Source: Escallonia rubra
Lineage: Eukaryota; Streptophyta; Magnoliopsida; Escalloniales; Escalloniaceae
Length of the DNA: 64,000 bases
Direction of reading: 5' to 3'
Assembly: GCA_033065855.1 (NCBI GenBank)
Contig: JAVXUO010000350.1
Location: 1-64,000, forward strand
Under the pieces are notes generated by a model, which made no database searches, had not been told where the DNA came from, and was given only the letters and a program-made list of their open reading frames with translations. A program made the position numbers and the translations under genes. Positions 1 to 64,000 of the stretch are shown here, piece by piece (within the stretch, counting starts at the first letter, position 1; each line of letters starts with the position of its first letter).

Positions 1-3000
1 CATTAGCCCCCCTTCGTACAAGTGTAGCTCCGCCCCTGAGTTTAATGACTGACGGAAGAGGTATATAAATAAGGCATGGATGACCAAGTGTCCTTATCTC
101 TGGATATCTTTCTCTCGCTTCTCATTGGTTGGTGAGATGAGAGCTTGATCACATATCCGTGTTGGCATTTTTAAGGCCACTAAGCCCTTGGGGTTCCATG
201 GTGCATATAACGTATCAAAAATCTCATCTAACGCAACAAGTTCTTTGTTTGATTTTTTTTTTTGGTGCTTAACAAGTTCTTTGTTTGATACTGACCTGAA
301 TTCATGGCGCCCCATCATGTCATGCCACAACAATACTGTCAAAACTGATACACATTTTTAATATACATTGATTTTGGTTCGGCTTGCAAAAAGAAGCACG
401 CCACGGATTTTATTTATTTTTGGCTATGATTATAACTGCAGACTTATATGTCATGTCAGTATATGAATTAAAATTAGTGACTTTTGAATTGTCCCTCAAG
501 ACCTTTGTATATTTCCCGTACCCCTTGAAGTTGTCACGGAATGAGAAGAACAAAATGATTGAACAAGTCGCACGGTCACTCCTAAACCAAAAGAGGAGGA
601 TGGAAATTTTGAGCATGAGAAGATAAGTTTTATAGAATAACTGAAGGTAATGAGATGTATATTTGAGACGTATAAACACTCAAGTAAGAATGATGCAGCA
701 AATGGATTTGACGCAGCATGTTCTTCTTCTGCTTTTGTTTGTCTTGACGGAACAATGAAGCAACATAATATTAGCACCAACACCGGCACCAGCATGCCAT
801 CTCTTGTACCCATCAATCTAAATATTGCCTTTAGTTGAACGAGATCTTTACTCTCTCCTTGATCGATAAATCACTAGAACAGAATTGGGTTTTAACGTCA
901 CTTCGATTGCCGTAGCAATGTCCTTACTGGGGCACATACACTAATGCGGCACGTATGGACGGTGCCCCATATTTAAATGCTGGGAAAGACCTTTCTGGGC
1001 ACTTTATAATGTTGCTACAAAGAGTAAATATAAGGCACTATCAAGTACTGGGAAAAGGCTTTGTCGTGGCAGACCAAAATGCCTCCAGTTCTACCCATCT
1101 TGGCATATGTAAAAGCCTTTTTGCACTAGAAAGTGCCGGATATTCCCAACAAAGTGTCGCAATATAACTCGTATCCGACAAATTGTTGTGCGGTAATATG
1201 TGTCAGCTATTACTTGTTGTGGCACTTTTTATTACCGGAGAATGTCCTTTTTTTAGAAAAATAAAATGAACGAAATCTTCGCCCAATCGTTCCGGATAAC
1301 ACTCGCATCCTCTTTTTACCGCAGCTGCTGGCACAGAGTTAGCCGATGCAGGATGAATTTCCTATAATAATTAATTCATTCTGTAGTCATTATTATTCAG
1401 GAGCCTATACCCACTTTGAAGTAATATTCTTAATTAATGTGCACATCACTATAACTTCTGGTCATTGCAAGAGTATAAACATATGCAAGTAATATGTGAA
1501 AAAAATGAGATGTGACCAAAACGAGATGTTTAAGAAATGAGAACCTTGGTAGCATGGGCAACATTGATGGTGTCGCACATAAGGTTTCACAGGTGAGTTG
1601 AGGATGTTCCAAGACGAAATAAGTGGAACACTGCGACTTCTGAATGAAAACATTCAACAATTACGGATTCATATATCTTAAAAATTGAAGACGCCTACTA
1701 CGTAACACGTAGTAGTGGGTTCGGGAACATACCTTAAAAAGTATCCAAAAATTGCGACGAATGATCATTATTGTTACGAGCTTCCAACACACTTGATCTT
1801 TATTCGCAGGTACGAAAAGAGCTACTAAAGTCGAGTTCTTCGTCAACAAAACAAAATCATAAAGTTTGATGCTCTAGAGAGAGTGCAACAAGGGGGAGGG
1901 ATTTTTATTTGTAGGGAAGACTTCTGTCTTGTAACTTATTATTTTTCATCTGGGATATCTCTAGCCTTTATATATAGATTGTATCAGAGAGTGATTTTAT
2001 CTCAAACACTTAAAAAATAAAGACCGTATTAATCTCAAACACTTAGAAGATAAATATCGTCTAATTAACTGTAATAATACTGACTAACAAATAAACATTA
2101 TCTATTAGTTGGCAGATAATGGGTCCACCGACCCAATTTATTAACCGCTCTTACTCGCTCACACAAGGCAAAAAATCTTGCAGTCCCTCCTTATCTCTTG
2201 TTCATTCATTTCGTCATACAGGAAATGGAACGTGCGACTTACGAGAAAGGATGTCCAGCGATGAGAAGTATTATATTAAGTTATTACCAAACTAACACAA
2301 TACACCACTCTAAAAATCTCGTATGTACCCTAGATAGTTCAACTACACCAAATTAAACACTTTTTAAATTCCTCAACGAAAATCGACAAAGTTGCCCGGG
2401 CTATTAATCCCCATAGTGTAATATTAAACTTTATTTTCAGTTTCCTCATGTCATTCCAATTAGACACAACCGTTTTTCTAAACATGCCCCTCAAGATCGC
2501 ATCATCTATGATTCAAGGATACATGCTAAAGTAGCGACATTGAATGTCCCCTTCATGACATAGTATAAGGTAAAAACGGTACTATATAGGATAAAAAAAT
2601 ATTTCAATCCAAGTGGCCCACACAGTGATGAAGTAGTGATTCATTCATCACTCCCATTGTTGGTATGTATTTAGCACATACAGTATTATTTGCATGTTAT
2701 GGCGTAACCCGCGAGGGCGTGTCACATAAATGTATAATAAAATGCGCCATATGAATCTGAGTCTAGTCGTTGTACGAGCACGTAACCTGAGTTTTTCAGC
2801 CCAGTCACTCTCATAGTGTTCGTCTGAAATCTCACATTCGGCTATAAACAGGCTACAAAGAGTTATGGAAATACTCTATGATCGACCTACCTTTTTAGGT
2901 CTCATCTTAGCTCCGACTTAGACGACATGTTTGCATTATTAGCTTTATTATCTTATTCACCATCTCGACGCCTAAGACAATTATGTCTCATCTTGCTCGC

Positions 3001-3142
3001 TACCTTAGCACCGAGGTGAATTACCCTTGTAAGTGGGTCAATTCAAGCCTAGTGACACTCTCAGTAAGGATGTATATGTAATCACAAAGATTGTATATTT
3101 ATTCCAAAGCAAACTCAAATCAATGAATGAAAATATAATAAA
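1..3142. other. Flanking plant DNA without a recognised gene
   Basis: I see no convincing gene here. Open frames are short, lack recognisable domains and occur on both strands. Small local repeats are present, for example a 19-base direct repeat (AACAAGTTCTTTGTTTGAT) around 250-295. Bases 1-40 resemble bases 10055-10092 inside CACTA-1 (CATTAGCCCCCC, then GTAGCTCCGCCCCT), which suggests the end of a widespread plant repeat. The stretch 900-1250 has recurrent GGCAC/GTGCC-type words that could be decayed transposon ends, but I cannot name the family. Confidence 0.5.
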
Positions 3143-3480
3143 GAGTAAAATGCACCAATGGCCACTGAACTATGACCCATTTTTCACTAAAGTCACTCAA
3201 CTTTATTTTGTGCCATTTTGGCCACTAGACTCTTAAATCTGTCCGATTTGACCACTCTGCCTGTCGATGTTAAATTTTTCCCGTTAAATGGTCACACGCC
3301 GCACATGACCCTTCAAATTGGGGGTATTTTTGTCTCTTTCTCAAAACATGGCGCGACTTTTCTCTCTCCCCACAACTGTTCACTGTCTTTGAAATTAGGC
3401 GCGACTCTTCCCCTCTTCACCTCTATTGAAAAACAACTAGAAACTTTACACAATCACACATACACAAATCCATCCATTGT
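3143..3480 (+). repeat. Probable 5' terminal inverted repeat region of the MULE
   Basis: From 3143 the sequence reads like the long terminal repeats of plant MULEs: short phrases such as GGCCACTGAACTATGACCC and GTCACTCAACTT, recurring every few tens of bases, followed by a T-rich GGGGGTATTTTTGTC stretch. The partner repeat is missing because the 3' end of the element is deleted. The exact inner limit is a guess. Confidence 0.6.
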
Positions 3481-3883
3481 TTAGGGTTAGATTTAATCGG
3501 GGAGTTTGGAACCAGTCGAGTTCATAACTCTTGGTGCTCTGTGAGCGTTGTGTGAAGACGATTGACATGTCGTGGGTCCTAAGGGATGATGGAATTTACG
3601 TCGACCCACATGATTAGCATGGTATGTAGATTTAATATTGTTGATTTCATTTCGATTGTTGTGTTCACCCACAGATACGCACAATGCATATAAAAATTAT
3701 GGGTACACTTAAAATATTTATTTGATTTGGTTAAATATTGCATGCATGTCGATCTGTAGTATATTATTTACACAAACACATATTATTATTATATATGCAT
3801 GTATGTATTTGGGACATTTTTAATTGGTTACAGAGATAAAAGGGCACGGATTTAGGGTTTTTTTTTTTGTGATTTTTGTGTAT
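3481..3883 (+). other. MULE leader between terminal repeat and transposase
   Basis: This stretch is AT-rich with no domain-bearing frame. It lies between the terminal repeat region and the first recognisable transposase residues, so it probably holds the promoter and leader, perhaps with an intron, of the MULE gene. No start codon can be chosen with confidence. Confidence 0.4.
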
Positions 3884-6450
3884 GAACCAGGAAATGAAGT
3901 TGAATACTTTACCACTGAGTTGCATACTAGGGGTGAGTTTTTTTCCAGTCCACAGAGGGTTTATGTTGAGGGTTTCATAACTTATGTTGATTAATGTGAT
4001 TGTGACAAGTATTCAATGTATGAATTAGATGAGATGCTAAAAGAATTAGGCTATACTGATGAGGTCAGGTTTTACTTCTACAAAATTCATGGCATGAGTC
4101 TTGACAGTGGGTTGAGGGTTCTAGGAGGGGATGATGATATAAGGGAACTCTTAAAAGTGTTACATGATTATAAGTGTAATGTAATTGAGGTCTATGTTGA
4201 ACATAGAAGTACATCAGTACATGAGTTTTTTATGCCACCATCAATACCATCTTCAGTTGTCATTTAAAAGATAGAGTTAGGTGGTGATCATCCTCAGGCA
4301 ACCCAAGATATAAATGATACACAAGAGGAGAAAAGATATGAGGGTGGTAATTCTCTACTGATAAGTTTTTATGATGAAGTAATGCCTCGTTTTGAGGATA
4401 CTCAGTTCACCCAGTTGCTGCTTCCCAGTAATGACATACTACAACCTAATGAGCATGAGGATGTGACTGAGTTGCCTAGTAGAGATGCCCATACCATTGA
4501 GCAAGAGCATGTATGTACAGAGCATCAACAACAAAGTGTTGAATCATCTGAGTCAGAAGATGAAGGTGAGGGTGCAGATGAAAATACATTGCATGATAGT
4601 GAGTATGAGGCTGAGGAAGATGTACACATTTACAATGCACAAAGTTGAGGTTGAAAAAGGCAGGTATAGGAAAAATATATCACAAATTGAGGATCATGAG
4701 GATGGTAATTCAGAAGGCTATCATTCTGATGACTTGAGGAGTTTGCCTAGTGAATTTGAGGATGAAGAAGGCAAAGAAAGCCACCCTCAGTTTAATCCTG
4801 ACAAAGACATGAACAAACTCAGATTTAGTGTGGGCATGTTATTTTCTAACTCACAAGTGCTGAAGGAAGCTATTAGGGAGCATTCAATCATTACAAGGAG
4901 GAGAATTAAGCTTTATACTAATGAGAGAGACAGAGTCATGGCAAAGTGTAAGGGAAGTTATCAATGTAAGTGGGTTCTCTATGCATCTAGGCTTGAAGAG
5001 AAAAATTGTTTGATTGTCAAAAACATATCAAAAATACATATTTGCCCAAACATATACTACAATTATCATATCAAATCTGGTTGGTTGTCTAAAAAGTATT
5101 TAGACAAGTTCAGGCCAAATCCAACTTAGCCAGTTGAATCCATTAAGGATACTGTAAGGGTGGAGTTAGAATCTGGTGTTTCAAAGACTAAGGTATACAG
5201 GGCAAAGAGAAAGTCAATTGATTTGGTTGATGGAAGTTACAGGGATCAGTTTAAGTGGTTGTGGGACTACTGTCATGAGATCAGCAGGACTAATCCAGGT
5301 TCCACCGTAATCATCAAATTGTGTGAGCCCATTGTTCATGAAGAGTTTCCTAGATTTCATATATCATACATGTGTTTGGGGGCTTTGAAGGCTGGTTTTA
5401 AAGCAGGTTGTAGGAAAGTGGTTGGGCTTGATGGGTGTTTCGTAAAGGGCCCTTTCCCCGGACAGTTGTTGACAGCAGTGGGAATTGATCCTGACAATGG
5501 AATGTACCCCTTTGCCTGGGTAGTGGTTGAAGCTGAAAATCAACAATCCTGGAAATGATTTATCAAATTGGTGGTTGAAGACTTAGACATTGAAGACCAA
5601 AGTGACTGGACCTTCATTTCAGACCAACAAAAGGTAATATTTTATCTGATTTTTTAAATTGTAAATTTGATTTACATTAAGAGTAAATGCTTCATACTTT
5701 ATTAGTAACTGCTCCTTACTTTATCAGGGTTTTTTGTCTACACTTGAGGAAGTAGTGCCAGATTGTGAGCAAAGGTATTGTGTCATGCATTTGTACAAGA
5801 ACTTTAGGAAGCTATTTCCTAGTTTAGATATGAAAGAAGTCATGTGAAATGCTGCAAAAGCCCCTAATGTCACATACTTTAGGAGAGCAATGAACACATT
5901 AAAGACAAATTGTGTAGGGGCATTTGAGTACCTTCATAAGATACCTGCTAGTCACTGGTTTAGGTCGCAGTTTTCACTCAAGTCTAGATGTGACTAATTG
6001 TTGAATAACTATTGTGAGCTATTTAATAGTTTCATCCTTAGCAGTACGGATAAACCAATAATTTCATGCCTTGAGGCAATAAGGGGTCTTATGATGGGAA
6101 GGATTGTGAAGAAAATGAGGGCTCTGGAGAAGTGGGATGGCCTTTTTTGTCCAAAGATACAACAAAAACTGGAAACTATGAAGTCAAAGTCTTGCCATTA
6201 CAATTGTGAGTGGAATGGTGGTACTCAGTACCATGTAAGGGCTGCAAGTAGGGAAGAGTATGTTGTAGACCTGAAGGAGAGGAGTTGCAGTCGCAGGAAA
6301 TGGGACCTAGGTGGGATCCCATGTGCCCATGATGTTTCTGCTATATATAATGACATAGCAAATGGAGGGAGTGGGGGTGAACCTAAACTTTCGGTTGATG
6401 AATGTTTTAGGGTCGAGACCATTAAGAAGGTATATAATCATCTGTTGAAT
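3884..6450 (+). pseudogene. MuDR-type transposase, 5' portion (MULE)
   Basis: The protein would cut and move the MULE. In order I see a PB1-like N-terminal region (about 3884-4210, including YVEGFITYVD and KELGY), an acidic linker (4380-4780), a MuDR DNA-binding region (4800-5050, with FSVGMLF and KCKGSYQCKW), and the MULE catalytic domain (5160-6050, with GLDGCF and ISDQQKG bearing the first two acidic residues). An intron fits at 5634-5727. The SWIM zinc finger lies at about 6280-6340. Stops lie in frame near 3993, at 5127, 5556, 5845 and 5995, and the frame shifts near 4640. In the SWIM finger the second Cys is Arg (CGC at 6292-6294), while the later PCAH pair is kept. The reading frame runs straight up to 6450 and continues after CACTA-1 at 18404. 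Confidence 0.88.
6448..6450. repeat. Target-site duplication AAT, left copy (CACTA-1)
   Basis: AAT stands directly before CACTACAAG at 6451 and again directly after TTGTAGTG at 18404-18406. Three-base duplications are the rule for CACTA elements. Removing the element and one AAT restores the MULE reading LLNPVNGPNLW, which confirms both boundaries. Confidence 0.95.
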
Positions 6451-6665
6451 CACTACAAGAAAATGCATCTTTTGCGATGAACTTTTAGCGACGGAAGAAA
6501 TTCCGTCGCTAAAAGTCATTTAATCGACGGAATAAACCCAGGGTAAAAGTCCATCGTTAAAACTTTTTACCGACGGGTAACTCCGTCTCAAAATATATTT
6601 GCCGACATAATTATACCGACGGGTTTTTAGCGACAGTTAAATTCCGTCGCTAAAAACCTATCTTA
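6451..6665 (+). repeat. Left terminal and subterminal repeats of CACTA-1
   Basis: After the terminal CACTACAAGAAAA comes a cluster of CTTTTAGCGACGG words and their complements (CCGTCGCTAAAAG), with degraded versions such as ACCGACGGG. In this superfamily such repeats are the binding sites of the element's second protein. Several pairs lie close together as inverted repeats, so the end can fold back on itself. Confidence 0.9.
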
Positions 6666-9032
6666 TATCGCTCAGATCCCCTTTTCTTTCTTCCTTGTTT
6701 CTCTTTCTCTTATCTTTCACCCACCCACCGGCAATCTCACCTCCGGCGACCACCCTCTACGACGACCTACGGCGACCCACCTCCAGTGAGACCCCCGTTG
6801 TCCCCATTACGCCGCCCCCCGTGAGTTTTTCCACTTCCGTCACCTGCAGCAACTCCTTCCATCACCCGTGGCAACTCCGTCCACCTCTTGCTGCTACCGG
6901 TCGCCTGAATTCCGCCGGTTTCTTCAAATTCAGTTAAGCTTAAATGGTTTTTTTAGATTATTATATGTAGATTGTTCTTTGGTAATTCCTCAACCTTTGT
7001 TTGACAGTATTAGTTGGCAGTATCCACTATTCCAAGAATGTGCGTGTATATTTGTCTTCTGTAGCATTTGCATCCTTATAATTTCTCTTTTTGTCTGTGC
7101 AATTTATGGTACATCAATGTTCAACAAGTTCAGTACTGCCAATCCCCTTAGCAGCGTTTTCCAGAATCAATTTCCATGGCTCTATTTATTTGAATTGATA
7201 AAATTAGAAAATGATATATAGATAATCAAATGACGGCACCCTATTAACCTTTAAAGTAAGAAATGATATTTGTGAAACAAAGTTTCTAAACAATCTTAAT
7301 CTTATCTAAATCTGATAAGCCTCAATGGATCTGGGAGATGACGTTATAACTATACTTCGCTAGCATTGTAAGGTAAACTGTGATTTAGCAATTGACTATG
7401 TTAATGTACTAAGATATTCAGATTCTCAATTGATAGAATACCCAATAATGGAATCGATAAGCAAAATTAAGTTTTTGTATTCACAATCAAGGGACAAATA
7501 AACTAGGTATCTTTCAGCCAAATGTCATGACAAGAGAGTGAAATTCTTAAAACATGAAAATACATTGCAATTGTATAATGCGGGGGTGCGAGTATAAATC
7601 TAAACCATTGATCAAAATGACACTTAAGTGTATATATCACCATAACTACTAGTTTTGGGGCACACCATATGTGTGCAACGAAAAGAGAGTAAGAAATCCA
7701 CAGGGAAGTTATGATATTGTTTTGATAAAAGTTTTAGAGAATGTGGGAGAGGATGACGAGGACCTTTGTCCATGTCTTAAGGTACATGCTGAGTTGTATG
7801 CGGACATATAGGTGACACCCCACTTATCAAAAACTAAGCTTCGAACAAATTGAGGTCCATAGCTTCAAAGATTGAGAGAGATAGAGATCACCTTGGACAA
7901 GTTAACAGAAGCTTAAGCTCAACCCAAAATTTGCCGAGGGCAAGCTAGGTCAAGAAAAATATATCATTTCAGGCTGTGTAAACTTGAAGCCAATGAAAAT
8001 CAAATTTCAGAGATACTCATTGCTAGGAATGAGAATAACACACACTGCAAATTGTCCATTGTGCACTGCAAAATACGGAGTAACTAGTATGCCCTTAGTT
8101 TTAGTAGGTGATAGATAAAAGGGCATCTAAGTCAATAACCTTGCCCTTTACGGGAGGGACTTTGTTAAGTTGTAGATTACCTGTAAGATCACTCGCCACC
8201 TCTGAGGATGAGAAGGAAGTTCTTGTTAGCAACAAGGAAATGAGTGAATTGAGATAGAAATGAGGCCCATTAATTAGCTATTTAACTTATTTGGTTCAAA
8301 ACCAAATGTTCAGATACATAGTTGACAACAGCCCAAAGGTTGCAATGATACTCATTAACCATAAAAATTAACAAAATACATTCGTTTTATTTTTTCAAAG
8401 TGTTAATATATCGAGATAAAATTCAAAAAAAAAAAGAGTAACGCGAAAAGGCATTAACAAACCCTAGGGACAATCACAACCAAGAGATCTGTTTCAAGTA
8501 ATAAAAATAAAATTAAGTATCATGCCTTCAACTAAGATAATCTTAAATTTGCCTAATCAAGCTTTAATCTGCCTAACTTCCAAAGGAGTGACAAAGAAAC
8601 AGATCAAATAGCTATCACTTGGGCACATGACATGTTTAGTTGAACAAAAACTCCTCTAAATTGGACTAGAGAGGTTGTAACAGTCCTAGTCCAACTGGTC
8701 AACCTTATCATGGTTTTGATCAAAATACAATAGTCTACATATACCCTACCCACCCTACCCAGGAAGGAGAAATTATATTCAATAAAAAAATTTAATAAGT
8801 CTTAGGATAATCAACCAAAGTCTAATTGCTCACTCTTTTAGAACATGTGGTAACTTCTCATGGTATTATCAGATATCTGATTTTCACAAGGTTTTGAATT
8901 CGATTCTTCCCTCCTGAATATTTGCAACCCCCCCTCCTCAATATCACAATTTGCACTCTAATTATTTATGCACTTGGCGGTAGTGCACCTTAATTTTAGG
9001 TTGTTAATTGATGATTTTAGATTGTTAATTTT
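6666..9032 (+). other. 5' non-coding part of CACTA-1
   Basis: A C/T-rich stretch (6670-6930) with many ACC and CGGCGACC words follows the subterminal repeats and may be the leader of the transposon transcript. A frame at 6695-6937 is open but shows no domain. From about 6950 to 9030 the sequence is AT-rich with no recognisable gene; by position it could be a long first intron or captured filler sequence. Confidence 0.45.
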
Positions 9033-9533
9033 GCATTGAGCATTTGAGAATTGAGATTGTTGACGGAGGATGGAACCCAATTGGATTGAATGTGTGATTT
9101 TTATTAATTTTTATTGCATTGAGCATTTGAGAATTGAGATTGTTGACGGAGGATGGGACCCAATTGGATTGGGAATTGAGAATTGAGGTGTTGAGGTGTC
9201 GGTAGGTCATGGACATCCCGTCCGATCGACACCGACACCGACACCGAAAAATGTCACATTTTGGCTTTATACTTGCGGACACCTCTTCAAGGGGTGATAG
9301 ACACGGCGTCTGGCATTTAAAAGTAAAATCAATGTCTTCGAGCGTGTCCGGAGGTGTCGGACACGTTTCCGGAGGTGTCTGACACGTGTCCGGATGTGTC
9401 GATGAGGTGTCGAGGTGTCGGTAGGTCACGGACATCCCGTTCGATCGACACCGACAACGAAAAATGTCATATTTTTGCTTTATACTTGTGGACACCTCTT
9501 CAAGGGGTGTTCGACACCTCTTCAAGGGGTGAA

Positions 9534-10507
9534 CACTACAAGAAAAAGGACTTTTAGCGACGGATATTTCCGTCGCTAAAACCCTAAATCCGTCGCCAAA
9601 GACTTTTAGCGACGGACACCCCGTCGCTAAAAGTCCGTTGCCTATAACCCCGTTGCTAAAAGATTAGCGACGAAATTATGTCATCTGTAAAAAAAAAATT
9701 ACTTTTACCGACGGAATTATTTACTTTTAGCGACGGAAAATTCCGTCGCTAAAAGTATTTTCTATATTTTTTAAAAAAAATCTGAATTTCTGAATTTCGC
9801 CGGCAGTGGGTTCTTGGCCGGTGGAGTCTTCACCTCGCCGTCGCCATTCACCGATCATTTATACTTCCAGATCAGCGCGTCCACAGCTCCACTCCTTCCA
9901 GATCTGAGCCGAGCTCAATAGAGAGAGTCGACTCAAGGAGGCAGGAGCCCCTACTGTGTCCGCATGTCGACGTCGACCGTCGCAGGTGAGTGACCATCGC
10001 AGGTGAAGGGAGTGGCCGTCGCAGGTGAGGGGAGTGGCCGTCGCAAGTGAGGGCGTACATTAGCCCCCCGTTCATACGTAGCTCCGCCCCTATGTGTCGG
10101 CGAACGGTAGAGGCGGCGGGGTGGGGCTGCGGCAGCGGCCGGTTGGGTGTGTGGGAGGTGTTAGAAAGAGAGAGACTGAGAGAGAGAAGAAGGGAATGGT
10201 GTGAGTAGCGGGGAGAAAAGAACGAAAGGGTAGGGTTTTTTTTTATTTTAAGGACTTTTACCGACGGATTTTGGCCGTTGGCAAAAGTCCGTCGGTAAAA
10301 GTCATTTTCAATTTTTTTTGGCAAAAGAAAAAAAGGGAGAAAATAAAAAATAAAAATTAGCGACAGAATATTCCGTCGGTAAAGATCTGTCGCTAAAGAT
10401 CTTTACCGACGAAAAATCCCTCGGAAAAGTTTTTTTAACAACGGACCTTTACTGACGGAAAATTCGTCGCTAAAAGTCCGTCGGAAAAAGCTATTTTTCT
10501 TGTAGTG
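9534..10507. mobile_element. Mini-CACTA, 974 bp, non-autonomous
   Basis: The ends are CACTACAAGAAAAAGG and the complement of CACTACAAGAAAAATAGC. The subterminal words TTTTAGCGACGG are the same as in CACTA-1, so it is a non-coding relative that needs transposase in trans. The flanking triplets are GAA (9531-9533) and GAC (10508-10510). The uninterrupted sister unit of the host repeat reads GGTGACGGACAC, so the target was GAC and the left copy has one change. The interior is GC-rich with four imperfect GTCGCAGGTGAG repeats (9978-10050) and no gene. Confidence 0.92.
9978..10050 (+). repeat. Short tandem repeat inside the mini-CACTA
   Basis: Four imperfect copies of about 23 bp contain GTCGCAGGTGAG, some followed by GGGAGTGGCC. 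They are directly followed by a CATTAGCCCCCC phrase that also occurs at the very start of the window. Confidence 0.75.
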
Positions 10508-11008
10508 GACGGACACGAGGTCTGGCATTTTAAAAATAAATCAATGACTTCGGACATGTCCGGAGGTGTCGGACACGTGTCCAGAGGTTTCGAACACGTG
10601 TCTGGAGGTGTCCGACAAGTTTCCGGATGTGTCGATGAGGTGTCGGTAGGTCACGGACATCCGTCCGATCGACACCGACACCGAAAAATGTCATATTTTG
10701 GCTTTATACTTGTGGACACCTCTTCAAGAGGTGACGGACACGGTGTCTGGCATTTAAAAAATAAATCAATGACTTCGAACGTGTCCAGAGGTGTCGGACA
10801 CCATACCGACACCCTTTGTGAGGTATTGGGAACTGAGATTGTTGACTGTGCATTGAGAATTTGAGAATTGAGATTGTTGACGGAGGATGGGACCCAATTG
10901 GATTGAGATATTTGTGAATTAGTTGAATGGTTGGTTGTTGAATTTAGGTTAATTAGGTTAACGCGACATTTTTAGCACCCCTTAGAATCTCATCGTGGCT
11001 CCAGCACT

Positions 11009-11660
11009 GGATATAATTAGCCCTAATTAGTCCCGATTAACCCTAATGAACCCAATTAACCCTAATTAGCTCTAACAAGCCTAATTAGTTTTAATTAACC
11101 CTAAGAACCCAATGAAAATTAAATTAGCTGTAATTACCCCAAATTGATCCTAATTAACACCAATCAGTCCAAATTAAACCCTAATTAGCCCTAATTACAA
11201 AGCATCTTGTAGACCCGTGATTAGATTAATTAAACCCTAAACCCTAAAACCTAACTAAACTCTGATTACGCGCCTAAGTAGTCGTAATTAAGCCTAATAA
11301 CCCAATTAAGCCTAATTAGCCCTAATTAGGACTAATCAACACTACTCCGCACAATTAAACCCTAATTAGCTCAAAATACCCTAATTAGTCCTAATCAACC
11401 CTAATTAGCTATAATTAGTCCAAGGTAATCCCCTAAATAACCCTAATTAGCTATAATTAGTCCAAGGTAATCCTCATCAACACTAATTAGCCCTAACATA
11501 ACCCAATTAAGCCTAATTAGGACTAATCAACACGACTCCGCACAATAAAACCTGGCTATTAGCTCAGATTAACCCTAATTACTCCTAATCAACCCTAATT
11601 AGCTATAATTAGCCCAAGGTAGTCCTCATTAACACTATTTAGCCCAGATTAGCGTTCAAT
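11009..11660 (+). repeat. CCCTAATTAG-type degenerate minisatellite
   Basis: About 650 bp consist mostly of 10-14-base variants of CCCTAATTAG and CCCTAATTAA. A longer period is also visible: a block with GCCTAATTAGGACTAATCAA and ACTCCGCACAAT occurs near 11310-11420 and again near 11510-11640, about 190 bp apart. A short AAACCCTAAACCCTAAAACC (about 11232-11251) equals two plant telomere units, but the rest is not telomeric. It lies upstream of the transposase gene of CACTA-1. Confidence 0.85.
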
Positions 11661-12049
11661 TACTCGTTGCTTATAAACCCTGCATTCTTTATATTCGTTG
11701 TTGTTTTGCAAAGTCCATTGGCAACGAGATGGTTCAACTTGTTGCCAACGAATTCTATTTAAAGTGGAATTGGTAACATATGCAACGATTTTTCTGCAAT
11801 TTGGATATTTCGGAAAGATTCTTGCATATATTATCAATTTCTAAATGCATGCTTGCATAAAAACCCTTAGTTCCCGTTCAAAGGTAGTCATTACAAAGTA
11901 ATGCTTTGTAATGAGCCTTTGGATGTCCAGTTTGGACAATTTGGAAAAGCTACGTGTTTATAAATCAGTGTTTCAACTCATGCTCTGTGTTCTATGTCGT
12001 GGATATTTGGTACACGTTCTCATGTGTTTCTCTGGGTGCATACAGATCT

Positions 12050-12106
12050 GGTGTTCTAACATTCGTCAAACCTTACAAGGCAAGGTTAGATGAATGTTAA
12101 AACACC
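12050..12106. repeat. Hairpin-forming inverted repeat upstream of TNP2
   Basis: Arms 12050-12074 and 12082-12106 are complementary at about 22 of 25 positions, with a 7-base loop ACAAGGC. It lies some 250 bases before the transposase start of CACTA-1. A structure in the leader or promoter is possible; no known family of regulatory element is recognised. Confidence 0.6.
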
Positions 12107-12357
12107 TAATCGATGTCGTGTACTTAGAGAAATGCGAGGAGGTGCTGCCAAATTTTTCACAGACATAGGACTAAGCATGAGTTATTCACTGTTTTATAAA
12201 CATGTGCTTTTCTGAATGGGATAGGACCACTACCTATTAGAGAATGGAGGGGAAATACATAGACATGTTGTCACATTCATGCATTCATATTTACATCGCC
12301 CCTGCCTAATAATTGGTCAAAATTGAAGGTGGTATACAGTACGATAATTCAGTCGTC

Positions 12358-15300
12358 ATGTCGGTCGATCGAAGTTGGATGAAAAGGAAAAATGCTGACG
12401 ATTTTGAGGATCGCATTGACGAATTTCTCGACTCCGCTTACGCGCATCCTGCACATGTTGACTTTGATAAGATAAGGTGTCTGTGCGGTAGATGTGAGTT
12501 GTTGCATTGGAGAAAAAGAATTGAAATAAAATGGCATCTTCGTCGGTACGATTTTATGGGTGGATACACAAGGTGGACACAGCCTGGGGAAACGATAGTA
12601 TTGTCGTCCAACGCGGCTAGTCAAACTGAAGTTAGGGAGGAGGCACGGTATGATTACCGAGATATGATTATGGATGTTGGGCATGCTAATGTTGACTGGG
12701 GTAACGACGGTGGTGACGACAGTCCACAACCGCCGAACAAGGGGGCTCATCAGTTTTATGAGTTGTTGAGAGCTGCGAAAGAGCCGCTGTGGGATTGAGC
12801 TCTGGAAACACACACGGCTGTCTGCAACTAGTAGGTTATTACAGTTGAAATCAGACCACGGGCTAAGCGAGAAAGGTTTTAACGAGTTTGTTACCTTAAT
12901 CAAAAAAATTCTGCTCGAAAGTGAAAAGCTACCGCTGTCGTACTATGACGCGAAGAAGATGATGAGGAAACTTGGGTTGTGTATTATTCTGGAAAGAGAA
13001 TAAGGATTTGTCACGGTATCAAGTATGTGATCATTCGATGTACAAACCAGACAAAGGGAAAAAGAAAAACATTGCATGGAAGATATTGCGATATTTCCCG
13101 GTCACACCACGGCTTCAGAGAATGTACTACTCCTTCAATACGGCTGAACATATGAGGGCTCACCGTGAGACTCGTAGCAACGATGCCGATGTGCTGACAC
13201 ACCCAGCTGATGGAGAGGCGTCGAAGGAGTTTGACCGCAGGCATTAAGTCTTTGCTCAGGAAGTTCGGAATGTTAGACTTGTTCTGGCAACCGATGGGTT
13301 CAACCCTTTCGGTCAGTCTACCACGCCTTACTCCTGTTGGCCTGTTATTATTGTCCCGTATAACCTTCCACCAGGCATGTGCATGAAGAAGCCGTACATG
13401 TTCTTGTCGTTGCTTATTCTGGGGCCGAAGAGTCCTGACAAGGACATAGATGTGTATTTAAGGCCGTTGATTGATGAGTTAAAACAGTTATGGAATCATG
13501 GAGTCGAAACATATGATGCATCCCTTAAACAGAATTTTCAGATGAGGGCTGCTTTGATGTGGACTATACATGATTTCCCCGCATTGGGAATGACGTGTGG
13601 CTGGAGCACACATGGGAAGCTAGCATGCCCTGCTTGTATGGGCGTGAACCCCGGTCATACGTTAAAGCACGGCGGAAAGCCCTCGTGGTTCGGATGTCAC
13701 CGTAAGCTTTTGCCACCGGGCCATCAGTTTCGTAGGCAGAAGGATAAATTTGACGGGACAATCGAGCGTGAGGTTGTCACACTGGACTACCCATCTGGTG
13801 AAGAAGTGCTCTCACACCTGGAGGCACTTGATACTGACATACCACACGGCAAGGGTGTGCCAGATCAGAAGATTCCAGGGTACGGGAAAGAGCACAACTG
13901 GAGAAAATTTTGTATCTTATGGGAGTTAGCCTACAAGAGGACTCTTGTTATCCGAAACAACATGGATGTGATGCATATTGAGAAGAACATTTTTTATAAT
14001 GTGTTCAACACAGTGATGAATGTCAAGGGCAAATCGAAAGATCACCTTAAAGCGAGAAGGGATCTACAACAGTTGGGTGTACGCCGTGAATTGCATCCTC
14101 GGACAGTCAGTGGGAGGACGATACTTCCGAAAGCACCTTACTGTCTAGACAAGAAACAAGTGGAGAAGGTCTGTCAGTGGGTTAAGAATTTGAAGCTTCC
14201 GGATGGGTTTGCGTCCAACATATCTCGTTGTTGCAATGTATCGGAATGCAAGTTCCAAGGGATGAAGAGTCACGACTGCCACGTATTCATGGAGAGATTC
14301 ATTCCTATTGCCTTCCGGGGACTGTTGCCACGGGTTGTTTGCGAGACTTTGACTGAATTATCTCATTTCTTTCGAGATATATGTTCTTCTACGATCCGGG
14401 TGAGTAACATGGAAGTGCTTGAGAAGAACATTGTGGTGACGATTTGCAAGCTGGAGAAAATCTTCCCACCTTCGTTCTTTGATTCAATGGAGCATCTGCC
14501 TGTTCACTTGGCATATGAAGCTAAGATGGGTGGACCCGTGCAATATCGGTGGATGTATCCCTTCGAGAGGTAATCTTTAAATTGTTACAGTTGTTCGTTT
14601 ACACTTAATGCGACACCTGTTATCATTGATATTCCACCTAACTCGATTCGCTAAACTTCTAGGTTCATGTTCCATTTAAAGAAAAAAGTTCGCAATAAGG
14701 CTCGGGTTGAGGGCTCAATTGCGGAGGCTTACGTAATGGAAGAACTTGTAAACTTTTGTAGTCAATATTTTGGGCCTGATGTTGGTACAAGGTTAAATCA
14801 ACTAGGCCAAAATGACCCGGATCAAGCACATATTTGGAAGGGCAATTGTCAATATTCAAGCAGTTAGGTAGTCCGTTCGGCCGAACGTATACTCGATGGC
14901 TAACGGATGAAGAGTACAGTGCTGCAACAATATATGCCCTTCTAAATTGCGATGAAGTTTCGGCATTCGTTGAGTAAGTTAAAGTCTTAATTCACTTACA
15001 TTGTTGTACATAATTGAAAGTGTGTGTTAAGCGAGTCAACTATATTGGTTTGCAGTGAGTTCGATGCGGAATCTTTAATCACTGATCCCGCTGGACTTGA
15101 ATCTCATCGGAAATCACAATTTGTACAGTGGTTCAAAAGGCGTGTAAGATTGTTTAACGAAATTATATTATGTGTTATATACAGTTCTATGGCCAATTAG
15201 TATACTGATTTATCCTTAATTTTTACCGCCATCTATAATATTTTCAGTCAATGGATAGACCAGTGGCCTCCTACTTGAAATTACTAAGTGAAGGCCCTAA

Positions 15301-15988
15301 CAAACAAACATCCTGTTATGGAGGCTATATCATCAACAGGTTTAGGTTTAACGTAAAAGATGATGACCGAACAAAACAAACCCAAAACAGTGGAGTATTG
15401 GTCAACGGCGACTGTTATGCCGAGAATTGCATGGACTTTTACGGAGAGATTGTTGAGCTAACATATTTGGGTTCCCAAAACCGCTTGGTAATGTTTAAGT
15501 GTACGTGGTTCGATGTCACATGCAGTAGAGGAATCCGTGTTAGCTCTCAAGAGATTGTAGATGTCAATGTCAAGTCAAGACTTGCAACAGACGAGCCCTT
15601 TGTGTTTGCTAGTCAAGCTGTACAAGTCTTTTACGCGGAGGACGTCGCCAATCCCAAATCTCATTGGTATACAATTATTAAGTCCAAGAAATTGCCCGTG
15701 ACATATGACAGTGAGCTAGACTCCTTTCAAGCCGACCAACCACGTGTCTTGTTCCCTGTTGAGGTCAACAACGAGGAGGACGATCTTCCTCTTCCAACAA
15801 CACTTCATGTAGGAGAAGAAGTCGTAGATGATGACGCGGAAGACGTGGAAAGTGTTGGAGATGATGTGACCGAGTCTACTGATGAAGAGGATGAATTAGA
15901 AGATGAAGAGGACGACGAGTCCCACGAAGAAGAGGACGACGAGGAAAGTGATGAAGATGATGATGATTCTCAAACTGAAAATGATTGA
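12358..15988 (+). pseudogene. TNP2-type CACTA transposase (CACTA-1), decayed
   Basis: This protein would cut the CACTA ends. The start at 12358 (MSVDRSWMKRKN) opens the Transposase-associated domain with CLCGRC. The Transposase_21 core follows, with LATDGFNPF and MDVMHIEKN carrying conserved Asp residues, and WSTHGKLACPAC. DUF4218 lies at about 14200-14570 (FFRDI, EHLPVHLAYEAKMGGPVQYR), and DUF4216 at 15248-15988 with a strongly acidic tail. Likely exons are 12358-14569, 14663-14973, 15056-15143 and 15248-15988. The frame breaks near 12796, near 12970 and again near 14830, with a further in-frame stop at 13245. It is therefore not a working gene. The closest relative in the window is the fragment at 19118-20965. 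Confidence 0.93.
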
Positions 15989-16161
15989 CTTGTAATGTTG
16001 TAACATCACAAAAAAAAAATGTAGTAACATTTTAGAACTTGGTTCATATTGATGTGTTTTTGCACCTCCGTTCATATATATATAGTGCCGATGATGATTT
16101 CTGCCAAATTATTGTTTTTAATGTGTTAATGTCTTTGTAATTTATCTATACGAAGTCAGAT

Positions 16162-17939
16162 ATGGATAGGATACGGGCTATTCGTGGCCGGGTTGGACGC
16201 CGAGCTGCTTCTTCCCCGGTGGGACCTACCTCGTCATTGTCCACTGATGACGAGGCACAGAGTGATCGCGGACAGCAGATGGGGACCCACCCTCATTCCC
16301 AGCCCCAGCCGTCGCCGTCGCTATCGCCCCAGCCCGAAGCAGATTCATCCCACACGCGCGTTGATTCTCCTTCTTCCGTGGGTTCTACCACAGGTATAGT
16401 TGATAACGGTGTTTAGTACATTTTCGCTAGCCTTATATTTAAAGTATATTTGAACTGTATTAATGTCTGTGTTTTGTAGGATCTCGACGAGGCCGTGGTC
16501 CGACACGCGGGGTACGCATCGACCCCCAGCGTAAACAGAGAGTTACGCTCACCCCGGAGGGCCTGTAAGTAAAAAAAATCACATCATGCATGCCTTATAT
16601 TTAAAATTTTGTTGTGTTAATTTATATTTGAACTGTATTAATTTATTTATTTATTTCTTTGGCAGGATCCTGGAGAATCAGGCGAGGACAAAGATCGGCG
16701 TTCTTGTGAAGGGCCGATTCTTCGAGCCACGCCTGTACTGGAAGGACTGGGATGTCGCTGCGAGGGAGTCCCTATGGGAGGAGTGGCTGGTACGGTGAAG
16801 TATTTTTTTCAGCGATAGTATTTGTTTCACTAGAGTTTGTTTTCTGTAATTAATTTTTGTCATTGAATGCCTTACAGGATGGGATCACGTTTGACTCGCC
16901 TGAGCAGCAGGCACTGGGGCAGCAGACCTTCTTTGCTTACATCGGCAAAAATTACCGCCGATGGCTCCACGACGCAAGGGACCGGGCGAAGAAGATGCTA
17001 CCCGAGGGTGCCCCGATGACGGAGATGATGAGATATCCCCCACATTGGATATCTCCGACTGTATGGACGGCGATGATAGATCGGTGGGCTGCGGATCTAG
17101 GTTGGGACTCCAAGAGTAAGAGCGGGGCGGAGAACAGACCGAACAGAGATCCGACACACACGGGGGGCTCGGTGCCACACGACATCATCCGACACAAGAA
17201 TGCGGTCGAGCACCCGGATCTGGAGGAGGATGAGGTCGTAGCTCTGACGTATAGTCAGACGAACGTGTGGAAGAAGGACAAGGACGAGGCGCCCCGAGCG
17301 GGCGACTATATTTCAGATATTTCCCGGTATATCGATGTGAGTCAATTTGTTTTAGTTCTTAATTTTTTTTGTCTTTCTATCCTCAATATCTGTTGCGTTA
17401 ATTAATGCCCTAACATATCTTTATATCACTGTTTTCGCAGGCCTCGTATGAACAGCTTAGGGGGTTCGAGGAGCAGTCTAGACAGCCATCAGCGTCCACT
17501 AGTACGGCTACGAGTACTGGGGCGTTGAAGCGATGGCTGGATACGCCGGATGTCGTCAATCGGCCGAAAGGCTGCATCCGCGAACTGCCTAGTCGGACTG
17601 CTCGTGTCGTGATAGGAGCGTCCTCACCCCCCGCTACCCCTCCATAGACATCGGCTCCTCGGCATCCGTTGGATGACCATGAGATCGCACGCATTGCTAC
17701 GGTGGTGTTGAGGATGATCAGGGAGCGGGATCAGTAGGGTACCGTAACTGGACATGTCGAGCCGGCCCCGAATCAGTAGGATCCAGATCTGGGACTCGGC
17801 AACCCTGATGAGCTCCTTCTCGTGCCCGATCCTAGCTCCCCCCCGGCCCCCGCGCCTGGCTTGTACTCTTCTCCCCTCCCCTAACCGGCTGTATCCGGTT
17901 CCCAGCTTGTACATAATGAGTCCGTTTTATGATTAATTA
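16162..17939 (+). pseudogene. Transposase_24-type (TnpA-like) second gene of CACTA-1
   Basis: In CACTA elements the second gene product is believed to bind the subterminal repeats. Likely exons are 16162-16393, 16480-16564, 16666-16789, 16878-17336 and 17441 onwards; each junction has GT and AG, and phases match. The Transposase_24 (Ptta) core lies in exons 3-4: VLVKGRFFEPRLYW, then NYRRWLHDARDRAKK, PPHWIS, then RWAADLGWDSKSK and HTGG. The N-terminal part is Ser/Pro/Gln-rich. Exon 5 has an in-frame TAG at 17646 and more stops after it, where the copy at 22413-22910 has sense codons, so this copy lost its C-terminal end. Confidence 0.88.
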
Positions 17940-18039
17940 TATATATTTCTTTGTTTATTGATTATTGCAGGTTATTGTTGAGGATTGATTTTTTTATTAC
18001 AGGTTTGGGCATTAGAAAAATAAAAAAAATTTTAATTTT

Positions 18040-18403
18040 TTTCACTTTTGACGACGTATTATATCCGTCGCTTAATATTTTTAATTACTATTAGTTTTTA
18101 GCGATGGATTTTCCATCGCTAAATGTCTTATTTATTCCGTCGCTAATGTTAAAAAATAAATTAAATTAAAATACTTAAAATATAATTAGAGATGGATATT
18201 CTGTCGCTAATTAATAAATAAATCCGTCGCAAAAACTTAAATATTAACGACGGATTTGAAAATTCTGTCGCCAAACTATTTGTAACGGACTTTTATACGA
18301 GGGACTTTTAGCAACAGTAAATATGTCGCTAAATGTTTTAGCGACGGTTTTAGGCTTTTAGCGACGGATATCCCCGTCGCTAAAAGCCTTTTTCCTTGTA
18401 GTG
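18040..18403 (+). repeat. Right terminal and subterminal repeats of CACTA-1
   Basis: Clustered TTTAGCGACGG and CCGTCGCTAAA words, many with one or two changes, run to the terminal TTTTTCCTTGTAGTG. The last pair, at about 18357-18387, is a near-perfect inverted repeat (CTTTTAGCGACGG and CCGTCGCTAAAAG). Confidence 0.9.
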
Positions 18404-19088
18404 AATCCTGTTAATGGTCCAAACTTGTGGGAAGAAACAAATAAAACTCTAATTCTTCCACCTCTTTATCATAAACAACCTGGTAGGCCTAAGAAGATGA
18501 GGAGGAAAGATAAAGATGAGGAGAAAAAAGCTACGATGGATGAACATGTAAACAGACTTGGTAGAAATGGTATTGTGATCAAATAGAGCAGTTGTGGTAA
18601 TGCTGGACACAAGAGCAAAAGTTGCAGAGGTCAAGGATCTCAGCCAAAAGGAAAATAGACAGATTTAGCTTCAGGTCCTCAACAGAGAGGAAAAGTAAAT
18701 GGCAAAGGCAAAGATAAAGGTAGTGGCAAAGGCAGAAGTGCAGTAGAAGAAAGTCAGGGAAGTCAAGCAGGCACATCCTCAACTGGTCAAAGGACTAAAC
18801 AATCTAGATTGAAGAAGAGGAAATTTACTGATCGAAATCCTAAGGGCCGGTCACAACCTGAATCTAGAAGGAAGTATCCAGTGAATGACCAATTTATGAC
18901 TTCTTTTTCATCACATTACTAATAGTTCATCCTTGAGTTGATGGTGTGGTGTTTTTTTTCAGGTCAAGAGAAATACTACAAGGCAAGGTGCTCAAAAAGA
19001 AAGCTCTAGGGTAACAAGGTCATCATCAGCTAGGGCTCATGGATTCTCTACTGCAGCATCATTGATGAGAGAAACTGGTGGACAATGA
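18404..19088 (+). pseudogene. MuDR-type transposase, 3' portion (MULE)
   Basis: The frame broken at 6450 resumes here with NPVNGPNLWEE, then PPLYHKQPGRPKK, the C-terminal region that follows the SWIM finger in MuDR-type transposases. A CCHC zinc knuckle follows at about 18585-18630 (SSCGNAGHKSKSC), but the codon of its first Cys is a TAG stop. After a Lys/Gly/Ser-rich stretch there is a probable intron ending at 18962 and a last exon reaching TGA at 19086-19088. The sequence leaves MULE 30 bases later. Confidence 0.85.
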
Positions 19089-19117
19089 ACAACATCATGT
19101 AATTAGTCTGATAGGTG

Positions 19118-20965
19118 GAAACAAGTGGAAAAGGTCTGTCAGTGGGTTAAAAATTTGAAGCTTCCGGATGGGTTTGCGTCCAACATATATCGTTGTTGCA
19201 ATGTATCGGAATGCAAGTTTCAATGGATGAAGAGTCACGATTGCCATGTATTCACGGAGAGATTCATTCCTATTGCCTTCCGGGGACTGTTGCCACGGGT
19301 TGTTTGCGAGACTTTGACTGAATTATCTCATTTCTTTCGAGATATAGGTTCTTCTACGATCCGGGTGAGTAACATGGAAGTGCTTGAGATGAACATTGTG
19401 GTGACGATTTACAAGCTGGAGAAAATCTTCCGACCTTCGTTCTTTGATTCAATAGAGCATTTGCCTGTTCACTTGGCATATGAAGCTAAGATGGGTGGAC
19501 CCGTGCAATATCGGTGGATGTATCCCTTCGAGAGGTAATCTTTAAATTGTTACAGTTGTTCGTTTACACTTAATGCGACACCTGTTATCATTGATATTCC
19601 ACCTAACTCGATTCGCTAAACTTCTAGGTTCATGTTCCATTTAAAGAAAAAAGTTCACAATAAGGCTCGGGTTGAGGGCTCAATTGCGGAGGCTTACGTA
19701 ATGGAAGAACTTGTAAACTTTTGTTGTCAATATTTTGGGCCTGATGTTGGTACAAGGTTAAATCAACTAGGCCGAAATGACCCCAGATCAAGCACAAATT
19801 TGGAAGGGCAATTGTCAATATTCAAGCAGTCAAGTAGTCCATTCGGCCGAACGTATACTCAATGGCTAACGGATGAAGAGTACAGTGCTACAACAATATA
19901 TGCCCTTCTAAATTGCGATGAAGTTTTGGCATTCGTTGAGTCAGTGAAAGTCTTAATTCACTCACATTGTTGTACATAATTGAAAGTGTGTGTTAAGCGA
20001 GTCAACTATATTGGTTTGCAGAGAGTTCGATGCAGAATCTTTAATCACTGATCCCGCTGGACTTGAATCTCATCGGAAATCACAATTTGTACAGTGGTTC
20101 AAAAGGCGTGTAAGATTGTTTAACTAAATTATATTATGTGTTATATACAGTTCTGTGGCCAATTAGTATATTGATTTATCCTTAATTTTTTACCGTCATC
20201 TACAATAGGTTCAGTCAATGGATAGACCAGTAGCCTCCTGCTTGAAATTACTAGCTGAAGGCCCTAACAAACAAACATCATGTTACGGAGGTTATATCAT
20301 CAACGGGTTTAGGTTTAACGTAAAAAATGATGCATTGAACAAAACAAACCCAAAACAGTGGAGTCTTGGTCAACGGCGACTATTATGTCGAGGATTGCAT
20401 GGACTTTTACGGAGAGCTAGATGAGATTGTTGAGCTAACGTATTTGAGTTCCCAAAACCGCCTGGTAGTGTTCAAGTGTACGTGGTTCGATGTCACATGC
20501 AGTAGAGGAATCCGTGTTAGCTCTCAAGGGATTGTAGATGTCAATGTCAAGTCAAGACTTGCATCAGACGAGCCCTTTGTGTTTGCTAGTCAAACTGTAC
20601 AAGTCTTTTACACGGAGGACGTCGCCAATCCCAAATCTCATTGGTATACAATTATCAAGTCTAAGAAATTGCCCGTGACATATAACAGTGAGCTAGACTC
20701 ATTTCAAGCCGACCAACCACCTGTCTTGTTCCCTGTTGAGGTCAACAACGAGGAGGACGATCTTCCTCTTCCAACAACACTTCATGTAGGAGAAGAAGTC
20801 GTAGATGATGACGGTGAAGACGTGGAAAGTGTTGGAGATGATGTGACCGAGTCTACCGATGAAGAGGATGAATTAGAAGATGAAGACGACGACGAGTCCC
20901 ACGAAGAAGAGGACGATGAGGAAAGTGATGAAGATGATGATGATTATAAAACTGAAAAGGATTGA
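19118..20965 (+). pseudogene. TNP2-type transposase, 3' part only
   Basis: It contains DUF4218 (19125-19534: FFRDIGSSTIRVSN, EHLPVHLAYEAKMGGPVQYR) and DUF4216 (20215-20965) with the acidic tail. The N-terminal half, with Transposase-associated and Transposase_21 domains, is absent. Exon limits mirror those of CACTA-1 (introns near 19535-19627, 19939-20022 and 20112-20214). The frame shifts near 19790 and again near 20330 relative to the sister copy, so it is a dead fragment. Confidence 0.9.
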
Positions 20966-21140
20966 CTTGGAATGTTGTAACATCACGGGAAAAATTTAGT
21001 AACATTTTAGAACTTGGTTCATATTGATGTGTTTTTGCACCTCCGTTCATATATATATATATAGTGCCGATGATGATTTCTGCCAAATTATTGTTTTAAA
21101 TGTGTTAATGTCTTTGTAATTTCTCTACATGAAGTCAGAT

Positions 21141-22910
21141 ATGGATAGGATACGGGCTATTTGTGGACGGGCTATTCGTGGTCGGGCTGCTTTCTCCTCG
21201 GTGGGTCCCACCTCGTCATTGCCCACTGATGACGAGGCACAGAGTGATCACGTACAGCAGATGGGGACCCAGCCCCAGCTCCAGCCCCAGCTCTAGCCGT
21301 CGCCCCAGCCCGACGCAGATTCATCCCACACGCGCGTTGATTCTCCTTCTTCCGTGGGTTCTACCTCAGGTATAGTTGATAACGGTGTTTAGTACATTTT
21401 CGCTAGCCTTATATTTAAAGTATATTTGAACTGTATTAATGTATGTGTTTTGTAGGATCTCGACAAGGCCGTGGTTCGACACGCGGGGTACGTATCGACC
21501 CCCAGCGTAAACATAGAGTTACGCTCAACCAGGAGGGCCTGTAAGTAAAAAAAATATCACATCATGCCTTATATTTAAAATTTTGGGGTGTTAATTTATA
21601 TTTGAACTGTATTAATTTATTTATTTACTTCTTTAGCAGGATCCTGGAGAATCAGGCGAGGACAAAGATCGACGTTCTTGTGAAGGGCCGATTCTTCGAG
21701 CCACGCCTGTACTGGAAGGACTGGAATGCCGCTGCGAGGGAGTCCCTATGGGAGGAGTGGCTTGTATTGTGAAGTATTTTTTTCAGCGATAGTATTTGTT
21801 TAATTAGAGTTTGTTTTCTGTAGTTAATTTGTGTTATTGAATGCCTTACAGGAGGGGTTCACGTTTGACTCGCCTGAGCAGCAGGCACTGGGGCAGTAGG
21901 CCTTCTTTGCTTACATCGGCAAGAATTACCGCTGATGGCTCCACGACGCACGGGACCGGGCGAAGAAGATGCTGCCCGAGGGTGCCCCGATGACGGAGAT
22001 GATGAGATATCCCCCACATTGGATATCTACGACTGTATGGGGGGCGATGATAGATCGATGGGCTGCGGATCTAGGTTGGGACGCCAAGAGTAAGAACGGG
22101 GTCGAGAATAGACACAACAGAGATCCGACGCACACGGGAGGGTTGATGCCACACGACATCGTCCGACACTTGAATGCGGTCGAGCACCCGGATCTGGAGA
22201 AGGATGAGGTCGTAGCTCTGACGTATAATCAGACGCACGTGCGGAAGAAGGACAACGACGAGGCGCACTGGGCGGGCGACTATATTTTAGATATTGCCCG
22301 GCGGATCGATGTGAGTCAATTTGTTTAAGTTGTTAATTTTTTGTCTTTCTATCCTTAATGTCTGTTGTGTTAATTAATGCCGTAACATATCGTTAAATCA
22401 CTATTTTTGTAGGCCTCGTATGAACAGCTTAAGGAGTCCGAGCAGCAGTCCGGACAGCCATCAGCGTCCACAAGTACAGGTGCGAATACTGCTGCGTTGA
22501 AGCGATGGCTGGATACGCCGGAGGTCGTCAATCGGCAGGAAGGCCGCATACGGGGCTTTCCTAGCACGACTGCTCGTGTCGTGATAGGAGCGTCCTCACC
22601 CCTCTCTGCCCCTCCACATACATCGGCTCCTTGGCGTCCGTTGGACGACGAGGAGATCCAGCGCATTGCTACGGTGGTGATGAGGATGATCAGGGAGCAG
22701 GATCAGCAGGGTACCGCTGCTGGGCCGAGCCGGCCCAGGATCCAGATCCGGGACTCGGCAACCCCTGATGAGCCCCTTCTCGTGCCCGTTCCCAGCTCCC
22801 CCCCCCCCCCCCCGCGCCCGGCTTGTAATCTTCTCCCCTCCTCTAACCGGCTGTATCCGGTTCCCGGCTTGTACATAATGAGTCTTTTTTATAATAAACA
22901 TTTTTTATGA
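21141..22910 (+). pseudogene. Transposase_24-type second gene, truncated CACTA copy
   Basis: This is the counterpart of 16162-17939, with the same exon layout (about 21141-21371, 21457-21541, 21643-21770, 21853-22313 and 22413-22910). It has a stop in exon 1 (TAG near 21295) and stops in exon 4 near 21898 and 21932, where CACTA-1 has sense codons. The last exon is more complete than in CACTA-1 and ends in a Pro-rich stretch caused by a C run at 22799-22813. The two copies thus have different lesions. Confidence 0.85.
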
Positions 22911-23014
22911 TTGATTATATATATTTCTTTGTGTATTGATTATTGCCCGTTGTTGTTGAAAAATGCAAATTTTATTACAGGTCTGGGTAATATAAAAAAA
23001 AAATTAAAATTTTG

Positions 23015-23354
23015 ACTTTTGGCCACGGATTAATTATGTCGCTAAAAGTGTTCCTACTATCAGCTTTTTAACGACGGAATATTTCGTCGCTAAAACATTT
23101 ATTCCGTCGCTAATTTAACAAAAATAAATAAATTAAAATACTTCAAATATAATTAGAGACGGATATTCCGTCGCTAATTAAAAATAAATCCGTCGCAAAA
23201 ACTTAAATATTACACGACGGATTTGAAAATTTCGACGCCAAACTATTAGTAACGGGCTTTTATACGAGGCACTTTGAGCGACGGTAAATCCGTCGCTAAA
23301 ATATTTAGCGACGGATTTACTCGTCGCTAAAAGCCTTTTTTTTTTTTTTTAGTG
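23015..23354 (+). repeat. Right subterminal repeats of the truncated CACTA
   Basis: Words such as CCGTCGCTAAAA and TTTAGCGACGG repeat to a T run and the decayed terminus TTTTTAGTG at 23354. The pattern and spacing match 18040-18403. Confidence 0.85.
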
Positions 23355-24151
23355 AAAAGTTTTCATTGTACGAATCCAGGATGGTTACTGTGGACCATCT
23401 TAAGGAATCTCTTTCCTCCGCGTTCTTCTACAGCCATGAAACGTGAGCCTTTACATCTTTAATATTGGGTCTCAATTTGTACGAGTGCGAGTACATTGAT
23501 TGATTGAATGAATGGACGTTTCTTTGATGTTCTCCTTTGTCCTGTTCCTGCGCTGGTCAATGTAAGTTGAAACCATGTGGAGGGCACCATTGTTTGTTTT
23601 CTTCCACTTGAAAAAGGAAACCTGGCTTTCTTTTCCTTTTTGTTTCCTTTTCTCTCTTTGTGGAGTAATAAAAAAAAAATTTAACTAAAAAAGTCTTTTT
23701 TTAACATAATATGTGTTATATGACTATTTAAGGATCTACTTAATTCACCGTCGGTTGGTCATTAAAAACATAATTCAAACTGTAACGCGTACTCTCGTAA
23801 CTTAATTCTAAATACGCTTAAAAAGGTTTTTTCATCTGTCACCCAGAAATGTATTTTTTCGCTAAGCTCAACTCCGTAATGGAAGATAATCTCATAATTA
23901 CCTCTATCTTTAGATATATTTGTGAATATAGATCATGTAAGAAAACCATTTGGAGGTGCTACCAAACTATTTTCTTTTATCTTCTCAAAATATCATTAGT
24001 ATTAGACCACCTGTACATCTTATTCATTATCTGAGACAAACTGAATGACATTTACATTTTTTACTTTTTGAATTTCTTAACAAAAATAAGCATTTACTTA
24101 TATGGCTATAAATAATAAAATATTATGTCTAAGAGATAAGAACAAAAGCTT
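23355..24151. other. Spacer between the truncated CACTA and CACTA-2
   Basis: No gene is identified. A short open stretch at about 23382-23450 starts with ATG and reads VTVDHLKESLSSAFFYSHET before TGA. It looks more protein-like than its surroundings and could be an exon remnant, but I cannot assign it. The rest is AT-rich with no domain. Confidence 0.4.
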
Positions 24152-24154
24152 AAA
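24152..24154. repeat. Target-site duplication AAA, left copy (CACTA-2)
   Basis: AAA precedes CACTACAAG at 24155, and AAA follows TTGTAGTG at 48429-48431. It is a low-complexity triplet, so on its own weak evidence, but it agrees with two well-formed ends. Confidence 0.8.
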
Positions 24155-24445
24155 CACTACAAGAAAAATGCCCTATAGCAGCGCTCTATAGCAGCGGCCT
24201 AAAAAACCGTTGGCATATGTAATATATAGCAGCGGTTTATAGCAGCGGAATTAGATGCCGCTGGTATAGACGGTTTACAGCAGCGGCTACTTTTCACCGC
24301 TGCCATAGCTCGTAAAAAAATTGCCCACAGCTGCCGCGCGGCTGAAACTTTACGCTCTAAAAACCCGCGAAATCTCCGCGCCAATTGAAATCCAATAGAA
24401 GCGGATAAGAAAAGTTAGGCAGCGGATATACCGCTGCCATAGACA
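24155..24445 (+). repeat. Left terminal and subterminal repeats of CACTA-2
   Basis: CACTACAAGAAAAATG is followed by TATAGCAGCGG words and complements (CCGCTGCCATAG). About six clear units lie before 24445. These are the expected binding sites for the element's own second protein. Confidence 0.9.
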
Positions 24446-25532
24446 CTCCCACTTTTGTTTTCATTCCCTTTATCCCACGAGCTCACGTAATCACTTACCT
24501 TCCCCAATCGACTCTGGTTATGTTCTTCTATCTGATGCAAATACAAACACAAACACACATCAGAAGCATATACACAAACAAATCGACTCTCGATCTCCCT
24601 CTCTCCGTTCTACAATCAAACGCGGGATCTCCCTCTCTCCGTTCTACAATCAGACGTAAACAATCAAACGCAAACACAATCGCAGGACTCAAACAATCAG
24701 GCGCAAAAGTAATCAGGTTACTTCAAACTCAGATTTCGATCTCCCTCTCTTAATTCTATCCCTCGATCTCCCTATCTCTAAAGAGCACACACATAACAGA
24801 CGCACACACACGAAAACACCATACGTGCACACACCATAAAGTTGATATGGTTGATTGATGATTCTTTTGGTGCAACGGAAAGGAATCTGGAGAGATGATA
24901 TTAATTGAGGCATCTTATTTCCCACTTGTCCAGCTGGTATTATGTGAGGCATGCTCTGCCAAGGCATGCACAAATTTAAGCATTACTTTGTAATCACTTG
25001 TGCATGTTTTAATTTTACTGCCGCTAGCAAGCATTGTATTTCGGGTAGTTAAGAGGTTGATCCAGGTAACTGCTTCCACGCATAAGGTATTCCTTCTTTC
25101 TGTTTCTATATATTGTGGTTCATCTTTACCTCTTAGTTGTTCTAGATATAGTCTGACACTAAGGCAGTATTAGTAATTCTAAATGGGTGATGGGTGCCTT
25201 GACTCGTGGCGTACAAGATATCTATCAGATCTCTATCATTGTTTCCTAGCCAACATTCTCTTAGTAATGCTACTCTTTTGAATATAGGCATTAAAGTGTG
25301 TTGTTACATGGACCCGTCAACAAAATCAGTGGAGAGTGACCCTGTTTGCAAATGTAATTTTTGAGTTCATGGTTGCTTAGCAAGTAGATTGCTGTGAATG
25401 TTTGCTGGGCCGTGCCTGGCGTCGGGAGGAACCAACACTTGCATAAAGTGCATTGCCTTCAAAACTGAACTAGAGTGGCCGGTTGACCAATTTAATCATG
25501 AACTGGTCACTCCACTGGTGTGTGTGTGTATG

Positions 25533-25632
25533 TGTGGAAAGAGTACTGAAAAGGAGACTCTTTAATCATGAGACGATTATATTGCCTACTTAAATTGTTT
25601 TTTTTTTCTAATCAGCTGTGACTAGGAAATCT
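25533..25632 (+). repeat. 100-bp inverted repeat, left arm
   Basis: The arm begins TGTGGAAAGAGTACTG and ends GACTAGGAAATCT. It is complementary to 27191-27290 at 99 of 100 positions, the one difference lying in ATCATGAG versus ATCAGGAG. The arms enclose 1,558 bp. I see no target duplication outside the arms, so they need not be transposon ends; a transcript across them would form a long hairpin. Confidence 0.92.
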
Positions 25633-27190
25633 GGGAGTAGTGTGCCCTCTTTGCATTATAGGAGCTTCAAAATATAGAGCTCAAGAAGGGAAAATGATTA
25701 TGGAGGTCCTTGGTGAAGAATGGCATAGTCTGCTGGGAAGGGTTGGATAAGTTTGAGAATTAGTGCGTGGGATTGGATGCCTCTCATATATCTAGTGTTT
25801 AGATTCGTGGGCAATGAATGGTATGGTTCAGTGTGATTTACGGTATGGAAAGTGGATTGAGTCTTCAATGCATTTCCCAAGTTTCTGTAATGATGTTATT
25901 TTTTCTGGTGAGGAGCACCCCTCTTGGAGTCCACTATTTAAAAGGGAAAAATCAAGAGTTGGGATTTGATTTTGTTACAACCTTATTGTAGTTACTCTAT
26001 TCTACAGTCTTAAATACTGAAGAAATCGACCAAGTGATGTATAAGTTTTGAAGAGCTTGGCCCCTGCTTTAGGCGGAAATATTTTCCGTCACTTAGGCAG
26101 CAGGAAGAACAAGTATAGGTTGGGGTGTACTTTTGAGCTTGGAATTGCTCGAGTGATTCCGGGGTCCTTGCTTGATTTTATGGAGACTTGATTTTACGCA
26201 GACTCTCTCATGTAGAGAAGAAGTATCCGGTCTTTGTGGCAAATTTTAGTGTCTTTGGCGCAAAAGGAACATAATGCACCTAAGGAACAGAACATTCTAG
26301 GTAGATGTATTTGAGAAAGCGATTTGTATAGTTCTTATTGTACACAGATGCAACCCTTTTGGATGTAATATATATTAAGGAAAAAGGAAGAGATTTTATA
26401 ATATTTTTGCTTACTGAGAGCTCTATAGAAGTATTTCTAAACCTTTGTAAAGCATTTATAAGTTGTGCTGCTATACCTCTTCCGTCTTGCCCTATTGGGG
26501 CTACGTCTTCTTACTTGAATAAACAGCTTGTCGGTTCTATATGAAATAAGCACGTACGATTAGATGATTGTTCTCATATAAATGTGTCCTTGCGATGATT
26601 TTAGATGCAACTCTGTTAAGCTGCTTATATCGATCCTCTGGCATCATGAGGTTATCTACATTTTTGCTGGCACTTCTTTACTGCCGCTTGTCGGTCAAAT
26701 ATCAGAACAATTCTTTTGCAGGAACTTGCTGAGATGATATTCCAATCTGTAATGTAGAGCAGGGAGTTTTGAACGTGATTGAAAGGTCATCTGCATATTG
26801 CTTCTTCTGAGGAATAATAGTCATAGGATCAACAGTTGCACCAACTTGAGTTATTCCTAAAAATAGATGTTGTACTTGGCCAGCTATTAGTGTTGTTCCT
26901 AAAAATAGAGGCTTTCTATTGTGTAGTCGGCTATTAATCTTTTCACTTGCATTTCGAAGTGTTCATGCGTCTGCTGAAAAACTATGAAGAACCTCTATAT
27001 CAAATACATGAAGTCAATTTTTTCAGTCCGAGCAACAAACACAGACATGTAAAAATTTCAGTTGGTACGCATTAGCTTTCGTTTTGCTAAAGAACTCATG
27101 CAAAATGGGGTAGTACAATCCTCAATCTAGGTATAAGAAAAGCATTACCGAATAAATTGCTGGCCTCTAGAATAAATTTAGACTCAATTT

Positions 27191-27290
27191 AGATTTCCTA
27201 GTCACAGCTGATTAGAAAAAAAAAACAATTTAAGTAGGCAATATAATCGTCTCCTGATTAAAGAGTCTCCTTTTCAGTACTCTTTCCACA
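27191..27290 (-). repeat. 100-bp inverted repeat, right arm
   Basis: This is the reverse complement of 25533-25632 with one mismatch, and even the run of ten T/A bases is the same length. It ends about 215 bp before the first triplicated block. Confidence 0.92.
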
Positions 27291-27524
27291 TCTCCTTTGA
27301 GGGTTTGAAAGGAAATGCTTGATTTTTTGAGGTTAACAACTGATTACACATTATTTGGTTGTTTCCAGTTTCTTAGATTTTTGCACATCAATTGTTGTTG
27401 TTGTCATATTGGATATTTCTCATATTAGGCCATAGTTTATTGTCATCATGATATCTTTGGAATTACATTTCTCTTATTGTTGTTTGTGTTTCCGCTTTGG
27501 CTTTCTTTATACAAGAAAGATAAT

Positions 27525-30500
27525 ATGGACAAGGTATGGATGACGCACTCTAGGGAAACTGATACTTATTGTGCTGGAGTCGACATGTTTTTGGATTTTG
27601 CATTTGCAAATACGGCAACAATCTTTAGAGAGATTTTGTGTCCGTGTAGAGATTGCGTTAATAGCATGTTCCGCACGTGTGAAACTGTGCAAGAACATTT
27701 AATAATAAGGGGATTTATGAGCAATTATACAGTATGGACAGTTCATGGGGAAGGCTCGTCTTCTCGTTCAAATCGCATGGAAAATGATGTAGAGCTCAAC
27801 ATTGGTGGTGGTGGAGCTATGCATGAAATGGTAAATGACATATTTACAAGCCGATCGGAGGAACCTTGTGTTAAAGTTGCAAACTTCTATAAATACATGA
27901 GCGATGCAGATCGACCATTATATTCGGGGTGCAAGACTGAGACAAAGCTATCATTTATTGTGTGGTTATTTAATCTGAAATGCACCAGTAAATGGACAGA
28001 CAAGTCCTTTGATTTGCTACTTGGTAAGTTAAAAGAAATAATTCCTAACGGTGAGACGTTGCCTGCCAACTTTTATGAAACAAAAAATATGATCGGTGAC
28101 TTGGGATTCAGCTACGATAAGATTGACGCTTGTCCCAATGATTGTATATTGTATTGGAAGGAAGATAGCACATTGAATTCGTGCAGGGTGTGCAAAAAAT
28201 CAAGGTGGAGGATGGTTCAAAGGGAGGCAGAAAAGGAAGGAGAATCTAGACCTTGTAAAGAAGGAAAAAAAATAGCTGTCAAGCAACTGCGTCATTTTCC
28301 TTTGATACCAAGACTGCAAAGGCTATATATGTCACCAAAGACGCCTGAATTAATGATATGGCATGATAAAAAGCGTCGAAAAGACGAAAGACAACGCCAT
28401 CCTGCTGACTCAGAAGCATCGAAACACTTTGATCGCTTAAATCCAGACTTTGCTTCAGACCCTCGTAATATAAGACTCGGGTTATCAACTGATGGTATGG
28501 ATCCTTTTCGCCACGGAGCAAGTCATAGCATATGGCCAGTTACCGTGGTTATTTATAACTTGCCTCCGGGAATGTGTATGCAACAACGATTTTTCATTAT
28601 GCCTTTGCTAATACCTGGTCCAACTTCCCCTGGTAATGATATTGATGTGTATCTTAGGCCGTTAATTGAGAAGCTCAAGGCGTTGTTCGATGCTGTTGAA
28701 ACTTATGACGCCTTCACCAAAACTAACTTCAAGATGTGTGCAATGCTCATGTAGACTATTAGTGACTTCCCAGCTTATGCAATGTTGGCAGGTTATAGCA
28801 CGAAGGGCAAGTTGGCGTGTCCAGTATGTCAAGAAGACACTCGATCTTGTAGATTACGTGGTAAGCAATGTTATATGGCACACCGATCTTTTCTAGATCC
28901 AGATCACATATATAGACTCGACAAAAAAAAATTCAACGGGCTATGTGAGTATAGAGAACGTTCGGTTATTCGTTCGGGATTTGATGTGCTTGAAATGGTG
29001 AGCGACATCAATGTTACGTTTGGAAAGGCTAGTAAAGCTACTGTGCCTAAGGATCCTAACCATAACTGGAGGAAAAAAAGTATTTTTTTTGAGTTGCCAT
29101 ATTGGAGGTTTCTCATCTTACGCCATAATTTGGACGTAATGCACATTGAGAAGAATTTCTGTGATAATCTGCTTGGGACATTGTTGGGTATCAAAGGGAA
29201 GACAAAGGATACTCTTAAAGCTCGCTTAGACATGCAAGATATGAACATACGACAAGAACTGCATCCAGTTGAAGTTGGTGTAGGCAAGTATAAGTTGCCT
29301 GCTGCACGTTTCACAATGTCTAAGGACGAGAAAAAGGATTTTCTCCATGTGTTGAAGAATGTCAAGGTTCCTGATGGCTACTCGTCTAATATTAGCCGTT
29401 GCGTACTTGAAAAAGATGGAAAGATTTCAGGTCTTAAGAGTCATGATTGCCATATCCTAATGCATCAAATTCTTCCGATAGCAATAAGAGGGGTTTTGCC
29501 AGAGGATGTTTGCTCTGCTGTAGTTGACATATGTCAATTCTTTAAAGAATTGTGCTCTAAAAATTACCGAGTAGAAGACTTTGAACGACTTAATAGGAAG
29601 ATTGTATTGACACTTTGTCATCTTGAGATGATATTTCCACAGGCTTTCTTCGATATAATGGTCCATTTGCCTGTTCATCTTGCCGAGGAGGCAAGGATCG
29701 CTGGACCTGTACAGTATCGCCAAATGTATCCATTTGAAAGGTAAAATACTTTTCATTATTTTTTATTTGATATTATATGACACTTAGAGGCTAATGTAGT
29801 TTATATTACATGATTATAGATACATGTTTAAGTTAAAAGGCTATATTCGATGCAAGAGCCGCCCCGAAGGGTCGATTGCATAAGGGTTATTAGCGGAAGA
29901 GTGTGTAAGATTTTGCTCAATGTACTTAGAAGGTTCTCATCCAGCATGGACTCGACCGGGAAGGAATGAAGATGGATATGTTGAAGAAGTGACCAGAAGT
30001 TTGTACGTTTTTTGTTGCAAAGGTAGATTTTTAGGTACTCCTTCTATTAGTCATCTAGATGTGAAGGTTATAGAGATGGCACATCGCTACGTGTTGTTTA
30101 ACTGTGATGAGTTAGAAGAGTATCGAAGGTAAGCATTTTTCTCAAAGTATTGTTAATATATTTATTTTTGGCATATGGATAATATGTTAATAATATACCA
30201 TGTCATTGCAGCCTATGTCAAAGTGTGTGCACAATGATGCTAGGAAGACGTAGAAAGAAACTTACGCCAAGGGAAGTTGATCATTGCTTAAAAAATGAGT
30301 TTTCCAAATGGTTTAGTGGTCACGTGAGTTCTCTTTATGCATTCAAGATTAGTTTTCTGAATTTGCATTTATGAGTTATTTCTTATTACTTGATTTGCAA
30401 TTGCACAGGTAAAAACTTTAAGAGCTGGGGTTTCAAAGGAAATAATTGCCCTTGCACGTGGTCCAAATGATATTGTGAAGAGAGGCAATGGCTATTTGAT

Positions 30501-31344
30501 AAACGGATATAGGTTTCACGCTGAACGCCTCGAGCTAAAAAGAAAAACACAAAATAGCGGAGTGTTTGTCTCTGCTAGTACACGTGGTTATTCATCGTCT
30601 AGAGATAGAAATCCCGCAGAAGACTTATTAGAGTACTTTGGCGTTTTGGAAGATATAATTGAGCTAGATTATTTTGGAGTTGGAAAGGTCGTACTTTTTA
30701 AATGCAAATGGTACGACACTGTGAATCGAAATACAGGGATCAAAACAGATCCATATGGATTTACACTTGTTAACTCGAAGAGATTTATTTATAAAGAGGA
30801 ACCATTTGTGTTGGCCTCTCAAGTGGAGCAGCTGTTCTTTGTGGATCATCCAAGGGACAGTGGTTGGCGTGTGGTTATTCGAACAAGGCCAAGAGACTTT
30901 TGTGAAGATGTGGAAGAGGAAGACAATGAACACGAGGAGTTATCATCCCTTTCCTCAAGTGAGTCACATGTTGTTCAAGATGCATAAAATATAATAGGTG
31001 ACATCACTTGGGCCAGAAATGACATTGAAGCAGAAATAGTCGAGGAACATCCAGCAAGAAGGTCCAAAAACGCACAAGCAAGGGAGCAAGCTATAGATAG
31101 AGGGACTAAAAGCCATAGACTTGACACTTCTCTAGAAAGTGGTGGGGCTAAAAAGCGAAGACTTGAAACCTTTGTAGATGACGAGGAGGAGGAAGAGGAG
31201 GAGGGAGATGAGGACGAGGACGATGAGGACGAGGACGATGAAGAGGACGAGGATGAGGAAAAGGAGGAAGTGGCAGAGGAAGATGAAGATAAAAATGAAA
31301 ATGAAAATGAAGAGGCAGAGAGTGATTCTATGAGTAGTGATTGA
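27525..31344 (+). pseudogene. TNP2-type CACTA transposase, copy 1 (CACTA-2)
   Basis: The protein would cut and join the CACTA ends. Exons 27525-29740, 29820-30128, 30212-30323 and 30409-31344 join in phase and give a 1,190-codon frame. Transposase-associated domain: residues 1-80, with CPCRDC. Transposase_21 core: about residues 240-560, with LSTDGMDPF (Asp 323) and NLDVMHIEKN (Asp 537). DUF4218 follows at about 620-740. DUF4216 is in exon 4, followed by an Asp/Glu-rich tail. The start at 27525 (MDKVWM) fits the family; an upstream in-frame Met at 27477 exists only in this copy. Three in-frame stops break it: TAG at 28752 in place of a conserved Trp (LM-W-TI), TAA at 29881 and TAA at 30985. 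Confidence 0.93.
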
Positions 31345-31543
31345 TTTGTTTTTCTGCTTGCTATTTATTTCTGTGTACTATCTATTTCTGAAGAAAACTT
31401 CTAAATGAATCATATCTTTGTTTGTTCGTTTATTTTGTTTCTTGTAGTCTCTTAATTAAAGGTTAACTTCAATTTTTCTTTCAGTCATTATCTATTCCAG
31501 TTTTGGTTATGTTTATACGTATATTTGTGTCTATAGTGTTTCC

Positions 31544-31757
31544 ATGGCTAATAGACGGCAGCTTCGAGCACGAGTTGGTTGCAGCGCACAAGTGCCATCA
31601 CGAGATTCTCCCCAGATCAACGAGCAGCACAATGTCGAGGTACAAACTGATGCCAATGTCGCTGCGATTACCGATACACCCAACATCGAGGATGAGGCGC
31701 TTGATGCTGAGATGACCAGTCATCTTGAGGGGTCACAAAGTGACCCACCATCCATAG
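31544..31757 (+). pseudogene. Orphan exon 1 of the Transposase_24-type gene, copy 1
   Basis: ATG at 31544 opens MANRRQLRARVGCSAQ and the exon ends at GT (31758-31759) after 71 codons plus one base. It is identical to the exon at 43086. Because copies 2 and 3 follow, exon 2 is more than 13 kb away, so a transcript would have to skip two blocks. Alone it encodes only an N-terminal stub, closed by TGA at 31772. Confidence 0.85.
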
Positions 31758-32035
31758 GTAAAGCTGAGTTTTGAGAAGGAAAAATATGATTTTATTCTAT
31801 CTATATTGTCATAATTGGTAGTCCATGTTTGGGGTGATTGGATTGCTATCTATATTGTCATAAGAAGGTAATTACATAGCAATAGTGAGTTTGAGCTAGC
31901 GCTAGATCAAATACGTTGGGCAATACCAAGAGGCTCGCATCAAGTAGTGAATAATCAGATTTCTTGAACTCTCTTCTAATTATGATTTGGAAATTGTTTT
32001 CATTTTCCTTTGGTTATCTAATTATGCGCTGACAT

Positions 32036-32380
32036 ATTTGTGTATCTTGTTTATCAGTGATTTTGTATCTACCTTTAAAGGATAGTACCTTGCGGAGTCA
32101 CCCTTGGAAATAAACACGCGAGTTACAGAATTAACGGTAGCAACCAGCAATTGGGTTAAGATAATATCTTGTCTCTTTTCCCATAACCTGTGTGTTCATG
32201 CAGTAGATTTGTGTATCTTGTTTATCAGTGATTTTGTGTCTACCTTTATAGTATAGTACCCTGTGGAGTCGCCCTTGGAAAGAAACACGTAAGTTACAGA
32301 ATTAACGGGTAACAACAAGCAATTGGGTTAAGATAATATTGTGTCTCTTTTCCCATAACCTGTGTGTTCATGCAGTAGAT
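32036..32380 (+). repeat. 171-bp tandem duplication, block 1 (also 37807-38151 and 43578-43922)
   Basis: Two consecutive units, 32036-32206 and 32207-32380, both start ATTTGTGTATCTTG and end TGTTCATGCAGTAG, with about 90% identity by eye. It lies in intron 1 of the second gene. It is older than the triplication, because all blocks carry it with the same differences. Confidence 0.88.
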
Positions 32381-32487
32381 ATAAGCTTCCTTTGCAAAGC
32401 ATCTTGCCCATATGAGTATTTCAACAAACATCCAAATGACAATTGACAACAGAGAACTAGAGAAAAACCCATTGGGGAACTTCCAAG

Positions 32488-32533
32488 TGGGAGAATTCAC
32501 AAGTTTCAGAAAAGAAACTTGTGAATTCTCCCA
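32488..32533. repeat. Perfect 20-bp hairpin, block 1 (also 38259-38304 and 44030-44075)
   Basis: The arm TGGGAGAATTCACAAGTTTC and its exact complement are separated by the 6-base loop AGAAAA. Perfect arms suggest a young inverted duplication or a junction left by an earlier rearrangement. It lies between the 171-bp duplication and the BSP fragment. Confidence 0.9.
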
Positions 32534-32809
32534 GTAATCAAACCCAGCCTTTGCAAGGATTTGATTAGTGGGTCGTTGGCTGTATTTGGTGTCAGGTAGG
32601 TTCTAATACCCATCATACGTAACTAAGATTTGTTGTCTGCTAGTTAAACATATTAATTATATGTGCTTGTAAGCAGCATAATTAGATTTTCTTTGCAGAA
32701 AATGTAAAGCTTGGTGCAATATCGGAAAACTAGTTTCAAACAATAAAATTTTACTTTAGGGTACCCTTGTATATCTCTTCTTAATCATATCCCCACAGGA
32801 GTACTACCA

Positions 32810-33200
32810 TTACACTAATAATCCCGGAGCATACTTAGCTTTGTATTCTGACCAAAGCTGATCAACTGGCTTCCCTAACAACTGAACAAAGTAATCTTCA
32901 CTATAAGCATATCTCATTTTGTTGTTCAGTGCAGCTGTGACTTCATATCCCTCATCCCACCTATCACCTTGCCCAGGTAGAGCAAAGCCAGTCCCGTTTA
33001 GTTTAGCTCTTAGGACCATGTAGTCTGCAATTTCTTCAGTCAGTGGACCCGGGGCTGTAAAGTTCCCTGACCATTAAATACATGAGTCATCTCATGGTAC
33101 ATTAGAGCCGTGAACGCCGTCCTGAGTTCATCACCTTGCATGCCTTGCAAGTACACTGCACTAATATTAATCAAGTTGTTGGAAATGTCAACAAATCCTT
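32810..33200 (-). pseudogene. Captured fragment of a plant basic secretory protein (BSP) gene, block 1
   Basis: On the minus strand the sequence reads DISNNLINISAVYLQGMQG, then ALMYHEMTHVF with the zinc-site motif HEMTH (33082-33096), and after a frame break GPLTEEIADYMVLRAKL, then PGQGDRWDEGYEVTA and LLGKPVDQLWSEYKAKY. These are hallmarks of the BSP family (NtPRp27-like secreted proteins, linked to plant defence, with a metalloprotease-like site). The N-terminal part is missing, and about 15 residues are lost between EVTA and LNNKMR compared with the family. It is a decayed host gene fragment carried antisense within intron 1 of the transposon's second gene. Antisense RNA against a host BSP gene is conceivable but unproven. 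Confidence 0.85.
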
Positions 33201-33295
33201 CAAGTACACTGCACTAAACTGTAGGGTGTGATGTATTATCTTGTTTATAATCCTCAGCACAATGTTCAATGCCTCCTTTATACAAGAAAGATAAT

Positions 33296-36200
33296 ATGGA
33301 CAAGGTATGGATGACGCACTCTAGGGAAACTGATACTTATTGTGCTGGAGTCGACATGTTTTTGGATTTTGCATTTGCAAATACGGCAACAATCTTTAGA
33401 GAGATTTTGTGTCCGTGTAGAGATTGCGTTAATAGCATGTTCCGCACGTGTGAAACTGTGCAAGAACATTTAATAATAAGGGGATTTATGAGCAATTATA
33501 CAGTATGGACAGTTCATGGGGAAGGCTCGTCTTCTCGTTCAAATCGCATGGAAAATGATGTAGAGCTCAACATTGGTGGTGGTGGAGCTATGCATGAAAT
33601 GGTAAATGACATATTTACAAGCCGATCGGAGGAACCTTGTGTTAAAGTTGCAAACTTCTATAAATACATGAGCGATGCAGATCGACCATTATATTCGGGG
33701 TGCAAGACTGAGACAAAGCTATCATTTATTGTGTGGTTATTTAATCTGAAATGCACCAGTAAATGGACAGACAAGTCCTTTGATTTGCTACTTGGTAAGT
33801 TAAAAGAAATAATTCCTAACGGTGAGACGTTGCCTGCCAACTTTTATGAAACAAAAAATATGATCGGTGACTTGGGATTCAGCTACGATAAGATTGACGC
33901 TTGTCCCAATGATTGTATATTGTATTGGAAGGAAGATAGCACATTGAATTCGTGCAGGGTGTGCAAAAAATCAAGGTGGAGGATGGTTCAAAGGGAGGCA
34001 GAAAAGGAAGGAGAATCTAGACCTTGTAAAGAAGGAAAAAAAATAGCTGTCAAGCAACTGCGTCATTTTCCTTTGATACCAAGACTGCAAAGGCTATATA
34101 TGTCACCAAAGACGCCTGAATTAATGATATGGCATGATAAAAAGCGTCGAAAAGACGAAAGACAACGCCATCCTGCTGACTCAGAAGCATCGAAACACTT
34201 TGATCGCTTAAATCCAGACTTTGCTTCAGACCCTCGTAATATAAGACTCGGGTTATCAACTGATGGTATGGATCCTTTTCGCCACGGAGCAAGTCATAGC
34301 ATATGGCCAGTTACCGTGGTTATTTATAACTTGCCTCCGGGAATGTGTATGCAACAACGATTTTTCATTATGCCTTTGCTAATACCTGGTCCAACTTCCC
34401 CTGGTAATGATATTGATGTGTATCTTAGGCCGTTAATTGAGAAGCTCAAGGCGTTGTTCGATGCTGTTGAAACTTATGACGCCTTCACCAAAACTAACTT
34501 CAAGATGTGTGCAATGCTCATGTAGACTATTAGTGACTTCCCAGCTTATGCAATGTTGGCAGGTTATAGCACGAAGGGCAAGTTGGCGTGTCCAGTATGT
34601 CAAGAAGACACTCGATCTTGTAGATTACGTGGTAAGCAATGTTATATGGCACACCGATCTTTTCTAGATCCAGATCACATATATAGACTCGACAAAAAAA
34701 AATTCAACGGGCTATGTGAGTATAGAGAACGTTCGGTTATTCGTTCGGGATTTGATGTGCTTGAAATGGTGAGCGACATCAATGTTACGTTTGGAAAGGC
34801 TAGTAAAGCTACTGTGCCTAAGGATCCTAACCATAACTGGAGGAAAAAAAGTATTTTTTTTGAGTTGCCATATTGGAGGTTTCTCATCTTACGCCATAAT
34901 TTGGACGTAATGCACATTGAGAAGAATTTCTGTGATAATCTGCTTGGGACATTGTTGGGTATCAAAGGGAAGACAAAGGATACTCTTAAAGCTCGCTTAG
35001 ACATGCAAGATATGAACATACGACAAGAACTGCATCCAGTTGAAGTTGGTGTAGGCAAGTATAAGTTGCCTGCTGCACGTTTCACAATGTCTAAGGACGA
35101 GAAAAAGGATTTTCTCCATGTGTTGAAGAATGTCAAGGTTCCTGATGGCTACTCGTCTAATATTAGCCGTTGCGTACTTGAAAAAGATGGAAAGATTTCA
35201 GGTCTTAAGAGTCATGATTGCCATATCCTAATGCATCAAATTCTTCCGATAGCAATAAGAGGGGTTTTGCCAGAGGATGTTTGCTCTGCTGTAGTTGACA
35301 TATGTCAATTCTTTAAAGAATTGTGCTCTAAAAATTACCGAGTAGAAGACTTTGAACGACTTAATAGGAAGATTGTATTGACACTTTGTCATCTTGAGAT
35401 GATATTTCCACAGGCTTTCTTCGATATAATGGTCCATTTGCCTGTTCATCTTGCCGAGGAGGCAAGGATCGCTGGACCTGTACAGTATCGCCAAATGTAT
35501 CCATTTGAAAGGTAAAATACTTTTCATTATTTTTTATTTGATATTATATGACACTTAGAGGCTAATGTAGTTTATATTACATGATTATAGATACATGTTT
35601 AAGTTAAAAGGCTATATTCGATGCAAGAGCCGCCCCGAAGGGTCGATTGCATAAGGGTTATTAGCGGAAGAGTGTGTAAGATTTTGCTCAATGTACTTAG
35701 AAGGTTCTCATCCAGCATGGACTCGACCGGGAAGGAATGAAGATGGATATGTTGAAGAAGTGACCAGAAGTTTGTACGTTTTTTGTTGCAAAGGTAGATT
35801 TTTAGGTACTCCTTCTATTAGTCATCTAGATGTGAAGGTTATAGAGATGGCACATCGCTACGTGTTGTTTAACTGTGATGAGTTAGAAGAGTATCGAAGG
35901 TAAGCATTTTTCTCAAAGTATTGTTAATATATTTATTTTTGGCATATGGATAATATGTTAATAATATACCATGTCATTGCAGCCTATGTCAAAGTGTGTG
36001 CACAATGATGCTAGGAAGACGTAGAAAGAAACTTACGCCAAGGGAAGTTGATCATTGCTTAAAAAATGAGTTTTCCAAATGGTTTAGTGGTCACGTGAGT
36101 TCTCTTTATGCATTCAAGATTAGTTTTCTGAATTTGCATTTATGAGTTATTTCTTATTACTTGATTTGCAATTGCACAGGTAAAAACTTTAAGAGCTGGG

Positions 36201-37115
36201 GTTTCAAAGGAAATAATTGCCCTTGCACGTGGTCCAAATGATATTGTGAAGAGAGGCAATGGCTATTTGATAAACGGATATAGGTTTCACGCTGAACGCC
36301 TCGAGCTAAAAAGAAAAACACAAAATAGCGGAGTGTTTGTCTCTGCTAGTACACGTGGTTATTCATCGTCTAGAGATAGAAATCCCGCAGAAGACTTATT
36401 AGAGTACTTTGGCGTTTTGGAAGATATAATTGAGCTAGATTATTTTGGAGTTGGAAAGGTCGTACTTTTTAAATGCAAATGGTACGACACTGTGAATCGA
36501 AATACAGGGATCAAAACAGATCCATATGGATTTACACTTGTTAACTCGAAGAGATTTATTTATAAAGAGGAACCATTTGTGTTGGCCTCTCAAGTGGAGC
36601 AGCTGTTCTTTGTGGATCATCCAAGGGACAGTGGTTGGCGTGTGGTTATTCGAACAAGGCCAAGAGACTTTTGTGAAGATGTGGAAGAGGAAGACAATGA
36701 ACACGAGGAGTTATCATCCCTTTCCTCAAGTGAGTCACATGTTGTTCAAGATGCATAAAATATAATAGGTGACATCACTTGGGCCAGAAATGACATTGAA
36801 GCAGAAATAGTCGAGGAACATCCAGCAAGAAGGTCCAAAAACGCACAAGCAAGGGAGCAAGCTATAGATAGAGGGACTAAAAGCCATAGACTTGACACTT
36901 CTCTAGAAAGTGGTGGGGCTAAAAAGCGAAGACTTGAAACCTTTGTAGATGACGAGGAGGAGGAAGAGGAGGAGGGAGATGAGGACGAGGACGATGAGGA
37001 CGAGGACGATGAAGAGGACGAGGATGAGGAAAAGGAGGAAGTGGCAGAGGAAGATGAAGATAAAAATGAAAATGAAAATGAAGAGGCAGAGAGTGATTCT
37101 ATGAGTAGTGATTGA
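33296..37115 (+). pseudogene. TNP2-type CACTA transposase, copy 2 (CACTA-2)
   Basis: It is the same gene as at 27525-31344, shifted by 5,771 bp, with the same exons and the same three in-frame stops (34523, 35652 and 36756). Its upstream sequence is the antisense BSP fragment of block 1 rather than a transposon promoter. An in-frame Met at 33269 adds MPPLYKKDN. Nothing else distinguishes it. Confidence 0.93.
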
Positions 37116-37314
37116 TTTGTTTTTCTGCTTGCTATTTATTTCTGTGTACTATCTCTTTCTGAAGAAAACTTCTAAATGAATCATATCTTTGTTTGTTCGT
37201 TTATTTTGTTTCTTGTAGTCTCTTAATTAAAGGTTAACTTCAATTTTTCTTTCAGTCATTATCTATTCCAGTTTTGGTTATGTTTATACGTATATTTGTG
37301 TCTATAGTGTTTCC

Positions 37315-37528
37315 ATGGCTAATAGACGGCAGCTTCGAGCACGAGTTGGTTGCAGCGCACAAGTGCCATCACGAGATTCTCCCCAGATCAACGAGCAGCA
37401 CAATGTCGAGGTACAAACTGATGCCAATGTCGCTGCGATTACCGATACACCCAACATCGAGGATGAGGCGCTTGATGCTGAGATGACCAGTCATCTTGAG
37501 GGGTCACAAAGTGACCCACCATCCATAG
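37315..37528 (+). pseudogene. Orphan exon 1 of the Transposase_24-type gene, copy 2
   Basis: Same exon, 5,771 bp downstream of the first. Its nearest proper acceptor is at 45351, about 7.8 kb away and beyond the whole of block 3. It could be an alternative first exon but is most simply a by-product of the triplication. Confidence 0.85.
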
Positions 37529-38580
37529 GTAAAGCTGAGTTTTGAGAAGGAAAAATATGATTTTATTCTATCTATATTGTCATAATTGGTAGTCCATGTT
37601 TGGGGTGATTGGATTGCTATCTATATTGTCATAAGAAGGTAATTACATAGCAATAGTGAGTTTGAGCTAGCGCTAGATCAAATACGTTGGGCAATACCAA
37701 GAGGCTCGCATCAAGTAGTGAATAATCAGATTTCTTGAACTCTCTTCTAATTATGATTTGGAAATTGTTTTCATTTTCCTTTGGTTATCTAATTATGCGC
37801 TGACATATTTGTGTATCTTGTTTATCAGTGATTTTGTATCTACCTTTAAAGGATAGTACCTTGCGGAGTCACCCTTGGAAATAAACACGCGAGTTACAGA
37901 ATTAACGGTAGCAACCAGCAATTGGGTTAAGATAATATCTTGTCTCTTTTCCCATAACCTGTGTGTTCATGCAGTAGATTTGTGTATCTTGTTTATCAGT
38001 GATTTTGTGTCTACCTTTATAGTATAGTACCCTGTGGAGTCGCCCTTGGAAAGAAACACGTAAGTTACAGAATTAACGGGTAACAACAAGCAATTGGGTT
38101 AAGATAATATTGTGTCTCTTTTCCCATAACCTGTGTGTTCATGCAGTAGATATAAGCTTCCTTTGCAAAGCATCTTGCCCATATGAGTATTTCAACAAAC
38201 ATCCAAATGACAATTGACAACAGAGAACTAGAGAAAAACCCATTGGGGAACTTCCAAGTGGGAGAATTCACAAGTTTCAGAAAAGAAACTTGTGAATTCT
38301 CCCAGTAATCAAACCCAGCCTTTGCAAGGATTTGATTAGTGGGTTGTTGGCTGTATTTGGTGTCAGGTAGGTTCTAATACCCATCATACGTAACTAAGAT
38401 TTGTTGCCTGCTAGTTAAACATATTAATTATATGTGCTTGTAAGCAGCATAATTAGATTTTCTTTGCAGAAAATGTAAAGCTTGGTGCAATATCGGAAAA
38501 CTAGTTTCAAACAATAAAATTTTACTTTAGGGTACCCTTGTATATCTCTTCTTAATCATATCCCCACAGGAGTACTACCA

Positions 38581-38971
38581 TTACACTAATAATCCCGGAG
38601 CATACTTAGCTTTGTATTCTGACCAAAGCTGATCAACTGGCTTCCCTAACAACTGAACAAAGTAATCTTCACTATAAGCATATCTCATTTTGTTGTTCAG
38701 TGCAGCTGTGACTTCATATCCCTCATCCCACCTATCACCTTGCCCAGGTAGAGCAAAGCCAGTCCCGTTTAGTTTAGCTCTTAGGACCATGTAGTCTGCA
38801 ATTTCTTCAGTCAGTGGACCCGGGGCTGTAAAGTTCCCTGACCATTAAATACATGAGTCATCTCATGGTACATTAGAGCCGTGAACGCCGTCCTGAGTTC
38901 ATCACCTTGCATGCCTTGCAAGTACACTGCACTAATATTAATCAAGTTGTTGGAAATGTCAACAAATCCTT
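38581..38971 (-). pseudogene. Captured BSP gene fragment, block 2
   Basis: Identical to the fragment at 32810-33200, including HEMTH at 38853-38867 and the same breaks. In this block, as in block 1, it ends up just upstream of the next TNP2 copy, pointing away from it. Confidence 0.85.
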
Positions 38972-39066
38972 CAAGTACACTGCACTAAACTGTAGGGTGT
39001 GATGTATTATCTTGTTTATAATCCTCAGCACAATGTTCAATGCCTCCTTTATACAAGAAAGATAAT

Positions 39067-42000
39067 ATGGACAAGGTATGGATGACGCACTCTAGGGAAA
39101 CTGATACTTATTGTGCTGGAGTCGACATGTTTTTGGATTTTGCATTTGCAAATACGGCAACAATCTTTAGAGAGATTTTGTGTCCGTGTAGAGATTGCGT
39201 TAATAGCATGTTCCGCACGTGTGAAACTGTGCAAGAACATTTAATAATAAGGGGATTTATGAGCAATTATACAGTATGGACAGTTCATGGGGAAGGCTCG
39301 TCTTCTCGTTCAAATCGCATGGAAAATGATGTAGAGCTCAACATTGGTGGTGGTGGAGCTATGCATGAAATGGTAAATGACATATTTACAAGCCGATCGG
39401 AGGAACCTTGTGTTAAAGTTGCAAACTTCTATAAATACATGAGCGATGCAGATCGACCATTATATTCGGGGTGCAAGACTGAGACAAAGCTATCATTTAT
39501 TGTGTGGTTATTTAATCTGAAATGCACCAGTAAATGGACAGACAAGTCCTTTGATTTGCTACTTGGTAAGTTAAAAGAAATAATTCCTAACGGTGAGACG
39601 TTGCCTGCCAACTTTTATGAAACAAAAAATATGATCGGTGACTTGGGATTCAGCTACGATAAGATTGACGCTTGTCCCAATGATTGTATATTGTATTGGA
39701 AGGAAGATAGCACATTGAATTCGTGCAGGGTGTGCAAAAAATCAAGGTGGAGGATGGTTCAAAGGGAGGCAGAAAAGGAAGGAGAATCTAGACCTTGTAA
39801 AGAAGGAAAAAAAATAGCTGTCAAGCAACTGCGTCATTTTCCTTTGATACCAAGACTGCAAAGGCTATATATGTCACCAAAGACGCCTGAATTAATGATA
39901 TGGCATGATAAAAAGCGTCGAAAAGACGAAAGACAACGCCATCCTGCTGACTCAGAAGCATCGAAACACTTTGATCGCTTAAATCCAGACTTTGCTTCAG
40001 ACCCTCGTAATATAAGACTCGGGTTATCAACTGATGGTATGGATCCTTTTCGCCACGGAGCAAGTCATAGCATATGGCCAGTTACCGTGGTTATTTATAA
40101 CTTGCCTCCGGGAATGTGTATGCAACAACGATTTTTCATTATGCCTTTGCTAATACCTGGTCCAACTTCCCCTGGTAATGATATTGATGTGTATCTTAGG
40201 CCGTTAATTGAGAAGCTCAAGGCGTTGTTCGATGCTGTTGAAACTTATGACGCCTTCACCAAAACTAACTTCAAGATGTGTGCAATGCTCATGTAGACTA
40301 TTAGTGACTTCCCAGCTTATGCAATGTTGGCAGGTTATAGCACGAAGGGCAAGTTGGCGTGTCCAGTATGTCAAGAAGACACTCGATCTTGTAGATTACG
40401 TGGTAAGCAATGTTATATGGCACACCGATCTTTTCTAGATCCAGATCACATATATAGACTCGACAAAAAAAAATTCAACGGGCTATGTGAGTATAGAGAA
40501 CGTTCGGTTATTCGTTCGGGATTTGATGTGCTTGAAATGGTGAGCGACATCAATGTTACGTTTGGAAAGGCTAGTAAAGCTACTGTGCCTAAGGATCCTA
40601 ACCATAACTGGAGGAAAAAAAGTATTTTTTTTGAGTTGCCATATTGGAGGTTTCTCATCTTACGCCATAATTTGGACGTAATGCACATTGAGAAGAATTT
40701 CTGTGATAATCTGCTTGGGACATTGTTGGGTATCAAAGGGAAGACAAAGGATACTCTTAAAGCTCGCTTAGACATGCAAGATATGAACATACGACAAGAA
40801 CTGCATCCAGTTGAAGTTGGTGTAGGCAAGTATAAGTTGCCTGCTGCACGTTTCACAATGTCTAAGGACGAGAAAAAGGATTTTCTCCATGTGTTGAAGA
40901 ATGTCAAGGTTCCTGATGGCTACTCGTCTAATATTAGCCGTTGCGTACTTGAAAAAGATGGAAAGATTTCAGGTCTTAAGAGTCATGATTGCCATATCCT
41001 AATGCATCAAATTCTTCCGATAGCAATAAGAGGGGTTTTGCCAGAGGATGTTTGCTCTGCTGTAGTTGACATATGTCAATTCTTTAAAGAATTGTGCTCT
41101 AAAAATTACCGAGTAGAAGACTTTGAACGACTTAATAGGAAGATTGTATTGACACTTTGTCATCTTGAGATGATATTTCCACAGGCTTTCTTCGATATAA
41201 TGGTCCATTTGCCTGTTCATCTTGCCGAGGAGGCAAGGATCGCTGGACCTGTACAGTATCGCCAAATGTATCCATTTGAAAGGTAAAATACTTTTCATTA
41301 TTTTTTATTTGATATTATATGACACTTAGAGGCTAATGTAGTTTATATTACATGATTATAGATACATGTTTAAGTTAAAAGGCTATATTCGATGCAAGAG
41401 CCGCCCCGAAGGGTCGATTGCATAAGGGTTATTAGCGGAAGAGTGTGTAAGATTTTGCTCAATGTACTTAGAAGGTTCTCATCCAGCATGGACTCGACCG
41501 GGAAGGAATGAAGATGGATATGTTGAAGAAGTGACCAGAAGTTTGTACGTTTTTTGTTGCAAAGGTAGATTTTTAGGTACTCCTTCTATTAGTCATCTAG
41601 ATGTGAAGGTTATAGAGATGGCACATCGCTACGTGTTGTTTAACTGTGATGAGTTAGAAGAGTATCGAAGGTAAGCATTTTTCTCAAAGTATTGTTAATA
41701 TATTTATTTTTGGCATATGGATAATATGTTAATAATATACCATGTCATTGCAGCCTATGTCAAAGTGTGTGCACAATGATGCTAGGAAGACGTAGAAAGA
41801 AACTTACGCCAAGGGAAGTTGATCATTGCTTAAAAAATGAGTTTTCCAAATGGTTTAGTGGTCACGTGAGTTCTCTTTATGCATTCAAGATTAGTTTTCT
41901 GAATTTGCATTTATGAGTTATTTCTTATTACTTGATTTGCAATTGCACAGGTAAAAACTTTAAGAGCTGGGGTTTCAAAGGAAATAATTGCCCTTGCACG

Positions 42001-42886
42001 TGGTCCAAATGATATTGTGAAGAGAGGCAATGGCTATTTGATAAACGGATATAGGTTTCACGCTGAACGCCTCGAGCTAAAAAGAAAAACACAAAATAGC
42101 GGAGTGTTTGTCTCTGCTAGTACACGTGGTTATTCATCGTCTAGAGATAGAAATCCCGCAGAAGACTTATTAGAGTACTTTGGCGTTTTGGAAGATATAA
42201 TTGAGCTAGATTATTTTGGAGTTGGAAAGGTCGTACTTTTTAAATGCAAATGGTACGACACTGTGAATCGAAATACAGGGATCAAAACAGATCCATATGG
42301 ATTTACACTTGTTAACTCGAAGAGATTTATTTATAAAGAGGAACCATTTGTGTTGGCCTCTCAAGTGGAGCAGCTGTTCTTTGTGGATCATCCAAGGGAC
42401 AGTGGTTGGCGTGTGGTTATTCGAACAAGGCCAAGAGACTTTTGTGAAGATGTGGAAGAGGAAGACAATGAACACGAGGAGTTATCATCCCTTTCCTCAA
42501 GTGAGTCACATGTTGTTCAAGATGCATAAAATATAATAGGTGACATCACTTGGGCCAGAAATGACATTGAAGCAGAAATAGTCGAGGAACATCCAGCAAG
42601 AAGGTCCAAAAACGCACAAGCAAGGGAGCAAGCTATAGATAGAGGGACTAAAAGCCATAGACTTGACACTTCTCTAGAAAGTGGTGGGGCTAAAAAGCGA
42701 AGACTTGAAACCTTTGTAGATGACGAGGAGGAGGAAGAGGAGGAGGGAGATGAGGACGAGGACGATGAGGACGAGGACGATGAAGAGGACGAGGATGAGG
42801 AAAAGGAGGAAGTGGCAGAGGAAGATGAAGATAAAAATGAAAATGAAAATGAAGAGGCAGAGAGTGATTCTATGAGTAGTGATTGA
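39067..42886 (+). pseudogene. TNP2-type CACTA transposase, copy 3 (CACTA-2)
   Basis: It is the same gene again, shifted by 11,542 bp from copy 1, with in-frame stops at 40294, 41423 and 42527. Since all three copies share all three stops, the lesions came before the triplication. It is the copy directly upstream of the intact second gene. Confidence 0.93.
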
Positions 42887-43085
42887 TTTGTTTTTCTGCT
42901 TGCTATTTATTTCTGTGTACTATCTATTTCTGAAGAAAACTTCTAAATGAATCATATCTTTGTTTGTTCGTTTATTTTGTTTCTTGTAGTCTCTTAATTA
43001 AAGGTTAACTTCAATTTTTCTTTCAGTCATTATCTATTCCAGTTTTGGTTATGTTTATACGTATATTTGTGTCTATAGTGTTTCC

Positions 43086-46000
43086 ATGGCTAATAGACGG
43101 CAGCTTCGAGCACGAGTTGGTTGCAGCGCACAAGTGCCATCACGAGATTCTCCCCAGATCAACGAGCAGCACAATGTCGAGGTACAAACTGATGCCAATG
43201 TCGCTGCGATTACCGATACACCCAACATCGAGGATGAGGCGCTTGATGCTGAGATGACCAGTCATCTTGAGGGGTCACAAAGTGACCCACCATCCATAGG
43301 TAAAGCTGAGTTTTGAGAAGGAAAAATATGATTTTATTCTATCTATATTGTCATAATTGGTAGTCCATGTTTGGGGTGATTGGATTGCTATCTATATTGT
43401 CATAAGAAGGTAATTACATAGCAATAGTGAGTTTGAGCTAGCGCTAGATCAAATACGTTGGGCAATACCAAGAGGCTCGCATCAAGTAGTGAATAATCAG
43501 ATTTCTTGAACTCTCTTCTAATTATGATTTGGAAATTGTTTTCATTTTCCTTTGGTTATCTAATTATGCGCTGACATATTTGTGTATCTTGTTTATCAGT
43601 GATTTTGTATCTACCTTTAAAGGATAGTACCTTGCGGAGTCACCCTTGGAAATAAACACGCGAGTTACAGAATTAACGGTAGCAACCAGCAATTGGGTTA
43701 AGATAATATCTTGTCTCTTTTCCCATAACCTGTGTGTTCATGCAGTAGATTTGTGTATCTTGTTTATCAGTGATTTTGTGTCTACCTTTATAATATAGTA
43801 CCCTGTGGAGTCGCCCTTGGAAAGAAACACGTAAGTTACAGAATTAACGGGTAACAACAAGCAATTGGGTTAAGATAATATTGTGTCTCTTTTCCCATAA
43901 CCTGTGTGTTCATGCAGTAGATATAAGCTTCCTTTGCAAAGCATCTTGCCCATATGAGTATTTCAACAAACATCCAAATGACAATTGACAACAGAGAACT
44001 AGAGAAAAACCCATTGGGGAACTTCCAAGTGGGAGAATTCACAAGTTTCAGAAAAGAAACTTGTGAATTCTCCCAGTAATCAAACCCTGCCTTTGCAAGG
44101 ATTTGATTAGTGGGTTGTTGGCTGTATTTGGTGTCAGGTAGGTTCTAATACCCATCATACGTAACTAAGATTTGTTGCCTGCTAGTTAAACATATTAATT
44201 ATATGTGCTTGTAAGCAGCATAATTAGATTTTCTTTGCAGAAAATGTAAAGCTTGGTGCAATATCGGAAAACTAGTTTCAAACAATAAAATTTTACTTTA
44301 GGGTACCCTTGTATATCTCTTCTTAATCATATCCCCACAGGAGTACTACCATTACACTAATAATCCCGGAGCATACTTAGCTTTGTATTCTGACCAAAGC
44401 TGATCAACTGGCTTCCCTAACAACTGAACAAAGTAATCTTCACTATAAGCATATCTCATTTTGTTGTTCAGTGCAGCTGTGACTTCATATCCCTCATCCC
44501 ACCTATCACCTTGCCCAGGTAGAGCAAAGCCAGTCCCGTTTAGTTTAGCTCTTAGGACCATGTAGTCTGCAATTTCTTCAGTCAGTGGACCCGGGGCTGT
44601 AAAGTTCCCTGACCATTAAATACATGAGTCATCTCATGGTACATTAGAGCCGTGAACGCCGTCCTGAGTTCATCACCTTGCATGCCTTGCAAGTACACTG
44701 CACTAATATTAATCAAGTTGTTGGAAATGTCAACAAATCCTTCAAGTACACTGCACTAAACTGTAGGGTGTGATGTATTATCTTGTTTATAATCCTCAGC
44801 ACAATGTTCAATGCCTCCTCATTCTTGTACTTTTAAGTCCTGCATGCCATGCTAGTAGCTTAAACTGAATCAGTCCCCTGTTTCATTTTTCTCTGTTCAT
44901 GAACTGCAACCCCCAGTTTGTTGCTGATTATTCGATCTCACAGGATGTTGAAGCTTATCAATCATATGTACCTACGCTGGGTCGACCTTTAAACTTCTGA
45001 AGACACACACACACGATGAAAACTAGTTTATTATCATTTCTCTTTCTATGCATTTGAACCCAAAAATGAAATCTATATCTCAACCATCCTATTCGTATTT
45101 TAGTATACTAATTGCCATAGCTATCCTGTGAGAACTCAGTTATGATGTTAAATTACCAGCACCTCTGAAAATTTAAACTTTAAGAGAATGGCCTAACAGA
45201 GTCTGCCATGCTTAAGAATGTTTGTGACCTTATGCCTCAGCTGTTATACTCACTTATGCTTTGCTCATCAACAAGATCTCATGCTGCCAGAAAACCTGAT
45301 TGGACTACAAATTGTTTTATTGATTTCATGGGACATGTTCTTTTCTTGCAGGTTCTAGTTCATCAAAAAAGCGAGGCCCCACTAGAGGGGCTGAAATATG
45401 GGTGAGGGAGACGCAAAAATATGTAGGGTATGACAATTGGGGTCATGCTAATACCGGTGCATTTCATGAGCTTGGTACCTTTATAGGTTGTGCGGCACGT
45501 TCGAGCAAGCTGTTACCTATTACTTACACCAAGTGGGCTGATGTTCCAGAGGAGGACAAAGAAAAGGCTTGGGAGGAGATCGAAGTATTATTAAGTTATG
45601 CATTTTCCTAAATTTATCCGAAGCTATTTGAAATTTTTTGATGCTATTGTACTCGTGGTCACAGAAGAGATTTACAACGGATCATCCTCTTGCTAAAACT
45701 GCTATAATGCGCACTCTTAACACCCGTTGGAAAGATTGGAAGTGCTCGCTAAAAAGGAAATTCTTCAAGCCGGATGATATACCAGCTTCAAATGCACTTG
45801 TTGCAATTGAAAAAATGGCAGATTGGCTGCAGTGGCAAACCTTGGCGAGTTATTGGCAGCGTGAAGAAGTTATAGTATCCACTAAACTTACATTTATTAA
45901 CATAATTCATGTTTTTATTTGATACCTACTAATTAATGTTCTTTAAATTGCAGAAGGAGGCAAAGTTAAACAGCAAAAACGCGACGAGCATCAATGCAAT

Positions 46001-47731
46001 TCCACACACGCTAGGCCGAACATCCAGTTCGCGGAAGGAGGAAGAATATGTACGAACTTTTACTACCTTGTTATACATTAGTATACTCCTTTTTGGGACT
46101 AAATCTTAATGTAGTCATATTTTATTGTGGTTTTGAAGTTTGAGACACATAATGTTAGGCCAGGTAGGGCAACAATGTGGGTTGTGAGTCACAAATCAAA
46201 GAAACTTAAAGGAGATGTCCTCCCGCAAGCGCGTAATAAGGCTGTAAGTTGCTTCACTTGCTTTTCATTTGTTGCATTCCCATCTTTATCTTTCGGTCTC
46301 AATCTTTTATTGATAATGACTTCGTTTTTGTTTATCTTTTAGGATGATATTGAAAGACTCCAACAAGAGGCCTCATTGCCCGAGGATGATAGCGGTCCAA
46401 ATGATATTCTTTCCAAGGTTATGGGTAAGGACCGGCATGGTAGGGTGAGGGCAATGGGGCCCATGGCCAATATCTCAAACACATGGGGTTCTTCCAACAA
46501 TGTGAAAATGCAAGAACAACTTTGTTCTCTTAAGGAGCAGCTGGCCGGAATGAATGAAATGAAAGCACGAATGGCGAAAATGAAAGAGGCTCTTGAACGA
46601 CTTACTGGGAACAGTTTCACAAACCATGCTACTAGTTCTAGTCAGGTACACTCACACAACATAGTGATTTACTATGTGAATTCCTACTGCATCATAGTGA
46701 TTGCATATGGATATTTTCTCTTCTTAAGCCTTTAAGACAGTCATCTCCCTCCCCCTTTTGAGAAAAATGCAGCAGATTACTGTGTGCTCTTTTTAATGAG
46801 TAATGCTAGACATTGAATTTTTGCGTCAATTAAACTATTGATTGTTATGCATGCGATACAACCACGTGTGCCGGCATCCAATGCACAAAAGGGTAGACTA
46901 AATTGAGATGTAAAACAGGTCAATATTGTGCTTTGCTTCGCCCCTGAGAGTCAGCAAGACAGGTTGGAAATGAATTGGGTGATCTGCATTGTCAAAGCAC
47001 CCATGCATGTGTGCTTCTTTTACTAAATGCTCTGGTCCTGGGTGTCTTCCAGTGGTGTTGTAGTCTTAGAAAAATTCCCAAGCAGTTGAACTACATGGTT
47101 ATGCTTCACCATTTTGGCCATCTCTTGTTCTTCTTGAAAATCTTTCTCCTTTCATGCCTCCTAATGAATTGGAGATGAGTTGTGTGATTTTTCGTTGATC
47201 AAGGACACCCACACATTTAATCCTTGACATGGTGCTCTAGTCTCATTGCTGAAATACTCATAAGATATTGTATGCATAAATTAGTCACCTAGCTAGCTAC
47301 ATGCATATATACTGCATATCATCTTGTATGCATTGACTTGTTCCCCCTTGAACGATTCTTGTAACGGTTATGCTATGGTCCAAAAGCATATTCTACCTGT
47401 CAATATAGTATTAGTTAAGCGCATATGATGAGGCATGAGCTTGGTCTAATGCTTCACAAGGGGCTCAACCATGGTATTTTCAGCAAGCGCTCGATTATGT
47501 TCACACTCTTACCAATAATCTCTAACAAGACTTGTTCCGGTCTCTTTTCTGCTGGGTGTTTGAATTTTATGATCATTCACTTTGAGAAACTTAGTTTTTA
47601 CATTTTTATTAACTTAAGAAAGTTAAACAAACTTCGTGGGAGTAACTGAGTTGTACATTAATGGTTGCTTGATTATGTCACAGGCTAATGTGGAGGCAAA
47701 TGCAAATAGATCGAGTAATGGTAGTGACTGA
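43086..47731 (+). CDS. Transposase_24-type (TnpA-like) protein of CACTA-2, apparently intact, 7 exons
   Basis: In CACTA elements this second protein is thought to bind the subterminal repeats and help excision. Exons 43086-43299, 45352-45584, 45665-45868, 45954-46049, 46139-46243, 46343-46645 and 47684-47731 all have GT/AG borders, join in phase (214, 233, 204, 96, 105, 303 and 48 nt) and give 400 residues ending in TGA with no stop. The exon 1/2 junction reads PPSIGSSSSKKRGPTRGAEI, matching the family's RGPTRG-x-E region. Exons 2-5 carry the Transposase_24 region (FIGCAAR, PITYTKWADVP, TRWKDWK). Exon 6 has HGRVRAMGP and a predicted coiled coil (about residues 325-362). Exon 1 lies in triplicated block 3; intron 1 (43300-45351) holds the antisense BSP fragment. 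Exon assignment is my inference from the sequence. Confidence 0.85.
44352..44742 (-). pseudogene. Captured BSP gene fragment, block 3
   Basis: Third identical copy, HEMTH at 44624-44638. It lies in the present intron 1 (43300-45351) of the intact Transposase_24-type gene, in antisense. The sequence to its right (from 44818) is unique and shows no further BSP similarity that I can recognise. Confidence 0.85.
44818..45351 (+). other. Unique remainder of intron 1 in CACTA-2
   Basis: This is AT-rich non-coding sequence between the end of block 3 and the acceptor TTTTCTTGCAG at 45351. It is the only copy of this part, and so it defines the right edge of the triplication. No gene seen. Confidence 0.6.
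46646..47683 (+). other. Intron 6 of the Transposase_24-type gene
   Basis: About 1 kb of AT-rich sequence between a GT after the exon 6 end (CAG at 46643-46645) and the acceptor TATGTCACAG at 47683. It contains no recognised gene. Its length is unusual compared with introns 2-5 (80-100 bp), so it may itself hold an old insertion. Confidence 0.55.
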
Positions 47732-48039
47732 TTGATGTTGCAAATTGCGCTGCGTTTCATCTTTTGAACAGCTATATTTGTAGGCCTTTTGCCCCCTTAA
47801 AAGGTATTTCTAGTGAAAATTTTCATAGTTAATGTAAAGTCTTCAGCAACTTGACCTTTCTTTTGTTTGTAAATATACAATGTCTTATGCAATGACATTT
47901 GAGTGCATGGCTTTGATATTTTTTTTGGCTTGTTTATAAAGTTGAGTAAGTACGTTACTTTTTTTAACAGGTTGGATGAGTTGGCTACATATCTTTAATT
48001 GAGTCGATATGTATTCTACAATTAATTAAAAAAAAAATT

Positions 48040-48428
48040 GCATATCTTTAGCAGCGGTCAATGTGCGTTGCCATAAGTTTTTCATTATGTAAAAAAAAAA
48101 AAAAAAAAAGAATCATATAAAAATGTTACAGCAGCGTGGCAATCCGCTGCCATAATTTCAAATTTAAATTCAGGTGACCACATATAGCAGCGGTCGCAGA
48201 CTGTTGCCATAGATTGGCCGCTGCCATAGGAGGCCTTTAAAGCGCCAATTTTGGAATCAATGTACCAGCGGTTGACCGCTGCAGTAAAGTTGTTTGACCG
48301 CTGCTGTATGTCTATGGCAGCGAGGCCTATAGCAGCGGCCGGGAGCCGCTGGGAAAGCCTTTTGCAGCGGATGTTCAATCTATCGCAGCGGTTTTTGACC
48401 ACTGCCATAGCCAATTTTTCTTGTAGTG
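48040..48428 (+). repeat. Right terminal and subterminal repeats of CACTA-2
   Basis: TAGCAGCGG and CCGCTGCCATAG words in both orientations, about eight to ten units, lead to the terminus TTTTTCTTGTAGTG. An A run at 48091-48109 lies among them. Confidence 0.9.
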
Positions 48429-49053
48429 AAAGGTCATTCATTACCTTGACAAATACATAGCGGTGTAATGATCATAACTGTACACCAAACACGAATAACG
48501 TATATTATGACGGGAATATTATAGTCTTTCTTATAATTTTTTATTGCATTACAGTGTTCATTAGTCAAAACCAAACACTCAAGCGCGATTAAAATTATGT
48601 TGTGAATGAATTCTCTGGTAGTGAGCCAAACACTCTCATTATGCAGACGATTACGACTAGTGTGATGATGCATTGAAAAGACAAAGATAACGATTTTTTT
48701 ATCACTAGTTGTGGGTTTTGGCCTGATTTTACATACTACTCCTCCAAACCTAGCTTCGGAATGACATTTTTGTAGCCCATGTGAATCAAAACTTGGCTGT
48801 TGCCATTTCTTCGGCTCGCTATGATTTTTTTTTTTCTTTTGGCCTCGAAATTTGAGATTCCCCAAGCTTTCAGGACATCTTGCAAATCCAAGCTTTTCTC
48901 GGTATCTCACCTTTCGTGCAACATGGAGTGTTACAGTTTTGTTGTAATTTGGTGTAAGGCCTGATGGATGCCTTGTACTTCTGCATTACAATTACCAATT
49001 CACCATGAATGAATTGTGAAGTTGTTCATATCATCCAAGGATGGGACTTGCCG
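48429..49053. other. Spacer between CACTA-2 and the satellite
   Basis: It starts with the AAA target duplication. A 158-codon open stretch on the minus strand (48434-48910) has no domain, is rich in Lys and His runs from A/T tracts, and is probably chance. No gene is assigned. Confidence 0.5.
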
Positions 49054-52000
49054 CTTGGTTCAAATAGTCAAGGTCGTGTATCATGTAAATCTTAAAATTT
49101 AAAGACAAAAAGGGAGAATCCTGTTAAGAAATTAACAAAAGTTGCTCCCATCGTTTTCAATACTTACTCAGCACACCTCCAAGCAACTTTGGTAGTGGCA
49201 AGACAGGAATCAAAGCATCCTTGTCACTTCCAGAGATTGGATTGGAAACTCCTCTTAGATGCGAGCCAAGATAGGTAAACATTTCAAGACAGGCTCCGAT
49301 CGTTTTCTTTTTTGATGAATGGCAAAAACATTTCATCACTAAAAAAAATTTGTAAAGTCGTCCCGGTTGTTTGGCCATTAGCATATTTGTTTGTGTGCAT
49401 AAACGTTTTTGGTCAGCTTTGGTCCATTTTCTTAATACTAGTTGTGATGCACGTGCGTTGCACGTGATTAGTTTCAAAAGCTGTTTCGAGACCAATGAGA
49501 TAACATATTGTCTTTATCAAATTATTTGAGGGAGGGACAACTAAAATTATCATGTAAATAAACAAATTGTGTCTGAAATTACTGTCAGAGACTTTGATTT
49601 TGCACTCTCGATGAGTATAAGTGTACAAGTTAGACCTCAGTCACCAAACTATGTGGATAAAAATTAAAACATGTACAAGTTCTTGGTTCAAATAGTCAAG
49701 GTCGTCTATCATGTAAATCTTAAAGTTTTAAGACATAAAGGGAGAATCCTGTTAAGAAATTAACAAAATTTGCTCCCATCGTTTTCAATACTTACTCAGC
49801 ACACCTCCAAGCAACTTTGGTAGTGGCAAGACAGGAATCAAAGCATCCTTGTCACTTCCAATGAGATTGGATTGGAAACTCCTCTTAGATGCGAGCCAAG
49901 ATAGGTAAACATTTCAAGACAGGCTCCGATCATTTTCTTTTTTGATGAATGGCAAAAACATTTCATCACTAAAAAAAATTTGTAAAGCCGTCCCGGTTGT
50001 TTGGCCATTAGCATATTTGTTTGTGTGCATAAACGTTTTTGGTCAGCTTTGGTCCATTTTCTTAATACTAGTTGTGATGCACGTGCGTTGCACGTGATTA
50101 GTTTCAAAAGCTGTTTCGAGACCAATGAGATAACATATTGTCTTTATCAAATTATTTGAGGGAGGGACAACTAAAATTATCATGTAACTAACCACACTTT
50201 GTGTCCGAATTTACTGTCAGAGACTTTGATTTTGCACTCTCGATGAGTATAAGTGTACAAGTTAGACCTCAGTCACCAAACTATGTGGATAAAAATTAAA
50301 ACATGTACAAGTTCTTGGTTCAAATAGTCAATGTCGTCTATCATGTAAATCTTAAAGTTTTAAGACATAAAGGGAGAATCCTGTTAAGAAATTAACAAAA
50401 GTTGCTCCCATCGTTTTCAATACTTACTCAGCACACCTCCAAGCAACTTTGGTAGTGGCAAGACAGGAATCAAAGCATCCTTGTCACTTCCAATGAGATT
50501 GGATTGGAAACTCCTCTTAGATGCGAGCCAAGATAGGTAAACATTTCAAGACAGGCTCCGATCGTTTTCTTTTTTGATGAATGGCAAAAACATTTCATCA
50601 CTAAAAAAAATTTGTAAAGCCGTCCCGGTTTTTTTGGCCATTAGCATATTTGTTTGTGTGCATAAACGTTTTTGGTCAGCTTTGGTCCATTTTCTTAATA
50701 CTAGTTGTGATGCACGTGCGTTGCACGTGATTAGTTTCAAAAGCTGTTTCGAGACCAATGAGATAACATATTGTCTTTATCAAATTATTTGAGGGAGGGA
50801 CAACTAAAATTATCATGTAACTAACCACACTTTGTGTCCGAATTTACTGTCAGAGACTTTGATTTTGCACTCTCGATGAGTATAAGTGTACAAGTTAGAC
50901 CTCAGTCACCAAACTATGTGGATAAAAATTAAAACATGTACAAGTTCTTGGTTCAAATAGTCAAGGTCGTGTATCATGTAAATCTTAAAGTTTTAATACA
51001 TAAAGGGAGAATCCTGTTAAGAAATTAACAAAAGTTGCTCCCATCGTTTTCAATACTTACTCAGCACACCTCCAAGCAACTTTGGTAGTGGCAAGACAGG
51101 AATCAAAGCATCCTTGTCACTTCCAGAGATTGGATTGGAAACTCCTCTTAGATGCGAGCCAAGATAGGTAAACATTTCAAGACAGGCTCCGATCGTTTTC
51201 TTTTTTGATGAATGGCAAAAACATTTCATCACTAAAAAAAATTTGTAAAGCCGTCCCGGTTGTTTGGCCATTAGCATATTTGTTTGTGTGCATAAACGTT
51301 TTTGGTCAGCTTTGGTCCATTTTCTTAATACTAGTTGTGATGCACGTGCGTTGCACGTGATTAGTTTCAAAAGCTGTTTCGAGACCAATGAGATAACATA
51401 TTGTCTTTATCAAATTATTTGAGGGAGGGACAACTAAAATTATCATGTAAATAAACAACTTGTGTCTGAAATTACTGTCAGAGACTTTGATTTTGCACTC
51501 TCGATGAGTATAAGTGTACAAGTTAGACCTCAGTCACCAAACTATGTGGATAAAAATTAAAACATGTACAAGTTCTTGGTTCAAATAGTCAAGGTCGTCT
51601 ATCATGTAAATCTTAAAGTTTTAAGACATAAAGGGAGAATCCTGTTAAGAAATTAACAAAATTTGCTCCCATCGTTTTCAATACTTACTCAGCACACCTC
51701 CAAGCAACTTTGGTAGTGGCAAGACAGGAATCAAAGCATCCTTGTCACTTCCAATGAGATTGGATTGGAAACTCCTCTTAGATGCGAGCCAAGATAGGTA
51801 AACATTTCAAGACAGGCTCCGATCATTTTCTTTTTTGATGAATGGCAAAAACATTTCATCACTAAAAAAAATTTGTAAAGCCGTCCCGGTTGTTTGGCCA
51901 TTAGCATATTTGTTTGTGTGCATAAACGTTTTTGGTCAGCTTTGGTCCATTTTCTTAATACTAGTTGTGATGCACGTGCGTTGCACGTGATTAGTTTCAA

Positions 52001-54736
52001 AAGCTGTTTCGAGACCAATGAGATAACATATTGTCTTTATCAAATTATTTGAGGGAGGGACAACTAAAATTATCATGTAACTAACCACACTTTGTGTCCG
52101 AATTTACTGTCAGAGACTTTGATTTTGCACTCTCGATGAGTATAAGTGTACAAGTTAGACCTCAGTCACCAAACTATGTGGATAAAAATTAAAACATGTA
52201 CAAGTTCTTGGTTCAAATAGTCAATGTCGTCTATCATGTAAATCTTAAAGTTTTAAGACATAAAGGGAGAATCCTGTTAAGAAATTAACAAAAGTTGCTC
52301 CCATCGTTTTCAATACTTACTCAGCACACCTCCAAGCAACTTTGGTAGTGGCAAGACAGGAATCAAAGCATCCTTGTCACTTCCAATGAGATTGGATTGG
52401 AAACTCCTCTTAGATGCGAGCCAAGATAGGTAAACATTTCAAGACAGGCTCCGATCGTTTTCTTTTTTGATGAATGGCAAAAACATTTCATCACTAAAAA
52501 AAATTTGTAAAGCCGTCCCGGTTTTTTTGGCCATTAGCATATTTGTTTGTGTGCATAAACGTTTTTGGTCAGCTTTGGTCCATTTTCTTAATACTAGTTG
52601 TGATGCACGTGCGTTGCACGTGATTAGTTTCAAAAGCTGTTTCGAGACCAATGAGATAACATATTGTCTTTATCAAATTATTTGAGGGAGGGACAACTAA
52701 AATTATCATGTAACTAACCACACTTTGTGTCCGAATTTACTGTCAGAGACTTTGATTTTGCACTCTCGATGAGTATAAGTGTACAAGTTAGACCTCAGTC
52801 ACCAAACTATGTGGATAAAAATTAAAACATGTACAAGTTCTTGGTTCAAATAGTCAAGGTCGTGTATCATGTAAATCTTAAAGTTTTAATACATAAAGGG
52901 AGAATCCTGTTAAGAAATTAACAAAAGTTGCTCCCATCGTTTTCAATACTTACTCAGCACACCTCCAAGCAACTTTGGTAGTGGCAAGACAGGAATCAAA
53001 GCATCCTTGTCACTTCCAATGAGATTGGATTGGAAACTCCTCTTAGATGCGAGCCAAGATAGGTAAACATTTCAAGACAGGCTCCGATCGTTTTCTTTTT
53101 TGATGAATGGCAAAAACATTTCATCACTAAAAAAAATTTGTAAAGCCGTCCCGGTTGTTTGGCCATTAGCATATTTGTTTGTGTGCATAAACGTTTTTGG
53201 TCAGCTTTGGTCCATTTTCTTAATACTAGTTGTGATGCACGTGCGTTGCACGTGATTAGTTTCAAAAGCTGTTTCGAGACCAATGAGATAACATATTGTC
53301 TTTATCAAATTATTTGAGGGAGGGACAACTAAAATTATCATGTAACTAACCACACTTTGTGTCCGAATTTACTGTCAGAGACTTTGATTTTGCACTCTCG
53401 ATGAGTATAAGTGTACAAGTTAGACCTCAGTCACCAAACTATGTGGATAAAAATTAAAACATGTACAAGTTCTTGGTTCAAATAGTCAAGGTCGTCTATC
53501 ATGTAAATCTTAAAGTTTTAAGACATAAAGGGAGAATCCTGTTAAGAAATTAACAAAATTTGCTCCCATCGTTTTCAATACTTACTCAGCACACCTCCAA
53601 GCAACTTTGGTAGTGGCAAGACAGGAATCAAAGCATCCTTGTCACTTCCAATGAGATTGGATTGGAAACTCCTCTTAGATGCGAGCCAAGATAGGTAAAC
53701 ATTTCAAGACAGGCTCCGATCATTTTCTTTTTTGATGAATGGCAAAAACATTTCATCACTAAAAAAAATTTGTAAAGCCGTCCCGGTTGTTTGGCCATTA
53801 GCATATTTGTTTGTGTGCATAAACGTTTTTGGTCAGCTTTGGTCCATTTTCTTAATACTAGTTGTGATGCACGTGCGTTGCACGTGATTAGTTTCAAAAG
53901 CTGTTTCGAGACCAATGAGATAACATATTGTCTTTATCAAATTATTTGAGGGAGGGACAACTAAAATTATCATGTAACTAACCACACTTTGTGTCCGAAT
54001 TTACTGTCAGAGACTTTGATTTTGCACTCTCGATGAGTATAAGTGTACAAGTTAGACCTCAGTCACCAAACTATGTGGATAAAAATTAAAACATGTACAA
54101 GTTCTTGGTTCAAATAGTCAATGTCGTCTATCATGTAAATCTTAAAGTTTTAAGACATAAAGGGAGAATCCTGTTAAGAAATTAACAAAAGTTGCTCCCA
54201 TCGTTTTCAATACTTACTCAGCACACCTCCAAGCAACTTTGGTAGTGGCAAGACAGGAATCAAAGCATCCTTGTCACTTCCAATGAGATTGGATTGGAAA
54301 CTCCTCTTAGATGCGAGCCAAGATAGGTAAACATTTCAAGACAGGCTCCGATCGTTTTCTTTTTTGATGAATGGCAAAAACATTTCATCACTAAAAAAAA
54401 TTTGTAAAGCCGTCCCGGTTTTTTTGGCCATTAGCATATTTGTTTGTGTGCATAAACGTTTTTGGTCAGCTTTGGTCCATTTTCTTAATACTAGTTGTGA
54501 TGCACGTGCGTTGCACGTGATTAGTTTCAAAAGCTGTTTCGAGACCAATGAGATAACATATTGTCTTTATCAAATTATTTGAGGGAGGGACAACTAAAAT
54601 TATCATGTAACTAACCACACTTTGTGTCCGAATTTACTGTCAGAGACTTTGATTTTGCACTCTCGATGAGTATAAGTGTACAAGTTAGACCTCAGTCACC
54701 AAACTATGTGGATAAAAATTAAAACATGTACAAGTT
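49054..54736. repeat. Three copies of a three-unit higher-order repeat (satellite edge)
   Basis: Unit types A, B and C recur in order three times (49054-50946, 50947-52839 and 52840-54736; lengths 1,893, 1,893 and 1,897). A has GTCGTGTATC, and its second to fourth copies (A2-A4) have TTTTAATACAT. B has AACAAAATTTGC and CGATCATTTTC. C has TCAATGTCGTC and a longer T run (GGTTTTTTTGG). The first two A units also share a 2-base loss at CTTCCAGAGATT and a diverged tail. A fourth A unit (54737-55368) leads into the uniform part. Confidence 0.92.
49437..49466 (-). mobile_element. Helitron-like 3' terminus, first of about 24 copies
   Basis: Read on the minus strand: a hairpin CACGTGC-AAC-GCACGTG (arms 49460-49466 and 49450-49456), then CATCACAA and CTAG followed by T. 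This is the plan of Helitron 3' ends (short hairpin, then CTRR with a T behind it). It recurs in every unit. A matching TC start on the same strand is not evident, so only this end is claimed. Confidence 0.7.
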
Positions 54737-55368
54737 CTTGGTTCAAATAGTCAAGGTCGTGTATCATGTAAATCTTAAAGTTTTAATACATAAAGGGAGA
54801 ATCCTGTTAAGAAATTAACAAAAGTTGCTCCCATCGTTTTCAATACTTACTCAGCACACCTCCAAGCAACTTTGGTAGTGGCAAGACAGGAATCAAAGCA
54901 TCCTTGTCACTTCCAATGAGATTGGATTGGAAACTCCTCTTAGATGCGAGCCAAGATAGGTAAACATTTCAAGACAGGCTCCGATCGTTTTCTTTTTTGA
55001 TGAATGGCAAAAACATTTCATCACTAAAAAAAATTTGTAAAGCCGTCCCGGTTGTTTGGCCATTAGCATATTTGTTTGTGTGCATAAACGTTTTTGGTCA
55101 GCTTTGGTCCATTTTCTTAATACTAGTTGTGATGCACGTGCGTTGCACGTGATTAGTTTCAAAAGCTGTTTCGAGACCAATGAGATAACATATTGTCTTT
55201 ATCAAATTATTTGAGGGAGGGACAACTAAAATTATCATGTAACTAACCACACTTTGTGTCCGAATTTACTGTCAGAGACTTTGATTTTGCACTCTCGATG
55301 AGTATAAGTGTACAAGTTAGACCTCAGTCACCAAACTATGTGGATAAAAATTAAAACATGTACAAGTT

Positions 55369-58300
55369 CTTGGTTCAAATAGTCAAGGTCGTCTATCATG
55401 TAAATCTTAAAGTTTTAAGACATAAAGGGAGAATCCTGTTAAGAAATTAACAAAAGTTGCTCCCATCGTTTTCAATACTTACTCAGCACACCTCCAAGCA
55501 ACTTTGGTAGTGGCAAGACAGGAATCAAAGCATCCTTGTCACTTCCAATGAGATTGGATTGGAAACTCCTCTTAGATGCGAGCCAAGATAGGTAAACATT
55601 TCAAGACAGGCTCCGATCGTTTTCTTTTTTGATGAATGGCAAAAACATTTCATCACTAAAAAAAATTTGTAAAGCCGTCCCGGTTGTTTGGCCATTAGCA
55701 TATTTGTTTGTGTGCATAAACGTTTTTGGTCAGCTTTGGTCCATTTTCTTAATACTAGTTGTGATGCACGTGCGTTGCACGTGATTAGTTTCAAAAGCTG
55801 TTTCGAGACCAATGAGATAACATATTGTCTTTATCAAATTATTTGAGGGAGGGACAACTAAAATTATCATGTAACTAACCACACTTTGTGTCCGAATTTA
55901 CTGTCAGAGACTTTGATTTTGCACTCTCGATGAGTATAAGTGTACAAGTTAGACCTCAGTCACCAAACTATGTGGATAAAAATTAAAACATGTACAAGTT
56001 CTTGGTTCAAATAGTCAAGGTCGTCTATCATGTAAATCTTAAAGTTTTAAGACATAAAGGGAGAATCCTGTTAAGAAATTAACAAAAGTTGCTCCCATCG
56101 TTTTCAATACTTACTCAGCACACCTCCAAGCAACTTTGGTAGTGGCAAGACAGGAATCAAAGCATCCTTGTCACTTCCAATGAGATTGGATTGGAAACTC
56201 CTCTTAGATGCGAGCCAAGATAGGTAAACATTTCAAGACAGGCTCCGATCGTTTTCTTTTTTGATGAATGGCAAAAACATTTCATCACTAAAAAAAATTT
56301 GTAAAGCCGTCCCGGTTGTTTGGCCATTAGCATATTTGTTTGTGTGCATAAACGTTTTTGGTCAGCTTTGGTCCATTTTCTTAATACTAGTTGTGATGCA
56401 CGTGCGTTGCACGTGATTAGTTTCAAAAGCTGTTTCGAGACCAATGAGATAACATATTGTCTTTATCAAATTATTTGAGGGAGGGACAACTAAAATTATC
56501 ATGTAACTAACCACACTTTGTGTCCGAATTTACTGTCAGAGACTTTGATTTTGCACTCTCGATGAGTATAAGTGTACAAGTTAGACCTCAGTCACCAAAC
56601 TATGTGGATAAAAATTAAAACATGTACAAGTTCTTGGTTCAAATAGTCAAGGTCGTCTATCATGTAAATCTTAAAGTTTTAAGACATAAAGGGAGAATCC
56701 TGTTAAGAAATTAACAAAAGTTGCTCCCATCGTTTTCAATACTTACTCAGCACACCTCCAAGCAACTTTGGTAGTGGCAAGACAGGAATCAAAGCATCCT
56801 TGTCACTTCCAATGAGATTGGATTGGAAACTCCTCTTAGATGCGAGCCAAGATAGGTAAACATTTCAAGACAGGCTCCGATCGTTTTCTTTTTTGATGAA
56901 TGGCAAAAACATTTCATCACTAAAAAAAATTTGTAAAGCCGTCCCGGTTGTTTGGCCATTAGCATATTTGTTTGTGTGCATAAACGTTTTTGGTCAGCTT
57001 TGGTCCATTTTCTTAATACTAGTTGTGATGCACGTGCGTTGCACGTGATTAGTTTCAAAAGCTGTTTCGAGACCAATGAGATAACATATTGTCTTTATCA
57101 AATTATTTGAGGGAGGGACAACTAAAATTATCATGTAACTAACCACACTTTGTGTCCGAATTTACTGTCAGAGACTTTGATTTTGCACTCTCGATGAGTA
57201 TAAGTGTACAAGTTAGACCTCAGTCACCAAACTATGTGGATAAAAATTAAAACATGTACAAGTTCTTGGTTCAAATAGTCAAGGTCGTCTATCATGTAAA
57301 TCTTAAAGTTTTAAGACATAAAGGGAGAATCCTGTTAAGAAATTAACAAAAGTTGCTCCCATCGTTTTCAATACTTACTCAGCACACCTCCAAGCAACTT
57401 TGGTAGTGGCAAGACAGGAATCAAAGCATCCTTGTCACTTCCAATGAGATTGGATTGGAAACTCCTCTTAGATGCGAGCCAAGATAGGTAAACATTTCAA
57501 GACAGGCTCCGATCGTTTTCTTTTTTGATGAATGGCAAAAACATTTCATCACTAAAAAAAATTTGTAAAGCCGTCCCGGTTGTTTGGCCATTAGCATATT
57601 TGTTTGTGTGCATAAACGTTTTTGGTCAGCTTTGGTCCATTTTCTTAATACTAGTTGTGATGCACGTGCGTTGCACGTGATTAGTTTCAAAAGCTGTTTC
57701 GAGACCAATGAGATAACATATTGTCTTTATCAAATTATTTGAGGGAGGGACAACTAAAATTATCATGTAACTAACCACACTTTGTGTCCGAATTTACTGT
57801 CAGAGACTTTGATTTTGCACTCTCGATGAGTATAAGTGTACAAGTTAGACCTCAGTCACCAAACTATGTGGATAAAAATTAAAACATGTACAAGTTCTTG
57901 GTTCAAATAGTCAAGGTCGTCTATCATGTAAATCTTAAAGTTTTAAGACATAAAGGGAGAATCCTGTTAAGAAATTAACAAAAGTTGCTCCCATCGTTTT
58001 CAATACTTACTCAGCACACCTCCAAGCAACTTTGGTAGTGGCAAGACAGGAATCAAAGCATCCTTGTCACTTCCAATGAGATTGGATTGGAAACTCCTCT
58101 TAGATGCGAGCCAAGATAGGTAAACATTTCAAGACAGGCTCCGATCGTTTTCTTTTTTGATGAATGGCAAAAACATTTCATCACTAAAAAAAATTTGTAA
58201 AGCCGTCCCGGTTGTTTGGCCATTAGCATATTTGTTTGTGTGCATAAACGTTTTTGGTCAGCTTTGGTCCATTTTCTTAATACTAGTTGTGATGCACGTG

Positions 58301-61300
58301 CGTTGCACGTGATTAGTTTCAAAAGCTGTTTCGAGACCAATGAGATAACATATTGTCTTTATCAAATTATTTGAGGGAGGGACAACTAAAATTATCATGT
58401 AACTAACCACACTTTGTGTCCGAATTTACTGTCAGAGACTTTGATTTTGCACTCTCGATGAGTATAAGTGTACAAGTTAGACCTCAGTCACCAAACTATG
58501 TGGATAAAAATTAAAACATGTACAAGTTCTTGGTTCAAATAGTCAAGGTCGTCTATCATGTAAATCTTAAAGTTTTAAGACATAAAGGGAGAATCCTGTT
58601 AAGAAATTAACAAAAGTTGCTCCCATCGTTTTCAATACTTACTCAGCACACCTCCAAGCAACTTTGGTAGTGGCAAGACAGGAATCAAAGCATCCTTGTC
58701 ACTTCCAATGAGATTGGATTGGAAACTCCTCTTAGATGCGAGCCAAGATAGGTAAACATTTCAAGACAGGCTCCGATCGTTTTCTTTTTTGATGAATGGC
58801 AAAAACATTTCATCACTAAAAAAAATTTGTAAAGCCGTCCCGGTTGTTTGGCCATTAGCATATTTGTTTGTGTGCATAAACGTTTTTGGTCAGCTTTGGT
58901 CCATTTTCTTAATACTAGTTGTGATGCACGTGCGTTGCACGTGATTAGTTTCAAAAGCTGTTTCGAGACCAATGAGATAACATATTGTCTTTATCAAATT
59001 ATTTGAGGGAGGGACAACTAAAATTATCATGTAACTAACCACACTTTGTGTCCGAATTTACTGTCAGAGACTTTGATTTTGCACTCTCGATGAGTATAAG
59101 TGTACAAGTTAGACCTCAGTCACCAAACTATGTGGATAAAAATTAAAACATGTACAAGTTCTTGGTTCAAATAGTCAAGGTCGTCTATCATGTAAATCTT
59201 AAAGTTTTAAGACATAAAGGGAGAATCCTGTTAAGAAATTAACAAAAGTTGCTCCCATCGTTTTCAATACTTACTCAGCACACCTCCAAGCAACTTTGGT
59301 AGTGGCAAGACAGGAATCAAAGCATCCTTGTCACTTCCAATGAGATTGGATTGGAAACTCCTCTTAGATGCGAGCCAAGATAGGTAAACATTTCAAGACA
59401 GGCTCCGATCGTTTTCTTTTTTGATGAATGGCAAAAACATTTCATCACTAAAAAAAATTTGTAAAGCCGTCCCGGTTGTTTGGCCATTAGCATATTTGTT
59501 TGTGTGCATAAACGTTTTTGGTCAGCTTTGGTCCATTTTCTTAATACTAGTTGTGATGCACGTGCGTTGCACGTGATTAGTTTCAAAAGCTGTTTCGAGA
59601 CCAATGAGATAACATATTGTCTTTATCAAATTATTTGAGGGAGGGACAACTAAAATTATCATGTAACTAACCACACTTTGTGTCCGAATTTACTGTCAGA
59701 GACTTTGATTTTGCACTCTCGATGAGTATAAGTGTACAAGTTAGACCTCAGTCACCAAACTATGTGGATAAAAATTAAAACATGTACAAGTTCTTGGTTC
59801 AAATAGTCAAGGTCGTCTATCATGTAAATCTTAAAGTTTTAAGACATAAAGGGAGAATCCTGTTAAGAAATTAACAAAAGTTGCTCCCATCGTTTTCAAT
59901 ACTTACTCAGCACACCTCCAAGCAACTTTGGTAGTGGCAAGACAGGAATCAAAGCATCCTTGTCACTTCCAATGAGATTGGATTGGAAACTCCTCTTAGA
60001 TGCGAGCCAAGATAGGTAAACATTTCAAGACAGGCTCCGATCGTTTTCTTTTTTGATGAATGGCAAAAACATTTCATCACTAAAAAAAATTTGTAAAGCC
60101 GTCCCGGTTGTTTGGCCATTAGCATATTTGTTTGTGTGCATAAACGTTTTTGGTCAGCTTTGGTCCATTTTCTTAATACTAGTTGTGATGCACGTGCGTT
60201 GCACGTGATTAGTTTCAAAAGCTGTTTCGAGACCAATGAGATAACATATTGTCTTTATCAAATTATTTGAGGGAGGGACAACTAAAATTATCATGTAACT
60301 AACCACACTTTGTGTCCGAATTTACTGTCAGAGACTTTGATTTTGCACTCTCGATGAGTATAAGTGTACAAGTTAGACCTCAGTCACCAAACTATGTGGA
60401 TAAAAATTAAAACATGTACAAGTTCTTGGTTCAAATAGTCAAGGTCGTCTATCATGTAAATCTTAAAGTTTTAAGACATAAAGGGAGAATCCTGTTAAGA
60501 AATTAACAAAAGTTGCTCCCATCGTTTTCAATACTTACTCAGCACACCTCCAAGCAACTTTGGTAGTGGCAAGACAGGAATCAAAGCATCCTTGTCACTT
60601 CCAATGAGATTGGATTGGAAACTCCTCTTAGATGCGAGCCAAGATAGGTAAACATTTCAAGACAGGCTCCGATCGTTTTCTTTTTTGATGAATGGCAAAA
60701 ACATTTCATCACTAAAAAAAATTTGTAAAGCCGTCCCGGTTGTTTGGCCATTAGCATATTTGTTTGTGTGCATAAACGTTTTTGGTCAGCTTTGGTCCAT
60801 TTTCTTAATACTAGTTGTGATGCACGTGCGTTGCACGTGATTAGTTTCAAAAGCTGTTTCGAGACCAATGAGATAACATATTGTCTTTATCAAATTATTT
60901 GAGGGAGGGACAACTAAAATTATCATGTAACTAACCACACTTTGTGTCCGAATTTACTGTCAGAGACTTTGATTTTGCACTCTCGATGAGTATAAGTGTA
61001 CAAGTTAGACCTCAGTCACCAAACTATGTGGATAAAAATTAAAACATGTACAAGTTCTTGGTTCAAATAGTCAAGGTCGTCTATCATGTAAATCTTAAAG
61101 TTTTAAGACATAAAGGGAGAATCCTGTTAAGAAATTAACAAAAGTTGCTCCCATCGTTTTCAATACTTACTCAGCACACCTCCAAGCAACTTTGGTAGTG
61201 GCAAGACAGGAATCAAAGCATCCTTGTCACTTCCAATGAGATTGGATTGGAAACTCCTCTTAGATGCGAGCCAAGATAGGTAAACATTTCAAGACAGGCT

Positions 61301-64000
61301 CCGATCGTTTTCTTTTTTGATGAATGGCAAAAACATTTCATCACTAAAAAAAATTTGTAAAGCCGTCCCGGTTGTTTGGCCATTAGCATATTTGTTTGTG
61401 TGCATAAACGTTTTTGGTCAGCTTTGGTCCATTTTCTTAATACTAGTTGTGATGCACGTGCGTTGCACGTGATTAGTTTCAAAAGCTGTTTCGAGACCAA
61501 TGAGATAACATATTGTCTTTATCAAATTATTTGAGGGAGGGACAACTAAAATTATCATGTAACTAACCACACTTTGTGTCCGAATTTACTGTCAGAGACT
61601 TTGATTTTGCACTCTCGATGAGTATAAGTGTACAAGTTAGACCTCAGTCACCAAACTATGTGGATAAAAATTAAAACATGTACAAGTTCTTGGTTCAAAT
61701 AGTCAAGGTCGTCTATCATGTAAATCTTAAAGTTTTAAGACATAAAGGGAGAATCCTGTTAAGAAATTAACAAAAGTTGCTCCCATCGTTTTCAATACTT
61801 ACTCAGCACACCTCCAAGCAACTTTGGTAGTGGCAAGACAGGAATCAAAGCATCCTTGTCACTTCCAATGAGATTGGATTGGAAACTCCTCTTAGATGCG
61901 AGCCAAGATAGGTAAACATTTCAAGACAGGCTCCGATCGTTTTCTTTTTTGATGAATGGCAAAAACATTTCATCACTAAAAAAAATTTGTAAAGCCGTCC
62001 CGGTTGTTTGGCCATTAGCATATTTGTTTGTGTGCATAAACGTTTTTGGTCAGCTTTGGTCCATTTTCTTAATACTAGTTGTGATGCACGTGCGTTGCAC
62101 GTGATTAGTTTCAAAAGCTGTTTCGAGACCAATGAGATAACATATTGTCTTTATCAAATTATTTGAGGGAGGGACAACTAAAATTATCATGTAACTAACC
62201 ACACTTTGTGTCCGAATTTACTGTCAGAGACTTTGATTTTGCACTCTCGATGAGTATAAGTGTACAAGTTAGACCTCAGTCACCAAACTATGTGGATAAA
62301 AATTAAAACATGTACAAGTTCTTGGTTCAAATAGTCAAGGTCGTCTATCATGTAAATCTTAAAGTTTTAAGACATAAAGGGAGAATCCTGTTAAGAAATT
62401 AACAAAAGTTGCTCCCATCGTTTTCAATACTTACTCAGCACACCTCCAAGCAACTTTGGTAGTGGCAAGACAGGAATCAAAGCATCCTTGTCACTTCCAA
62501 TGAGATTGGATTGGAAACTCCTCTTAGATGCGAGCCAAGATAGGTAAACATTTCAAGACAGGCTCCGATCGTTTTCTTTTTTGATGAATGGCAAAAACAT
62601 TTCATCACTAAAAAAAATTTGTAAAGCCGTCCCGGTTGTTTGGCCATTAGCATATTTGTTTGTGTGCATAAACGTTTTTGGTCAGCTTTGGTCCATTTTC
62701 TTAATACTAGTTGTGATGCACGTGCGTTGCACGTGATTAGTTTCAAAAGCTGTTTCGAGACCAATGAGATAACATATTGTCTTTATCAAATTATTTGAGG
62801 GAGGGACAACTAAAATTATCATGTAACTAACCACACTTTGTGTCCGAATTTACTGTCAGAGACTTTGATTTTGCACTCTCGATGAGTATAAGTGTACAAG
62901 TTAGACCTCAGTCACCAAACTATGTGGATAAAAATTAAAACATGTACAAGTTCTTGGTTCAAATAGTCAAGGTCGTCTATCATGTAAATCTTAAAGTTTT
63001 AAGACATAAAGGGAGAATCCTGTTAAGAAATTAACAAAAGTTGCTCCCATCGTTTTCAATACTTACTCAGCACACCTCCAAGCAACTTTGGTAGTGGCAA
63101 GACAGGAATCAAAGCATCCTTGTCACTTCCAATGAGATTGGATTGGAAACTCCTCTTAGATGCGAGCCAAGATAGGTAAACATTTCAAGACAGGCTCCGA
63201 TCGTTTTCTTTTTTGATGAATGGCAAAAACATTTCATCACTAAAAAAAATTTGTAAAGCCGTCCCGGTTGTTTGGCCATTAGCATATTTGTTTGTGTGCA
63301 TAAACGTTTTTGGTCAGCTTTGGTCCATTTTCTTAATACTAGTTGTGATGCACGTGCGTTGCACGTGATTAGTTTCAAAAGCTGTTTCGAGACCAATGAG
63401 ATAACATATTGTCTTTATCAAATTATTTGAGGGAGGGACAACTAAAATTATCATGTAACTAACCACACTTTGTGTCCGAATTTACTGTCAGAGACTTTGA
63501 TTTTGCACTCTCGATGAGTATAAGTGTACAAGTTAGACCTCAGTCACCAAACTATGTGGATAAAAATTAAAACATGTACAAGTTCTTGGTTCAAATAGTC
63601 AAGGTCGTCTATCATGTAAATCTTAAAGTTTTAAGACATAAAGGGAGAATCCTGTTAAGAAATTAACAAAAGTTGCTCCCATCGTTTTCAATACTTACTC
63701 AGCACACCTCCAAGCAACTTTGGTAGTGGCAAGACAGGAATCAAAGCATCCTTGTCACTTCCAATGAGATTGGATTGGAAACTCCTCTTAGATGCGAGCC
63801 AAGATAGGTAAACATTTCAAGACAGGCTCCGATCGTTTTCTTTTTTGATGAATGGCAAAAACATTTCATCACTAAAAAAAATTTGTAAAGCCGTCCCGGT
63901 TGTTTGGCCATTAGCATATTTGTTTGTGTGCATAAACGTTTTTGGTCAGCTTTGGTCCATTTTCTTAATACTAGTTGTGATGCACGTGCGTTGCACGTGA
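55369..64000. repeat. Uniform core of the satellite
   Basis: Thirteen full units and part of another follow with exactly 632 bp spacing, and I noticed no difference between them. They combine the common states of all marker sites (GTCGTCTATC, AACAAAAGTTGC, CGATCGTTTTC, GGTTGTTTGG). Such uniformity points to recent amplification or ongoing homogenisation; an assembly repeat-collapse or expansion is also possible. Confidence 0.92.

Follow-up and report, generated by a model that had tools for sequence, protein, structure and literature searches.

The right-hand end of the window (the whole stretch of 64,000 nucleotides that was analysed, taken from contig JAVXUO010000350.1 of Escallonia rubra) is occupied by a tandem array of 632-bp units, each of which likely holds a Helitron 3' end, as judged from the motif it carries. 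We consider it probable that this satellite co-amplified the tail of a Helitron together with its flank as a passenger, and that exchange processes of the host did the multiplying.

Organization of the tandem array

The features of the array are listed in Table 1. A partial unit of 383 bp forms its left end, 23 complete units of 630 to 633 bp follow, and of the next one 31 bp are present, where the end of the window cuts the array at its right. A 30-base anchor, consisting of ACTAGT, the spacer and the hairpin described below, was found in 24 exact copies, the first at 49437 and the last at 63970, with anchor-to-anchor distances of 630, 633, 630, 630, 633, 632, 632 and 633 bp, followed by fifteen distances of 632 bp. 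Outside the array the anchor is absent from the whole window, even if 5 substitutions (plus strand) or 6 substitutions (minus strand) are allowed. The array was overlooked by a TRF run, because the longest period of this run (500) was shorter than the unit.

Alignment of the 23 complete units unveiled seven distinct sequences and 16 variable columns out of 633. The variants are arranged as an A-B-C higher-order repeat followed by an identical core. Unit 7 (at 53225) shows the right-hand A markers and is missing a cluster of seven left-hand A markers, and was therefore assigned as a mosaic of the A-type and the core-type. The left partial unit was compared by eye, outside of the alignment: of the two C-type markers it has one, it shows the same two-base gap as unit 3, and it carries a few private changes. 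With its long head-to-tail arrangement, its near-identical units and their concerted evolution the array is satellite DNA.

Table 1 Features of the satellite array; the strand is that of the Helitron-type 3' end.
Feature	Position	Strand	Basis
Tandem satellite array	49054–64000	−	Anchors and their spacing, unit alignment, blastn for the left edge
Left-edge array sequence past CTAG	49054–49436	−	98.2% against the consensus over about 385 columns
Units 1–9, three-unit higher-order repeat A-B-C, three times	49437–55121	−	Variant table
Helitron-type 3' terminus CTAGT (ACTAG on the plus strand), first unit; 23 more anchors	49437–49441	−	24 of 24 anchors
8-base spacer CATCACAA between hairpin and CTAGT, first unit	49442–49449	−	Sequence
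Subterminal hairpin CACGTGC-AAC-GCACGTG, first unit, including the HelA core GCAACGCACG	49450–49466	−	Sequence and fold
Units 10–23, 14 units of 632 bp, 100% identical	55122–63969	−	Unit alignment

Repeating blocks of variants, mosaic units and identical runs are the usual mark of exchange and conversion in satellites. The threefold A-B-C block, the mosaic unit 7 and the identical core fit exchange or conversion with a recent expansion. Units 10 to 23 show zero differences over 8,848 bases, which bounds their divergence at 0.00034 per site for a star tree. At a rate of 1.3 × 10−8 per site per year for grasses, this bound corresponds to about 26,000 years, provided that the assembly is right and that no conversion has reset the clock. 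The satellite is apparently young.

Blastn with the doubled consensus placed the left edge of the array at 49054, on the minus strand 383 bp beyond CTAG. Evidently, an edge this far beyond the supposed terminus is not a Helitron end. At 24996–25016, 20 of 21 bases equal positions 226–246 of the satellite consensus and adjoin the phase of the left edge (E 0.004); this similarity is probably due to chance.

Hairpin and CTAGT terminus

On the minus strand all 24 anchors contain a perfect hairpin with 7-bp arms and a 3-base loop, followed by 8 bases, CTAGT and then ATTAAG, as the initial annotation had described for every unit. The CTRR-type terminus (CTAG) and the T following it are likewise present in 24 of 24. 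Folded as DNA on its own, the 39-nt end of the first unit adopts exactly this hairpin at −7.5 kcal/mol, a value equalled by none of 200 shuffles; the fold of 64 nt is less striking (z −2.07, 7 of 200 shuffles equally good). Among 2000 dinucleotide-shuffled units, none had a perfect arm of 7 bp or more together with spacer and CTAGT, and two had the looser CTRRT form. Furthermore, when the remaining 49 kb of the window were shuffled 60 times, the generic signature occurred on average 0.03 times (CTAGT) and 0.18 times (CTRRT). The real sequence of these 49 kb contains no CTAGT-type match and four CTRRT-type matches, which represent two independent loci, one of them in a triplicated repeat.

Selection on the hairpin was considered and rejected. 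Just 16 of 633 columns vary, so the invariance of the hairpin from unit to unit is no sign of selection; the chance that a stretch of 35 columns avoids all 16 variable columns is 0.40. A hairpin alone is also a weak criterion for a Helitron end, since a strong 3' hairpin set apart only 9 of 35 maize Helitrons in the account of PMC2575219.

Comparison with published 3' patterns

According to PMC2267711, Helitrons carry a palindrome of 16–20 bp located 10–15 bp upstream of the 3' terminus. The 17-nt hairpin of the unit agrees with this rule if the distance is taken to the end of CTAG, 12 bases (8 + 4) after it. The unit furthermore contains the ten-base core GCAACGCACG of HelA (GCA[AT]CGCACG) exactly, followed by 10 bases and CTAGT, a distance which is one base off the published maize spacing. 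In a relaxed version of the published patterns, chosen after the sequence had been seen, the HelA core with CTAGT at 8–11 bases was found 24 times in the array, 0 times in the other 49 kb and in 0 of 20,000 shuffled units.

The 3' pattern of Du et al. 2008 is given in PMC2267711 as CG N3-5 AA N3-5 CG N9 CTAGT, and the strict helA 3' end of Dong et al. 2011 in PMC3288121 as CCGT.GCA[AT]CGCACG[GA]{2}.{7}CTAGT. The high-quality pattern of Du et al. and the loose and strict helA patterns of Dong et al. each matched 0 of 24 anchors. The first of these matches only with its spacer widened to 8–11, a form that also picks up 35 of 20,000 shuffles and one further locus, which is triplicated. The medium pattern of HelitronFinder matched 24 of 24 anchors. 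Among the 20,000 shuffles, however, 1,931 matched as well, and the remaining 49 kb gave 24 matches (plus strand 11, minus strand 13); with shuffles and the rest of the window matching this often, it carries little weight. For the other published 3' patterns (helB loose, helA pseudo-terminus) no match was found in the window. A Helitron 3' end within the unit is thus supported by the HelA core and CTAGT at a spacing one base off, with the strict patterns unmatched.

Search for a 5' end, dispersed copies and coding content

Four published maize 5' patterns (HelitronFinder; helA loose and strict; helB loose) gave 0 matches in the array. Those of HelA and HelitronFinder had none in the window on either strand, and the three matches of the loose helB pattern all lie in the other 49 kb. 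The consensus unit carries twelve ATC sites on its minus strand, and a degenerate Helitron 5' start is possible among them. CTAG is followed by TATTAAG and not by TC in 24 of 24 anchors, which confirms an earlier observation that no new TC start follows the terminus. As a candidate for a CTRR-TC junction we considered CTAATC just before the hairpin, the sole case on the minus strand of the consensus; it was rejected, because no hairpin precedes it and its occurrence is near chance, about 0.6 per unit strand being expected if equal base frequencies are assumed. The hallmarks of a Helitron concatemer, i.e. CTRR joined to TC and an array edge at the element end, are absent, the edge inspected being the visible left one.

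The initial annotation had named the absence of dispersed elements with this end as a refuting result; in the 49 kb outside the array, neither the anchor search nor blastn found a second copy of the unit or of its 3' end. In the collections viral_contigs and genome_contigs the unit-specific 3'-end patterns matched 0 stretches, and the maize HelA pattern matched 0 in viral_contigs; these collections are non-plant and have no bearing on the host genome. As no dispersed relative was seen, the Helitron ancestry rests on the resemblance of the motif. A literature search for a 632-bp or tandem Helitron satellite in plants returned none, and an earlier description may exist.

With respect to coding content, visual inspection gave one exon-like candidate, a stop-free frame of 118 aa (49157–49513, minus strand) with a GTAAGT near its end. 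Neither Pfam nor NCBIfam gave a match to it up to E 10, and PDB gave none; a 46-aa piece of it had one PDB match at E 1.8. A frame of this length arises in 26 of 500 shuffles. Frames of at least 110 aa occur at just two places of the array, and the maximum in the consensus is 101 aa. A captured gene is not claimed. Rfam (at gathering scores) and ARAGORN returned nothing over the window.

Other repeats in the window

Three head-to-tail copies of a 5771-bp repeat, which differ at only 5 sites, span 27505–44819. The first copy was scanned and contains pieces of a tnp2/DUF4218 (CACTA) transposase. Around the copies a putative CACTA element extends from 24155 (CACTACAAGAAA) to 48428 (TTTCTTGTAGTG), with 24 of 30 bases alike at its ends and a possible AAA target duplication, so that the copies look like an internal tandem triplication within one CACTA element. 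Inside of this putative element a 100-bp inverted repeat was found at 25533–25632 and 27191–27290 (99% identity, 1.6 kb apart). A second CACTA-type segment of about 4.2 kb is present as a direct duplication at 14153–18352 and 19118–23319 (91% identity). Further to the left, degenerate TAATTAACCC-like tandem repeats with several periods cover 11014–11651, and 9019–10920 holds repeated TCGGACACGTGTCCGG-like 21-bp units as well as repeat copies of 84–98%. A CACTA-type pair of ends at 9534 and 10496–10507 is alike in 25 of 30 bases and is flanked by different triplets. A MULE match near the array is weak and below the cutoff. Along with the HelA-like end and the tnp2 matches, it suggests plant DNA.

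Origin of the array

For the origin of the array we propose the following sequence of events. A non-autonomous HelA-type Helitron, or just its tail, would once have occupied the locus, its 3' end lying on the minus strand. A stretch of 632 bp, comprising the tail and its 3' flank, would later have been tandemised, a step for which no Helitron enzyme would be required. Unequal exchange, gene conversion or the reinsertion of excised circles would then have enlarged the array and made its units uniform, and the Helitron end would have been carried along within each monomer. Thereby we infer the Helitron ancestry of the motif, the shares of element and flank in the unit, the order of the events and the mechanism of exchange. 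On these counts, intact terminators without recognisable starts are the opposite of what is described for many plant Helitron arrays, for maize helAs with several 3' ends and for Helraiser (see below), and fit a multiplication driven by the host. A single bypass of the 3' end at the origin of the array is possible, and the initial duplication could have been made by a Helitron circle.

A construction of the whole array by Helitron rolling circle, in which the 3' end would have been bypassed, tail and flank captured in a circle, and head-to-tail copies from repeated rounds inserted together, is in our view unlikely. Such a bypass is known from Helraiser, which makes circles and captured flanking sequence in about 11.7% of the events of the intact element (PMC4778049), and tandem arrays of truncated plant Helitrons have been reported, attributed to Xiong et al. 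2016 by PMC12628747, PMC5148889 and PMC5876387. According to PMC4778049, however, Helraiser requires its 5' end, the 3' end being dispensable at a cost, and no published maize 5' pattern occurs in our array. Many of the reported plant arrays contain several 5' ends and one 3' end, which PMC12628747 attributes to a circle without terminator; this is the reverse of the situation found here, where 24 consecutive terminators are intact and the visible edge does not coincide with CTAG. The same observations bear on the initial annotation, which had suggested that the satellite originated from failed or repeated Helitron termination: the left edge is out of register with CTAG, maize 5' patterns are missing from the array, TC follows none of the 24 CTAG, and the intact terminators are accompanied by variants that fit ordinary satellite exchange. 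Of its reading the Helitron 3' end was retained and the origin by Helitron termination was not.

It is quite unlikely that the motif is no Helitron end, and instead two G-box palindromes (CACGTG) 5 bases apart beside a chance CTAGT. CACGTG is its own reverse complement, and a close pair of it therefore always makes a hairpin. Such a pair is present in each unit (48 CACGTG in the array), and the failure of the published strict Helitron patterns speaks for this explanation as well. In the other 49 kb CACGTG was counted 18 times, compared to 7 predicted by composition; 12 of the 18 belong to the 5771-bp repeat, where four sites are each present in triplicate. The HelA core, however, is matched by the bases that separate and flank the palindromes, the spacing to CTAGT agrees within one base, and this combination was reached in none of the 20,000 shuffles. 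As the match runs through the loop, a HelA-type Helitron tail is clearly more likely than a G-box pair on the sequence at hand.

Very unlikely is also a read-through concatemer, for which a circle of tail and flank would have been replicated repeatedly past its own intact terminator with repetition of the 3' ends; if true, it would be the mirror image of those plant arrays which repeat 5' ends. That the copy number and the identity of units 10–23 are partly an artefact of the assembly, the real array being shorter, longer or more varied, is suggested by 14 identical 632-bp units and by the low variation (5 sites) of the 5771-bp tandem triplicate next to the array, but is highly improbable given the orderly higher-order repeat with variants in the left part and the fact that a young array, as bounded above, would be identical too.

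In the co-amplification of a Helitron tail by host exchange, which we prefer, each monomer of a young satellite would transport a transposon tail. Finding a Helitron end within satellite DNA is by itself no proof that Helitrons built the array. Furthermore, Helitrons in the vicinity could use the multiplied intact 3' terminators as additional stop sites, and such arrays could make end-finding programs over-count elements.

Comparison with known systems

In analogy to the 3' ends of maize HelA described in PMC2267711 and PMC3288121, the satellite unit exhibits a hairpin with a central AA, the HelA core and CTAGT about 10 bases downstream. It differs from them in the outer stem (CAC...GTG instead of CCGT...CG[GA]), in the distance from CG to CTAGT (10 bases instead of 9) and in the lack of a 5' end recognised by the maize patterns, and the strict patterns fail. 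In a sample of 100 maize helAs bearing more than one 3' end, 99 lacked an intact CTAG at the internal end (PMC3288121), unlike the satellite, whose terminators are intact in 24 of 24. With the arrays that truncated Helitrons form in plants (Xiong, Dooner and Du 2016, as related by citing papers) the satellite shares the head-to-tail arrangement of Helitron-derived sequence; unlike in many of these, a 3' end is present in every unit and a recognisable 5' end in none. No difference was established to the transposon-derived satellites described in PMC12628747 and PMC9659126, with which the array has in common that the monomer includes part of a transposon and that the array shows signs of homogenisation.
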